The notes under the pieces: generated by a model
Seen by the model: the letters and a program-made list of their open reading frames with translations, nothing else
Told to the model about the DNA's origin: nothing
Databases searched by the model: none
Source of the DNA: Agarophyton chilense
Lineage: Eukaryota; Rhodophyta; Florideophyceae; Gracilariales; Gracilariaceae
Direction: 5' to 3'
DNA: 64,000 nt
Assembly (NCBI GenBank): GCA_030374765.1
Contig: JARGXX010000088.1
Coordinates: forward strand, 496,001-560,000
Made by a program: the position numbers and the translations under genes
Part shown: piece by piece, positions 1 through 64,000 of the stretch
Layout: every line of letters begins with the position of its first letter
Numbering within the stretch: the first letter of the stretch is position 1

Positions 1-2
1 CC

Positions 3-3000
3 ATTGAGAAGGAACTAGACTTGAGTCAATATGATGCAGCGTTGTTGTTGCGAGACTACCTTGGTTATACTAATGCCGACGACGTTTCTGATATTCTTCG
101 CTCTCGCACTGATTTAAGTGTTGTGGTTTCCATCCAAGCCGTCAAAAAGTTTTGGAAAACACAAAAGCGAGCTGCATTCTCTGCTCTCACGACAATTCTT
201 ACCTTGTCCCGGAAAGAAGAGGGACATGTATTCTGCGACCAGTTTTCAGAATTCGTTTTGAGCAACAAAAAGGCTATGCAAGCCATCATTGTGAGCAGTG
301 TGATCGCCGTACTCGAAGCCCGAAAAAATGAAAGTAGCTCTACAACTATTACCGGAATTGTAGAACACTGGTGGGTTATGGACTCTTTTTTTGCGTTCTC
401 TGTTATAGCTGGACTTGACATACAATCCAAAGCCCAAATTCTCTCTAAGTTTGCAGAGCTCGTTAAAGCGCGGAAGAATCCTTTAACCCATTCAGACGAA
501 ACCCCATCGATGTCTAACGCTATCATAGACGGCGGCGAAGGTACGATACTATTTGTTGCGGCTCTAAATTGGACAAATGATCTCTCATCAATTACATATC
601 CAGGAGATCCAAGCGATGATGCTATGGTTGAAGACGTGGAACGGAGTCTATCCAAGAAGGAGCAATCGGACCTTGAAATGTTAAACAATCTATATGGCTC
701 GCTTCAAATCGCCCCTTTCGCAGAGAATGCGCTTCTCTGTCTTTCATGGTCATCACGAGTTCAGTTCTACACGACATATTGTAAGAAGAAGGGCTCAGCT
801 GCCACAGTGATGGATCCGAACGCTGGTACACATATGGCCTACAGCCTGGGCACGAACGTGTTTCGAATTCTTCAAGACATCTCTAGAATGGTCGTCGAAA
901 TCAGTGAATCATTAGAAGCATATCTGTTTAGATGTTACTGGGATGATCTAGCGGCATTTCTTACTATGTTCCCTCCAACCAACTTTACCTCTTCCCAAGT
1001 AGCAGAGCTTGTACAGCTTTCATCGGCGGTGCTGACTCGGAGTGGGGAATCTGCATGTATAGACGTTGCTGAGGCGTTATGGAGAGGTATGGATACTGGA
1101 CTTGAACAAAAGGGCATCAACGTTTTACTTGCCCTTGCATCAGGCATTTTCCCACTTTCATACCTACCTCTCGTGAAACTGCTTTCTGTCCTCGTGATTG
1201 ATAAGAAAAGTGCGGCCCATGCAACATACTACCTTGAAAACTGTTTGGAGACGGTGACTGAAGTTTCGGATGGTTATCGAAACGCTCTTGTTGTGATAGA
1301 TGAAAAACCGGAACACGTATGGGAGTCTCTCGCTGCACAGCGAGGTGCAGAAGTCAACCGACTTGCCTCAACATTTTTGATGGTGCGCCCAGCTGAGGGT
1401 GATATAACATTTGTTCAGTGTTCAACCGATCTTCCGGCCGACAGGTATAGATCGGCACTGCCTCGTGGTTCAGTGGGTATTGGAAGCTTGGCGCATTCTG
1501 TAGTGACTTGGCTGTGTCCATTCAATGGACTTGATGCAGTTTTGTATATCATTGACATGCTTCGAAGGTTGTTGGTAGAAGACGATCTCGCTTTGAGTTC
1601 AGATGATGCAGTTGTCGAAGAGCTTGTGTCCTCAGGTTTGGTCAGCATGAATCTGATTGACAGACTGTGCAGGAAAGCCTCATCAGTACTTCATGGTCAT
1701 ATCACAAAGGACTTGCAACTATCTGGCTTGATTGCAAGGATTTTTGGCGAACTTGCTGATCCCTCAGAGAGAATACTTAACTCTTGGTTGTCTAAAGATC
1801 GCCATGAGTTGTTGCTGACGGCCTCTGCATCGTGTTTAGCATCAATTGCTATAGGATCACGAGACTGTGCCGTAATTGCTCTGGAGCATCTTGAATCGGC
1901 ACAAAGAGGGTTGCCTCTTCAAACTGCAATGGCAAGTCTTGGTGAAGGAGCATTTCCCGCTCTTGCGGCTATTTCCCGAGTTACTGACGCATGGTCGGCG
2001 ACTGGATCCTCGTCAGAGCGCTTGATGGATGTGTTAAGAACTGCGTCACAATCTCCAAGGCAGAGGGCACTGTGGGAATTTCTTGAGCGCTTCCGCGGGA
2101 GTCAGAAGAAGATTCACGACTTTCTTGCGTCTACGGCGTTGCCTTTATGGTTAACAACCCCGCGATATGAGTCCACGCTTCGCCAACCCGCGGAATTGCA
2201 CTGGCTCCTACCGGCATGCAGTCTGCAATTCTTTTCGTGCCGTCCGGATTTGCTGCTCAGGGAATCAACAGTATGTGCTGTTTTTGGAGAACTCGTAACT
2301 AGCTGCTACAAGCTGAAGGTTTTAGAAGAATCCGATACTTTCCTTTTCCCAGCTCTGTATGCCGGACTGACAGCGTGTGTAGAAGCGTTGCAGTTGCGGA
2401 ATGGGGCGTTACAGGCCAAGAGAGATAAAGACTCCAATGGTCCCTTGGAAAATGAAGCACCCACGTTGCTCGAAAGGGTCCTATTAAGTCCGGAGGTGAC
2501 GTTCGCCCTGACCATGATTGCTTCTGGCAATGTTGATATTCTATCATCTGTAGAATTCTACAAGAGATGGGAAAGATCTCACTTCAAGCACCTGTTGAGC
2601 GATATTGATCGGGATAGGCTTCTAAGCCTAACTGGGGCCACGGAAGCAGTGGATGGCCAGTACATTTCCAGTTGGCCCTCACGGATTGCTGACATGAGTG
2701 CAAGATGTCTTTCATTGCAGTACTCTTGTCTAGCGCAAACTCCAAGAAACGGATCTACAATTCAAGCTCCATGGCCAAGTCGACACAGATCAGCCCTGGG
2801 CTTCTGGCGCGGTGGCGGGGACACTATTTGTAAAGGCTTTGCTGGACGAATTCAACAAGAGCGGTCGATAGCCAGCATTGAGTTGCTAATGAACATTCTT
2901 TCGTGCGGACAGAGAGCTGCAGCGCGGTCTCTCATGGGGCCTCGCAGGAGAACTGAGACCTTATCGCAGAAGTCACCGAAGCGGCGGTCTGTCCGTTTTA

Positions 3001-6000
3001 GTGTTCCGGGGAAGAATGGCTCGACTGGAAAGGACGGAGACAAGGCAGCAGAAAAGGATGGGAATCCCTCTCCGAGAAATACAGACACAGGGGATGTCGG
3101 CTTAAAAGAAGATGAGGCATTCGAAATTTTCCGAGCTGTGATCGAATGCCTTTCAAACTCCCAAGAAGAGTTTGTGGCTTCAATGAGAGAAAACCGACTC
3201 CCGGACATTGAAGACGAACACCATCCATCTATCGTCCTCGGGCATGTTTCACTTTGTATGGCTGCATGTGTACGTTTCCTGCGAGTCGGGAGGGAGTCGC
3301 ACTACAGCAATTGGTTCCAGAAGTGTTGGGACCAGCTCAGCGTCTGGAAGGTATTATCGAACATGTTAAAGTGTAGTGGGTCTCCTTCTAAACCAGCGGA
3401 AGGCCTGGACCTAGCAGAAGCAGTATCAGTTCCCTACAATACTTTGGACATCTCGGAAATTGAGAAGGCTCATGAAAAGCTTCAGTTAAACCCTTCTTTG
3501 ATTGATACTGTACTACGCGAAATTCGAATGTCTGTCGACGTAGCATCAATTTGGAAGTCCATTGCCGCCGATGTCTTACTCCTTTTCTGCGGAGACATAT
3601 CCGAAACATCGACAACATTATCCGACTCAAAAGGCGAGAATATGAACTACGACAAAGGTAAGAAGATTCGCGAGTCCTTGACGCTGTTCGCGGCTGTTTT
3701 TACGGAGCGATGGATGCATGTGTTGCTGGATGTTGATGGGTCTTTCACAAGTCGACCGTTCAAGGAGCTCAGGAACATTCCGGTTTACGCATCGCGCGAA
3801 GAATCTCCGAAGAAGCGGAGAACTAATGATCGTGTGGTATCGGAGGAAACGGAAATTCATAGTATATTACGAGATTTCTCCACGTTGGTTGGTCTCAGCA
3901 ATAGCACTGTTCATGGTTCTCACTTGTTGAATCAGTGCAGGCGAAGTGGGGATACTCAAATGCGGTATGGAGCTGAGTACGCCTTCGACGTCCACAAGGT
4001 TCGGCGTTTCCTGCACATTTTTGACGTGCCACAGCAATCTGCGTTCGAACTACTGATAAGGATCATCCGATTGAATATTGTTTTGACTAGAAGGGATGTT
4101 CAAGTAGATGTAACATCATCCTTTTGTGCCATTTCTGTTGTGGCTCTACAAGCAGACTCATCACCTCCTGGCCAAGCCTCTGGAGCCTCGAGTCAGCTGA
4201 CCTACACTAGTCCCCAGTTCAGCGGAAAGTTATGTCGCTTTCTTTCACGATCCTTAGTGTGCTTGTCGCCACCCCCGGGTAGTTCGGCTCATACTTTGGC
4301 AATCGCTTCGGATTTCTCCAAGCTTATGATGTCTTTATCCGCTCGACTTACGAAAGATGAGCTAACAGTCCCAGTTCTCACGAAGATCACGTTTTGTAAC
4401 CCTCCCTCTGACAAAGCTCGAGAATGTGCTATGACGCCGGTTTCCCAGATATGCTCCTTTGTGTCAACATTGCTGCGTGGCTTGAAAGGGAAAAGGGATA
4501 AAGGCTATCAAACAAAGAATGGCGTAGTAAGATGGCTCCTCTTAAGTGCTGGCAGACTGCTAAAAGGTCTGGCATTCAGCGAAGCAAAGGACGGGCAACT
4601 TCTTTACACTACCGCCCTGCTGGCTCTGGAGAAAGCCAGAGGTGTGCCAAAAGTGAATACTGCCGCTGCCGTGGCTCTATTCTCTGTTATGGAGATTGGA
4701 GAAAAGAGAGGCGGGGAAGCGGTATCAAACTTGTTCAATGATGAGGCCCTTTCCCTGATTTTCTCGTCGATATCTTCACTGGATTATTCATGCAACAAGG
4801 GAGATCGGAATGACTGCTGCGAGGCCACGGCAAACTTGATGCTGATTGTTGCCCGAGCTCGTTTTTCCCCTCAGGAATCCTTCAATTTAAGTGCGAATTC
4901 GTTCGCACTTCGACAAATATGTCGAGGCAGTGTCCAGGCATTCCTTCCTCCTCCCTCAAGTGCAATTCTCACATACGACTTCAGGGGTGAGTCTCGAGAT
5001 CCTATTCACCAGGTATGGTGTTCATCTCTGCATCTGGCAAGTGTAGTCATCCCTACGGAAGAAGAAGTCGGAGCTCATATGTTAGACAAGGAGACTTTGT
5101 CCAAGGATGTGCTGGAATTTTGCTCAACCAATCTTTCAAGAATAACACAGGATTCCCTAGATCTACATGGAGATTGGCCAAGGGAAACAGAGGCACCTGG
5201 GACTACCGTTTACGGATCTCGTGGTTCACTACGTCATTTGACAATCGCAAGGATTGAAGAGGCAGAGCTGGCGGCAATGACCTTGATGAAGTTATCCAGT
5301 TTCGCTGTTGAGCTCAAAGACAAGCTTCCAGATTTGACACACGATGCGTTAAGAGCTCTGTCTCAATTTGTGAGTCGAGTGATTCGACTCCTTCGCGCTG
5401 AACCTTTGGAACGATGGGTACGACCAGTAACAAAACGGGAGAAAGAGCGAAGCCACCTTCTTCGTGTCGATAAGGACTATGTGCCATCAAGAACGGATGT
5501 CCTCTATCGAAGCTCAAGCACGCCAACAAGCCCTATACCCAGTTATGGAGGCAAAAGAACTCCTCCAAAGAGATCCCCATCCCAAGCAGTTCGGGAAGCC
5601 CTGGGTGGATTCCGCATGGGGCAAAACCCCTACCCACCTTCACCGGTTTCATCGACACCTCGGCTTTCTCTATCTCCTGACCTGGAGCTGAGCTCATCTC
5701 TCTCCCTGTCAGGATGGGAAATCACAGATCCGGGGCTGATCACGAAAGGCGACTTGTCCTTTGGTGCAGAAGCATCAAGATCTCTACTTAGAGCTCTGTC
5801 TGCTGCTGTCTGTGCATTGAGAAAGTTTTCGACCGCGCTGGATACCATGTTTTTCAGGGCAAACATGTCATCGTATGAAGATCCACCGGGAATCGGGGTT
5901 CTGATGAGCATTCTAAGCTACACGTGCAGTGAACTTCGATTGCGAGCAGATAGTGAACGGCGGGAGCACTTGATCAGTCTAATGGAGAACGGAATGAACC

Positions 6001-6182
6001 TCCTAATCACTCACACTCTTGGCTACGAAGAGCAAGGAGAGCTGTACCAAGGGGTGAGGGACGAACTGAGAAGCAGAACAACCACGCTTTTGTCTAGAGT
6101 GTCGCGCATCAAACCGCCCCTCCCACAAGACACGCTCGTTCAGAATCCACTGGTTAAAAATTTCTTACACAGTCTAAGATAG
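3..6182 (+). CDS. NUP188: NUP188-like nucleoporin (5' end outside window)
   Basis: Large alpha-helical scaffold protein, at least 2,059 residues here, resembling Nup188 of the nuclear pore inner ring. The frame is open to the left edge, so the true start lies upstream; the first ATG-like positions inside the window are internal. Two parts support the assignment from known Nup188 features: the first ~60 residues match the pattern around LLQCYL...RDSVKTVL of the vertebrate protein, and the C-terminal ~130 residues follow the Nup188 tail (an LSxxxxALRxF helix, then MENGMNLLITHTLGY, then a helix rich in LSR, ending ..NFLHSLR at the stop). The middle has low-complexity basic and Ser/Pro stretches (about 980-1040 and 1820-1890). 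No intron is seen. It converges on CruP, 104 bp between stops. Nup205 is the main alternative; the tail favours Nup188. Confidence 0.75.
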   Translation: MEKELDLSQYDAALLLRDYLGYTNADDVSDILRSRTDLSVVVSIQAVKKFWKTQKRAAFSALTTILTLSRKEEGHVFCDQFSEFVLSNKKAMQAIIVSSVIAVLEARKNESSSTTITGIVEHWWVMDSFFAFSVIAGLDIQSKAQILSKFAELVKARKNPLTHSDETPSMSNAIIDGGEGTILFVAALNWTNDLSSITYPGDPSDDAMVEDVERSLSKKEQSDLEMLNNLYGSLQIAPFAENALLCLSWSSRVQFYTTYCKKKGSAATVMDPNAGTHMAYSLGTNVFRILQDISRMVVEISESLEAYLFRCYWDDLAAFLTMFPPTNFTSSQVAELVQLSSAVLTRSGESACIDVAEALWRGMDTGLEQKGINVLLALASGIFPLSYLPLVKLLSVLVIDKKSAAHATYYLENCLETVTEVSDGYRNALVVIDEKPEHVWESLAAQRGAEVNRLASTFLMVRPAEGDITFVQCSTDLPADRYRSALPRGSVGIGSLAHSVVTWLCPFNGLDAVLYIIDMLRRLLVEDDLALSSDDAVVEELVSSGLVSMNLIDRLCRKASSVLHGHITKDLQLSGLIARIFGELADPSERILNSWLSKDRHELLLTASASCLASIAIGSRDCAVIALEHLESAQRGLPLQTAMASLGEGAFPALAAISRVTDAWSATGSSSERLMDVLRTASQSPRQRALWEFLERFRGSQKKIHDFLASTALPLWLTTPRYESTLRQPAELHWLLPACSLQFFSCRPDLLLRESTVCAVFGELVTSCYKLKVLEESDTFLFPALYAGLTACVEALQLRNGALQAKRDKDSNGPLENEAPTLLERVLLSPEVTFALTMIASGNVDILSSVEFYKRWERSHFKHLLSDIDRDRLLSLTGATEAVDGQYISSWPSRIADMSARCLSLQYSCLAQTPRNGSTIQAPWPSRHRSALGFWRGGGDTICKGFAGRIQQERSIASIELLMNILSCGQRAAARSLMGPRRRTETLSQKSPKRRSVRFSVPGKNGSTGKDGDKAAEKDGNPSPRNTDTGDVGLKEDEAFEIFRAVIECLSNSQEEFVASMRENRLPDIEDEHHPSIVLGHVSLCMAACVRFLRVGRESHYSNWFQKCWDQLSVWKVLSNMLKCSGSPSKPAEGLDLAEAVSVPYNTLDISEIEKAHEKLQLNPSLIDTVLREIRMSVDVASIWKSIAADVLLLFCGDISETSTTLSDSKGENMNYDKGKKIRESLTLFAAVFTERWMHVLLDVDGSFTSRPFKELRNIPVYASREESPKKRRTNDRVVSEETEIHSILRDFSTLVGLSNSTVHGSHLLNQCRRSGDTQMRYGAEYAFDVHKVRRFLHIFDVPQQSAFELLIRIIRLNIVLTRRDVQVDVTSSFCAISVVALQADSSPPGQASGASSQLTYTSPQFSGKLCRFLSRSLVCLSPPPGSSAHTLAIASDFSKLMMSLSARLTKDELTVPVLTKITFCNPPSDKARECAMTPVSQICSFVSTLLRGLKGKRDKGYQTKNGVVRWLLLSAGRLLKGLAFSEAKDGQLLYTTALLALEKARGVPKVNTAAAVALFSVMEIGEKRGGEAVSNLFNDEALSLIFSSISSLDYSCNKGDRNDCCEATANLMLIVARARFSPQESFNLSANSFALRQICRGSVQAFLPPPSSAILTYDFRGESRDPIHQVWCSSLHLASVVIPTEEEVGAHMLDKETLSKDVLEFCSTNLSRITQDSLDLHGDWPRETEAPGTTVYGSRGSLRHLTIARIEEAELAAMTLMKLSSFAVELKDKLPDLTHDALRALSQFVSRVIRLLRAEPLERWVRPVTKREKERSHLLRVDKDYVPSRTDVLYRSSSTPTSPIPSYGGKRTPPKRSPSQAVREALGGFRMGQNPYPPSPVSSTPRLSLSPDLELSSSLSLSGWEITDPGLITKGDLSFGAEASRSLLRALSAAVCALRKFSTALDTMFFRANMSSYEDPPGIGVLMSILSYTCSELRLRADSERREHLISLMENGMNLLITHTLGYEEQGELYQGVRDELRSRTTTLLSRVSRIKPPLPQDTLVQNPLVKNFLHSLR

Positions 6183-6286
6183 AATGGTTGGGAGAGAGTA
6201 TTCATAAAGCAACAGAAGTGATAATTATTCTTGTTCTTGTCCGAGCCTGCGACATGTGTGCATTGCTAACATGTTTTATGCAACTG

Positions 6287-8146
6287 TTAGTGCTCATAGT
6301 CAGCTCCACTACCGTATTTCACACCTTCCACCGCTCGATCCAGCCAGAATTGTTGCTGAACATTGAGAGCGTTGGTTCGTTTAGCCGCGCGTTGCACCGC
6401 TTGCAAGGCCGGAAATGCAGCAGCGAAAGCGAGAAGCGCGAAAAAGTGACGACTCCATCCGGCCAGCTCATCCAAACCGAGGAAGAGCACCATGCTAAAG
6501 GTCAAATCAGGTCTTCTGATTGCCATCACCGCCATGGTGTTAAACAACGCTCTTGCCATGACGACATCGCGGAGAAATGGAAGCTGAACGCGTTCACCCA
6601 AATAAGCCATGGCTTTCATGTTGGTCCACAACACCTCATTTATACCATACTCATCGAGCATGGGCCCAGCTGTTTTCTGTCCCGGTCGAACTGACATGGC
6701 ACGATTGAACAGTCCGGTAACCGATAATGATGGCGAATACCACAAGACGTTCTGTAGCTTGTCTCGCGTCAACAGAGAGTCATTCTTAAGCTTAAGCGCA
6801 TCGTCCAGAGCATCAGTTATTCTGGTGAGGTGTCTCAGACAACATCCGAAGCCGCCAAAACTGATAGGAGACTGTAGTCCAGCTGCGTCGCCGACGGGAA
6901 AAATACGATCCCACGCCACTCGAGCAGGACTACTCTTGTAGAATGACGGAAAAAAGCCGAATAAAACGCGCTTCACCTGCATGTCATCCACATCTATTCC
7001 TTGGTACTCCGGAAGCTCTTGAAGGTAATCTTCGAGCGCTTCAGTGAGACTATGGCGCCGCTTATCACACGGACCATAAGCAAACATGTAAGTAGTGCGA
7101 GCATTCGCCTCTCTCTGCACCGGAAACGCTTCCCAAAAGTACTGTGTGCTTCTTCGTTGATTAATAGGTTGAGAGGAAAAGATCAAGTCCAGAGAACCCT
7201 GTTCAGGCCACGGCCCATTCATACAGCTTCCGACGACAATGCAAACACCGTCCGGTTTTCTTCCGTTCCTTGCCTGCTGCGCAATGGGTGAAAAGGAACC
7301 CATGGCGTCAATGACCAACCTAGTAGTGAGTGCGAAAGTGTGCTGCGAATCAGCGCCAGGCAATCCCGTCCCACCAGCACCCAGCGAGCCCTTTACGCGC
7401 TGTGGAAGCTGCTTTCGAAGCGTGACAGTGGCACCGTGCGGTCCAACAAGCACACTGTCGAGGCTACAAAACTCATATACGACGCCGCCCAGTTGCTCAA
7501 AGGTATGACGCGCCAGCTCAAGCAGAATGTCCGGAGCGACGCCCACATTGAGCACGTCGCGGACCTGTATGGGGTGCTGAGCGGGTGAGCGCGTAGCAAA
7601 CTGAATGCGGCCCGGCTGACGACACTCAGTAGCAACGACGCGTTCCAGCTGCGCATCGGTAAGCACTTGCTCCCTAACAAGCGCGACAAGTTCATCACGC
7701 GACGTATTCCATTCTTGCTGTCTACCAACCAGCGCACCGCGCTCAACGACGGCGACGCGCCAGCCGCGGCGCGCGAGCGCGACGGCATGCAAAATACCCA
7801 GCGTGCCGCCCGCGACGAGCACATCGAATGTGGGGGCTGCGGCTGCGGCGTCGTCGTCGACGAGCGCGCGACTGGTGGTACGCACTATATTAGGCGGGGA
7901 TTGTTTTGGGTTGTCTGCACTATTCTTTAGACGGTGGTACATGAGGTCGGCACGCCGCAACGATTGTAGAACGTTTGGCTGCTGAGCGCTCTCGAGGAAG
8001 CGTTGCAGGCGCGGGGATGGAGATGGGACGGTCATGCGCAGGGCGCGCGGGGCGGGGCGATGGAGCGGGGATTGGAGTGGGTTTTTGTAGAGCGGCGGCG
8101 ACGTCGTCAGCAGAGGGACGCGCACGGAGAAGCACAGCAGTGACAT
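6287..8146 (-). CDS. cruP: CruP, lycopene cyclase paralogue (FAD-dependent, plastid)
   Basis: 619-residue flavoprotein of the lycopene cyclase/FAD-dependent oxidoreductase superfamily. The first ~100 residues are rich in Ser, Arg, Pro and Ala with few acids, as in a plastid transit peptide. A dinucleotide-binding fold follows (VLVAGGTLGI, about residues 110-119, then VAVVERG) and the CruP-type EWNTSRDEL segment near 140. A second FAD contact, FPVGDAAGLQSPISFGGFG, sits near 415-435, and hydrophobic helices near 545-590 suggest membrane association. CruP is known from cyanobacteria, algae and plants and is linked to protection against reactive oxygen rather than proven lycopene cyclisation. The start is the first ATG of the frame. 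Tail to tail with NUP188; PRPP synthetase lies upstream on the same strand. Confidence 0.85.
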   Translation of the reverse strand: MSLLCFSVRVPLLTTSPPLYKNPLQSPLHRPAPRALRMTVPSPSPRLQRFLESAQQPNVLQSLRRADLMYHRLKNSADNPKQSPPNIVRTTSRALVDDDAAAAAPTFDVLVAGGTLGILHAVALARRGWRVAVVERGALVGRQQEWNTSRDELVALVREQVLTDAQLERVVATECRQPGRIQFATRSPAQHPIQVRDVLNVGVAPDILLELARHTFEQLGGVVYEFCSLDSVLVGPHGATVTLRKQLPQRVKGSLGAGGTGLPGADSQHTFALTTRLVIDAMGSFSPIAQQARNGRKPDGVCIVVGSCMNGPWPEQGSLDLIFSSQPINQRRSTQYFWEAFPVQREANARTTYMFAYGPCDKRRHSLTEALEDYLQELPEYQGIDVDDMQVKRVLFGFFPSFYKSSPARVAWDRIFPVGDAAGLQSPISFGGFGCCLRHLTRITDALDDALKLKNDSLLTRDKLQNVLWYSPSLSVTGLFNRAMSVRPGQKTAGPMLDEYGINEVLWTNMKAMAYLGERVQLPFLRDVVMARALFNTMAVMAIRRPDLTFSMVLFLGLDELAGWSRHFFALLAFAAAFPALQAVQRAAKRTNALNVQQQFWLDRAVEGVKYGSGADYEH

Positions 8147-8730
8147 GGCAGAGGCTTTGGATACTTACTGCGCGGGCGCGAAGAAGGAGAAAGAATGCAG
8201 CGCATGGCGCGTAGCGTGTTTAGTTGGTGCTACAAGCACCGCATAAGGGGGGGTTGGCGCAGGTACGAAGCGAAACGTTTGAGAGTGGCTGCGCGCGAGC
8301 TCAACGGTTTACGAAGGTACCGACGGTAGCCGCAACGACAGCACCGGTGAGTGCGTTCCGCATCAGCACGCTCTCCGCGCGCTATGCGGCGTGTGGTGCA
8401 CAACGCCACCGCTGCCACGTGTCGCGTTTGTATGACTAACACGTGTCACGCGCTGTGTGGCGCACGCGCAGCCAATACGCGGCGGCCAGCGCGAGGCGCA
8501 CACGACCAGTGTGGGACACGCACGGCACAGTGCTTGTAGCGCAGCCGCACAAGGCAAACGCATGTTTCATTGGTCGCTGCAAATCTTGTGCATAACGTGC
8601 ACGCCAATCAGCGTGGGGCCGTCGGTACCCAACAACAACCCTAAGCTCAAGCCACTCAGCGGCACTGCGTTCTTCGCCAGCGTCCCACGTAGATATGCCG
8701 TCCTTCCCTCCCCCCCTCCCCCGCTCATCC
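8147..8730. other. Intergenic, CruP upstream region
   Basis: 584 bp between the CruP start and the 3' end of the PRPP synthetase gene. No coding gene is visible; short frames on both strands are arginine-rich by-products of high GC. It holds two CACGTG hexamers (separate entry) and CCAAT boxes in both orientations near 8570 and 8605. Confidence 0.5.
8416..8445. promoter_or_regulatory. Paired CACGTG (G-box-like) motifs upstream of CruP
   Basis: CACGTG occurs at 8416-8421 and 8440-8445, 24 bp apart and about 270-300 bp upstream of the CruP start codon. In plants this core is bound by bHLH and bZIP factors that act in light and stress responses. Two copies so close together are unlikely but not impossible by chance in GC-rich DNA. 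A regulatory role is inference. Confidence 0.25.
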
Positions 8731-9837
8731 TTACGACGTCGTCCCAAATAACGTGGACACCGACTCCTCACGGTGTACGCGACTGATCGTCTCCGCCATC
8801 AACGTTCCAATCGACAGTCTCGTGATGCACGGTAGAGCCTCTATCTTGTCCTTGCTCAGCGCAATCGAATTTGTGATCACTAACTCCTCAATACATGACT
8901 TTTGAATGCGTCCCACAGCCGGGCCCGAAAGCACCGCGTGAATGCAGCATGCGCGCACACTCTTAGCCCCCTTCTCCATTAGAGCGTCGGCCGCCTTTGT
9001 CAGAGTACCCGCAGTGTCAACCATGTCGTCCACAATGATACAGTGCCTATTCTCCACTTCACCAATCACATGCACCACATGCGCCACATTAGGCGCCGAA
9101 CGTCTCTTGTCAATGATAGCCAGAGCAGTGTCCAACCCCTTTGCCAGTAGTCGCGCACGTTCCATGCCACCTGCGTCCGGGGACACCACCACAATGTCGC
9201 TGTAGTCCTTGCTGTTCTTGAACAGCTCCGAGCTCTTCAGGTACTTGACAAACACCGGAACTGCAAACATGTGATCCACTGGGATGTTGAAGAAGCCCTG
9301 AATCTGACCCGCATGCAGTTCAAACGCTAGAACACGATGCGCCCCGGCCGTCTGTAGCAAGTCCGCCACCAGACGCGCCGTAATAGGAACGCGCGGCGCA
9401 TGTTTGCGATCCTGACGACTGTACCCATAATACGGCATGACAGCCGTAATCCGTTTTGCCGACGCCCGTTTCAACGTGTCAATCAACACCAACAGCTCCA
9501 TCAAGTGGTCATTCACAGGTGGTGACGTAGGTTGCACAATAAACACATCCTTGCCGCGAACATTGTCTTCGATTGCAACGCGAGTCTCACCATCCGAAAA
9601 GCGCGACACCACCGCCTGTGTCATGCACACCTTGAGGTGGTTGGCAATCTCCTTTGCCAATTCGATGTTGGCGTTTCCAGACACCACGCGAATCTCATAA
9701 TTGAGCGCCTTGTCCAACTCCATCAAATTAGTGCTGCTCAGCGAAGCACTGCCGTTCGTACGTCCAAACAGGTACGGTTGGTCAGATTCAAGCGGAACCT
9801 GCGCGCCCTCTTCGCTCTTCTGCACCCTGACAGTCAT
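8731..9837 (-). CDS. PRPS: Ribose-phosphate pyrophosphokinase (PRPP synthetase, class I)
   Basis: Makes phosphoribosyl pyrophosphate from ribose 5-phosphate and ATP for nucleotide, histidine and tryptophan synthesis. 368 residues from the first ATG at 9837; the frame extends further upstream only through a GTG, into a pyrimidine-rich stretch that looks like 5' UTR. Class I hallmarks in order: RFSDGE, the ATP-binding stretch with YYGYSRQDRK, FELHAGQIQGFF, the flexible catalytic loop with DKRRSAPN, and the PRPP loop CIIVDDMVDTAGT. The family is usually about 310-330 residues, so about 30-40 N-terminal residues are extra; no clear targeting peptide is seen from this start. Upstream lies a G-run-rich region with a possible small gene. 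Confidence 0.93.
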   Translation of the reverse strand: MTVRVQKSEEGAQVPLESDQPYLFGRTNGSASLSSTNLMELDKALNYEIRVVSGNANIELAKEIANHLKVCMTQAVVSRFSDGETRVAIEDNVRGKDVFIVQPTSPPVNDHLMELLVLIDTLKRASAKRITAVMPYYGYSRQDRKHAPRVPITARLVADLLQTAGAHRVLAFELHAGQIQGFFNIPVDHMFAVPVFVKYLKSSELFKNSKDYSDIVVVSPDAGGMERARLLAKGLDTALAIIDKRRSAPNVAHVVHVIGEVENRHCIIVDDMVDTAGTLTKAADALMEKGAKSVRACCIHAVLSGPAVGRIQKSCIEELVITNSIALSKDKIEALPCITRLSIGTLMAETISRVHREESVSTLFGTTS

Positions 9838-10525
9838 GCCGAACTCAAAACCGCGTGCACAACAGCACGAAAAAAAAAGAGACAACACGGCACCAAACTT
9901 AAAAGCCAAGCGGGTCTGTCCCCCAACGGGTCGTAACCCCCGACACGGAAATGCTGATAGAGCACGACAAGACAGCACAGATGGAAATCGCCGCAGCTAA
10001 AGCCTCAGCGGGAAGGGTTCGGGGGGCGGGGGGGAGGGGGGTTGGCGTTGAGGTTATAGCTCGCCGATCGAAGCACACCACTGGTAGGTGGCAAGGAGCA
10101 TGAAGGCAGTGGCAGCCAGCTAATGCAGAAACGCCTCCACGAGATCGGCGACCGGCGCGCCGGCGCGACACACTGCATTGACGGCGCGCACACGCGTACA
10201 TCTACGCCGCCATTGTGGCACGCGCGCACTCGGGAGAGCCGTCCCAAAACGCTCAAAACGGCCAAGAAGCGCGTCGCCGCCCGTCGGCGGCGCCAGCGCA
10301 GTGCTCTTCGGCGCAGAGCGCTTCTGCCGCCGTTCTGTCAGCCGCACACGCCGTCGAAGTGCACGCCGCATTTGCCTTCGTGCCGCTCCGTTACTACGCC
10401 TCGCCTCGCGCCGTCGCTCTACGCTCACAAGATGGTTCGCCCTTGCCGCCTTCAAAACTCAAAACCACAAACCATCCGTCAAAGCCCTTCGCGGTGGCCA
10501 CATTGAAGCTGACGCTTTTTTTTTA
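9838..10525. other. Upstream region of PRPP synthetase with G-tract cluster
   Basis: GC-rich DNA between PRPP synthetase and the small frame that starts at 10993. The notable feature is a G-tract cluster at about 10005-10045 on the plus strand: runs of three to seven G separated by one to three bases, able in principle to form a G-quadruplex. Long overlapping frames exist on both strands from 10120 to 10525, but they are Arg/Ala/Pro-rich and look compositional. Confidence 0.4.
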
Positions 10526-10993
10526 TCACCAAATCGTAGTAGATGTTATGACCCCAAGCTTTTCCACCACCCGCCATGGCCCCCACCTCACCGAATGTCC
10601 AACCATTTTCTCCATTTCAGCATAGGCCACATCCATTACTGCGCACAAACGTCTTCGCCTGTGTTGGCTTACGTGCAGTTCCCTGCGTAGCGCAATTACG
10701 TCCTCGCCCTCATCATGGTACACGTAGCACCTCACATCGCACAGCTCGACGTCCAGTCTGCTTCGTATCACGGCAGACTGCGCCATTTCACTCCTTCTCC
10801 CTATATCCGCCACACCCATTGTGATTGTGCCCGAGTCCCCACTCGACCATCCTACTCTCATGCCAGGTGCAGACAACGAGTTTGCATTTTGAGCTCTAAG
10901 CTCAACGCTCAGAAACATCGTCACACTCGGCAACAAACATTTCGCAACCGCAGCGTTGACTAGCTCAGAATTGATGTCCACATTGGAGAACAT
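10526..10993 (-). CDS. Hypothetical small protein (155 aa)
   Basis: Not recognised. From the first ATG at 10993 the frame gives 155 residues of balanced composition with a moderately hydrophobic start (FSNVDINSELVNAAVAKCLL), a basic patch QHRRRRL near the middle of the second half, and a tail containing EKMVGHSVRWGPWRVVEKLG. It lies between UPF1 and PRPP synthetase on the same strand, 163 bp after the UPF1 stop. The composition is more protein-like than other frames in this gap, but no domain can be named and there is no independent support. It may be non-coding. Confidence 0.35.
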   Translation of the reverse strand: MFSNVDINSELVNAAVAKCLLPSVTMFLSVELRAQNANSLSAPGMRVGWSSGDSGTITMGVADIGRRSEMAQSAVIRSRLDVELCDVRCYVYHDEGEDVIALRRELHVSQHRRRRLCAVMDVAYAEMEKMVGHSVRWGPWRVVEKLGVITSTTIW

Positions 10994-11156
10994 AGGTTCC
11001 CATGAGTGAACATTCCTGTTCACCCACAGTCAAACATCACACACTGCATTTTTCATATGCCGTGTAGTGGGTAGGTAGACACCGTTTAGCTGTGCTGCCC
11101 GCTCTATAAATTGTAGCATACCGTTCACAGGCTTTCTTCACCATAGTCAAATGCTC

Positions 11157-14147
11157 CTACTTCCATCCTGGAGCTTGATACGAATAATCATTAGACGGCG
11201 CTCCGCGTCGATCCACAGAACTCACTCCCAGAGCCGATGTACCCTGATCAACAGCAGCGGATTGAAACGGTGTGCTCTGCGTTAGAGACAACGTGTGCGG
11301 AGGTGCAAAGAGTGATCCCATCATCCCAAACGGCATCTGTGGCAATGGAACTCGAGAGCTCTGCATCATCGAAGTCACAATCGAGCCCCCGAGCCTTCCA
11401 TCTCCAATGAGACCAGGCCCCCCATTTCCAGAAACCATAGAACCGTTGCGAACGCGATCAACAGAAGACGGTGGGTGAAATTCAGGGTCCAGGCTTGTAC
11501 CGGACAATGAAGTTCGCCCGGGCGGCGCAGGCGTGTAACGCGCAAACTCTCCATTTTGTCGTCGACGGGGTCGAGGAATCGATACCACGCATGCCTTTAA
11601 ATTAGTCAGTGGACCTTCAACCAACACGCCCTTGTCTCGGTAGTGCAGTAGAAGGGCGGCCCACAGGGACTGTCGGGACAGAACTTTGGGGTTTCCAATG
11701 ATGATGTTTCCCAAGCGTGCGCGTGTCAATGCAACGTTAAGGCGTCGAGGGTCAGCAAGAAAACCGATTCCTTGATGTTCGTTGGAGCGCACGCATGAAA
11801 GAATAATGTACGCCTTCTCCCTGCCCTGAAACGCATCAACAGAAGCAACTTCAACATCTCGATATAAATCATGTCGTAGTGGACCCATTCGAGCAAAGTG
11901 TGACACAACATATGCCCGCTGACCTTCGTACGGAGTAATCACACCAATTTGATCTGCAGAAACACCAGCCTTGAGCAAGTGTGTCACAGCCTTCTCAACA
12001 GCCGCCGCCTCAACACGATTCAAATAACTGGTTCCAGAAGCAGAAACTTCTTCCGGTCCAGTCTGTGACCAGAATATCATAGGACGAGATGAATCAATCC
12101 AAGGAAACTCGGCAAGCGAAGATTTGCGATCATCTGCGGAAACACCATTCTGAAGAGTTCCCTCGTAGAATGTCACAGATGGGAAGGCCGATAAGAAGGG
12201 GTGCATACGATACTGAACCTGAAGGCGAATAGGTCTTACACCAAGAGCAACCAATCGTTCGAACATTGACTGTCCAAGACCGGCGGCAGCAGCTCTCTTC
12301 TCAGTGATAACCGGTCCCAGCTGACAATGATCGCCTACAAAGACAAGTTGCTTGCATCCATGCACAATAGGGATCAACGTCTCTGGTTCCGACGCCTGGG
12401 TAGCTTCATCAATTAATACCGAACGAAAGCGTAAGGAAGATAGTCTCGGGTCTCCGGCAGAGGTACACGTAGTGCAGATAACATCAGCAGCATCTAAAAG
12501 CTCGCGCTCAGTAGCCTTCTTTAGAGACCTAAGCCTTCGATCATCTTTATCGCTCAGTTCACCAGTTTCATCTCGCAGTTTCATGAGCTTGTTCAGTTCA
12601 GACTCTTCGCGATCATCCACATGGCGAACTTGGTAGTGGAGTGACAAGTGTTCAACAGCTGATTGAAGCGCCTCGCGAGATTTAGCAACGACGCGCACAA
12701 CTTTCAGCCCAGTCAAAGCAATCTTTTCACTCAATTGATCGACAGCAATATTGCTCGGTGCACAGACAAGGATCTTACCCTTGACCTGCTTGGTCAAATG
12801 ATAAACAATTGTTGCAGACGTTACCGTCTTTCCTGTGCCGGGAGGACCTTGAATCAAGGATAATGGGGCTTCAAGAACAGAACGCACTGCAATCTTTTGC
12901 GATTCATTCAACGAGGGGAGGTTCGGAGCACTAAGGCCTTCTGGAATGTTTGACGTTTTGACAACCTGGGGGTGAACCTCATGACCAAGGATATGATGAA
13001 ACAGGTAACCTGAAACAGAGGTCTCATCAACTGCAAACTGACGAAGTGCAACAGTCATGCGATCAAACGAAGTGGATTTCCAAACGATCTCGACGCGAAA
13101 ACCCGTGGTAGTTTCAATTGGCGCACGGGAGGAGGAGCGGCCACTTCTGAGCTCCAGGGCAACTTCTTCGTCTGTTGTGAAGCCCTTGACCATACCGACG
13201 CACTCCCACTTCAACCCGGGATTTGTTAGTCGTATCTCGTCTCCATGCATTATGCGGATATCGCCGTCAGACATTTGCGGTATAATAAAGTTCGCAACAC
13301 GACGCTTGTTCAGACTTATGTCCCAGCGAACAGTGATATTCGATCTGCTCTGTTCTTCCTTCATCCGACGATCGTTTTCTGATTCAGCTTTGACAAGCGC
13401 ACCGAAAATGTGCTGAAACTGGTATCCATCTTCATAGCGAAGAAGCGCTCGGGGCAGTTCTTCAATATTGCTCGGTTTCGATATATCTTCCAATGCGGCC
13501 TTTGGATCTGTTTTCCAGAGCTCCTCCAGCTTGTTGGCCTCAGTGACGCTGATTTGTCGTGATCGAGCCATCTCTTTCTCTGATGGAACTCGCACCAACC
13601 ACGGTAGAAACTGACCGTCAACGATAAGGGGTTGCCAGGCGTCCAGTTCCCAATTCATGTCCTCAAGCCCTTTGGCGTGCAAACAAGGCTCGCGACAGAG
13701 CAGTACAACAACAGAATCACCTTGAGCGGGAACAAAGCCCAGCAGAAAGACATTTGTGGTGCAGCAATTGTAGCATTCCAGCACAGTGTCACCAAGTGGT
13801 GAGTCCCGATGCAAACTGACTTCCTTGTGGCGCGAACGCACGAGATGTGTGATGATATGGCTGCCAGGGAGCTTGCCGCGTCCATTGCAGTACCAGCGAT
13901 TGTCCACTTTGTCGTGAACCACGCAGGCGGGGTCGTGGATGCCGCAGTAAGCGCAGGCATGCTCTGGCAGCTTTTCGTCAGCAACAGCATCTTCATCGTC
14001 AACTTCCTCCTCAAAGTCAAGGTCACCTAGCGCAGCAGCGACAGTCCGCACAGAAGAATCGAGAGCGTGGAGCTGTTTGGGGGTGTGGCGCACGTCAAGC
14101 ACATCGTCGTCTTCATTGAGGAAAGAGAGGTCACATTTCTCGGCCAT
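11157..14147 (-). CDS. UPF1: UPF1 RNA helicase (nonsense-mediated decay)
   Basis: ATP-dependent 5'-3' RNA/DNA helicase, core factor of nonsense-mediated mRNA decay in the cytoplasm. 996 residues from the first ATG at 14147; the frame continues upstream to 14363 only through a GTG, so that extension is taken as 5' UTR. The Cys/His-rich UPF2-binding domain spans about residues 65-200 ([25 protein letters not shown]). SF1 helicase motifs follow: GPPGTGKT near 435, [11 protein letters not shown] near 581, [23 protein letters not shown] near 772 and [11 protein letters not shown] near 805. The C-terminal ~130 residues are Gly/Ser/Pro-rich with an isolated TQ, a short version of the phosphorylated tail of animal UPF1. 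No intron is seen in about 3 kb. Confidence 0.96.
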
Positions 14148-14593
14148 ATCGCGCTCGAAAAGGGGCGACAGAAACTCCCGACCGGCGACGGGGATGAGAG
14201 CCGGTGGGGAAAGCGCGTCGTTTTGTTGGATATGAGGTAGGGGCGCGTTGGATTTGAAGCGCGCGTGGGGTCGGCGGAGGCGCCCGCCGTGGAGACAAAC
14301 ACTTGCCAGCAGGTGGCTTCCAAAGCGCTGCGTGCTGTGCCACGGTCGACGGGCGGCTTGCACAAATCGCGGGGCCGCCTTGAAAATCGGAAACTTTCGC
14401 GAACACGCGCAAACGCTGCTTACGTCGAGAGTCCGTCATTGTATGCACTGGTGGGTGCGCGCTGACTCCGCTTGAACGCTGCGCGCGACGCGTCAGCGCC
14501 ACTGAGTGGTTGAGCCACTAGTAGAGCAGTTTTGCAGATCCTTCCTTCCCTTGTTACTCTGCTTGGTGTCCTGTCTGCTTCTCCGTCATCCCA

Positions 14594-15337
14594 ATGGCCT
14601 TCCTCAACTATGCCCCCGTTCGCCCCGCCCGCTTCTTCCCTAATCCCTCTGCCACATCTCTCTCCCGACCTCTACTTTTTGCAGCTCGCGCCCGTGCTTG
14701 TGCAACCCCACAGCAAGCAGTTGATACCTCATCCGAGCATAACGAGCTCGATGATGCTCAACCCTTCCTGCTGCCAGACTCCACAATTGCCTCCATCGTA
14801 CAAGGAACAATGCTCCACGACTGTCAATTAGCTTCTGTTTATTCCTCAGATGTACAGGGCTTTTCAAACGAGTCCTTCTTCGACGCGCAGATGCCGCTCG
14901 AAGGTGTTCCCTCTTTGTTGCTCGGTCAAACCGAAACCGGTGTATTCTTCGGCGGGTACACCGCTTTCGGCTTCATCGCTCGCGATGATTATCGAGAAGC
15001 CACAAATGAGAAGGCTATGTTCGTCTTCTCGGTTCGGGCAGACGACGTACTTTTTGCGTTCCCTACAGACCTCGTACTCTATGATTTCTATGACTATGCC
15101 GTACGATTCGGTTCCGCCCTTTTGTGCATTCCTATGAACCCAGCCAAGCATATCATGAGGGCTAATGCTGCCTCGTCAACTTGTCGGATGCCGGACGGTA
15201 CAACAAGCGTGTTCGGCGACTTCGGCATGGCCAAACTGAAAAAAGTTCAGGTGCTTGTAGCAAAAAAGTACCTAGATGAGCTTCAGCGAAAAACGACACA
15301 GTCCACAAAGGGCTTTTTCTCTCGCCTTTTCGGATAG
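14594..15337 (+). CDS. TLDc-domain-like protein, possibly organelle-targeted
   Basis: 247 residues. The N-terminus (FLNYAPVRPARFFPNPS, then SLSRPLLFAARARACA) is basic, hydroxylated and Ala-rich like a transit peptide. The centre resembles a TLDc domain: GVPSLLLGQTETGVFFGGYT at about 100-120 followed by NEKAMFVFSVR, the usual 'FGGYT ... KAFLFSL' arrangement. The C-terminus is a short basic stretch. TLDc proteins in animals are linked to oxidative-stress resistance and V-ATPase regulation, but plastid-type members are poorly studied, so no function is assigned. It diverges from UPF1 (about 450 bp between starts) and converges on the Era gene (122 bp). Confidence 0.6.
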   Translation: MAFLNYAPVRPARFFPNPSATSLSRPLLFAARARACATPQQAVDTSSEHNELDDAQPFLLPDSTIASIVQGTMLHDCQLASVYSSDVQGFSNESFFDAQMPLEGVPSLLLGQTETGVFFGGYTAFGFIARDDYREATNEKAMFVFSVRADDVLFAFPTDLVLYDFYDYAVRFGSALLCIPMNPAKHIMRANAASSTCRMPDGTTSVFGDFGMAKLKKVQVLVAKKYLDELQRKTTQSTKGFFSRLFG

Positions 15338-15459
15338 AGCTGCGGCATTTTCCATGTACTTCCAAACCTACACGCTTCCAAAACTGTCAACAAATGCACA
15401 TCCAATATTCATAATACCAGCTGGGAAACGCTACATCCTCCCGTATATGTTCCTACGTA

Positions 15460-16497
15460 TTACCTGCTTGCTACACGCAGTTTCAGGTGAACCGTTCGCC
15501 TTAGTGCCTCACCTGCACTTTGTTCCGCAGTTTCGCGAATCCATTCAATCACGCGGCCCTCTGGACCAATAACAATACCTACAGCGCTAGGTCTCGGAAC
15601 TCTGATAATCTCAGAGACGTACACATCGCCGTTTGGCAGTTCAATAATTCTTTCATTCTCAAACCTACATCGATAGGGGATTTCCTCATGCACACAGTGC
15701 AATAGCTTTTCCCACACATGTTGTCTAATTAAGTCCAGGTCGTCATCGCAATGCTTGGTATCTGGGGAGACTTCAAAATCACCTTCAACAGTCATATCAA
15801 GGAGTTTTCCTCGCAAGTCGTCCACCCCGCGGCCATTATACGCTGAAACCATGAAGACGCGGTCCTCAAACGCAGTTTCAAAGTTTTGTATGTCTTTCTG
15901 AAAGAAATCGGCGGCCACTAAAATCCTTGAACGTGGTGAGACTTTGTCGCACTTATTCAATACGAGCACGAGGCCTCCACCTTTTTGGTTATTGCCACGA
16001 ATTTGCGCCACTTGCTCAGAAATACGTGCACATTTCTGCCAGTATCTTTCGCCCCTCGATGCGTCTACCACCAAAACGACAACGTCCGCATCCGCAGCAG
16101 CACCCCATCCACAGGTCGTGAGTTGCTTTCGTTCAGAACCTAGCGATTTGAGAAAGTGGCGCTCAACAACGCCTGGAGTGTCCCAGAATATTAGTTGGCG
16201 GTTTCCTTCTGTAAAAGCACCGATAGTACGATCGCGCGTAGCATTCACCTTACGAGAAACTGCAGATATTCGACATCCAATCATCGCGTTTGACAAAGAA
16301 GACTTTCCGGCATTGGGTGCCCCGATAATTGCTACAGATGCAGTCTTTGTATGTGCCGGAATATCCGGTATGATTGCGGAGTAGTCTGATTTTGGTAGAT
16401 TGGGGGCAGTCGTTATGCGTCTGGTACGGGTATACCAGAAGAGTGCCCATGGCGGTGAAGACTTTCTCACCCGAAACAAAAGGCTGCGCTGTAACAT
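15460..16497 (-). CDS. ERA: Era-type GTPase, organellar
   Basis: 345-residue GTP-binding protein of the Era family, which binds the 3' end of small-subunit rRNA and assists 30S-type ribosome assembly. The first ~45 residues are basic and Ser/Thr-rich, consistent with import into mitochondrion or plastid. G1 GAPNAGKSS lies at about 59-67, G2 region with NATRDRTIGAF at about 85-95, G3 DTPG at 106-109, G4 NKCD at 181-184 and G5 VSAYNGRG near 219. A C-terminal KH domain carries GIVIGPEGRVIEWI near 308-321. This domain order separates Era from Der/EngA. The final basic tail is short. It is convergent with the TLDc-like gene. Confidence 0.93.
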   Translation of the reverse strand: MLQRSLLFRVRKSSPPWALFWYTRTRRITTAPNLPKSDYSAIIPDIPAHTKTASVAIIGAPNAGKSSLSNAMIGCRISAVSRKVNATRDRTIGAFTEGNRQLIFWDTPGVVERHFLKSLGSERKQLTTCGWGAAADADVVVLVVDASRGERYWQKCARISEQVAQIRGNNQKGGGLVLVLNKCDKVSPRSRILVAADFFQKDIQNFETAFEDRVFMVSAYNGRGVDDLRGKLLDMTVEGDFEVSPDTKHCDDDLDLIRQHVWEKLLHCVHEEIPYRCRFENERIIELPNGDVYVSEIIRVPRPSAVGIVIGPEGRVIEWIRETAEQSAGEALRRTVHLKLRVASR

Positions 16498-16910
16498 AGT
16501 TATATTACGTGCCAGTTACACTCATGGCAAGGAAATGAAAGTTATCCAAGAGGCTCCTCAACAATTCTTTTCCGGGAACGCTTCGGAGCTTTGAAAGGGA
16601 AACGGGGATTGGGTAGTGAGCTATAAGGTGGCTGTCAAGGCACAGAATGTATTTCCGATTTGCGGGGAGGATGACGAAAAGGGTTTTGAAGATCCGCGTG
16701 CATGCCGCGAAATTGCTCTATCGCCAGAGTCTCGGAAAAAAAACATCTTATTGGCTGATGAAAAATAACTAAATTTTTAACAGGGCGCCGTCGCTTTGCA
16801 GTGTTACATGACGCCCAAGCGTTGAGTTGAGTGTAGATATCGCAAAACAGACGACGGACGTCAATCCTCATCCTCGCAGAGAGACACTACGCGACGTTCG
16901 AGCTCAATAG

Positions 16911-17433
<523 letters not shown>

Positions 17434-18241
17434 GCTGTGTTTATGGTCGATGTGTTCGGTGGGTGTCTGGTTGTGAACGGGGGCAGTTGTTTTTTGGCAC
17501 AATGGTGCACGTAGAGTGTTTCGATGGGCATGAACGCTTGTCTGCTTGTTTGATCGGATTAGAAGAGAGTAAACTGTTGACATTCCGGTTGTGAGACAAA
17601 GCTCACAGACCGGCATTCGCCACGCATAAAACTGTTTCAAGTTAAAACTTTCACCGCTATCTCTAGAAAGTAGGTCTTCTTCCACTCGGCAACTGGCGTG
17701 TAACGTGTGAGCGGCGCGAAGCGTGCGGTGGTGTGGCTTCGTCACGGCCAAGTGGGTGCGGGGCACACGCCCGAAAAAGTGGGAAAAGTTTGGCTGCCAG
17801 AGAGCAAAAAGTACCATCGAAGGTCGCGTACTCGAGGGAGAGAGCTCGGCGCACAAGAACCGCAACAGTCGGCGAAACATTGATTTTTGGAAATTTGTAG
17901 GGGGGTAGGCGACGACCGCGCACACCCGGTCGCGCGCCGAGACGGAGGTGACGCGGCGACTGCAATTGACAATTGGCGGCAGTTGCGCACTCGCCGCCTT
18001 TGGAGGCGGCCACTCGCCGCTGCATTTTCGCCGTAAACTTTGCATGTAAACATGGCTGCCGATTTTCCCCGCCGCCAACGTTACACTCGTCGCCACCGCC
18101 TTTTGCATTCGCATGGCCGGTAACCGACTCCTGTCCAGCACTGTCTGTTGTTGTTTATCTCTTTAGCTCTTGCTTACTTCCCGACCACCTCTTCATCGTC
18201 TTCCCCGCTGACGCTAGCACCACCCCCCACCCATTTCCATC
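17434..18241. other. Intergenic, ubiquitin 3' region and chromatin-gene promoter
   Basis: About 800 bp between two plus-strand genes. A pyrimidine-rich stretch rich in CTC and TTC ends at the start codon at 18242, as expected for a 5' UTR. Frames on the minus strand cross the ubiquitin exon and intron and are not credible genes. No RNA gene was recognised. Confidence 0.5.
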
Positions 18242-19639
18242 ATGAGTTTCATCGCCGAGAGTGATATTCCCACTATTTACAATGTGTCGTACTACAACAA
18301 GATTCCCCAGCGAGAGCTGAACGACTTCGTTGTCACTCGTGGTGACGACAAAGTCTCCATCTGCGTCCTTGATGACCCCTCTGCCAAGCAGAAAGGTGAT
18401 ATCATCGCTCGAGGAACTTTGACGGCCAACAACGGCGGCAAGACAATCAAAGTCGTTTCTGCTCCGTTGAAAGAATGGTGCATCGAGTATTCTCAGAACC
18501 CATCTCTTTGGATTCGCACAAATGATGTCTGGTATCGTCTTCTGAAACCGGCCAAGGAGTATGCTGCCATCCACGAGACTGCCAGACGCCGATTTGAGCT
18601 CTGCTCGAGAATTTTCATCCTGGGAACTACTATGAGTCCAAGTGAATGCAACTACAAGCTGTTTGTGCAGCTGCTCAATGGGACATACGGCAAAATGAAG
18701 GCCTACACCGAGAAGGAGTTGCTAATGGAGAAAGACTTCATTCTGTCTCAGATCAAGAACCTTGGTAACGACTCTCTCTCAAGTATTCCTTTCGTGAAGG
18801 AGTTGCGTGAAAAGAAAACTACGAATGGGAAGAAGAACACTTCCAGCTCCAAGAAAAAGGATTCGTCATCCAGCAGTGGAAGCATTTCCGTGTCTGTTAA
18901 TGGAAACGGTGAGGCCCGGCCATGGGTGCCATCTGGGAAGCTCGACAAAGAAGGAAACATCAGATTGACAAAGAGGCTTGATAAGATCATGCAACAAATC
19001 AGCAAGCACAAATTTGCATACCCATTCCGTGAGCCTGTTGACCCTATTAGGGAACAATGTCCGGACTATCTGGAAAGGATAAAGAGACCGATGGACTACG
19101 GCACCATCAGAAAAAACTTGAGTAAAGGAATGTACAAAAATCTTGAAGACGTTGCCAAAGATATGCGGCAGGTTAAATTCAACTGCTGCCAGTATAATGG
19201 AGAAGATCACCAATTTTCACAATGGGCTATTGAGTTATGCAACAAATTCGAGGCTCAGGCTGCAAGCGCTGAGGAGGCAGAACTATCAACTATGAACAAG
19301 AGACCCGGAAAAAAGAGAAAGGCATCCGATGCATTACCTCCGACTGGTAAGACGAAGAAGAACGCAAAAGGTGCAAAGAAGAGCATGAAAAGTAGTCCAG
19401 AACCTTCAGTGAGTGGTTCTCCGTCAAAAGATGACGATTCAACGGAATCAAAGCTATGTGTGAGATCAGAATCGCAAAAATGTGAACGAATGCAAACTGC
19501 TGGTAGCAAGTACTGTTCGGACGAGTGTGGACTCATAGTTGCCCGACAGCGGATAGAAGAGTTAACCAAGGCCGGCTTTTCCGTCGATGATTACATCAAA
19601 CACCATGTAACCAAAGCTCTTGTGCACAGCAGAAGCTAG
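18242..19639 (+). CDS. RFTS-like / bromodomain / Cys-cluster chromatin protein
   Basis: 465 residues, probably nuclear. Residues ~20-125 resemble the replication-foci (RFTS/RFD) domain of DNMT1, shown by LNDFVV near the start and WCIEYS...LWIRTNDVWYRLLKPAKEY near 95-120. A Ser/Lys-rich linker (about 190-225) leads to a bromodomain at about 240-335, with FREPVDP, DYLERIKRPMDYGTI and NCCQYNGEDH, the last holding the acetyl-lysine-binding Asn region. A basic nuclear-signal-like stretch (KRPGKKRKAS) follows, then a Cys-cluster near 405-425 (C..C with SKYCSDECG), like the small zinc finger found in CFP1/SPP1 of Set1 complexes. The domain mix suggests reading acetylated chromatin. No catalytic domain is present. 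Converges on the START gene, 30 bp apart. Confidence 0.75.
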   Translation: MSFIAESDIPTIYNVSYYNKIPQRELNDFVVTRGDDKVSICVLDDPSAKQKGDIIARGTLTANNGGKTIKVVSAPLKEWCIEYSQNPSLWIRTNDVWYRLLKPAKEYAAIHETARRRFELCSRIFILGTTMSPSECNYKLFVQLLNGTYGKMKAYTEKELLMEKDFILSQIKNLGNDSLSSIPFVKELREKKTTNGKKNTSSSKKKDSSSSSGSISVSVNGNGEARPWVPSGKLDKEGNIRLTKRLDKIMQQISKHKFAYPFREPVDPIREQCPDYLERIKRPMDYGTIRKNLSKGMYKNLEDVAKDMRQVKFNCCQYNGEDHQFSQWAIELCNKFEAQAASAEEAELSTMNKRPGKKRKASDALPPTGKTKKNAKGAKKSMKSSPEPSVSGSPSKDDDSTESKLCVRSESQKCERMQTAGSKYCSDECGLIVARQRIEELTKAGFSVDDYIKHHVTKALVHSRS

Positions 19640-19669
19640 TAAATTCTTACTGTTCCTGATATGTATTTG

Positions 19670-20857
19670 CTAAGAGTGTCTGCCGCTGAAGAAGTTCTTC
19701 ACTCGACTCGCTTTGTTTGAATCATTCCCACGGTCTCCCGTCAAGATGGCTTTAATTACCGACGACGGAGGAAGTTCTGGCTGTACTTCTGGATCAAAAC
19801 TGTGAGAACGCCGTTCTTCCAGAGATACTGCTGTCTGATCGGCAATTTCTTCTTCTGTCTGTATTCCCTTTTGTTTCCAGAACTCTCTGAGACGAGTTCT
19901 GACAAATTCATAGAACGGATGCGACTTCATTCGTTCCGTGTACAAAGGAGAAAGTCTGTCCAAGTTTTGGGCTCGATTTTCAAGGGTTCTAAGCGACCAT
20001 CTGCATATTGTTCTAGCCCCCCAGTTAACGAGGGCTACGGGAACAAATGTCAGATGTGGATCGACATTATACAAAAATCGGGCTTTCGTCACGCCGGGGC
20101 TCTCAGGATATAATATAAACCCTGATATATTCATGTCCGCTCTCACGGTTCTCGACAGGGCACTCGGTTCCGGAACCTTTTCTTTGACAGGATGAGATTC
20201 ATCAATTGACTTTGTGATCACCACCACACAGTCGTCCTCGTCCAGCGCATCAACGGCGAACGCATACACAGCTACGTCACGGTTATAGAGAGGCCATGGT
20301 GCAAAGACTGTTATATACGCTGCTCGACGTAATGGGGTGGGATTCTCAATCTCAAGCCTTCTTGCTGAAGTGACATACCAAAAAAGACGTTCGTAGAGAT
20401 CGGCCTCGTAGATTAAGGCTGCTACGTGAAGAAGAGGAGCGCGAATTTCACCCTCGATAAGAATGGAATGCGAACTGGTGTGAGGCTCCCTTCGATACCA
20501 AACCTTTGTCTGTGCTCCGTCGTACGAGGTAATCCACCCATGCTTTGAGCTCAGTCCTTCACGCAGGTTTTCGATCTGTGAACATTCTGCCGCTATGCGA
20601 ATGTATGGTGGATTTGATAAAGTGTTCTGTATTTCTTCTACAAGTGGTTGTGAGTGTGGTGATGAAGAAGACTTTAATACCTCAATATCTGCAAGTAAGC
20701 TTGATAGAAGACGAGAAGCTTGCAGTAGCTTGTCGACGTCATATAGCTTTTTAATTTCTTCGAGACGACTATGAAGAGTGTCGCGAATGGAAAGCTCATC
20801 GGAAGCGCTAACTTCCATTTCAGTTGGTCTTTTTTCAATCGTGTCCGAAGAAGCCAT
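19670..20857 (-). CDS. START-domain lipid-binding protein
   Basis: 395 residues. A helical N-terminal third (residues 20-95, Leu/Glu-rich) precedes a START/Bet v1-like lipid-binding domain at about 100-310, recognised from KVWYRREPHTSSHSILIEGE, then FWYVTSARRLE, FAPWPLYNRDVAVYAFA and ISGFILYPESPG...TKARFLYNVDPH. Such domains bind sterols, phospholipids or ceramide and move lipids between membranes; the ligand cannot be told from sequence. No transmembrane segment or clear targeting peptide. The C-terminal ~60 residues are charged and probably disordered. It is divergent from the aminopeptidase gene with 491 bp between start codons, so the two may share a promoter region. Confidence 0.75.
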   Translation of the reverse strand: MASSDTIEKRPTEMEVSASDELSIRDTLHSRLEEIKKLYDVDKLLQASRLLSSLLADIEVLKSSSSPHSQPLVEEIQNTLSNPPYIRIAAECSQIENLREGLSSKHGWITSYDGAQTKVWYRREPHTSSHSILIEGEIRAPLLHVAALIYEADLYERLFWYVTSARRLEIENPTPLRRAAYITVFAPWPLYNRDVAVYAFAVDALDEDDCVVVITKSIDESHPVKEKVPEPSALSRTVRADMNISGFILYPESPGVTKARFLYNVDPHLTFVPVALVNWGARTICRWSLRTLENRAQNLDRLSPLYTERMKSHPFYEFVRTRLREFWKQKGIQTEEEIADQTAVSLEERRSHSFDPEVQPELPPSSVIKAILTGDRGNDSNKASRVKNFFSGRHS

Positions 20858-21348
20858 TGTTAGTACCGGTACTTTTATTGACAGGTTTCGGGCACATTAG
20901 CTGCTGATAAAAATCGGCCAGTCTGTTCACGAAGCAGTATTCCTGAGATCTATTTCAGCGGAAGCCGTGGCAAGTTAAACCTCTTGCCCATTCGTAGAAG
21001 TGTTCAGTGTAGGTGATTTTGACGGGCAAAGTCAAGATTCGCAGCACATGGAAGACGCGGTTGACCCAGCGTTTACGCCCCACAGTTTGCGGACCACAAG
21101 CCGTGGCGAAGCATCTATTGCAGAAGGTCAAACGTTTGGTCACCAAATGCACCTCTTGCAAGTCCAAGCCAGAACCAGCTTTTTCTATTTTTCATGAGTT
21201 CCACGTACAATGGGCAATAAAACCAGATATTATCTCACTTGGAAACAAACTCATCGACCTCTTCGATTTGTCCCATGCCGCTTCGCCCTTCGTCAACCCT
21301 GAAGTGTGAACTGTTTGTTTACCTCGTGAACTGGTTTTGCAAGCAACT
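20858..21348. other. Divergent intergenic region
   Basis: 491 bp between the START-protein and aminopeptidase start codons. Only short frames without recognisable homology are present. It probably holds both promoters; no convincing TATA box or repeated motif was found by eye. Confidence 0.45.
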
Positions 21349-23505
21349 ATGGTTCTCAATGAGAAATCATTTCCTCCTGCAACACCTGAAACTGTGAAGC
21401 CCCCTCTGCCATACTTTAAGGATCCAGCATCTCATTCATGGCCAGGCGTCCACTTCACCGACAACATATGCATCTATCTAACCATTGACTTCGAGAAGAA
21501 GCGTCTCACCGGGCGTGCCCATTACACTTTTCGAAAGCTTCAGTCTGATGAAAGGCTATCACTCGATATACGAGGCATCGATGTCAAGTCCGTCACCACT
21601 TCAGACGGTGCCCCGTTGTCATATATTGCAAAAGAAGACGAGTCGCCTGCGGGCGGCCTTTTGTCTGTAGACGTACCTCAGTCTGATTCTTCCACGTTCC
21701 AAGTTTGTATTTGTTATGAGACGGGTGGTTGCGGCGGTGGGTCACCTGCGGGTGGAGCATGCGACTGGTTGTCACCAGAACAAGCGGCCAATGAACCTTT
21801 CTTGTTCACTCAAGCCCAAGCAATACATGCGCGCTCTATCTTTCCTTGCCAAGACACACCAGCAGTAAAATCACCGTATACTGCTGTTGTATCTGTTTTA
21901 CCGCCATATGATAATTTACCTGTTGTTATGTCAGCGCAACGCGTTCCATCTACAAATGACGACCCTGATGGATCTTCTCGATTCCACTGCGCAGTACCGA
22001 TCCCTTCGTATCTCTTCGCTCTTGCATGTGGCAGTTTGGAAAGCAGGGATTTGTCACCCAGGTGTAGGGTGTGGGCGCAACCCGCGGTCATTGAAGACGC
22101 AGCTCAAGAATTTGTAGATGTGGAGCTGATGCTTACCACGGCTGAAGAATTGGCTGGACCGTACGTATGGGGAAGATATGATTTACTTGTTCTCCCCGCT
22201 TCGTTCCCTTACGGCGGAATGGAGAATCCCATGCTTACTTTTGTGACTCCGACTCTCCTATCGGTGCGTTCTACAAATTTACTGTCTATCTTTTTGTTTG
22301 CAGCAAGACTAACTAAAGCTTTCTGTGCTTTGCTTTCATTTTCCCGGGTTAGGGAGATCGTTCGCTTGTCAGCGTCATCATACATGAGATAGCACATAGT
22401 TGGGCTGGGAACCTTGTGTCATGCAGGGACTGTTGTCATTTTTGGGTAAATGAAGGCTTTACTGTGAAGCTTGAACGTCGAATTCTGAACAAAATGTATG
22501 GACCTGGACGGGAAGGCCTGGATACAATAGCAGGTCGGCAAACCCTGAACAACTACCTTGCTGCCGTTGGTGAACATCATAAGACAACATCACTGGTCAC
22601 CAAGATGAAGGACGGAGAAGATCCTGATGACTATTTCTCCTGTGTCCCCTATGAAAAGGGTTTCAACTTTTTGCTTTGGCTAGAACATTGTGTCAAGGAA
22701 GATTACGGCTCCGACTTTCACGGTAAGTTCGTCATATGTCTTTCTTTGCTGCTCTTCTTTTTATTGACTTATGTCTATCTAATCTTCATCGATTTTGCTT
22801 AACGCGCACTTTTTGCCAGAATTTCTGAGAGAATACTTCAACAAGTTCAAGTATCAATCAATATCGAGTTCGGATTTTGTGCAGCTGTTTCAAAAAACTT
22901 TCCCCAAAACCGCAGAAGAGATTGATGTAGATCTTTGGCTTCATGGAACTGGAAAATGTCCAGACTTAGCTCCGGTGGACACTTCTCTTGTTGAAGAGGC
23001 CTCGACACGCGCGAAGCAATGGTTGGCTTTCTTTATTGGCACTAAGGATGATGACGAGAAGACTTCTTTGGAAAAAGCTTCTGAACACTTCAAAAATTGG
23101 TGTTCGCAGTTTAAGGGATGGGATGCTAAACAGAAACTTTGCTTTTTGAATGAACTCCAAGCCAAGATTGGTGAAGGGAACACGGTTAAAGATGGAGTCG
23201 TGTGGAATAAGAAGTGTGCCGCTATATTGGAGTCGTTCTGCGATTTAAACAGTATGCGTAACTCTGAAATCAGGTTTGCGTGGTGCCGCATTGCCCTGAA
23301 GGCGAAGTTCGAAAGTGTCCTTGAGAATGTGAAAGACTTCGTTTCAAGTCAAGGCCGCATGAAGTTCGTCAGACCCTTGTTTAAAGACATGTATCATGTC
23401 TACCCGCGTGGTGAGTACGCGAAAGAACTTTTTGGCGCCTTGAAGAACTCCTATCATAGTATTGCTAGGAAGATGATCGAAAAGGACTTGACTGCAGAGC
23501 AATGA
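21349..23505 (+). CDS. LTA4H: M1 aminopeptidase, leukotriene A4 hydrolase group (3 exons)
   Basis: Exons 21349-22263, 22353-22722 and 22820-23505 join to 656 residues. Intron 1 (89 bp) starts GTGCGT, has GACTAAC at 22307-22313 and ends TTAG. Intron 2 (97 bp) starts GTAAGT and ends CCAG. The protein is a zinc aminopeptidase: GGMEN at 289-293, HEIAH at 316-320 and the third zinc ligand Glu339 in WVNEG, giving HExxH-x18-E. The catalytic tyrosines sit in DDYFSCVPYEKGF, and the C-terminal helical repeat domain includes NSEIRFAWCR and QGRMKFVRPLFKD, typical of LTA4H. In organisms without leukotrienes this group acts as a di/tripeptide aminopeptidase, so epoxide hydrolase activity is not claimed. 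The first ATG is used; a frame extension upstream has only a TTG. Confidence 0.92.
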
Positions 23506-23988
23506 GGAAAGTCAATATTTAGACTTGAGAAGCGGTTTAATGGAGGGTTTTAAATGTTTCAGCAAACCATGTTCACTTTCGCTAACCTTACCGTCGTACA
23601 CAGAAGAAAAGGCTGAATGTATTTCTAGAAAAATAGGGATATCTTACGGCCAGCCCTTCTCATAAATTTATCGAGTTTTTTTTGGATACTGTATCTCCAG
23701 CACTGGGGTTTGTTTGGCACTGCCATTTTGCGAGACGTCATTCGCCTGAGACTCCAATCTGTTTTTAATCACATTTCTCGCAACCCGCAAAGTCAAAAAG
23801 GCGAAACCATGATGTGCATCCACCACAACGCACAATATCGCGCTCCATCTCTACTAGGTCCAAGTATTCCCGTGCTCATCCATTAACAGGTCGTACTCTT
23901 GTTTGTGGTAGCTAAAACACGAACGGAAATTTCTTTTGGTTCGTTTCGAGGGAGCCAAGCGCTCTTCTTTGGTTATTCAGATTTTTGC
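23506..23988. other. Intergenic region
   Basis: About 480 bp between the aminopeptidase stop and the serine acetyltransferase start. An A/T-rich stretch near 23670-23690 may mark the mRNA 3' end. Nothing else is recognised. Confidence 0.4.
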
Positions 23989-25116
23989 ATGTCGCCTCGA
24001 CGTCTTCGAGCAGCATACGTTCTGCCCTTTCCACATTCTTGTACAACACATCAAACGCATTGTTGTTCTCATCATTCGCCCTCGTCTTCCAATGGAGTCT
24101 TTCGTTCCCAGCAACCGCCAAGGGTAAGCAAAATCTCAGTAAGTACGCCACAGGTGTCGCAGTACGAAAAAGGATACGGTTTCGGCCATTCAGTCACTGT
24201 GGAAGAAATGACTGAATCACTGCATGGAGAGGATGACCCTTTGTGGCAGCTCATGAAGAGAGAGGCTGGCAACGCCGCAGCGGAAGAGCCGCAGCTTGCG
24301 AGCGCATTGTATGCAACCATTCTTGTACATGAAACCTTGGAAGAAACAGTTGCGACTACTCTGGGAAACGCTTTGGATACCCCAACGTTTCAAGCCACAC
24401 AATGGGTTGAGCTTTTTCGGGAAGCCATGGCGGATGACTTGGAGTACGGCAAAGCTGTTCGATCAGATATCGCTGCAGTTATGCAAAGAGATCCCGCTAG
24501 CAGTCATGCAGCACGCGTTTTGCTGTACTCCAAAGGTTTCCATGCTTTGGAGAGCTGGAGATGTGCACACTGGCTTTGGATTAATGGGAGAACTAGTCTC
24601 GCGCTTTACATGCAATCAATGATTTCCAGTCGCTTTGCGGTAGACATTCACCCCGCAGCCAAAATTGGGCAAGGAATTCTTATTGACCATGGGACCGGGA
24701 TTGTAATAGGAGAAACTGCCACTTTAGGAAACAACGTATCTCTTCTTCACAATGTTACACTGGGAGGCACAGGAAAGGAGACGGGGGATCGTCATCCTAA
24801 AGTCGGAGATGGGGTAATGATCGGCGCGGGTGCCACAATCCTTGGAAATATTAAAGTAGGTATGGGGGCCCATATCGCGGCATGCTCGGTGGTCTTGAAA
24901 CAGGTAGAGCCCTTCGCTATCATTAGTGGCGTTCCGGGGAAAATGGTTGGGAAAGTGAGCTACAAAGCCGGAGTTATGCCATCATTTGTAATGGACCAAA
25001 GACTAAGCATAGAGGTATTGGGTGAACAAAACCCGTATCACAACGCCGTAACTGGATCTGTGAAGGCTGTTCATCATCACGATGATGATGAAATCTTTGG
25101 TGGAAGCTCGATATAG
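23989..25116 (+). CDS. SAT: Serine O-acetyltransferase, probably plastid
   Basis: Catalyses L-serine + acetyl-CoA to O-acetylserine, the carbon acceptor for sulfide in cysteine synthesis. 375 residues from the first ATG at 23989; the frame extends upstream only via TTG. The first ~60 residues are Ser/His/Arg-rich with few acids, consistent with a plastid transit peptide. A helical SATase N-terminal domain (about 75-210, with DPLWQLMKREA and AARVLLYSKGFHALESWR) is followed by the left-handed beta-helix of hexapeptide repeats (DIHPAAKIGQGILIDHGTG, VIGETATLGNNVSLLHNVTLG, then GAGATILGNIKVG). The last residue is Ile, in a flexible acidic/His-rich tail, as in enzymes whose C-terminal Ile docks into O-acetylserine thiol-lyase. 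Very confident family call. Confidence 0.93.
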   Translation: MSPRRLRAAYVLPFPHSCTTHQTHCCSHHSPSSSNGVFRSQQPPRVSKISVSTPQVSQYEKGYGFGHSVTVEEMTESLHGEDDPLWQLMKREAGNAAAEEPQLASALYATILVHETLEETVATTLGNALDTPTFQATQWVELFREAMADDLEYGKAVRSDIAAVMQRDPASSHAARVLLYSKGFHALESWRCAHWLWINGRTSLALYMQSMISSRFAVDIHPAAKIGQGILIDHGTGIVIGETATLGNNVSLLHNVTLGGTGKETGDRHPKVGDGVMIGAGATILGNIKVGMGAHIAACSVVLKQVEPFAIISGVPGKMVGKVSYKAGVMPSFVMDQRLSIEVLGEQNPYHNAVTGSVKAVHHHDDDEIFGGSSI

Positions 25117-25453
25117 ATCTAGACGGACAGGGCATTCGAAACTGCCCTTCGAATCATTGGCATTTATGTTTTAACTTTTAGATGATGCACATGCACATAA
25201 CTTCTTTAAGTGAACAGCGATATGTTTGGAGTTTATGTAGATGTGTACGGGGGTAGAGAGATGTGCTACGCAAGACATGGATGCAATAAGCATGCGGTTG
25301 CGAGCTGTAAAGATGAAGATAGCACGGCAAGTCTTCGACCGTTTCTATTACATTAGACCACATCCTGGGCTTTTCGCTTTCCCTTCCGTAATATACACAG
25401 ATTATGCCTGAATATAAGCCCCAACAGGCACAAATGATGATACAGAAGTCTAG
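25117..25453. other. Convergent intergenic region
   Basis: 337 bp between the 3' ends of serine acetyltransferase and the TFIIA gene. A/T-rich with no recognisable gene; presumably both 3' UTRs. Confidence 0.45.
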
Positions 25454-26110
25454 CTAGAAGTCTAGGTCGCACGTCGCTTTATTAAACAGGTACTCTCGAT
25501 CGCGAATGAGCACAATACCCTCCTTGAGGATGAGCTTCCACTTCGGGCCTTTCCTCACTTTCTCATACTGTGCAAGCACAAGGTTCTCCGGTGTTTCATC
25601 ATCAGATTCACTCTCACTGTCGCTGCTGTCCAGTTCTTCCCCTTTGTCCTCCGCCTGCCCATCATCTGGTATCCGCTGCCTTTTGAGAGGACGTTCTTCC
25701 GTCTTAACAACATCACGTTCATTTTTGACTGGAGCAAGAGGAGACGCAGTTTTCCGTGGAATCGAGGGTAAGGGTGGGCGGCTGGTCTCTACCACGTTGT
25801 TGGTAAGAGCTGCCACCGAGATTACGCCATTGCGACTTGGTGGTGGCTTAAGGGGAACCTTTGGGGTGAGGTTGGGGTCCAGCTTCTTGGCCGACTTGGA
25901 GCCTTTGCTCGATGAAGACGGCCTCTCGATGATGGCCGGGTCGTCCGAGAAGTCATGGGTGTGCAAGCGTTCTGCCCATCGCTTCTTGAGGAGGGCTAGG
26001 CTGTCGATAGCCGAGTCCGCCGCACCCTTCTCGACGAGCTCGGCGCGGACACCTTCAATGGTCGCGTCAATGACGCGCAGATAAACCTCGCGCACAATTG
26101 CCTGATTCAT
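25454..26110 (-). CDS. GTF2A1/TOA1: Transcription factor IIA large (alpha/beta) subunit
   Basis: General RNA polymerase II factor that stabilises TBP on promoters. 218 residues. The N-terminal ~55 residues form the TFIIA alpha four-helix-bundle segment (VREVYLRVIDATIEGVRAEL, then LLKKRWAERL). A variable Lys/Pro/Ser-rich linker follows, then the typical acidic stretch (DSSDSESESDDE, about 160-172). The C-terminal beta segment (VLAQYEKVRKGPKWKLILK, then REYLFNKATCDLDF) matches the TBP-contacting beta barrel ending. The length is short against human TFIIA-alpha/beta (about 376) because the linker is reduced. It is divergent from a very small plus-strand frame and convergent with serine acetyltransferase. 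Confidence 0.92.
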   Translation of the reverse strand: MNQAIVREVYLRVIDATIEGVRAELVEKGAADSAIDSLALLKKRWAERLHTHDFSDDPAIIERPSSSSKGSKSAKKLDPNLTPKVPLKPPPSRNGVISVAALTNNVVETSRPPLPSIPRKTASPLAPVKNERDVVKTEERPLKRQRIPDDGQAEDKGEELDSSDSESESDDETPENLVLAQYEKVRKGPKWKLILKEGIVLIRDREYLFNKATCDLDF

Positions 26111-26264
26111 GACGCTCGGGGCTGATGCTTAAGTACTCCAGCGGCGGGGCATGCGGAACGGGCAGAGGTGGAGGACCGGTTGCAGACCAGCTTTCGGCTC
26201 GCGACGCGACTGCGGGCGGGCGTCGAAATTGAGGCTGTTGATTAAGTAAGGCTTGCGTGCTCCG

Positions 26265-26441
26265 ATGATTCCACTTGTAGTGCCGCCCAATCACAGAGCA
26301 GCACCCCGTCAAAATGCCAAGGGCGAGGTTTTTGAAGATTTGGAGCAACCGCTCAAACGGTCCACTGACAAAGAGTCGGATACTGGAGCAGGTTACGCAG
26401 ATACGAAGGGTACAAAGGTCATGCCGATTTCCACTGTGTAG
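26265..26441 (+). CDS. Possible small protein (58 aa)
   Basis: Not recognised. A 58-residue frame from ATG 26265, divergent from TFIIA (154 bp). It is charged and polar with a balanced composition (for example KGEVFEDLEQPLKRSTDKES) and no membrane segment. Overlapping frames exist in the other phases. Only composition supports it; comparison with a related genome would decide. Confidence 0.22.
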   Translation: MIPLVVPPNHRAAPRQNAKGEVFEDLEQPLKRSTDKESDTGAGYADTKGTKVMPISTV

Positions 26442-26871
26442 CAAACGCACACTTTCAAGGTGGGAATACGCGCTCGTCCCCAATTTCACTCGCGCTGGCA
26501 CGAGAACCTGCAAGTTATCACGCTACCAGCTTACCCTTCCCAGTGGGAAGACGGTTGTACCGAGTGCACTAGTTCCTTTTTGTAGAGTTTGGTGCCTTTC
26601 ACAACAAACACGTACAGTTTTGATTGAGGGAGGATGCAGTGAAACATAAATGTGTCGTTTGAGGATGTGTGTTTATCTCAAAGTATCAAGACCCAATTTG
26701 TAAGTTTAAACCTCACTCACAATAACCACTCACTTCCATGCCAAACAAAACCGCATTTTCAGCGTTTCATGATGCGCAAAGAAAAGTCTTGACCGAACCA
26801 AGAGCATTTGCTTCACAAAAAATGGTGAAGAAATCTTATGTCTGTAGTGAAAGGATATCATCTGAAAATAT

Positions 26872-27285
26872 TTAGTAGTACTTAAACTCCAACATATTCT
26901 CCTCGGGGTCCCTGAAGTAAATACTCATACCATCTCCACGTGCCCCACTCCTTTTTGCCGGCTCTTCCACAGTAATGCCAACTTTTTCAAGTCTTTTCCT
27001 CAAGTCCACGAGGTCGCTTTTACCGATACTGAAGCAAAAATGGCCATTCCCAGACAAGCCCCGAGCGTTATCAGACTTGAAGAAATCAATGATTGACAGT
27101 CCAGATACTCGAACGCTTGGGAATGGCCGTTTACCCTTTTCATATTCTTCCAGGCCGCACGGGGCAAACCTAAGGGTTTCCATGTAGAACGCCAACATGC
27201 TTTTCACGTCTCTGCATTCAATGGCAATGTGGTCCAAGTCGGCGCGGAGATATACACACATGGCTTCAGAACAGAAAGCTAACAT
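26872..27285 (-). CDS. VOC-superfamily (glyoxalase-fold) protein, GLOD5-like
   Basis: 137 residues from ATG 27285 (an ATG at 27261 gives 129). A single vicinal-oxygen-chelate domain: LDHIAIECRDVKSMLAFY at the start, then a second half with GHFCFSIG and GARGDGMSIYFRDPEENMLEF near the end. The two His and the final Glu (LDH, GHF, MLEF) are in the positions used for metal binding in this fold. The closest remembered pattern is the uncharacterised GLOD5/YaeR-like group rather than true glyoxalase I, so no substrate is assigned. The frame upstream of 27285 opens only through a GTG. It is the last housekeeping-type gene before the transposon-rich half. Confidence 0.8.
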   Translation of the reverse strand: MLAFCSEAMCVYLRADLDHIAIECRDVKSMLAFYMETLRFAPCGLEEYEKGKRPFPSVRVSGLSIIDFFKSDNARGLSGNGHFCFSIGKSDLVDLRKRLEKVGITVEEPAKRSGARGDGMSIYFRDPEENMLEFKYY

Positions 27286-28394
27286 GGAGCTCGAGGGCAA
27301 CCAACGACGCTTAGCGGATCGATCATATAGCCGTCTTGCCTTGTGACGAGTTACATGGCTGGTGGTCTGAGGCCTCAGCACAAGCTGTACACACTGCCCC
27401 TCACTAGGGAGTCCCTAGTAGGTTATGGCCTGGAAACTTGTCCAGCGGTTTTATTTTAAATATCTCCCGTGGTTCTTGTGCACCCTAAGATTCCATTATC
27501 ACGAGAGACATTATCATCAGATGATTTCCTTCGTGACCGGTTCTGCGAAGTCTTTGATAGGTTGGATGGAAAGGCTTTCGACACAATGAACATACCTCAG
27601 GAAGCCTGAGTTGTAGCGGAATGCAAAGTGTACATGAGCAAGATCTCCACCGGCATGACGGTATAGCCCCATACCAGCACAAATAAAGTTACAGGTGTAC
27701 AAAATCTATTGGATACCGCCAAAACGGTGTCAGGATCTGGCCTAAACACGAAAGTCTAGTGTAAACATGTCCTGCTGATCACTGTAATCAGCCCTAACGG
27801 GACTGCTGACGCTCCGAAGTGAAAAGCTCTAACGAGCCAATCAGCGCACTCTAGCAAGTGCAGCGCTCTATCGAGCCGGCTGATGCTTCAATAGGCAGTG
27901 ACAATGATGGACAAGGACAGCAAAAGCTGCCAGTCGTATAAACCAGTAAATAGTGGAGGACTAAAAGCATAAAAACGCAAAATGTGCGTACACAGTTTGT
28001 GCAATTCTGAACCATATGTGTATGCACAAATTCCTGTTTCAGACCATCCAATTGAACGTGCTGAGTTATAGTATTCCGCATTCTCCTTCTGCTTTTTTGC
28101 CGTCCCAAACAGCAATCCCAGCTTCTTCACTCGCTATCAGCAGGGTTCCTTCACGTCCATCTTTAACCCCTCCACCCGCTCGCTCACGCCCCAAATCGCG
28201 CGTCAAGAGCTTCGCAAAAACGTGCACTGTCTCGACCACCGGAATTCTTCCCAAAATCTTTTTTTTTAAAACTGCTTGCGCCAACCGTTACATATCACTG
28301 TTTCGTTTCATTTCCACTCGTAGGCACCCTTTAAACACGCCTAGCCCTACCGTAAATTCTAACGTGAATCCCCTCAAGTGGGGTCGAACGGACC
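27286..28394. other. Gene-free stretch at gene-island/transposon-island boundary
   Basis: About 1.1 kb without a convincing gene. Near 27775-27890 short imperfect repeats of the types CTAACGRG and GCTGATNNC recur, which could be the decayed end of a DNA transposon, but no clean inverted repeat was found. The rest shows nothing recognisable. Confidence 0.4.
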
Positions 28395-29488
28395 ATGGTG
28401 ATTGCAAGCCATATGAATTCAGACAACCGATCTGTCGAGCACTCCGCGTCAGCCATCCGGGAAGCCTCAACGGCACCGTCGGCAGGCAACAAAAAAACTG
28501 ACTCTCATATCGTTACGGACTCGATCGCTCATCCGCCGACTGTCTCAGCCGCCCCAATTCCACTAGTGACCCAGACCGAGCGCCATGAGGCGCGGGGATC
28601 GGAGCGCCGGCGCAGTCGGGGACGTTCGATCTCCACTAGCGAATGCCGTAGACGTGGCAGAGGTGGCAGACGGTTTACGCGAAGTTTTTGCGCATCTTTT
28701 TCGGAGGGGGAGGTAAACTGTTTAATGGAGATTATTGAAAAAACTCTACCGTCTTGTGAGGAGGAGTGGGATTTTATCGCTTGCACGCATGGGACGCAAT
28801 TCTCCAAAAACGCCTCACCGCTGACTCGCTGCGGAGAAAACCTTCACAGATATACCGGTCGCGAATTCCAACAAGAGATCCTCGAATACCTCTAGCTGTG
28901 CTACGAGCGAAGCGTTTTCCCGAGCAGATCACGGAACGACTCGATATTGGGAAGAGAGACGACGGAGACTACGAGGAAATGTTTGATGGCGGGTATGGGG
29001 AGGACGGTGGTGATGTTGAAGATGGGGCGGGGGATTCAGGTATGCAGGGTGCAGTTGGCGGACGATGTAACGTTGCCAAGCAGAACAGTTCGCCATCTTC
29101 GGCTCCACATGTTGGCATAGGACAAAACCTCGTGACTCGTAGAATGAAACACTGCCGTCTTGAGGAGGAGGAAGGAGATCTCATGGATCTTTTTAAAGCC
29201 TCCCTCCTTGAGGACCGCGACCGTCGAGAGAAGGAAGGAGAGAGAAGGGAGGTGAAAATGACGGAGGATCGGGAAAAAAGGGAAAAGGATAGAGTGGAGA
29301 GGGATGCTAGAAGAAAGGAAAGGGAGAAGATCGGGAGAGGGGAGGAAGATATGCGCCATCAAGCGCTAGATGAAGAGAAAAGACGTGTGGAGGAGGACCG
29401 TACGCGGTGTATGCAGTACATTAACATGATGATGCTCATGATTTCGAGAGGTTCGAGGGGACCAGAGCCGTCAATACAAAAGCCCTAA
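28395..29488 (+). pseudogene. Myb/SANT-like protein of a Harbinger-type element, frameshifted
   Basis: Two overlapping frames (28395-28895 and 28766-29488) make one broken gene. The first gives a polar leader, an Arg-rich patch, then a SANT-like start (FSEGEVNCLMEIIEKTLPSC, then EEWDFIACTHGTQFS). The second frame continues the same domain (TADSLRRKPSQIYRSRIPT, then AVLRAKRFPEQI), so the shift lies at the A5 run 28806-28810. The pattern resembles the Myb/SANT-like domains (DUF6818-like) common in oomycete and algal transposon proteins; the exact family name is from memory. An acidic stretch and a long charged coiled-coil region follow. In PIF/Harbinger elements such a protein helps the transposase reach the nucleus and ends. 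It is convergent with the transposase remnant, 77 bp apart. Confidence 0.6.
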
Positions 29489-29565
29489 ACTGTTTTTATA
29501 TTCAATTTTGAGCACCTGGTTAGCCTCTGTACTAAGGTGAGGCATAAAGGTACTAATAATCTGGT

Positions 29566-30069
29566 TCATTCCAACCATTTTAGTCCGGTAGTTGAACAAG
29601 TAGACACCCAAGTGAGATTCAGTATGCGTTCTCCTCTTTCCTCGTAAATGAGCCTATCTTCACCGCGAGGGAATGATCCTTGAAATACATGCACGCCCCA
29701 TTCTGAGGCTTGTCTCGCGGATGTGGCCTGTCGAGTCTTAACGACTGTCGCGTAGGAGTTAGTAAGAGAGACATCCTGGGACAACTTGATTAGAAAAGGA
29801 TGTATGGCTCGGCAGAACGCTGAATCGACGACACAGGTTTCTCTCATGCGAGTGAAAGTTTCCTTAAGCTTCTCATAAATAGGTCCCCATTCCGAAATGG
29901 TAGAATTGTGCATGGGGCCCGGAGAAGTGATTTCACTAGCAATTACGACACCACTAGGGGCGAAAACGAAAACATTCCCAACATAGTGGTCATGGGTCCA
30001 ACCAGTGTGTGGTATTTTACTGAGGACTGTAGAGGTCTCGGTGCAGTGGGTATCCACAAAACTAACCAC
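29566..30069 (-). pseudogene. PIF/Harbinger-type DDE transposase, C-terminal part
   Basis: Fragment of about 167 residues. It matches the DDE_Tnp_4 style: SFVDTH (first acid), GWTHDHYVGNVFVFAPSG, the block SPGPMHNSTISEWG, CVVDSAF (third acid), then ATSARQASEWGVHVFQGSF and a tail resembling the end of these proteins. At the second catalytic position the usual HDS reads HNS, so a catalytic Asp is lost. The frame is open above 30069 for only a few codons; the N-terminal part lies decayed in 30070-30550. With the Myb/SANT-like gene it forms a two-gene element. Flanking terminal inverted repeats could not be identified by eye. Confidence 0.65.
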
Positions 30070-31989
30070 GGTGAGCGGGTGTAACCTTGCGAGCGACGGT
30101 TCTTAGATAAGAAGAGAGTGTGCGGAAACCGGCCAGGTGTGCCTGAACAACGGCGATAGTACGTGTATTCGCGAGGCGGATGTCCAAATGCGGCGGTACG
30201 AAATGCACATGAGATCGTCTCGCCAACCCTAGTGACAATACAAATAACCAGGTAAAAGTAGAGAAAACAACACACACACACACACTTAAAGCTGTAGAAA
30301 AAGGGCGGTAAACGCGCAAGAGTAGAGGGTATCCTCGGAACAAGAGCACTAGCTCAGAACGGTTAAGAACTGATACTAAAGGTGCTCCTTTGTGGTAAAC
30401 CACTTTAGTATTTCTAGGACTCACCAGGATGGTGTTGAGGTTGGTTGGTTGTTGGTTGGCCTGCGCCGTCCTCACCTGGGCCTTGCGCTCTTTAATGTTC
30501 CAAGAAACAAAGCAGGTACTGTACAGTAGGGCATACACGTGGCGTGACACTACATAATTATCTAAGTAATACGAAATAAAATATTTGGTGATGGCACCTT
30601 ACAGTGTACACTAAATACAGTAATTCCTAATCAAATTTCTCCTGTCCCAATCTTTCCATGTAGTAATTCTTCTCATAACTTCTCGTAATCGATTACAGCC
30701 AAAGCAATAGCTTATGAATGCCATTTCGCGACTTCGTAGTGTTTCGATCGGTCGAACTCAGGTGCATCCAGAATGCTACACATTGTAAAACATGTTTTGA
30801 ATGACATGTTCGCCTGCCTGCTGTAACAGTAGGTTCAAGCCGTCGGCTTCTGCATATACATCGGATGGAAGAGATAGCTGCAAAAGAAACTTGGAACATA
30901 GAAATTTCTTCATCCGCAGGCATCCGTATAACAGCGTTCGGCTCTTTAGAGAAAGCTTTTAGTAGAAGGCGTCTCCAAAGCGTAGAAATAGGCTAGTCAC
31001 AGACGCAGTAGTCCCAAGAATTATGAAGAGAATCATGTCCGATTCCCGTGTCTGGTACCACGAAAGCGTTAGAGCCAAGCGCTGCAGACCTATCATTGAT
31101 CGGGGACTTCCCCGCCTCACCGCACGAGGAAAAAGCCTCTTAATTCTTCCTTTTGTAACGTAGGGCTAGTAGCAGGAATATACTTCTTCGAACGGTAGCA
31201 AGAGGGTCTGAAGACTTCTATGATCCAGCCCGGTAAGCGTGACAAAGGCCAGGTCCTGCCCAGACCCAAATAAAGTCATGAACGCTGATTTTGATGGTGC
31301 TTGGAGAGCGACTCGTGTGATACGCCGGTCGCCGTGGTGGCGGGGTGTATCAGAGATTCTATTCCTGAAAAAATGTCTCGGCGGGGTGACTCTCCGGCGA
31401 TTTTAGAGAATGATTTGAAGTTGATGGTAAATAGAGGCCATGTTTGTGAACTTGTTTCAAAGTTGGCAAGTGTTTGAAACGGCTACTCGCAGAAAGCTAC
31501 ATATCATGTCCGTGGTCTTTTCGCGTACTAAAGTAAAATGTGCGTACTATTTCGCGTGTACTGATTTATGTTGTCAGGGATCCTTCAGTGAGGTATTCAC
31601 TAAAGGTTTATTGAACAACTTCTGAAGCTTGGTCCCTGGGATTTGCTAATCAGAGGTCAATCTCTTTTTTACATAGACTTTCAAGACGATTTCCAAACAA
31701 TTCGATGAAATGAATTAATTATACACTTTAACAGGTCAAGAGTTCCCCAGAAAGTCTAAACCATGATTTGTGTGTTTTGTGCCTTCTGGAGAGATCTACT
31801 GTACTCAACCTTTACACATAATGATTCGTCTAAATGAATTCGGATAGTTTGCAACCTGTCGCGCCAGAAAAATCACATACTGCTTGCCAGTTTACTGTAA
31901 TGCAACCCTTCATCTTCATTGGTAACAGATTCGATATGTGTATTTCTAAGAATTTCAGAGTCTACACTGCATTAATGTCGTAAAAGTTT
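30070..31989. other. Transposon-derived or unassigned DNA
   Basis: The first ~480 bp probably hold the decayed N-terminal part of the minus-strand transposase. A short (CA)n run lies at about 30266-30285. From 30550 to 31989 the DNA is A/T-richer, with only short frames and no recognisable RNA gene or coding motif. Confidence 0.4.
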
Positions 31990-32227
31990 TGTGAGAGCTG
32001 TTTATCATCGTTTCGAAGACACTTATTGATGGCGGCCTAGTGAGGCAAATGCTCTTAGAATTATTCATAGACACGCAAAGCTTGGATTTCCCGGTTGTTT
32101 GGGGTCTCTTGCTTGTTCTGGGTTGGAGCTGCAGTGAGGTGCCGTTGCTGAGCAAATGCGAAACATTGGGAAGTTAATGCTTGTTTAACTATGCTTGGAG
32201 TCCATCTGCAATTATAGCGTTTCGATT
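31990..32227 (+). pseudogene. Second Harbinger-like transposase pseudogene, segment 1
   Basis: Reads as the middle part of a 'plant transposon protein' (PF04827-like) transposase: a FRRHLL stretch, then after a 1-nt shift near 32032 the phrase RPSEANALRIIHRHAKLGFPG, with CLGSLACSG taking the place of the usual GSLDC block, so the first catalytic Asp appears lost. Stops at 32138 and 32187 confirm decay. The frame is cut by a solo LTR at 32228 and resumes at 32836. It is a different family from the 28.4-30.1 kb element. Confidence 0.6.
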
Positions 32228-32835
32228 TGTAGTATTTGACACCTTCGGATAGCCGATGCATCCTTTTTTGGCCTATGTACGATGATACTCATATAAGGCT
32301 GTCACGGCATGGATTGAGTTACGAGTGGCATCCCGAATAGTTTGTATGTTTCACGTGCGAGTTGGCTTGCAACGGCGCATGTACTGGATGGCCACGCAGA
32401 AGGTGAGTTTACCATTCTTCGACGGAAGCCCATTAGAGCCGAATACCATATACTCTAGAAGGGCTAGCTGGCTCACCAAGCTTTACACCTAGATATTATT
32501 TTGTGGCCCTCAGCTCTGTGCACAGTACATATAATATCGAGGTGAGCGCCAACTCCAAAGTGAATGAGACAACGACCGGTTCACATCTGACTTGTTCCTT
32601 GTTCAGGATTCCTTAACTCGTGTTCCGGACAAGCTACAACAAGTAGTTCCCCGTTCAACAACAACCGTAGTCTACCAACCACCCTCATCAGCGAATGGGG
32701 CTTTAAAACGCCCATCTTCTAGCTCGCTAGTGCTGTAGCTCTATCACCCCCCTTTCCCCTTTGCCGAAAGCACTCCTATTGGCAGTCTGAACTCTGCCGC
32801 ACGAGTCTCCTCTCTCCGTTAGAGCGGATACTACA
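32228..32835 (+). repeat. Solo LTR, same family as element 2
   Basis: 608 bp starting TGTAGTATT and ending GATACTACA. It is a diverged relative of the 666/667-bp LTRs of element 2: shared stretches include GGCTTGCAACGGCGCATGTA, GAGGTGAGCGCC, AGGATTCCTTAAC and CTCTCCGTTAGAGCGGATAC. Flanks CGATT (32223-32227) and GGATT (32836-32840) are a target-site duplication with one mismatch. No primer site or internal region follows, so it is the product of LTR-LTR recombination. It sits inside the transposase pseudogene. Confidence 0.85.
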
Positions 32836-33164
32836 GGATTTGACATCTAATGTTTTGGTTATTTTAAGCAATGAATGACCTCAGTACCCTTGACTGCTGA
32901 CCCTATTTTGCAGATATTAGGTCCGGAAAATGGCCTTCCTTCAATTCAGACTGCACCATTTCAGGAAGACCTATTGATTGGTTTTACTGGGATTTTGACG
33001 GTACATACCCTTCATGGAAGATGTTCTTGAAAACCAATACCTTACCCCCAAAAAGAGAAAAAAGGTATTTGCAAGGTCTCAAGAAGCATTTTTCAAAGGT
33101 TTGGAACGTCTGTACGCAATTTTGTTCAGTCGCTGGCATGTTCTCACTCTACCTTTTCATCTAT
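32836..33164 (+). pseudogene. Second Harbinger-like transposase pseudogene, segment 2
   Basis: Continues segment 1 in the same frame after the solo LTR and one target-site copy are discounted (SVSI then HLMFW, MNDLSTLD, then RPIDWFYWDFDGTYPSWKMF). A 1-nt shift near 33050 leads to the frame reading VFARSQEAFFKGLERLYAI, then FSRWHVLTLPFHL at the element 1 insertion point. Several in-frame stops (TGA, TAA, TGA) are present. The WFYWDFDGTYPSWK and RSQEAFRK-like motifs are typical of PF04827-type transposases. Confidence 0.65.
33160..33164. repeat. Target-site duplication TCTAT, left copy of element 1
   Basis: TCTAT directly precedes the TGTAG start of the left LTR; the right copy is at 44938-44942. 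The 5-bp length is normal for Ty3/gypsy integrases. Confidence 0.9.
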
Positions 33165-33958
33165 TGTAGTGCAACGCCAAGGGCGGCGGAAACACACGAA
33201 GATGTCCGAGTCTTCCTCCAAGGAGGGTAGCACGGCGACGGAGCCTCTCCGGAGTGAACACGACTAAGTCGGGGTTTAAGGCCGAGGTTCCCCGGCACGC
33301 CAAGCGGGGAGAGTGCGGGATGCTAGAAGGGAGCAGACCAGGTATGAGCTGTATTCCACGGGAGTGGGCAAGTGATAAAGGGGGGAACACCCAGTGGGGG
33401 CGATCGGGGGCATGGGCCACGAGAGCCAAAAGAAATATGTAGCAAACCCAATACTGGGACGAGAACACGGCAGTGGTATGAAAGATATACACGCTAACAG
33501 CGGTGAGTCTCCTGTTGACGCAGGGTGGATAAGTCTACCGTTAGTAACGCGGCTTCACCTCCGTAGAGTGTGGAAGACTCGCGAAAGCGGAAAAAGACTT
33601 AGAGCCAAGAACCCTGGTTGGGGAGGTTTACTGAGTGTCAGGGCGAGATCGCCCTGGCACTATATAGTGTAGAATACTGTAAAGAGCTCCCTAACCTAGT
33701 GTAATAAAGCTAAATAAATAGACAAATATCCAGCTATGCTGTGGCAACCTGTCCTGGGCCACCCGTGATACACGTGGGTAAGTCACACCCGAATCGGGGC
33801 CACGGCGCACGGCCGCCGGTGCACTTCGCGTACAACGCGTATACACCTGGCTACGCCAGCCCGCTAGTAGCGGTATTACTCATAGATCTCACAAGTATCG
33901 CCCGAGGCGGAAAAACAACCAAGTCCTGGAAAACGGCCCTCACGAGGGTTGCACTTCA
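33165..33958 (-). repeat. Element 1 3' LTR
   Basis: 794 bp; on the plus strand it begins TGTAGTGCAACG and ends GTTGCACTTCA. It contains a near-perfect hairpin at 33635-33660 followed at once by the palindrome CACTATATAGTG (33658-33669). It lies only 35 bp from the start of the antisense frame. Confidence 0.93.
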
Positions 33959-33970
33959 TATCCCCCTCCT
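33959..33970 (-). promoter_or_regulatory. Element 1 polypurine tract
   Basis: On the minus strand this reads AGGAGGGGGATA, ending exactly at the 3' LTR. It is the expected primer site for plus-strand DNA synthesis in gypsy elements. Confidence 0.75.
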
Positions 33971-33993
33971 GAGGCGCGAGTACGACATCCGCG

Positions 33994-35931
33994 ATGGTGG
34001 GCGACGCGCCGAGACGAATGCATAAGAGTGCAACCAGCTCGCTGGGATCCACTTCATCCGATGCCAACAAACGCAGTGCGGCAAAACTCCAGTCTCCTGG
34101 CAACAACCGTTCTCAACGTTCCATCTCAACCGAATCCGCATCCTTGCGTGCCAGTCCTCCAATTCCTCGGCATCGTCTTTCGCTTCGCCGGTCTCCTCTT
34201 CCGGTCATCCGGCCTCTTCGCTCACCGATGAGCAACCAAAACAATCAACCCAACCGTCTCCCTGCGGGGTACTTCTCCGGCTTCCGGTCCGCTCCGCTTC
34301 CGCAAAGCGCGTCATCGGCTGCGCCGCAGATTCCTATCGCGAACGCAGCTGCTGCTCCGTACGGAATGTTCCCCCCGAGAGGGTGGCCGCCATACGACAT
34401 GCTTGTCAGGCGCCATCCTGGGCATCATGCGTCCGTTCTCCGGCTTGCGCCGTGGTTCCACCCGATTGCGGGGTTAAACGAAGCGCTCATAGCGATGTAC
34501 ACCGATGGAAACGGGATGCTTACGGGCGATATTCCGGCCGTGGCGACAACTTCGTTGGATTGGCGACGCCCCGTAGCGGTTCCGGTCCACGCTGTGGCGC
34601 GCCGGGGTAGTGAAACCTCGGCTTCCGCTCATGCGGCCTTCGTCCTTCTTGGCCATCAACGGCTTCGCCGGGCTCCTTTCGAATATCCCATCCCCGATGG
34701 TCTCGGCATCGACATTCGGCTTTACCGCACTCAAGGTGAGATTGGTTACGTCGACCGCCTGGCGGATTTGGAAACACTCTCGTGGAGGGGCATCCCGATA
34801 GCACGGCAAGAGGCCATGTGCTGGACGCGACCGATTATCCGGGCAGAATTCCGCTACATGCGTCGACTTGCGCGGGCCAACTTCCTCGCCCTGATCCGCT
34901 TCGAGCGTCGAGCACGATCCCGATTCGGGTATTTGGTCCCGTATCAGAACGTGGAGATCGAACGCCTTCGTGTGGCCGACCGACGGGCTCGCTATGTCCT
35001 CATTCCACCGTGGTGGTCGAACCTCGAGGCCTGCCGGGGCTGTTACATCGAGCTGCCACCAGTCATCACGTATTACGGTTCGTACCTCATCGAGGATCCC
35101 GAGTCCGGACTGTGGTCCGTGGTGATTACCGAATGGGCAGTCCGCGCGGCGGTGTTCATCCTCTGGGAGGTGTATGACCAGTACAGACTGTGGTTCCTCC
35201 CGTTCCGGTTGAGGTCCGCGATTCGCAACCTGGACCTGAGCATCCCACTTGGTGGAGTAACCAACGCCGAAGAAGTGGCGGGTCTTCTTGATTACATCGA
35301 CCAGTTGGACTGTACCACCGTTCCGATTGAACAAAGCGGGCGCACCGTGGGTAGCCGGGGTCAGGACCTGTCACCAGGAAGGCGTACTCCCTCGGGAGGT
35401 GATTTCGTATACTTTGACCCTTGGGAAGGGCACGAAATCTCCGAGGAGGAAGCTAACGAACTCCGGTTCGCACCACGCCATATCCCCGAGGGGCATCCGA
35501 TCGGTTTCGTGGACGCGGATGAATATTACCACGTCTACGACGGCGACGATCCAATGGTGGACAACGAACCCGACGACGGGGAAGCGTACGCCGAGGCGGA
35601 GGTCGAGGGATCCGAAGCGGGAGGTCCCTATAACGCGGGGACGCCAGCCACGCCTTACGTGGATTTGGATAACCCCGCGGGGGCTGGGTCGGAGTAGGCA
35701 GTAGCTGGACCAACTCCGGTTCCACCGGTGAATCTCCCAAGTGGTGGGGTGTCCGCCCCAGGCGATGCGAACTCCGCTCCGGCAGGTCAAGCGGCCGTGA
35801 TCTCCCAGTTCCTGCGACAGGTGGGGCTGGGGACCAACGCAGCGAGTGGCGATGTTGCCGCGATGCGCGAGGCCTTGATCACCCGCCTCCAGGGAGGTAA
35901 CCAACCCGGGGGCGGTGAGCCGAACCCGTGA
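33994..35931 (+). CDS. Antisense ORF of element 1 (unknown protein, one stop)
   Basis: Frame of 645 codons on the strand opposite to gag-pol, interrupted once by TAG at 35695-35697. It starts at ATG 33994, 36 nt from the LTR; ATG 34228 is an alternative. The N-terminal ~80 residues are Ser/Arg-rich, a Pro/Ala-rich stretch follows, then a well-composed domain (APWFHPIAGLNEALIAMY; RAEFRYMRR; RSRFGYLVPYQNVEIERLR; VVITEWAVRAAVFILWEVYD; GDFVYFDPWEGHEISEEE), an acidic region and a C-terminal helix (QFLRQVGLG). It is homologous from end to end to the antisense frame of element 2. No signal peptide, zinc finger, envelope feature or known family is recognised. It overlaps no sense gene, so its coding character is not a by-product of pol. 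Confidence 0.7.
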
Positions 35932-36110
35932 CGGGGCACGCGATCCCGATGGGGAGTTTTCCCTTGTGACTTAGAGTAGTATCCCGAGTGCTCGGTATTC
36001 CATCGATAGCTTCGAATAAAAACCAAGTGACTTGTGTAACCCAAAATCTTCCCTCACTAGCCTGTTCTCAAGCAAACCTACTTGTCTTTTCTCTTCCACC
36101 GAGGTGGGTG

Positions 36111-37577
36111 TTATCCCACCTGTTCTTTAACAACCGATGCCGGGATTCCCGTCCGCGTTCTGCGGTGATATGACACCACCTTCGAACGTGGGAGATGTTC
36201 CATCGGCTCATCCGAATCCCATTCGGGCCCTAAACTGTACCAACGGACGAGGTATTGAATACAACCATCCGGATGGTATGAGTGCTCCACTATGTGGTCG
36301 ACCACGAACTCCTTCTCGTAGACTTCCCGCCCTTGCGGTGTACGCGTCACCGGACCAAACCGGTGTACGTCCGCAGGTGCGTGTGGGCTACTGTGCCCTT
36401 CCCCCGAGGGGTCCATGGGTCGGCGTTGCCTTTCCATGCCCTGGGTAGGGGAACGAACCGGGTTCCGGGTTGCCTTGGCCGCTTGGCGGGTTGCTTCCGC
36501 CAAGGCGTCATGACGAAGAGCGTCGGTTCGACGGCTTCGGCCGGAGGCCTTCCCGTGGGGCAATTCTCCCGATTTTTGGGTCGAAATGCTTTCCAAGAGT
36601 TCTCGTGCAGAGGCCACCCTTCGGGGGAACGCGGACTCATCCCAAGGCTGGGTTTCGCGGTCGCGTTCCGCGAGTCGTCGGGGTGAAATCCGTCGCAACG
36701 GTGCTGGACTTGACGCGGGAGGCGGTTTCATCACGGGGCGTCGTGCCTTGCCGGGTGAGCCGCCTTGGGCGTTGATTGGCGTATCTCCCGAGCCGGGTGT
36801 CGTCTGGTCACGTGACACGTCCGGCTGATGGCTGGGAGTACTCCGCGCCGTGCTGCGTTCCGCCTCCTCACGTGAGGGCGTGTGCAACGGCGCTGCCGGT
36901 ATGTCTGCTCGCTTGGGCGACAAAGTACCGCGACGGGCGTGCAGCACCGGGTCAACCGTGCCTTCCTCACCAACGGGCGGCGAAGTGCGTGGCGAGGAAC
37001 CCCTGCAAGGAGCGAGTTCGTCCTCAATTATCCCTTCGGAGGGTTCAACTTCACTCGGCGACGAGGTGCTTCCGTCCTTGACGGGCACATTCTCCGGGGT
37101 GACCGGTGCGCCTTCGACAACGCTGTCGGGGTCAACCGAGACACTCGGAGTGCGTCCGCCACTGCGCGCGGGTTCTAAACCAGCATCAAGCGTGCTGGGT
37201 GTGAATCTCCCGTCTGCTACGGTGTGCCTGCCCGGCTTAGCCGGTGTGTCCTGCCGTACAGTACAAGGGACCACTTCCGATCGATTCGGCCCAGAGGGGC
37301 CTGGGAGGGCGTGCTCTAAGTTTTCCAGCGTAGCTGGTGTCGACGAACCGTGACCCACGGGCTGCGGGTCAACGCTCGACGGCATAGCCGGTCCAGTATC
37401 GCGAGGGCGAACAGCATCCTGCGACAATTTCGGTTTCGCTTCGGCGAGAGGGTTTCCAGTACGTGGTGCGTCCTGTCGAGTAGAGTCCCCGTGGGGAGTG
37501 CGATCAGACGCAGATGCGGTGGCGCTTCCCATAGAGGGTTCAGCAACGGCTGTAGCGCGCAAATGCGGAGATGGCAC
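36111..37577 (-). CDS. Element 1 pol C-terminus with chromodomain
   Basis: Last part of pol, in a different frame from 37316-38404, so a frameshift lies between about 37.55 and 37.75 kb. Most of it is a Pro/Ser/Thr-rich, poorly conserved linker. The last ~70 residues form a chromodomain: EFVVDHIVEHSYHPDG, then YLVRWYSLGPEWDSDEP and HLPRSKVVSYHRR. Integrase-linked chromodomains steer chromoviruses to heterochromatin. The matching part of element 2 is at 59060-59761. Confidence 0.8.
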   Translation of the reverse strand: MPSPHLRATAVAEPSMGSATASASDRTPHGDSTRQDAPRTGNPLAEAKPKLSQDAVRPRDTGPAMPSSVDPQPVGHGSSTPATLENLEHALPGPSGPNRSEVVPCTVRQDTPAKPGRHTVADGRFTPSTLDAGLEPARSGGRTPSVSVDPDSVVEGAPVTPENVPVKDGSTSSPSEVEPSEGIIEDELAPCRGSSPRTSPPVGEEGTVDPVLHARRGTLSPKRADIPAAPLHTPSREEAERSTARSTPSHQPDVSRDQTTPGSGDTPINAQGGSPGKARRPVMKPPPASSPAPLRRISPRRLAERDRETQPWDESAFPRRVASARELLESISTQKSGELPHGKASGRSRRTDALRHDALAEATRQAAKATRNPVRSPTQGMERQRRPMDPSGEGHSSPHAPADVHRFGPVTRTPQGREVYEKEFVVDHIVEHSYHPDGCIQYLVRWYSLGPEWDSDEPMEHLPRSKVVSYHRRTRTGIPASVVKEQVG

Positions 37578-40500
37578 GTTGGTAGACGGGACGTCCGGAT
37601 CACCGTTGTTCTTGCTGGTGTGTCCAGGAGTCCGTGCACCACGGTTGTCATGACGCGAAGAAGCGATTCCGTCTCTCGACGAGAGTTATGAGCCTCCTCC
37701 CCCTCCTGAGACGGAGCGGCATGGGGAGTGGTTGAAACGTTCAACGGGCGGGGGTAGACACCGCGCCGTGGCGTGAGAGAAGAGAGGCCATTCTGGCCTT
37801 GGTCCGATAAGATCGGCAAGTCAGAGAGTCCCCGGATAGGGTGTGGTAACGCAGAAGGTCTAGAAACCACGGCAGTGGGCTGAGCCACTGTTGTGTGCCG
37901 AGCACCATCATCCTCAGAGAGGGATTGTTGACCCATTTCGGTTACTTCCAACGTCGGTGGCGGGGCGAGTACAACGCGGTCGCGGGAGATCCGCTCATGA
38001 GCGTCGACAATTTCCACCACGATGGTGTCGTCTTTCACCGAAATGACCTGGTAAGGACCGTCCGCGACGGAAGAAAGCTTGTGCTTCTTTTCCTTTTCAG
38101 GGTTCCAGTACTCCTTACGGACGAAGACGAAGTCACCGGCTTTGATTGGCGGGGCCTTACCGCGTACGCGAGAGTCGAAATCACGCTTGTAAGCGGCTTG
38201 AGCACGAGCCATCGAGCTTCGGGCGACCGGGATCAGCTTCGTAAGCCACTCTTTCCACCTGTGGCGATAATCCTTCACGGAAGGGAACGCATCCAGCGTG
38301 GGCTGGGGTTCTAACGCGACAGGGGGCGGAGGGCGGGACAAGACCAGTTCGAATGGAGTCAAGCCCGTAGTACGGTGTACCTGCGTATTGTACGCGAACG
38401 TCAAGGCGTCGGTATATAAATACCATGTCTTTGGGTGGTCGGCCCCGTAAGAACGGAGAGACGCTAATAGCGTTCAGTTAAACCGCTCCACTTGCCCATT
38501 ACACTGGGGGTGATAGGTCGTTGTGAACAGGTTCTTGATGTCAAGAATCCTGCACACGTCCTCGAAGAATCGCGATGCAAACTGTTTTCCGTTATCGGAT
38601 AGAAGATTAACCGGCGGGCCGTAGACGAATACCCAATGGGGTACAAATGCTTGTGCAACTGTGAAAGCGGATATCTTCCGTAGAGGTACGGTCCGAACCA
38701 GGTTTGAGAAACGATCCGTGATAACGAGTAAAAACTTATGTCCACGTCGTGTGGTGAGGAGCTTACCGAGGATGTCAATGGCGACAAACTCGAGAGGAGC
38801 CTGTGCCTGGATTAGTTTCAACTTCGTTGAGTACTTGCGAAGTTTCACCCGATTCTTAGCACATTCGGTACAAAACCGCACCGTTCCGTAGCAATCCACC
38901 GCCATGGCGGGCCAGTATAAATTCATTCGCAAAGTGAGGTAGAGCTTCCGTCCACCGGCGTGTCCACCAAGTTTGGCATAGTGCGATAGACGCAAAACTC
39001 TAGACTGTAGAGTATGCGGTACCACGACTTGTGGGGATGACTGAACCGTCCTGACGAAGTATCCAAGATCGTTCACCTCGAAAGGGAGTTGTGCACCGCC
39101 ATTAAGCCAGGCGCGAATCTTCGTACAGAAGGGGTCAACCTGCTGTTCTCTGACCATCTCCTCCGGGGGTATTGGCACTAAATTACCCGGCGGGGGTTTC
39201 TCTGAATCGTCCGAGACGAGCAATGTGTCAATATCATCATCCGATTCCGGGCTTTCGTTCCATTTATCGTGTAACCAATCCGGGTCCCCCGGTGTTCCAT
39301 CGTCTACGACGAAGCAAGGTATATCCTCGTCATCGACGGTTAGAGCTTCCCCATTCGTGGGTAAACGCGAGAGCCCGTCCGCTTGCGCGTTCTGAGTGCC
39401 CTTCTTGTAGATCACTTCAAAGTCATATTCCGCGAGGCGGAGTCTCCAACGCATTAAGCGGCCTGACGGCTCCGAGATGGTCATGAGCCATCGTAGGGAC
39501 GACTGATCCGTGTAAACGGTAAAGTGCACACCCATGAGGTAGGGGCGGAGTGTAGAGAGGGCCCACACAACTGCGAGGCACTCCTTCTCCGACACGGAGT
39601 AGTTCCGCTCGTGGACGTTGAGCGAGCGTGACCAGTACCCAATGGGTTTGCGTTCTCCTTCGGGAGTAGTTTGAAAGAGCGCACAGCCTACCTGGTAGTC
39701 GCTAGAGTCCGTGTCCACGGAAAACGGTAGTCCGGGTTTCGGTAACGATAGAATCGGTGCTGATGTGACAGCCTCCCTAAGGGAGTTAAAAGCATCCGTC
39801 TGGGCGGACGTAAAGGGGTCCAGTTTAAGTGGTTGACCTTTCCGCAGAAGCGCGGTCAAGGGGGCCGCGATGTCAGCGAAGTTAGGGATAAACCGTCGGT
39901 AGACGTTGACCAATCCTAGAAAGGAGCGCAGTTCCGTCTGGGTAGCGGGTTCTTTCGGCTTGCGAAGAGACCTCACTTGAGCTTCCTCGATCATTACACG
40001 TCCCGGACGGATAATGTGCCCGAGATACTTCACAGTATCGGAAAAGAACTCACATTTCCTCAGTTTGAGGGTTATTCCAGCATCACGTAGCGTGGTCATT
40101 ATGTCCCTGACATGGGTGAGATGGTCATCCAGATTGTCTGAGAAGACAATGATATCGTCCAAATAGACGAGGCAAGTACGCCACTTAAAGCGGGCCAACA
40201 GAATGTCGATAGCACGCTGAAAGGTAGCGGGAGCATTGGTTAGACCAAAAGGCATCCGTTTGAAACGGTAGAGTCCCGAGTGACAGAAAAACGCAGTCTT
40301 ATCTTCGTCCTCCTCCCTAACGGGAACCTGCCAATATTCCCAATTGGCGTCCAAAGCCGTGAACACGGTAGCAGTGCCGAGAGAGTCGATGTACTCATCC
40401 ATTCGTGGGATCGGATACACGTCCTTGACGGTAACATCATTCAAGCGACGGTAGTCGATGCAAAAGCGCCAGGACCCATCGGGTTTTGGAGCCAGTAACA

Positions 40501-41857
40501 CTGGGGATGCCCACGGCAACTGAGCCGGTTCGATCACTCCAGCTCGGAGCATTTTGTCCACATGGAACTGTTCCTCTTCTCGAGCCTTGGGGCCTGCCCT
40601 GTAAGGATGTTGAGCCACCGGTCGGGTGTTCGGCAATAAATCTATCCGGTGTTCCGTTGTATTTATCTCACCAAGAGAGCCATCCCACATTGTGATAAAC
40701 TCCCGTAACATCTCACGCAGACTTTCACAGTGTGACTCCGGTACATGACCGAGGTCGAGTTCCTCGAGTTCTTTCACGGGGTTTACCCGGTCGTAACTCG
40801 TCGGAACGGGCTTCTTTTCTGTTTCGGCAGGTTGCGATTCCGAATCATTCGGTGATTGGACGGCAGCTTCCTCCCCCTCCTTAGAGTGAACGAGACCGAG
40901 GACTTCGGCAGCGGTCAGCCTAGTGGGGACCATCACGGTGGGGTGAGGCATTACCGATCCAATAACTTGGTTTTTCACCAGTGACTGGGGGGTGGAGCCC
41001 AGATTGGCAACGAGCACGGTAAACGGCTTGTCTGGGACAATCTGCGCGACTCCATTCGCCACGGCGAGTTGATATCCATCGTACAGAGATGAGAGAGGCT
41101 GAATGAATCGTAAACCGTGTTGACGGGAAGTGACACGCACCCATACTTGGGACTCTGGCGGGATTCGGACAGACGCAGCCACGTGGAGCTTGGTAGACTC
41201 CCGAGAAGCGGGTGGAGGTTCCTGCGCGGCAGGGAGCGGTACGTGCTTCTTGGAGGCACGCCGCAGCGGACGACGGACAATCGGGAGCGACAAGCCGTCT
41301 TCCATCTCAACACGCTTTAAGCGGGGCCTTATGTCGTCAACTAATCTGTCACAGAAGTCAAATCCCAAGATGATGGGGGCAGCCAATTTCCGGCATACAA
41401 TAAAGTCGAGTTTCACCACGAAGGAGCCCAAGCTAACGACGAGAGCGACGGTTCCAACCGTTGACAACGGGTTGTTGTTCGCGTCCGCGACGTCGGGCGC
41501 CACGCCAAGGCGGATCTGAGACCGCAAGGGCGGGGGCAGCAGCGACTCCACGATGAAATTCGGACCAGCACCTGTGTCCAAAACAGTAAGGACTCGAACC
41601 ATAAACTGGGTAGAAAGGCCAAGGTCGGCATACACCTTGTAATTGCGCTTGGCCATTACCAAGACTCTATCCGGGAACCGGCGGTTAAGAACACGTGTCC
41701 ACGGTCGACGTAGAACACCAAAGTGTTCACAGTCCACGTCTGAGACGGCCTGTTTCCTCGTGAGGATTGTGACCGGGGAGCGAGGCGGAGACGCCTCGGG
41801 CGTCGTCAACCTCACTGTTGGGGACGCCTTTCCCGAAGGGGAGACTCCCGAAATCAA
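37316..41857 (-). pseudogene. Element 1 pol: protease, RT, RNase H, integrase (one stop, one shift)
   Basis: One frame from the gag overlap to 37316, broken only by TGA at 38474-38476, where element 2 has Arg just after VERFN. In order: aspartic protease with LDTGAGPNF; reverse transcriptase with LDANWEYWQ (the usual SGY is changed to WEY), RMPFGLTNAPATFQR and the intact catalytic YLDDIIVFS; RNase H with SVDTDSSDYQVGCALFQ and VYTDQSSLRWL; integrase zinc finger (H..GGHAGG..FCTEC); integrase core with AIDILGKL, LSDNGKQF and CNGQVERFN; and the GPF/Y-like tail region (YQVISVKDDTIVVEI). It lies in the -1 frame relative to gag. The RT and RNase H parts are unbroken over 1,127 codons. Confidence 0.9.
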
Positions 41858-43983
41858 TTTTCCCGAGTCCCATCCGCCTGGGGTGGGGCCTCAGAATCCT
41901 GAACCACTAGCAATGGGGCGCAAGGGGCGGGGTTTGAAGGAACGGTGCGGTGGTCGGGAGCCTGCTCGGCAGGGTAAAGCAACGCATTGCGCGGTTTCGC
42001 CTCCGGAATACTCCGTGGAAAATCGATCTTCGCTCGAAGATACGACGTCATCGGAACAATCCGCTTTTCAACTGGGTTCAACGCCTCATAATTACCGATT
42101 ACTCGGGCTACTTCCCTCATGGTGAGGATGCAGTCCAGTGAAATGTGACCGTGTTTGTAGCATATGTGGCATATGAGTCCCGGGCGTGAGGGCTGCAAAC
42201 CGGAGCGAGCATCCGTGAACTTCACCGCTTGGCGGATATCCTTCCATCCAGGGCGACTCTGTCGGAGCGCACCGTTTGAATACGAGATGCAAGGTCCGTG
42301 AACACAGGGAGAGTCTGCGTACAGCAGGGGTCCATCCTGGGCCGTGTCATATGAGTCGTCCGTCGTAGACGGTAGTTCGGTTGTCGGGACCGAATTGATA
42401 TCGCTTCGGGCGAAGTGTACGTTGTCGTACTCCTGTTGGGGGCGCTCAATCGCAACCAGCGATAGAGATGGCGACTTCGTTTCCATCACCAACGCCTTGG
42501 CGGTTCGCGACCTGTGTCCGGGGGCACGAGCTCTTAAAGCGTCACCTTCCGCTTGCGCGTGTTGGACCAACTCCAGATACGTGGTCTTCCTTCGGTCTTC
42601 CCGGTAACGGGCCACTAGTGTTCGGATAGCGGGGTCCAGTCCATCGATGAACATGGTGCAGCGCTCTCCAGCGGAGTGTACGTTCCCACTACGGTGGAAA
42701 GCCTTGTTCAGGCGCACCGAGAATTCGGTTTCCGTTTCTCCAGACTTCTGGCGCGTATCGCGAAGAGCGAGAATGGCCGACTGAATCGCGTGATTAGTGG
42801 CGTAGGACCTCAAGAGGTATTGTACTGCTTCTGGTCAGCAGGGTACCCCTCCTTTGGAGGCTCTAGACGAAACTATTACAGAGTTGTATTGATCCTCGGC
42901 GAGGCCTTTCATAAAGTACGGGAGTGCAATAAACGCCTGTCCTTCGGTCATACCGAGAATATCCGCTTCGGCGACGAACCTCGCAAGGAAATTCAACACC
43001 AAAATGGGGTCTTCTCCAGAAAAGCTCTGGTTTCTGAGGGACAGTTGCATAAGCTTTATGCAATCCTTCACTCTACCCGTGCCACGGGGCGTGCGATCCA
43101 AAGAGGAGTTCTTTAGCCGATAGTATCGGTAAGAGACGAACTTCTTGTACAAGGGGTTGGTGCATTTCTACTACTTCAACCCGGAGTGTTTTCTTCCCTT
43201 CTCGCGGGCGCAGATCACACCTTGGGTGGCAGACGACCGTTTAGAACGGGATGAACGCCTGCAATGGCCATCGTCAGCAGACGAATCTGACGAGTCCGAC
43301 CCATTTGAATGGTGGGAGCCACGCGACGACCGTGAGGAGTTCGACGAGTCCGAGTCATCGCTGTCACGCTTTCCACGCCGACGGCGGGTATCGTCCCTTT
43401 TCCTCTCGTGTTTTGCTTGGTGCGACACAGCAACTGGCTTCTCCGGGACGTCTTTCATCAAGATGGTTTGCTCTAACGTCTGGAGACGGGCGCTAACACG
43501 ATTGAATCGGGTATTGACACCTTCCACGTAAGCGGCGGGACCACCAAAACATTCCAACAGGGTGTTGACGTCCGCCCGCAACAAGCGGAGGTCGTCAACC
43601 ACTTCCTTCATAGAAGAGCCATCACACCTGGAACGCAGGGCTTCGAACTCTTCCACGAAGGCATTGTGCGCTTCCCGCATTACGCGGATCTGCTGCCTCA
43701 CACTTGAGTTGGTGTCGATGTGGAACTCGTTTCTCTGGGCCTTTTCGTCGGCAGGAGCCGGGTCATCCACGGCAGGGGCCGGTCCAGCACCAGAATTGGG
43801 TCCATTCTTCGACGCCTTAGGAGGTAGCTTGTTGTTCTTGGAGGAGTTCGACCCCTTACTCTTGCCTTTCGGAGCGGCTTGAGGTAACGGCGGGGGAACC
43901 CTTCCAGGGTCCGCAGGCACCACGTCATTGACGGAACGGCTCCGCGTGATCGCGGGTTCTGCTTCCGACGGTAGTCGTGACAT
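41854..43983 (-). pseudogene. Element 1 gag, three in-frame stops
   Basis: One reading frame of about 710 codons from ATG 43983 to TGA 41854, broken by adjacent TAG TAG (43168-43173) and TGA (42835-42837, where element 2 has Trp). The N-terminal half has Pro/Lys-rich and coiled-coil stretches and an Arg/Ser/Asp-rich segment. The central part is the gag capsid-like region (YRYYRLK, LNFLARFVAEADILGM, then YLLRSYATNHAIQSAILAL and FIDGLDPAIRTLVARY). A CCHC zinc knuckle, CHICYKHGHISLDC, lies near the C-terminus. All parts match element 2 gag in order. Confidence 0.85.
41857..41863 (-). other. Candidate -1 frameshift site, element 1 gag-pol
   Basis: On the minus strand the sequence is GGAAAAT followed by TGA, the gag stop. 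In the gag frame it reads GAA AAT TGA; in the pol (-1) frame, GGA AAA TTG. The same GGAAAAY motif occurs at the equivalent place in elements 2 and 3. Confidence 0.55.
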
Positions 43984-44122
43984 GGTTGTAGCGTTGACCA
44001 CTAAGAATAGGACAACAAAAGCTTCCACCAAGTGGGTCCAAACCAAGAAATTGGAAAGCAGATCTCGACCAGAAAAGACAGCACAGCCATGTGAAAAACA
44101 ACCAAACCAGGTCCCCCTAGCC

Positions 44123-44140
44123 TTCTAAGTCGGGAGACCA
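44123..44140 (-). other. Element 1 primer-binding site
   Basis: On the minus strand TGGTCTCCCGACTTAGAA starts 3 nt after the 5' LTR. It would pair with a tRNA 3' end reading ...GGGAGACCA. Elements 2 and 3 have near-identical sites; I could not name the tRNA. Confidence 0.75.
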
Positions 44141-44143
44141 GTT

Positions 44144-44937
44144 TCTAGTGCAACGCCAAGGGCGGCGGAAATACAAGAAGATGTCCGACTCTTCCTCCAA
44201 GGAGGGTAGCACGGCGACGGAGCCTCTCCGGAGTGAACACGACTAAGTCATGGTGTAAGGCTGAGGTTCACCGGCACGCCAAGCGGGGAGAGTGCGGGAT
44301 GCTAGAAGGGAGCAGACCAGGTATGAGCTGTATTCCACGGGAGTGGGCAAGTGATAAAGGGGGGAACACCCAGTGGGGGCGATCGGGGGCATGGGCCACG
44401 AGAGCCAAAAAAAATATGTAGCAAACCCAATACTGGGGCGAGAACACGGCAGTGGTATGAAAGATATACACGCTAACAGCAGTGAATCTCCTGTTGACGC
44501 AGGGTGGATAAGTCTACCGTTAGTAACGCGGCCTCACCTCCGTAGAGTGTGGAAGACTCGCGAAAGCGGAAAAAGACTTAGAGCCAAGAACCCTGGTTGG
44601 GGAGGTTTACTGAGTGTCAGGGCGAGATCGCCCTGGCACAATATAGTGTAGAATACTGTAAAGAGCTCCCTAACCTAGTGTAATAAAGCTAAATAAATAG
44701 ACAAATATCCAGCTATGCTGTGGCAACCTGTCCTGGGCCACCCGTGATACACGTGGGTAAGTCACACCCGAATCGGGGCCACGGCGCACGGCCGCCGGTG
44801 CACTTCGCGTACAACGCGTATACACCTGGCTACGCCAGCCCGCTAGTAGCGGTATTACTCATAGATCTCACAAGTATCGCCCGAGGCGGAAAATCAACCA
44901 AGTCCTGGAAAACGGCCCTCACGAGGGTTGCACTTCA
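44144..44937 (-). repeat. Element 1 5' LTR
   Basis: 794 bp, near-identical to 33165-33958. Its plus-strand start reads TCTAG instead of TGTAG, one substitution at the terminal dinucleotide. The hairpin is conserved (44614-44639), but the adjacent palindrome has one change (CACAATATAGTG). Confidence 0.93.
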
Positions 44938-45230
44938 TCTATAACACAGAGATGATATGGAATACGCCTTGGAAGTCTGCGTTATGCTACATAATATGAT
45001 TGTGGAGAGCAGAAAACTTTATAAGGATATCGGCACTAGGATTATTGTCAACGTTGACACCATTTCCGTGTGTATTCCAATTCGAAAATTACAACCACCA
45101 GAAAATCAGAATGAGGCGGCAAATTAATATCGAGTCCGAGCAGATTCCATCACTGACACTCGAGACCACTGCATGCGTTCGAACGCATTGGCAGACCCTA
45201 TATCGAAGCATTATGGGCGAGAGGGCATAA
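44938..45230 (+). pseudogene. Second Harbinger-like transposase pseudogene, segment 3
   Basis: Begins with the right TSD copy TCTAT (44938-44942). After element 1 and one TSD are discounted the frame continues from segment 2 through one TAA into HRDDMEYALEVCVMLHNM and IVESRKLY. The LHNMIVE phrase is the C-terminal hallmark of PF04827-type transposases. Decay is heavier after 45120 (TAA), with ...SKHYGREGI further on. The element may extend to about 45360. Confidence 0.7.
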
Positions 45231-45905
45231 ATGAATACCGGTCGGGTTCACACACAGACTGATTATGCGGGCTCAGCATGTTTGAAACAGGTTCAAATGG
45301 CGGCCTTCAAGAAGAATATATACACTGGAGCTGAGTTTCGGAGGGCGATAGTGTCTTGTTAGAGGCCGGCAAAGAGGTGTTTTTAGGTAACAACCTTGAA
45401 TTGATAGTCCGCCCGGTCGAGTGATTGGCCAGCGGCTGTGTAGTTGTCGCGTTTGTGTTCTCGGAATGCTATTTTAGGCGCCAAAAACGGACGAACTAGA
45501 ATGGATAGACCCATGTATTTTTTCATTTTTGCAGTTCCATATTTTCTCATAATAATTTCACTAATTCAAAGTTACTAGTTTTTAGGGAGGATTAACTAGC
45601 AAAACACTGCATAATTAGAAGTTTGTACGAGCACCGATCAGGTGTGCACACTAAAGAATTGTGTATGTATTTCAAAATTTCACTACACTCACTCATGTTC
45701 GCGTAACAGTAATTGAAGCCTGGTAATTGCAATAAATATCAAAATAGGAATCGAAATCTGGCCCATCGGCGGCACACAAGCAATCTCTCATTTTACCACA
45801 ATGCAGGTGTCAGTGCACACAGTCCGTCTCGACTCCTCCCAACAGACCTGCATCACGTGAACTGCATGCCCCAAAACTCTCCTCATATAATTATTACCGC
45901 AGCCC
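45231..45905. other. Unassigned A/T-rich DNA
   Basis: About 675 bp after the transposase remnant. Possibly its 3' flank (QMAAFKKNIYTGAEFRRAI can be read near 45295-45350). No gene, LTR end or RNA is recognised. Confidence 0.35.
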
Positions 45906-47337
45906 ATGCGCCGTAACCCCTACGCCCCTCTGCTTCTTCTCCCTCTTCCGCCTCAACGCGCCCCCCGCATTCCACACAATTCTTCGCTGCTGCTACTCCA
46001 GTTGCTTCTTCTTTGCCCGCATTCCCCCTGCCCTACAGCCCCACCAACGCATGTTCTCTTACCGGCTCTCCCTCACAAAACGCCGGCCCCCACTAGCCAT
46101 AACCCATTTGCCTCCACGCACGAAGCGCCACAACTCCCCTCCTCAACTCCATACCCCTCTAGTCCCCTCAAACCGCCCCTCCCATAACGTCCTTCTCGCA
46201 GACGAGAACTCCTATCACCAACAGCAACATGCCTTCTCCCTCCAGACCGTAGACGCACACCACATTGCTAACAGTCCCCTTTGCCCCGTCTCATCCTCCA
46301 CCCCCCTCCTTCAACCCCCTTTATCCCCATCTCCTAACAACCACAAGTAGAGCAGCTCGTCCTCTACATCTTTTTCATCGCCTTCAACCTCGGCCTCCGA
46401 ATATTAGACGAGCTCATCGCTATCCTCAACGACCCAAACTTCTCTAAGTCAAACTTCCTGCAAACCATCTCCTCCGCCCGCCAATGCATCGACCTCCAGG
46501 AAAACCTCTTCAAACACCGCATCGCTTCCTTCGGCTTCGTCCCACACTCCATCACCGACACTCTCAATCGCTTCTCCGAGACAGTCTACCTCAAAAACCC
46601 AATCGAATTCCTCAAGCATATGATCTCCCTCGCACACCACCACAACACCTTCTTCCACCCCATCGCTCAAAAGTCACAATCCGTTTCTCCTGCCTTCTCT
46701 CACCCCATGGCCGCCTCCCTCGGGGCACAACGCCTTCCCCGCACTCAAATCCGCCATCATGCAGTCCAAGAACGACAAGATCATAAGGAACTGCCCCCAC
46801 ACACCCCGATTAGACTCCTTCATCTGCTTCATACAGCTCTACTCGGAGAAGTCCTCTGCCTCCCAGAAAGCCTCCTCCGTCACCTACCACCCCCTCCATA
46901 TCACCCTTCTCAACTTCCTGGACTGCTTCAGACGAAATGCATCTCTAAAACCACACCCTCGTTAGTTACCTCCCAATCTCCTTCCAATCCACCGCATCTG
47001 CCCCCGAAGCAGACGTTATCTCCCCCTCGTGCGCAGATATCCATCGCGAAACAACAATGGAAATCACACAAGCCACCATGAAAACAATCCTCTAGCCCGT
47101 CGCTCTTCTGGTCTCCTCGGCTTCCCCTTACGCGACGCTCACAAATTCCTCTGCCAAGGTCACCCGGTCCTCATAAACTACTTCGCAGACATCTCCGAGG
47201 GCGAGAACATCCTCGCTATCTCCGACGAAAGACGCCCCAAGAGCCCCTACCACCGAGGTCTCTTCACTCGCTCCCTCCTCAACGAACCCTCTCGCAACGC
47301 TCCCTCCCACACCCCCAACACACCTCAAACACTGTAA
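45906..47337 (+). pseudogene. Frameshifted coding remnant with extreme C-ending codon use, family unknown
   Basis: No single long frame, but successive frames read as protein over 1.4 kb, all on the plus strand and strongly biased to codons ending in C (CTC, ATC, TTC, AAC). Recognisable stretches are LRILDELIAILNDPNFSKSN and IASFGFVPHSITDTLNRFSE in 46350-46740, then DSFICFIQLYSEKSS (46810-46860), CADIHRETTMEITQATMK (47030-47090) and HKFLCQGHPVLINYFADISE (47130-47200). At least four frameshifts separate them. I do not recognise the protein. Codon use is unlike the housekeeping genes and the retroelements, so a foreign or once highly expressed source is possible. Continuity as one gene is inference. 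Confidence 0.4.
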
Positions 47338-47856
47338 AGCCACACGCTTCTCTCCTCCATGAATCCGAACAGGCGCTCCTCTTCCTAAAACCAAGAGTCG
47401 CCCACATTCTGAATGAGCAACGATAACGGTTGAGTTCTGTAAGCCACCGGGGTCTGAGATATCATCCAGACGTCACGTGGACTGGCCAATCTCAGCTGAA
47501 CTGATTTAGATAATTAATTTATTTTAATTATTGTCATAGATTAGCATTACAGTGCCAGGGAGATCCCAGCGCCTCGCCAGTACTATTTACTTGGCTCGAG
47601 TGACACTTCTCCCTTAGAGTATGGTAGGCACCGTTAGGATACTAATTTACACCTTTTGGTACATTAGTTCCACCAATTCGTTTTCAAGCCATCGTTTTCG
47701 TAGCTCCGATCTGTGTGACTACGCACTAAATGCCATTCTATTGCACCAAGTACTCTGGGAGTACCGCCGTCAAGGATACAACCCTTAGGACCCGCTCTAC
47801 CACGCTACCCCAGGTTGAGACCAGTACGCTGACCCACCAATCATTGCGTTAAATTT
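47338..47856 (+). repeat. Presumed 5' LTR region of element 3 (left end not fixed)
   Basis: About 500 bp directly upstream of the element 3 primer site. No gene is seen. By position it should contain the 5' LTR, but the partner LTR lies beyond the window and the terminal CA is not clear, so the boundaries are not defined. Confidence 0.35.
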
Positions 47857-47874
47857 TGGTCTCCCGATTTAGAA
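47857..47874 (+). other. Element 3 primer-binding site
   Basis: TGGTCTCCCGATTTAGAA, one base different from the element 1 site and two from the element 2 site. It lies about 100 nt upstream of the gag start. Confidence 0.7.
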
Positions 47875-47977
47875 TCCTCTAAGAATAATTGAATGGACCA
47901 CTTCAAAGAAGAATTATGCGGATTGTAACCCTCGGTTTAATCACCAACGGATCAGAAGTTCAGAAGCTACCGCCATT

Positions 47978-50113
47978 ATGGATGCAGGGAACACACCCAA
48001 CCGACCAGTCCATAGGACTACTATGGCAGGACGAGTTGCCACTGCAACGCCGACGATGTCGCCTGAACTACAAGCTGATACTGTTAGCGACCGCAGAAGC
48101 ACGAGAAGCGAGCCGCAACGAGTACTGACTCCTCTGGACGACCCTGAAAGGATTCGCCGAGAACCCACGGTAGCAGCGCGTTTATGAGAACGCCTCACCA
48201 AGGCCACCTATAGGCCAAAAACACCCCAAAGAGAACCCCGTGAGACCGAAGTAATTAGAGAGAACACTCCCGCAGGGCTTTCCGACCTTCTCTGGACACG
48301 TCTCCGTGAGCTCTGCTCAGCCCATTTGGAATCCATTGTGGACATGCGACTCGCCACGTCCATCACTGACAATACGGATTATCTCGTTACGCGAATCGTC
48401 CCCAAGGTCATGGATTCTGAGCTATTCTTAGACTCCCTCCTTCAGGTCGTTCAAGGAGCAGTCACCAGCCAGTCAGGCAACGCGGTCCCTAAGACCACTC
48501 CACAAGTGAACCATCCGGCATCCATATTGAAACCCCCTACCGAACCCCCAGGAGTGGCGGTATTGCCCGCCCCTCGCCAGGAACATCATCAGGAAATTCC
48601 AATAGAAGGACAATCTAGGAGCAGAAGAGAGTCTCCGCGTCTAGAAGAGAGACAGATTGCCCTTCTCAAGGTACTATATTAGGTACAGTGACTTCAGGGC
48701 TCCATCGGATCTGATACAGAGATCGATTCTTTAGGTCTCTTTTTTGCTGGAAAGAAAAAAAGTAATCGCAGGAGATAGAAGAACAGAAGGAGTGAAAGAA
48801 GAGAGCACTCGAACACGAGTGATTCCTAATCGTCTTCCACCAATACGACCTACTCGGAAGTGGATGAGGCTGCCGTTCGAGGCCTCAAACCACTGAAAAC
48901 AACCAACGAACTTTTCCTTACCGTTCTAGATTACAGAAACTACCGGCTGGCCGACAGGTTTCCGAAATATTCTGGTTCGGTGGCTCGAAGAGTCGCCAAA
49001 TGGGCCAAACGGATGCAACTAACCACTAGGGACAAGTTTTCGGGTTCCGATCCGATTGCTGTCATTAGGTTTCTCTGTTTGTTCCGTGCGGCCTGTGATC
49101 AGAACGGTGTCCACGACGGCGCCGCTCTGTACCTTTTCCAATTCTTCCGCACAGGGCAGACGCCTGACCGAGTGGCTTCGAAGATATCTGGCAAAACTGA
49201 CCTCCTGGATGCTCAAGACCGTGAGCTCCTCAGTTCATACCCTAAGGTTTTTCATTACATCTTGGAAACTTACGTCACGGATGACGTTATAATGGATGCC
49301 CAACAGGAATTAATATCCCTTAGGCAGAGCTCCAGTAAGACCAAATCAGCTTTCGCAGACGAGCTAGGGAAGAAGGCTTACCGATTTGGAAACGTGTCCT
49401 CTGGAGGACGGCTTAAATGTCACTTCATCACGGGACTACTCCCTGACATACGGACACATGTCAGCCATTACCACACGGAAAACCGACGATACTCCTTCCC
49501 AAGCCTCGTTTCTTATGCCGAAGGATATGGCAAAACCAACCGGACTTCCAGGTGCAATGCTGATATAACCAGAGGACACGAAACTCAATTTCGTAAACCC
49601 AACCAAGCCCATTTGGTTGGCTCCACAGAATCGGACATGCATTCATCACTCCATTTTGCTGACTCGGGAGATGTCCTCGTGGTTAATATCAACGCTCCTA
49701 CGTTCGGGACCCCATCATATACCTTCCAGGGAACTGCAGCGACCACTGGACCACCCACAACCAAATACTCTCCCTTTCCGCCAAGCAAGGACGTTTTTGT
49801 TCGCTCCTCAAGGGCTGGCGTCCTCAGCCTTTCAATGGTCCATCCTTGTGACTGCACGAGGTATCTGCCTCAGAATGCACGCAAAACCCTCCTATCCTTA
49901 ACGGAAGAGAATTACAGGGTGCAGCGATCCGAAGGAATGTTGAACAGGGCACAGCAACCAGCCACAGGGAGCCCTCGAAGCTCTCGCTATGCAACGCCTC
50001 CAGATATTTCGATCAAAGCCCCACAGGTCCACGCGATTGTAGACCCTACAGCCGACCCAGAAGAGGAATCTTATTCTCAGGGAGAAACGGAAACCCCATC
50101 GGAAAACTCTTAG
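47978..50113 (+). pseudogene. Element 3 gag, several in-frame stops
   Basis: A single frame of about 712 codons from ATG 47978 to TAG 50111-50113, with TGA at 48185, a TAG at 48680 and probably more before 48860. The region 48860-50113 is unbroken for 417 codons and contains the capsid-like part (DPIAVIRFLCLFRAACDQNG; FHYILETYVTDDVIMDAQQE; FITGLLPDIRTHVSHYH), similar in layout to element 1 and 2 gag. No full CCHC zinc knuckle is visible; CDCTRYL is a possible remnant. Confidence 0.75.
50101..50107 (+). other. Candidate -1 frameshift site, element 3 gag-pol
   Basis: GGAAAAC, followed by TCT TAG in the gag frame. The pol frame (-1) is open from GGA AAA CTC onward into the protease. Same motif as elements 1 and 2, here one codon before the stop. 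Confidence 0.55.
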
Positions 50114-51901
50114 AGGGTCGACGCGAGGCAAATCCTCCCTCTTTAAGCCCCTGCGTCAAGAAATTGGACGGTCATGATCCAAAGAGCTCCTCACCTCCCA
50201 ATACAAACCACCCACAACAGGCCACTCAGGATGAAACACAATTAGAACACAGTAACGACCCTGTCTGTATCCTCAGGAAAGGGGATTATAAAGTTCGAGT
50301 AACCGAGGTATTTCGTTCCAACAACTCACGAGTGACCTCAGTCGCATTGAATACAGGCGCTGGTCCCGACTTGGTCCATCCTAAGCTACTCCCATTTGGT
50401 TGGCAACATTTCGTTCAGGCAAGGAAGACCCCAACGATTACCGATGCATCACGTAGTCCAATGGACATTAAAAGGACGGTACCACTTTATCTCCAGGTAG
50501 GACAATTCAAAGTCCGCACGTGGTTCCTTGTATGTCCTAACTTGGGCGATGAGGCAATCCTAGGGACCTCCTTTATCGATCGATACATTACGGATGTTCA
50601 TCCACGCCTTCGGAAATTTGCATTTCACGGCGCACCTTCCATCTCCATAACAGGTTCCGCCCCAGTTCCAGAAGCTAACCGCAAACAAGCGGTTGTCTCC
50701 GAAAAAACGAAGTCCAATACGGTTCGCTTAACGAAGGACATAACGGTACCCCCGATGACCCAAATCATCGTATCGGTCCATTCCCAGTTCTCAGGTCTCG
50801 TGGCGAATCCGAACCACCCTAAAACGGTTCTGAAGCACCTTACCTTAATGGCCAATGGAGTAATAGACATCCGCCCCAACAGACTCTTCTTCGAAACCAT
50901 CAACAACTTCAGAGACAAGCCCGTACGGCTACCTGAAGGTACTGTGATTGGAATCAATCTACCCGCGCCCGTGGCCATCATAGAGCCCCAAATGGATAAG
51001 TTTTCTCTCTAACTCCCGACGAGGACGTCGACTCTTGAGAGCCGAGAGTCGCTATTGGCGCAGAATTCAAATCCTATAGGCCGCAGGTACTTGATCTCCT
51101 CAGGGAATACCAGACGATTTGGTCAGATAGATTGGAAAAAATTAGAGTCACTACACACCGCATTGACATTCAGGATGATGCTAGACCACAGATCCAGCAC
51201 CCATATAATACAGGCCTGAAAGGTAAGGAAATTGTCGCCGGCCAGATGGAAAAGATGCGCAAAGCTCACGCCATGGAGCTCGCGCTTTCTAACCAATCCG
51301 AATGGGCAAGTCCCCTTGTCTTCGTGGCGAAGAAAGATGACTCCGTCTGGTTCTGCGTCGACTACAGGAAGCTGAATGCAGTAACCAAGAGGGGTTCATA
51401 CTCGATACCCCGCATGGATGACTGTTTTCATTCCTTAGGCGAAGCTGTCGTATTTACAACACGGTACGCTAACTTTGGATATTGGCAAATCCCTTCGGCC
51501 GAAGATCCGAGAGCGCTGACAACCTTCACCACCCATGAAGGTCTGTTCAGATTTACTCGTATGCCCTTTGGTTTAAAGAATGCGCCAGCAACCTTCCAAC
51601 GGGTGATGGACATCATATTGTCCAGAGTCAAATGGAAGTTAGCCTTGGTCTATTTGGATGACGGAATAATCTTTTCACGAACCGTGAAGGAACACCTTTG
51701 CCACGTGTGGACGGCGCTAAAAATACTACAGGACGATGGGGTAACCCCGAAACTCCGCAAATGCGCCTTCTTCCAGGTCTCAGTAGACTATCTCGGTCAC
51801 GTCGTCCTCTCAGAAAAGTTAAAGGTAGCCAGACGGACCACGAATGCGATCTGCCAGTCTAAAACCGCCAGAACCCACACGGAGCTACGATCCGTTTTGA
51901 G

Positions 51902-51906
51902 CTTTT
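51902..51906. repeat. Target-site duplication CTTTT, left copy of element 2
   Basis: CTTTT precedes the left LTR; the identical right copy is at 62616-62620, after the right LTR. Confidence 0.9.
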
Positions 51907-52573
51907 TGTGTTATTCTACTATGTCGGGGAATCCAATATGTTGGTTTTTCGCGAAGTCGCGGTTGGAACTCATAAGTAAGTGATGTCATTAAACTTGTGA
52001 TATGAAACGGCACACCGCGTGGGATGCCCAGAGGCAGAATGTCTTAGTGGGACACGTGGTATCACGAGTGGAGTGGCTTGCAACGGCGCATGTAGTGGCA
52101 ATCCACGTTGCTGGTTATACTACCCTTTGTAGCTAGACGTCCATTAGGGACCATACCCATACAGTGGTTTGGCTAAGTGGCTGACCACTGGGTATTATTT
52201 ATATATTTATTTGGGCACTCACCGTGGCACACAGTATATAGTGTACCAGAGGTGAGCGCCGACTCCAAGTAAAGGAGACAACATGGGCATCATGACTATT
52301 CTGTTCCTCGCTTAGGATTCCTTAACCAGAGATTCGGACGAGCTATAATGGATAGTCAGCCCCCAACCACTTCACGAGACGTCTCGTACCTACGTTCCAT
52401 CAACTTCTTACAGTTGCACTGTTCACTCTCGCTGGCGAGTAGTGGCCTTACACCCCACTTCCAGCTCGCTGGTGTTGTAGCTCTACCACCCCTTTTACTT
52501 CGCCGCAAGCGACTCATCGGCAGTCCGAACGCTGTCGCAGGTGTCTGATCTCTCCGTTAGAGCGGATACTACA
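51907..52573 (+). repeat. Element 2 5' LTR
   Basis: 667 bp, from TGTGTTATTC to GATACTACA. It contains a TATA-like A/T stretch (TATTTATATATTTATTTG near 52194) and GTATATAGTGTA near 52232. It differs from the 3' LTR by a few per cent by eye. Confidence 0.92.
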
Positions 52574-52575
52574 AG

Positions 52576-52593
52576 TGGTCTCCCAACTTAGAA
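52576..52593 (+). other. Element 2 primer-binding site
   Basis: TGGTCTCCCAACTTAGAA, 2 nt after the 5' LTR; the same tRNA primer family as elements 1 and 3. Confidence 0.75.
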
Positions 52594-52788
52594 CCACTGT
52601 GGTCAGCTGCACTGAACAATTCGTTCCTGGAACGTGGAATGGATATCGATACTTGGAAGAAGTGGAATCACTACAGTTATTGTTTATCAAATCACCTCCG
52701 GCAATTGCGGAATTCATCGTGGTTGAACACGTGGTCGAGAAGTCGAAGACACCATTTGGTTCGCAGCTGGACTCAGGTTTGGTCTAGG

Positions 52789-54941
52789 ATGCCGAAGACC
52801 CGAAGCCAGTCGAGAATTGGTCGCCCCGGTCCTGCGGAAACACCCCCTAAACCGAGGCTCGCCTCATCTGTTGAAGCCGGAGAGCGGCTGTATCGTCAAG
52901 CGATGTCGCGCTCACGCTCGGTGAATGATGAACGAGATCTCTCGGATGTACCAGCCCCTGTGGCAGCGGCAGTCACGCCCACCACAGAAGCCGTAGTTGA
53001 CCCCGAGGTCGTCGGACCTCAAGAAGGGGATGATTTGCGCAGGGAATTGAGTTGTCCCAAGTCTGATTCAAGCGCTTCGCGTGTGCGCATGGTTGCGTTG
53101 GAATCGCAGATCGCTGCTCTTATCGCTGATGTCGAACAATTACGCAGTGCGCATCAAGCACTCGTTCATCAAGACGATGGGAAGCAGGTCTCTGCATCAG
53201 TGAAAACACTACGTGAGGATTTGAACCATCTACTGGAGAGGTACGGGAACACGCCCGATGCGCTACCCGGCTTAACCGTGGATGTAGAGGAAGTCCTCAC
53301 TCGAGTTAACCCTCGTTAAGAACACGTAGAGGCGGCAGTTCATGCGCAGACTGCTGCTAAATCAGTCGTGCTGGAAGAGGAAGGAGCTTCTTTGAAGGAA
53401 ACTCGTTCGAAGAAGTCGAAGTCACGACGTAAGAAGCGGAAGTCGGCACGTGATTCGAGTGATGAATCGTCAAGTACGGAGGGTTTCAGTTCCAGTACTG
53501 ATGATTCTGATGATTCAGATACGTCAGATGACGACGACAGTGATGATGGTCATCGAAGGTCCCGATCTCGAAAGAAGAACACGTCTTCGTGGTTAATGAG
53601 AAAAAAAGGCTCACCTTACAGAGGATTGAAGGTGCTCCCGTGCACGAATCCGCTTTATCGGAAGGTCCTGAATGACAGGTACTACCGTCTGAAGGTGAAG
53701 AGCAAGAAACGCTCAGGACGCGAAACCGCGAAGGCGAAGGATCACATCAAACAATTGAAGATCGGGCTTAATGATTTAACATTTGATGGGAAAACCCTCA
53801 TTCTCGTTATCGAGTTTCTCACTCGATTCGTTACCGAAGCAGACACTCTAGAGGTGAGTGAACCACAGGCAGTTGTGTCTTTACCACACTTCCTGAACGG
53901 TTTTGCTTTAGAGCAATATCGTTCCGTATGCGGATCATTGACAGCCGATGAAGGCGGCGTTACCTCATGGCCAGAGGCGGTGCAGTATTTGCTGCGAAGT
54001 TACGCGACATCAAACGCGGTACGTCAGGCGATCCTGGACCTAAGAGATATGACCCAAAAGCCTGAACAGGGCGAAGCTGAGTACAGCTCGAGGCTTAACA
54101 AAGCTTCAGTCCGCTGTGAAACCTCCACTCGACGGAGGACAAGATTACCTCGTACATCGACGGGCTGGACCCGAGCATCAAGTCGTTGGTAGCTCGATAT
54201 CTAGAGAAGCATGGAAGAGTCTCCTTTTTGGAGTTAGTTCAGTTTGCGAAAGCTGAAGTTGACGCGGCCAGAGCGCGTGGTAACCCCCGTCGTTCAGTGG
54301 CTTTTGGTACCTCAATGGGTAAGGAGAAGATCTCTGCCAGAGTTAATCGGCGCAGCAAACTGCTACATCTGGAATCTCCAGTTGACTCGCGAGATTCGTC
54401 GTTGGCACCCAAATGGAGTGACTCGCATGAGGAGGCGGTCCATTTAATGGATTATACGGACTCTTCTGTACCTATAGGGGATCTCCCACACTCGGAGTCT
54501 CAGGACGAGGAAGCCCTAATGGCTATGGAGGGCCGTCGCCTTATGTACCTTCCCTACACGGTGCCTCCACAAGGAGGTTTTAAGAACGGGAAACCCGGAT
54601 GGGTGGATACTCGCACGGCATACCGTTCACAACCTATGTTGACCAACCATCGTGACGGTTTGATATGTTATTCATGTTATGGGAAACACCATTTAATTGC
54701 AGAATGCACGCTTCCTGCAAAGGATCTGAGTCGTATCATGTCGAATTATGAAGCACTCTCAAAAGAGGAAAGGAGCCGCGTATCGGCGGGCATGTATTGG
54801 AAAGCCAAAAGTTGGTTTTCTCAGACACCAATGCGCCGGACGGACAAGCCGGTTGCTCAGAATGCTGAAGTGTTACCACCCAGAACCCCAGTAGGAAGAG
54901 GCGCCTTTGAGGCGAATAAGCCGGTGCAACCGGAAAACTAA
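52789..54941 (+). pseudogene. Element 2 gag, one stop and one frameshift
   Basis: Starts at ATG 52789 (MPKTRSQSR). TAA at 53317 interrupts the frame, and a 1-nt deletion near 54118 moves it into the frame used by 54186-54941. A central Lys/Ser/Asp-rich stretch, the capsid-like region (DRYYRLKVKSKKR; VIEFLTRFVTEADTLEV; YLLRSYATSNAVRQAILDL) and a CCHC knuckle, CYSCYGKHHLIAEC, match element 1 gag. Confidence 0.85.
54932..54938 (+). other. Candidate -1 frameshift site, element 2 gag-pol
   Basis: GGAAAAC directly before the gag stop TAA. The pol frame reads GGA AAA CTA and stays open into the protease region. Confidence 0.55.
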
Positions 54942-57900
54942 GTGAGGGAGCCCCTAGGGGGTCGGCACTAGTCGATCCCGTAGTGCTGACCAGGGAAAGC
55001 TCGCCTCCCTGCTCCCGCGCTTGGAAGCCCAAGATTCCCTTGAGGCCTCCCAAATTTTCGCCGTACGGAATCAATCCGCCGGACGGAAAGCGAGTACAGT
55101 TTGACTGTGAGTTACATCGTCCTTGGGGACGTTATACTTGCCCGTCAAAACGGGAAAGTTACCTCATGGTAGTGTCTAAAAGAAACTATAAGGTCTATGC
55201 CGACATTGGCTCTGACAGGAATCTGTTATCTCGTTGATTGACTATCCTGGACACAGGTGCTGGTCCGAACTTTATACGGGAATCGGAGCTCGCTCCTGCT
55301 GACTTAGAACGTATTCGATACGGTCCTTTACCGGACATCCGGGATGCCAACAAAAATGCTGTGAATACAATGGGAACAGTTCGACTCTTGGTGCGTTCGG
55401 GACGCTTTGTAGTCCTAGTCGACTTCATCGCCTGTAAGACGTTAGCTGCACCAGTGGAACTGGGATGTGATTATTGCGACAAGTTTGTCGAAGCCATTCG
55501 CCCGCGAAGAAAACTAGTGGAGCTAGATGATTGATCAATGGTACCAATTGTTCGCAAGCCAATGCGTCGTTGCTCTGAAGCACCTCCACTTCCACCATCT
55601 ATGGAATACGAGAAATCCCGAGGACGTGTCTCGCCGAGGATTCGAGTAGCGAAGAGTGCCATGCTGAAGGGGCAAACCCAAACTTGGATTCAAGTAAGAA
55701 CAGAACGACACGAACTCGTGGTAATTAAACCGAATACTCGGATGTACGAATCCCATGGATTGCTAGTCGCTAACGGCATTGTTCAGGTTGATCCTGGTAG
55801 CCCCTTTTGGATACTAGTGAGTAACTTCACCGATAACGATTATCACATACCGAAGAATCAGGTTGTTGCAACAGCTTTGCCTCATCCCACAGTGGTGGTC
55901 CCTACTCATATTTCTACTGCAGAAGTATTGGGATTAACCCATGTCGGTGACCCAGACGAAGAACTGCAAACTCCGTCTGGAGATCAATTGCAAACGGCAA
56001 AGGATCCAGAGAGCCTGGTCGATGAGCTAGACTTAGCACATGGGTCGGAACACTACAGAACGAAGATCAGGTCTATGCTGAAGAATTATACATCCATGTG
56101 GAGTGGAAAACTAGGATAGATCTCCGCTACGGAACACCACATTGAGTTGGTCCCAGGGTCAAGACCTATCTCCCAACCACCCTACAGAGCGGGACCGCGA
56201 ACTCGCCAAATCGAGGAGGAGAATGTTAGCAAAATGCTGGAAGAAGGAGTAATCGAAGCAGCTCAATCTGTTTGGGCCTCACCAGTGGTGCTGGTTCCGA
56301 AATCTGATTGTTCTTTAAGATTTTGTATCGATTATCGAAAACTGAACGCAGTTACAGTTCGAGATACATACCCGTTGCCTCGACTGGACGAATGTATTGA
56401 CAGCTTAGGAGAAACGAACGTGTTCACCACGTTGGACGCCAACTCTGGCTATTGGCAGGTGCCTGTAGCGTAAGAAGACCAAGATAAAACCGCATTTGCG
56501 TGTCACGCCGGTCTCTACCGTTTCAAAAGGGTGCCCTTTGGTTTAACGAATGCACCGGCTACTTTCCAGCGTACTCTAGACATCTTGCTCTCAAGATGCA
56601 AGTGAAAGATTTGTTTAGTCTATTTGGAAGATGTGATCATCTTTTCCCAGGATGTGGAAAGCCATTTACGGCATGTCGAGGAGATTCTCAAAGCACTACA
56701 GAGCGTAGGTATCACCTTGAACTTGAAGAAATGAGAATGGTTCGCTGGCACCTTCCGGTACTTAGGACATGTGATCAAGCCGGGACAGCTTGCCATTCAA
56801 GAGGCACAAACAGTGGCTCTCCGCGAAGTACAACCTCCGTCGACACAGAAGCAATTGCGTTCTTTCCTCGGCTTGTGCAACGCCTGCCGACGATTCGTGC
56901 CGCGATAATCGCATATAGCGGCACCGCTCAACGCAAAGCTGGGTAAAGGACAACCAGGACAGTTGGAACAATTCAGACAAGCTGAAGCGAAAGCGTTCGA
57001 CATGCTGAAGACAAAGATTATTACAGCCCCAGTCTTGGCGTTGCCCATCCCCAACCTGCCATACTCAGTGGATACCGATTCTAGCGAGTACCAAGTAGGG
57101 TGTGCCCTTTTTCAAACACACCCCGATGGTGAACGCAAACCCATTGGTTACTGGTCAAGATCGCTGAACACAGCTGAGAAGAAGTATTCAGTTTCAGAAA
57201 AGGAATGCCTTGCAGTCGTTTGGGCTCTAACCACATTGCAACCGTATCCCCAAGGAGAAAGATTTACCGTCAACACGGATCATTCGTCTCTACGATGGTT
57301 ACTGTCCGTTACAGACCCGTCTGGTCGTCTCACATGATGGCGCTTACGCCTTTCTGAATTCGATTTCGCAGTGAAGTACAAGAAGGGATTAGTCAATGTC
57401 CAAGCTGACGCGCTATCGCGACTCAAAACACTGGGCGAAACCCAAGGCGAAATCGATGAAGAGATACCTTGCTTCTACATGGAGACCCATTCACTATCTT
57501 TTGAAGAAGAGAAACAAGAGACCCTTGATGATTATTCGGATGCAGACCCGTTCCTTGCATTAGCAGACACTGACCCTTCAGTTCAACTCGAGCGAATCTC
57601 GTGCACTGAGCTCCTCAATGAGCAACACGCCGATAAGTTTTGTGCGTCGATACGCTCTCGTCTTAACGGGGGGGAGGAGCTCCCCTTTTCACTCGATTCA
57701 CGAGGAATACTGTTAAGACATGTGGAAAAGCATGATCAAATCGTGATTCCACACGTCTTGAAGAGTCGAGTACTCCATCTGACACACTACAGCAGGCTGT
57801 CTGGTCATCCAGGAGGAACGAAGTTGTTCATGCGTCCAAGAAGAGATTTTACTGGCCTACTTTGGCAATGGACTGCCATGCTACAGTGAGGTTGTGTACA

Positions 57901-59761
57901 ACATGTGCGAAGAATCGCGTGAAGCTTTACAGGAAGCGGAAACCGATGACGTTATTCCAGGCGAAAGCGCCTTTATAATACATTAGTATCGATATCCCAG
58001 GGGAATTGATTCGCTCAAGGCGAGTTTATCGCTACCTATTGGTAAGCACCGACCGCTTCTCGAAGCTAGTGCGGACTGTGCCGCTGAAGCGGATAACCGC
58101 AACCATAATCGCACAGGCGTTTATCAAACACTGGGTATTTATATACGGACCACCAAGAGTTCTCTTATCGGATAATGGGAAGCAATTCGTTGCGAAGTTC
58201 TTTCAGAATTTTTGCCGCATTGTGGGCATTCGAAACTTCTTTACCACGCCCTATCATCCGCAATGCAACGGTAAGGTGGAGCGTTTCAACCGCACGCTGA
58301 TAGCATCATTAGGACACTACATCGCAGACTACCCGAAATAATGGGACATGTTTACAGATACTCTGAGCTACGCGTACAATACGCAAGTGCATACCTCTAA
58401 AAAGACGGCACCGTTCGACCTCGTGCTCTCACGTAACCCTCCGGCTTTACCGGTTGCGCTCGACGACGAGACCGAATTGGACGCGCCGACCCCGGCTAAG
58501 TACCATCCGAAATGGAGGAATGACCTGAAGGCCAGAGCGGAAGAAGCCGCTAAGGAGTTATCAAAGACGCAAGCTCGCTATAAGCGAAACTATGACGCCA
58601 GAAGGCGAAGAGGAAATCCGGCAATCCGAGTAGGAGGTCACGTTTTCGTGCGAGTCGAAAGACCTGACAAACAGGAAGAGTCGCGTCATAAGTTGTTGCC
58701 AATAGCGTCTGGACCCTTCAAAGTGGTGGACCTTGATGAAGACACAGTGGTCATCAAGACAGGTGAGGACGTTGAACGTGTATCGCGCGATCGCGTTGAA
58801 GTCGCGCCTGACCCGCAAGTGGAAGTCCAGGTATCTGGTAGAACTAAGGAGAAAAAGGCGACGGAACTTCAAGGCAAAAGCCCAAGTGACTCTGGGGAGA
58901 GTAAACCGCCACCAATGGCTCGAGCGGAGGAGAAAGCTCCTGATCTCCCACCGCCGGCGGTTGCGTACCCCAATCACGGACAGCTTCCGAAGTATCGGGA
59001 TATGCCCCGTGGCACGCGCACACCCGTAAGTACAGAAATGGAACCTGAAAGCAGGAAAGATGTTTTGGAATTTTGGCCCCAAGGACTTGGAAACGAGTGC
59101 ACGCGAAAACGCGCCTTTGCCGCTTCAGGCTGAACCGTCAGGTGAAGCGCCACTCGCTGTTCCGCCGATACCGGTTCCCATCCCTAGTGGGCAGGAAGAA
59201 GAAGAGGTATCGCCTCCTGTCGTGGTGCAAGCACCACCGTCCACCGAACAGCGGTTAGAATCGGATAAACCGAAGGAAGTTCATCCACGAATGGAATTGA
59301 GAAGTAGCAAGAAGTACGCTTCTATGGAACCTGGAAAACAGGATAGCTCTTTATCTGAGAAAGGTTCTCAAGGAATGAGTACACTGTCCCTGCGGGCAGA
59401 ACGACAGTTAGTCGACGAGCGAACGCTTAGCGACGCTGAGACTGCTAACACAGAGAAGCTTGAGTCAGCCCTAAGGCATTTCAAACCTGTTAACAGGAGT
59501 CTCGCGCCAACAGCGAAAGCATCGGGAAACGCCCAGGAATATGTTATGGATCGCATATGTGAGCATTGCGAGCATGAAGATACTAAAGAATTACTGTATC
59601 GAGTCCGTTGGTACGGTTTTCCTCCGGAAGCAGATACGTGGAAACCTAAAGCTCATATCCCCCGTTCGCAACTCGTGCGATATCATCGACACATGCGATT
59701 ACCACTCCCCAAGGAGATCGACTCCTCGATAGTTGGGCTCATGGGCACATCCCATTTCTAA
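54932..59761 (+). pseudogene. Element 2 pol with chromodomain, many stops and shifts
   Basis: Protease with LDTGAGPNFIRES (55250-55290), RT with RFCIDYRKLNAV, TTLDANSGYWQV and a damaged catalytic motif (YLED), RNase H with SVDTDSSEYQVGCALFQ and VNTDHSSLRWL, a zinc-finger region (SGHPGG..), integrase core with STDRFSKLVRTVPLKRI, LSDNGKQF and CNGKVERFN, a long charged linker, and a chromodomain near 59540-59690 (EYVMDRICEHCEHED; YRVRWYGFPPEADTWKP). Stops include 55235, 55532, 56117, 56471, 57335 and 58339, with frameshifts near 56.6, 57.85 and 59.1 kb. Confidence 0.85.
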
Positions 59762-60090
59762 GTATGGGCTACAAAGGTAGTAAAAACTCGAAAGGAGAGA
59801 AGAAAACAAGAAATCATGAACAGGAAACGTGAAGACACGCAAGAAAGGGACATTTATTGATTATCACCTAGGACAAACTCGAGAAGCGAGAGGAAGGATT
59901 GAAGAACTGGAGAAGCGAGAAGAAGAATTGAAGAACTGGAGAAGCGAGAAGAAGAAGTTAAGAACTCGAGAAGCGAGAAGAGATGAAGACTAGAAGATAA
60001 GAAGGGAACGTGAAGACACGAAGTCACCCGAGTTTATTGGTATCAAGATACCACCGCAAGGGTGTTGAATAGGAATCTTTTCTAGGATCA
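59762..60090. other. Spacer between pol and antisense frame, element 2
   Basis: 329 bp of purine-rich DNA between the convergent pol and antisense frames, including a minisatellite (separate entry) and two copies of ACGTGAAGACACG at about 59826 and 60008. No gene. Confidence 0.6.
59876..59982 (+). repeat. 29-bp tandem repeat, about 3.7 copies
   Basis: Units start at 59876, 59905, 59934 and 59963, each beginning AACTSGAGAAGCGAGA. Copies differ at few positions. It lies in the 3' region of element 2. Confidence 0.85.
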
Positions 60091-61782
60091 TCAAAGAGAC
60101 GTGCGAGCACGAAGGTTCGCAAGAAGCTGTGCGCAATCACCCTCAACTTGGTCCACGGGAAAGCCCGAATCTAAGAGGAACTGTCTCAGCGGATCCAGGC
60201 CTGGATCTTCGACTGGCACTGCACTCGGTTGTTGGGTAAATCCATGACAGTACTCTTGAGCAACTTCCGTCGCTGCGGATTGATCGACGGAAGTCGTTAC
60301 GTCTCCTAGCTCTGGCTCGTCCTCGTAACCGAGTTCAGCCTCAGCTCCCGGCGCTTCTTCATACGGTTCCTCTCCGTTCTTGGATGGGATACCATCGTAC
60401 AAGTATCCAGTAAGCTGGTTCGGTGGCATGTCACGCGGGTTCTCCCGAAGAAAGCGAGCCTGCCCGGAGGTGATCAACTGGCGCGTCCAGGGATCGTACC
60501 AAACGAAATCTCCAGCACTTGCTGTTCGCCCAGGAGAATGGTCGTAGTGTCTTGCACGGGTTCCGCGAGTGGATTGATCAGCTGGCACTCCAGACCAATC
60601 GACGCTGTCGATCAAATCCACAAGATGGAAGAAGTCGGCATGGTTCGCACGGGATCCCAGGACAAGGAAAAGATCGAGTTCTCTCGCATACTTTCGCGCA
60701 GTGGGCGACATGTACCAACCCCTAAAGGTATCATAAGCATCCCACAGGAGGAAGACGGCCATCTTTGCGATAAACTCGGTATAAACCACCGTCCAATATC
60801 CCGAGAACGGGTCGTTAACCAACGCGGACCCGATGTAGGAGATCGCCGGTGAGAGCTCCACAAGGCAACCACAAGGACTCTCGATCGCCGCCTAATGCTC
60901 CGGAATACCGATGTAGCGCCCGAAGCGCGCGTTCTGCCGGATGCAGTCAATCTCGATCATTTGATATGGCACCGAATAGCCCAAACGTGATCGAGTACGA
61001 CGTTCCCAACGGGAATAATCCCAATAGGGAATGTCACGCTTTCGAAGGAATCGGAACTCCGCACGGAGAAGAGGTTGCTGAAAGCAGAGAGCTGCATCAC
61101 GCACACCGCGCACACCGCGCACACCGCGCCAACCGCTAAAAACGACTTCGACGAGTGTCTCGATATACGAGTAACCTTCAACGTCGGTACGGGCTTTTCA
61201 GGTATGTAGTTCCCATTCCTGCGGGAGGAGAACCGTACTGATGGATCGGTGAAGACGCTGGTAAATCAGCTTGGTGAACCGCGTACGGGCTTCGGATATG
61301 GTTTCCGTTGAATATCGCGCAATCGCGTTGTCTGGCAAAGCAATATGGCTCGCCCAGTCGTCGCTATAAATCGCGTGTTCCGGAATACCGTCAGGGAAGT
61401 ACCCACCGTGTACATACTGTTGTATCAACGCGTCATCGCGGATAGCAACTGGGTCAAACCAGGGCGCTTGCGTGAAAAGTTCAACGTTGTCGAGAGGATC
61501 TCGTCCATAGAAATCCGCAGGGTGCAGGTAGCTCCGCTGAGCACGACGAGAAGGAGCTCGAATCACACCTGCAGAGGCGACATAAGCCGCGTTCGGCATC
61601 GGAGCCACGGTTGGATGAGCTAACGGTACCGACCGGAATCCGGTGTACGGTGTGGGGAACGAACGGTATGGACCGAGTTGAGCAGTACGCTGCGACGCAG
61701 AACCAGCAATGTTGGACGGAGCCCCAGAAGGCACATCCTCAGAGGAGGGCTGAAACGGGTTGGGCCCGGCGTTCGGATCCAT
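60091..61782 (-). pseudogene. Antisense ORF of element 2 (unknown protein, two stops)
   Basis: 564 codons in one frame from ATG 61782 to the stop at 60091, interrupted only by TGA at 61198-61200 and TAG at 60892-60894; at the latter element 1 has Trp. Homology to the element 1 antisense protein runs throughout: TGFRSVPLAH, QAPWFDPVAIRDDALIQQY, RAEFRFLRKR, RSRLGYSVPYQMIEID, VVYTEFIAKMAVFLLWDAYD, GDFVWYDPWTRQLITSGQA, and the C-terminal QFLLDSGF. The N-terminus is Pro/Ser/Ala-rich. No known domain is recognised. It sits between pol and the 3' LTR on the strand opposite to gag-pol, as in element 1. The frame is open upstream into the LTR, to about 62016. Confidence 0.7.
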
Positions 61783-61937
61783 CTCGAGAGATCGAGCTGA
61801 AGAGCGGTGAGGAACAGAATGCTGTTGACAACTGTAAGAGTTGGTCGTGCGGCGAGGAACTTGTGATGACGATGAGTCCCGAAAAACCGGTCCGACTGCG
61901 TATAAACGCTTCTTGGGTCCCCCATGGTTCGCGCTTA

Positions 61938-61949
61938 ACGAGGGGGGTA
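61938..61949 (+). promoter_or_regulatory. Element 2 polypurine tract
   Basis: CGAGGGGGGTA-type purine tract ending exactly at the 3' LTR, equivalent to the element 1 tract. Confidence 0.75.
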
Positions 61950-62615
61950 TGTAGTATTCTACTTTGTCAGGGAATCCGATATGTTGGTTTTTCGCGAAGT
62001 CGCGGTTGGAACTCATAAGTGAGTGATGTCATCAAACTTGTGATATAAAACGGCACACCGCGTAGGATGCCTAGAGGCAGAATGTATTAGTGGGACACGT
62101 GGTATCACGAGTGGAGTGGCTTGCAACGGAGCATGTAGTGGCAATCCACGAGGCTGGTTGTACTACCCTTTGTAGCTAGACGTCCATTAGGGGCCATACC
62201 CATACAGTGGTTCGGCTCAGTGGCTGACCACTGGGTATTATTTATATATTTATTTGGGCACTCACCGTGGCACACATTATATAGTGTACCAGAGGTGAGC
62301 GCCGACTCCAAGTAAAGGAGACAACATGGGCATCATGACTAATCTGTTCCTCGCTTAGGATTCCTTAACCAGAGATCCGGACGACCTATAATAGATAGTC
62401 AGCCCCCAACCACTTCACGAGTCGTCTCGTACCTACGTTCCATCAATGTTTTACAGTGGCACTGTCACCCTCGCTGGCGAGTAGTGGACTTACACCCCAC
62501 TTCCAGCTCGCTGGTGTTGTAGCTCTACCACCTCTTTTAGGTCGCCGCAAGCGACCCATCGGCAGTCCGAACACTGTCGCAGGTGTCTGCTCTCTCCGTT
62601 AAAGCGGATACTACA
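61950..62615 (+). repeat. Element 2 3' LTR
   Basis: 666 bp, from TGTAGTATTC to GATACTACA, followed by the right TSD copy CTTTT. Confidence 0.92.
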
Positions 62616-64000
62616 CTTTTGCAATGGCTACTGACGTTTCCTCCAAGGACTTGCTAAAATCTCGGCCCTCTCAACGCAATTTTGAAGAATTAAACACCTT
62701 TGGAGTTTAAATGCCCAAACCCTAAAGGACCAATTGATGAATCTCCCTATGCTGGCTTGACCAAAAACCAATAAGCCCTTTTTCCTGGACACAGACGCCT
62801 CTGATGTCCAGGCGGGATATGCACTGCTACAGGAACAGGAGTCATCAAAGGGCTATCGAGCTATTGGATACTGGAGCAGAACGCTCACCAGCGAGGAGGG
62901 AGACTACAGTACGACCGAAAAGGAATGCCTATCCATCGCATGGTTTGTGCTGACACTCCGTCCAAACCTCGAGGAAACTAAGTTTACCATTAAAACTGAC
63001 CACGATTCACTCCGCTGGTTACTCTATAAGAACGATGCATAAAGTCGCCTCGCTCGTTGGCGCCTTAGGCTATCAAAGTATCACTATGATATAACCTATA
63101 TGCCAGGCGTCAAGCACCAGGCAGAAGATGCCCTCTCGCGAATCATTACCGACGGAACTGATGACACTCTATTGGACGACCTCATTCCTACCCCCTTCAC
63201 AGACAATAGACCTCAGGGTTATACGGAAACAGATTACCTTATGGGTAAGGTCAAATTGAATGAGCCTGAGGTAAAGGAGAATGAAGTCTACCTATTGGAC
63301 TGGGAGACAGTACCGCCCTATTCGACACCACCTCAGGGTAACGAGACAGCCCCAGAGGAAAAAAGATCTCTTCTCTATAAGTATTGAGGAGCTCCTACAG
63401 GCGCGGGTCGAAGAAGAGTACTGCAAGGAAACAGCCCAATTGGTAGGAACACCTGGATGCCTATTCGACTATGATCGATTTGGACTTCTGCGTCGCCGAT
63501 TACCACTAGATGGCGCACTCCAACGGGTAGTACCAAGGTCACCAAGGGCGCGATTCATAAACCTCGCCCATTTCCCTTGCTTGGCTGGTCACCCTGGAGG
63601 CCGAGAAATGTATCAAACCCTAAGGAAGTTCTCCTACTAGCCACTGATGGCGCAGGATCTATGGAAAACCGCACGGAACTGTACATCGTGCGCACAAATC
63701 CTAGTGCCTCGCGCCAACCACCAGGCCAAATTAAAAGTCTTCCCCGCCGCAGGCTCGATGGAATTTGTCGCAATGGATATACTTCGGCCTTTGTCTAGGT
63801 CGTCCCATGGGAAACGGATTGGCGTGGTAATAATCGAAAGGTTTACCAAACTTACCCAAGCCCTACCCCTAGGAAAGACAACTGCCACGGATATCGCCAC
63901 GGCCTTCTTGTCCCATTCGGAATATACATATGGCCTGCCACTCTACCTCCTTATGAATAATGGCAGCCAGTTTGTATCAAAATTCTTCTCACACATTTGT
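62616..64000 (+). pseudogene. Element 3 RNase H and integrase (second part of pol, open at window end)
   Basis: Resumes the frame cut at 51906: after element 2 and one CTTTT copy are discounted it reads CNGY, a TGA, then RFLQGLAKISALSTQF, the usual RT-RNase H connection. RNase H follows (FFLDTDASDVQAGYALLQ; YWSRTLTSEEGDYSTTEKE; KTDHDSLRWLL), then the spacer, the integrase zinc finger (LAHFPCLAGHPGG...NCTSCAQ) and the start of the core (AMDILRPL; IERFTKLTQALPLGK; LMNNGSQF). Several stops and shifts are present (about 63041, 63385, 63640, 63797). It continues past the right edge. Confidence 0.82.

Follow-up and report, generated by a model that had tools for sequence, protein, structure and literature searches.

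The window analyzed here is a stretch of 64,000 nt from the red alga Agarophyton chilense and belongs to an assembly of 80 Mb in 135 contigs. Of 15 phycobiliprotein matches in this assembly, 14 fall on a single plastid-like contig of 228 kb, in keeping with a red alga, and the best PDB match of its phycocyanin alpha chain is 2bv8, an entry from Gracilaria chilensis. It contains two Ty3/gypsy LTR retrotransposons (Table 1): element 1 carries gag-pol on the (−) strand, with an LTR pair that is 98.0% identical and the target duplication TCTAT, and element 2 carries gag-pol on the (+) strand, with an LTR pair that is 94.6% identical and the target duplication CTTTT. Both elements proved to carry what the original prediction had described, namely one long frame per element on the strand opposite to gag-pol, located between pol and the 3′ LTR. 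Element 1 is adjoined by a partial third LTR (32363–32835) that shares 69–82% identity with those of element 2. Beside the two 5′ LTRs (44120–44143 and 52574–52600) lie similar primer-binding-like stretches, TGGTCTCCC(G/A)ACTTAGAA, and the two elements may therefore use the same tRNA. GC skew is strong in the interval 46001–48000 (−0.43) and departs widely from the values elsewhere in the window; a tandem repeat was looked for there, and none was found.

Table 1. Features of the two retrotransposons and their antisense frames (positions within the window)
Feature	Position	Strand	Remark
Element 1, 3′ LTR	33165–33958		paired with 44144–44937
Element 1, polypurine tract (sense), GGAGGGGGATA	33959–33969	−	between antisense ATG and 3′ LTR; read from sequence
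Element 1, antisense ORF	33994–35697	+	567 aa in the window copy; premature stop
Family 1 stop position	35929–35931	+	645-aa frame; used by 9/20 other copies
Element 1, AATAAA	36015–36020	+	83 nt past the family stop
Element 1, 3′ end of pol, chromodomain-like tail	36111–37577	−	converges on the antisense ORF
Element 1, pol (RT, RNase H, integrase core)	38474–41857	−	
Element 1, 5′ LTR	44144–44937		paired with 33165–33958
Element 2, 5′ LTR	51907–52573		paired with 61950–62615
Element 2, antisense ORF, C-terminal piece	60091–60861	−	256 aa
Element 2, antisense ORF, N-terminal piece	61198–62016	−	272 aa as listed
Element 2, polypurine tract, CGAGGGGGGTA	61939–61949	+	read from sequence
Element 2, 3′ LTR	61950–62615		paired with 51907–52573

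Both window copies of the antisense gene are broken. The end of the element 1 frame had been placed at position 35931, which is indeed the stop of its family (family 1), but the window copy itself stops at 35697. Among the 20 other family 1 copies that scored best after the window's own in the genome search, nine have the 645-aa frame up to the family stop (L027 among them lacks the ATG), and the stop lies elsewhere in the remaining 11. The element 1 protein is covered end to end without a stop by 28 of 77 genome matches, the window's own counted. In element 2 (family 2), the N-terminal piece shows homology to intact copies from position 61875 in the listed frame, and the family 2 ATG is found at 61925–61923 in a different frame. 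Specifically, the damage to the element 2 frame consists of a frame change immediately downstream of the family start codon and two in-frame stops; the family 2 protein is whole, as one 608-aa frame, in copy L030.

That both window elements carry the gene was correct as originally predicted, but two was an undercount, as we found it in at least five families of the genome. Four of these comprise at least 524 recognized places (counts that may include some assembly duplicates): at least 84 cores in family 1, at least 148 matches to the C-terminal piece in family 2, at least 142 cores in family 3, and at least 150 cores in family 4. Family 5 was seen once. Among the matches listed, an opposite-strand RT lies 3.5–5.3 kb downstream of 75 of the 84 family 1 cores. 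Viewed from the RT, 109 of the 150 rows used have an opposite-strand recognized core at a distance of 2.5–9 kb, and same-strand pairs number two. RT rows of ≥91% identity pair with a family 1 core in 75 of 79 cases, and among the other 71 rows, family 3 accounts for 17 opposite-strand pairings and family 4 for another 17, again among the matches listed. No recognized core was present for 41 of the 150 RT rows among the matches listed, which is no evidence of absence, and two unpaired RT places that we inspected both carry a diverged antisense gene (family 4 and family 5). An earlier idea, that core-less RT rows (54 at first) represent elements lacking the gene, was dropped when family 4 cores paired with 17 of the 54 and another row turned out to be family 5. 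In family 4 the antisense gene lies beside the end of pol, and 67 of the 150 listed places share an identical 52-residue core, which makes this family look young. In the family 3 copy L037, a family 1 LTR (98% identical; 26–820) has inserted immediately past the antisense ORF.

The antisense frame is almost certainly a conserved protein gene. The predicted alignment of the two proteins from the N to the C terminus was borne out by the intact family 1 and family 2 proteins, which align end to end with 215 of 595 aligned residues identical and a local score of 749 (versus ≤62 in 200 shuffles), and in which the spacing and the acidic tail also agree. Over the 595 codons, identity is 36% or 34% depending on the alignment, dS is saturated, dN is 0.76–0.80, and the mismatch at the three codon positions is 0.50, 0.45, and 0.71, respectively. 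For families 1 and 3, the identity is 53% and dN/dS is 0.21. Homology is thus not confined to near-identical DNA: between the five families, the proteins are 31–54% identical, and the third codon positions vary the most. When one copy of each of the five families was compared, dN/dS ranged from 0.14 to 0.34 in the six of ten pairs with finite dS (dS values near or above 2 being imprecise), and the other four pairs were saturated.

In three pairs compared in all six frames, the antisense frame had zero stops and the lowest pN/pS, and the five other frames had 6–30 stops. The minus-1 frame had a pN/pS of 0.58–0.71 but 18–30 stops; its pN/pS is low because it shares its third-position bases with the antisense frame. 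As far as tested, no sense gene overlaps the antisense frame, as had been claimed: open runs on the sense strand reach 286 aa in the window and 181–271 aa in five copies, with stops inside and no conservation as frames. A frame left open by chance, through composition or constraint on the opposite strand, might be expected from the GC-rich character of the stretch (0.61) and the 286-aa ORF opposite, and yet has virtually no chance of being the explanation, given the stops in the other frames, the lack of conservation of the longest opposite-strand frame (pN/pS of 1.07–1.16), and the between-family homology with third positions changing most. Both chance and sense-strand constraint were rejected on the six-frame comparison and the divergence pattern of the five families. 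The between-family dN/dS values, the third-position changes, and the absence of any other open frame indicate that this is a real protein gene that is under purifying selection across families.

The dN/dS check suggested with the original prediction was favorable between families only. Within families, two copy pairs gave values of 0.73 and 0.77, closer to neutral, and a test of singleton versus shared variants in 21 family 1 copies was not significant (N:S of 33:23 for shared and 312:158 for single variants; p = 0.30). The same test was likewise not significant for the family 1 chromodomain frame (p = 0.79) and was significant for the family 1 RT (p = 0.006). Near-neutral values within a family are expected if most copies are dead; they give no support for selection either. 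Since copies decay after insertion, the singleton/shared test has low power, and selection on a recent master element is unsupported.

Further analysis of the protein revealed a basic N terminus (pI of 10.1–12.0 in four proteins; 6.5 in L029, whose reading starts at a later ATG), a conserved core of ~355 residues that includes the arginine-rich stretch ERRxRSR, and an acidic tail (pI of 4.1–4.5), and this layout of charge is repeated in families 1–3. The motifs RTxGE, RAEFR, ERRxRSR, LVPY, RGC, ELPP, GSxLxxDPxSGxW, and SPGR are conserved in families 1–4 (one copy each), and family 5 deviates from some of them. No clear membrane segment was found in five proteins, the highest 19-residue hydropathy being 0.93–1.73. 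In line with the earlier statement that no known family is recognized, four members (one each from families 1–4) had no Pfam match at E-values up to 1 and no PHROG match; PDB profile searches yielded no relative (best E-values of 0.09 and 1.4), nor did a search of viral and prokaryote contigs. AlphaFold models, for which the alignments came from the window assembly only, were unusable (mean pLDDT of 33.8 and 34.9).

Between families 1 and 2, the antisense gene has a dN approximately threefold that of RT (0.76–0.80 versus 0.27 over 160 RT codons). The identity between elements 1 and 2 is 34–36% for the antisense protein, 33% for the frame at 41857–42813, 43% for the chromodomain region, and 50% for pol, and the first frame of element 1 (43174–44046) has no match in element 2. 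By this measure, the conservation of the antisense protein is similar to that of the frame upstream of pol and lower than that of pol itself. The integrase tail (residues 424–471) matches the chromodomain profile PF00385 at 19.7 bits, a weak match that falls below the Pfam cut-off of 25.1, and the chromodomain-like stretch of element 1 matches that of element 2 (43%) and family 4 (54%). With this weak match in mind, the core of the original prediction stands: chromovirus-like Ty3/gypsy elements of a red alga carry a conserved protein gene in antisense orientation.

Next, the surroundings of the frame were considered as those of a possible transcription unit. The antisense ATG lies 35 nt (element 1) and 24 nt (element 2) from the 3′ LTR, with the polypurine tract in between, which leaves little room outside the LTR for a transcription start; in families 3 and 4, the frame starts ~24 and ~68 nt, respectively, from a similar polypurine tract. 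A TATATA located ~333 nt upstream of the ATG, within the 3′ LTR, is found in 19 of 20 family 1 copies and is a candidate antisense promoter, and the 3′ LTR of element 2 has a TATATA ~358 nt upstream. At the other end, 16 of 20 family 1 copies have an AATAAA 80–84 nt past the stop, a candidate signal for 3′ end formation of an antisense transcript, and element 2 has one 52 nt past its stop. Neither signal was found throughout the families, as no TATATA occurred in the stretches examined of families 3 and 4, and no AATAAA occurred within 968 nt after the family 4 stop. A poly(A) signal was not retained as a feature common to the families, on account of its absence in family 4 and the insertion of a family 1 LTR soon after the family 3 ORF. 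An antisense transcription unit is plausible from these features.

Several other features of these regions were recorded. A 13-bp inverted repeat (33634–33661; 92%, 2-nt gap) lies directly beside the TATATA in the element 1 LTR. Palindromes around the LTR TATA are striking by eye, but the longer dyads are not above shuffles and therefore provide no candidate binding site. The folding z-score of the LTR DNA (−2.94) was given no weight. The interval of element 2 that separates the stop codons of pol and of the antisense frame holds a 29-bp tandem repeat of 3.7 copies (59876–59981); the corresponding site in families 3 and 4 has pyrimidine-rich stretches.

Antisense genes at this position have precedents. 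Passages of PMC7264820 and PMC11963269 describe antisense ORFs between pol and the 3′ LTR in the plant elements Grande, RIRE2, and Retand, which are present in most copies and encode a conserved protein of unknown function. According to the same passages, the Grande antisense protein localizes to the nucleus and its gene has an antisense promoter of its own, and the Retand elements, which are non-chromoviruses, have antisense ORFs mostly with TRP28 (PF04195); about half of the Retand elements are described there as carrying tandem repeats in the interval from pol to the 3′ LTR. The original prediction had noted the plant cases, and the layout is also reported outside plants, in the brtn gene of the Boty element of the fungi Botrytis and Sclerotinia (passages of PMC7264820 and PMC8365987). 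As far as these descriptions go, the gene in A. chilense shares with the plant ORFs its place, its orientation, its presence in most copies (family 1), and a conserved protein, and with Boty brtn its place and antisense orientation. It differs from the Retand ORFs by the lack of a TRP28 match (four members), the chromodomain-like integrase tail, and the red-algal host; of the repeats seen in Retand, the counterpart here would be the 29-bp array of element 2, none being reported in element 1. Retroviral antisense genes are described as having promoters in the 3′ LTR (PMC10186651). The arrangement in A. chilense likewise has an antisense frame converging on sense genes, with a putative start in the LTR. 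In the antisense protein HBZ of HTLV-1 the regulatory domain is a bZIP, whereas no bZIP or other Pfam match was found in the algal protein.

We propose that this is an accessory gene of a red-algal chromovirus-like Ty3/gypsy group, located in antisense orientation between pol and the 3′ LTR, that is inherited with the element and regulates the element's own copies, a reading to which we give not far from an even chance. The transcript would start in the 3′ LTR and run toward pol; the protein may bind nucleic acid, as its charge alone suggests, and would regulate the expression of the element's own copies. The frame itself has been kept by selection on the protein while at least five families diverged. 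Taken separately, a regulatory role of the protein in the element's own expression is possible yet somewhat doubtful.

The protein might instead counter host RNA interference (RNAi), with convergent dsRNA formed over the 2-kb stretch and the protein shielding the element from small-RNA silencing. The assembly contains four Piwi-domain Argonautes, two large Dicer-like ORFs with paired RNase III domains, and an RdRP, and the antisense protein changes faster than RT. A six-frame search of the assembly for C5 DNA methyltransferases (PF00145) returned 0 matches, compared with 10 of 14 control genomes positive, although such a search, made without introns, could miss a split gene. CpG transitions were compared with those at other GC sites (per 1,000) in the ORF (9.2 versus 6.6), the LTR (10.4 versus 7.0), and pol (8.8 versus 7.8); the CpG excess is mild at most, and CpG sites are thus not strongly hypermutable. 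The protein matched no known silencing-suppressor family or fold, and we consider this role unlikely. The same host features, i.e., the RNAi genes, the lack of a detected methyltransferase, and the mild CpG excess, make it the first rival to element regulation and lead us to rate a VANC-like role low. The VANC anti-silencing proteins of Arabidopsis VANDAL transposons are described as acting on DNA methylation via arrayed motifs (passages of PMC5735166); to that extent, both are diverging transposon-coded proteins that could act on their own family, but in A. chilense no C5 methyltransferase was detected, and the two window LTRs have only short two-copy repeats. A host gene in the window (18242–19636, [+] strand) combines a bromodomain with a DNMT1 replication-foci domain (PF12047; E-value of 1.4e-12); the assembly to which it belongs gave no C5 methyltransferase match. 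We regard as rather improbable the more specific scenario in which the lineage makes convergent dsRNA and encodes its own new-class suppressor on the antisense strand, in a host with RNAi and no DNA methylation, the fast divergence reflecting an arms race.

An antisense-strand product with a structural or transport function, whether env-like, for movement, or for nuclear import of the integration complex, would fit the env position, and the basic N terminus and ERRxRSR could serve as import signals. The five proteins, however, lack a clear membrane segment, and minus-strand genes are not expressible from genomic RNA, so that such a function is quite unlikely and the env-position role raised in the original prediction fares poorly; retroviral env, by comparison, is a sense gene whose product is membrane anchored. 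It is also very unlikely that the antisense RNA rather than the protein acts, limiting copy number as dsRNA with the genomic RNA. The convergent arrangement and the RNAi genes would suit such a mechanism, and the same possibility is raised for plants in passages of PMC7264820, but an RNA role has no need of codon conservation along the whole frame with saturated silent sites.

The layout is known; the protein family and its place in red-algal chromovirus-like elements look new. No red-algal antisense or additional ORF was found in the titles or abstract openings of a literature consisting largely of non-subscription papers, and the passages available from an LTR element data set that includes red algae (PMC8282616) do not mention such genes. 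Antisense accessory genes of LTR retrotransposons are, in the passages of PMC7264820 and PMC11963269, without known function, and at least five diverged families in one 80-Mb genome, two of them in the window, make a compact system for that question. One of the usual silencing layers may also be absent from the question in a red alga that has RNAi genes and in which no C5 methyltransferase was detected. Under the suppressor scenario considered above, the protein would found a new class without kinship to the suppressors of plants or viruses. Should it prove to regulate the element or to suppress silencing, this would help to account for the presence of a gene at this spot in plant, fungal, and algal element lineages.
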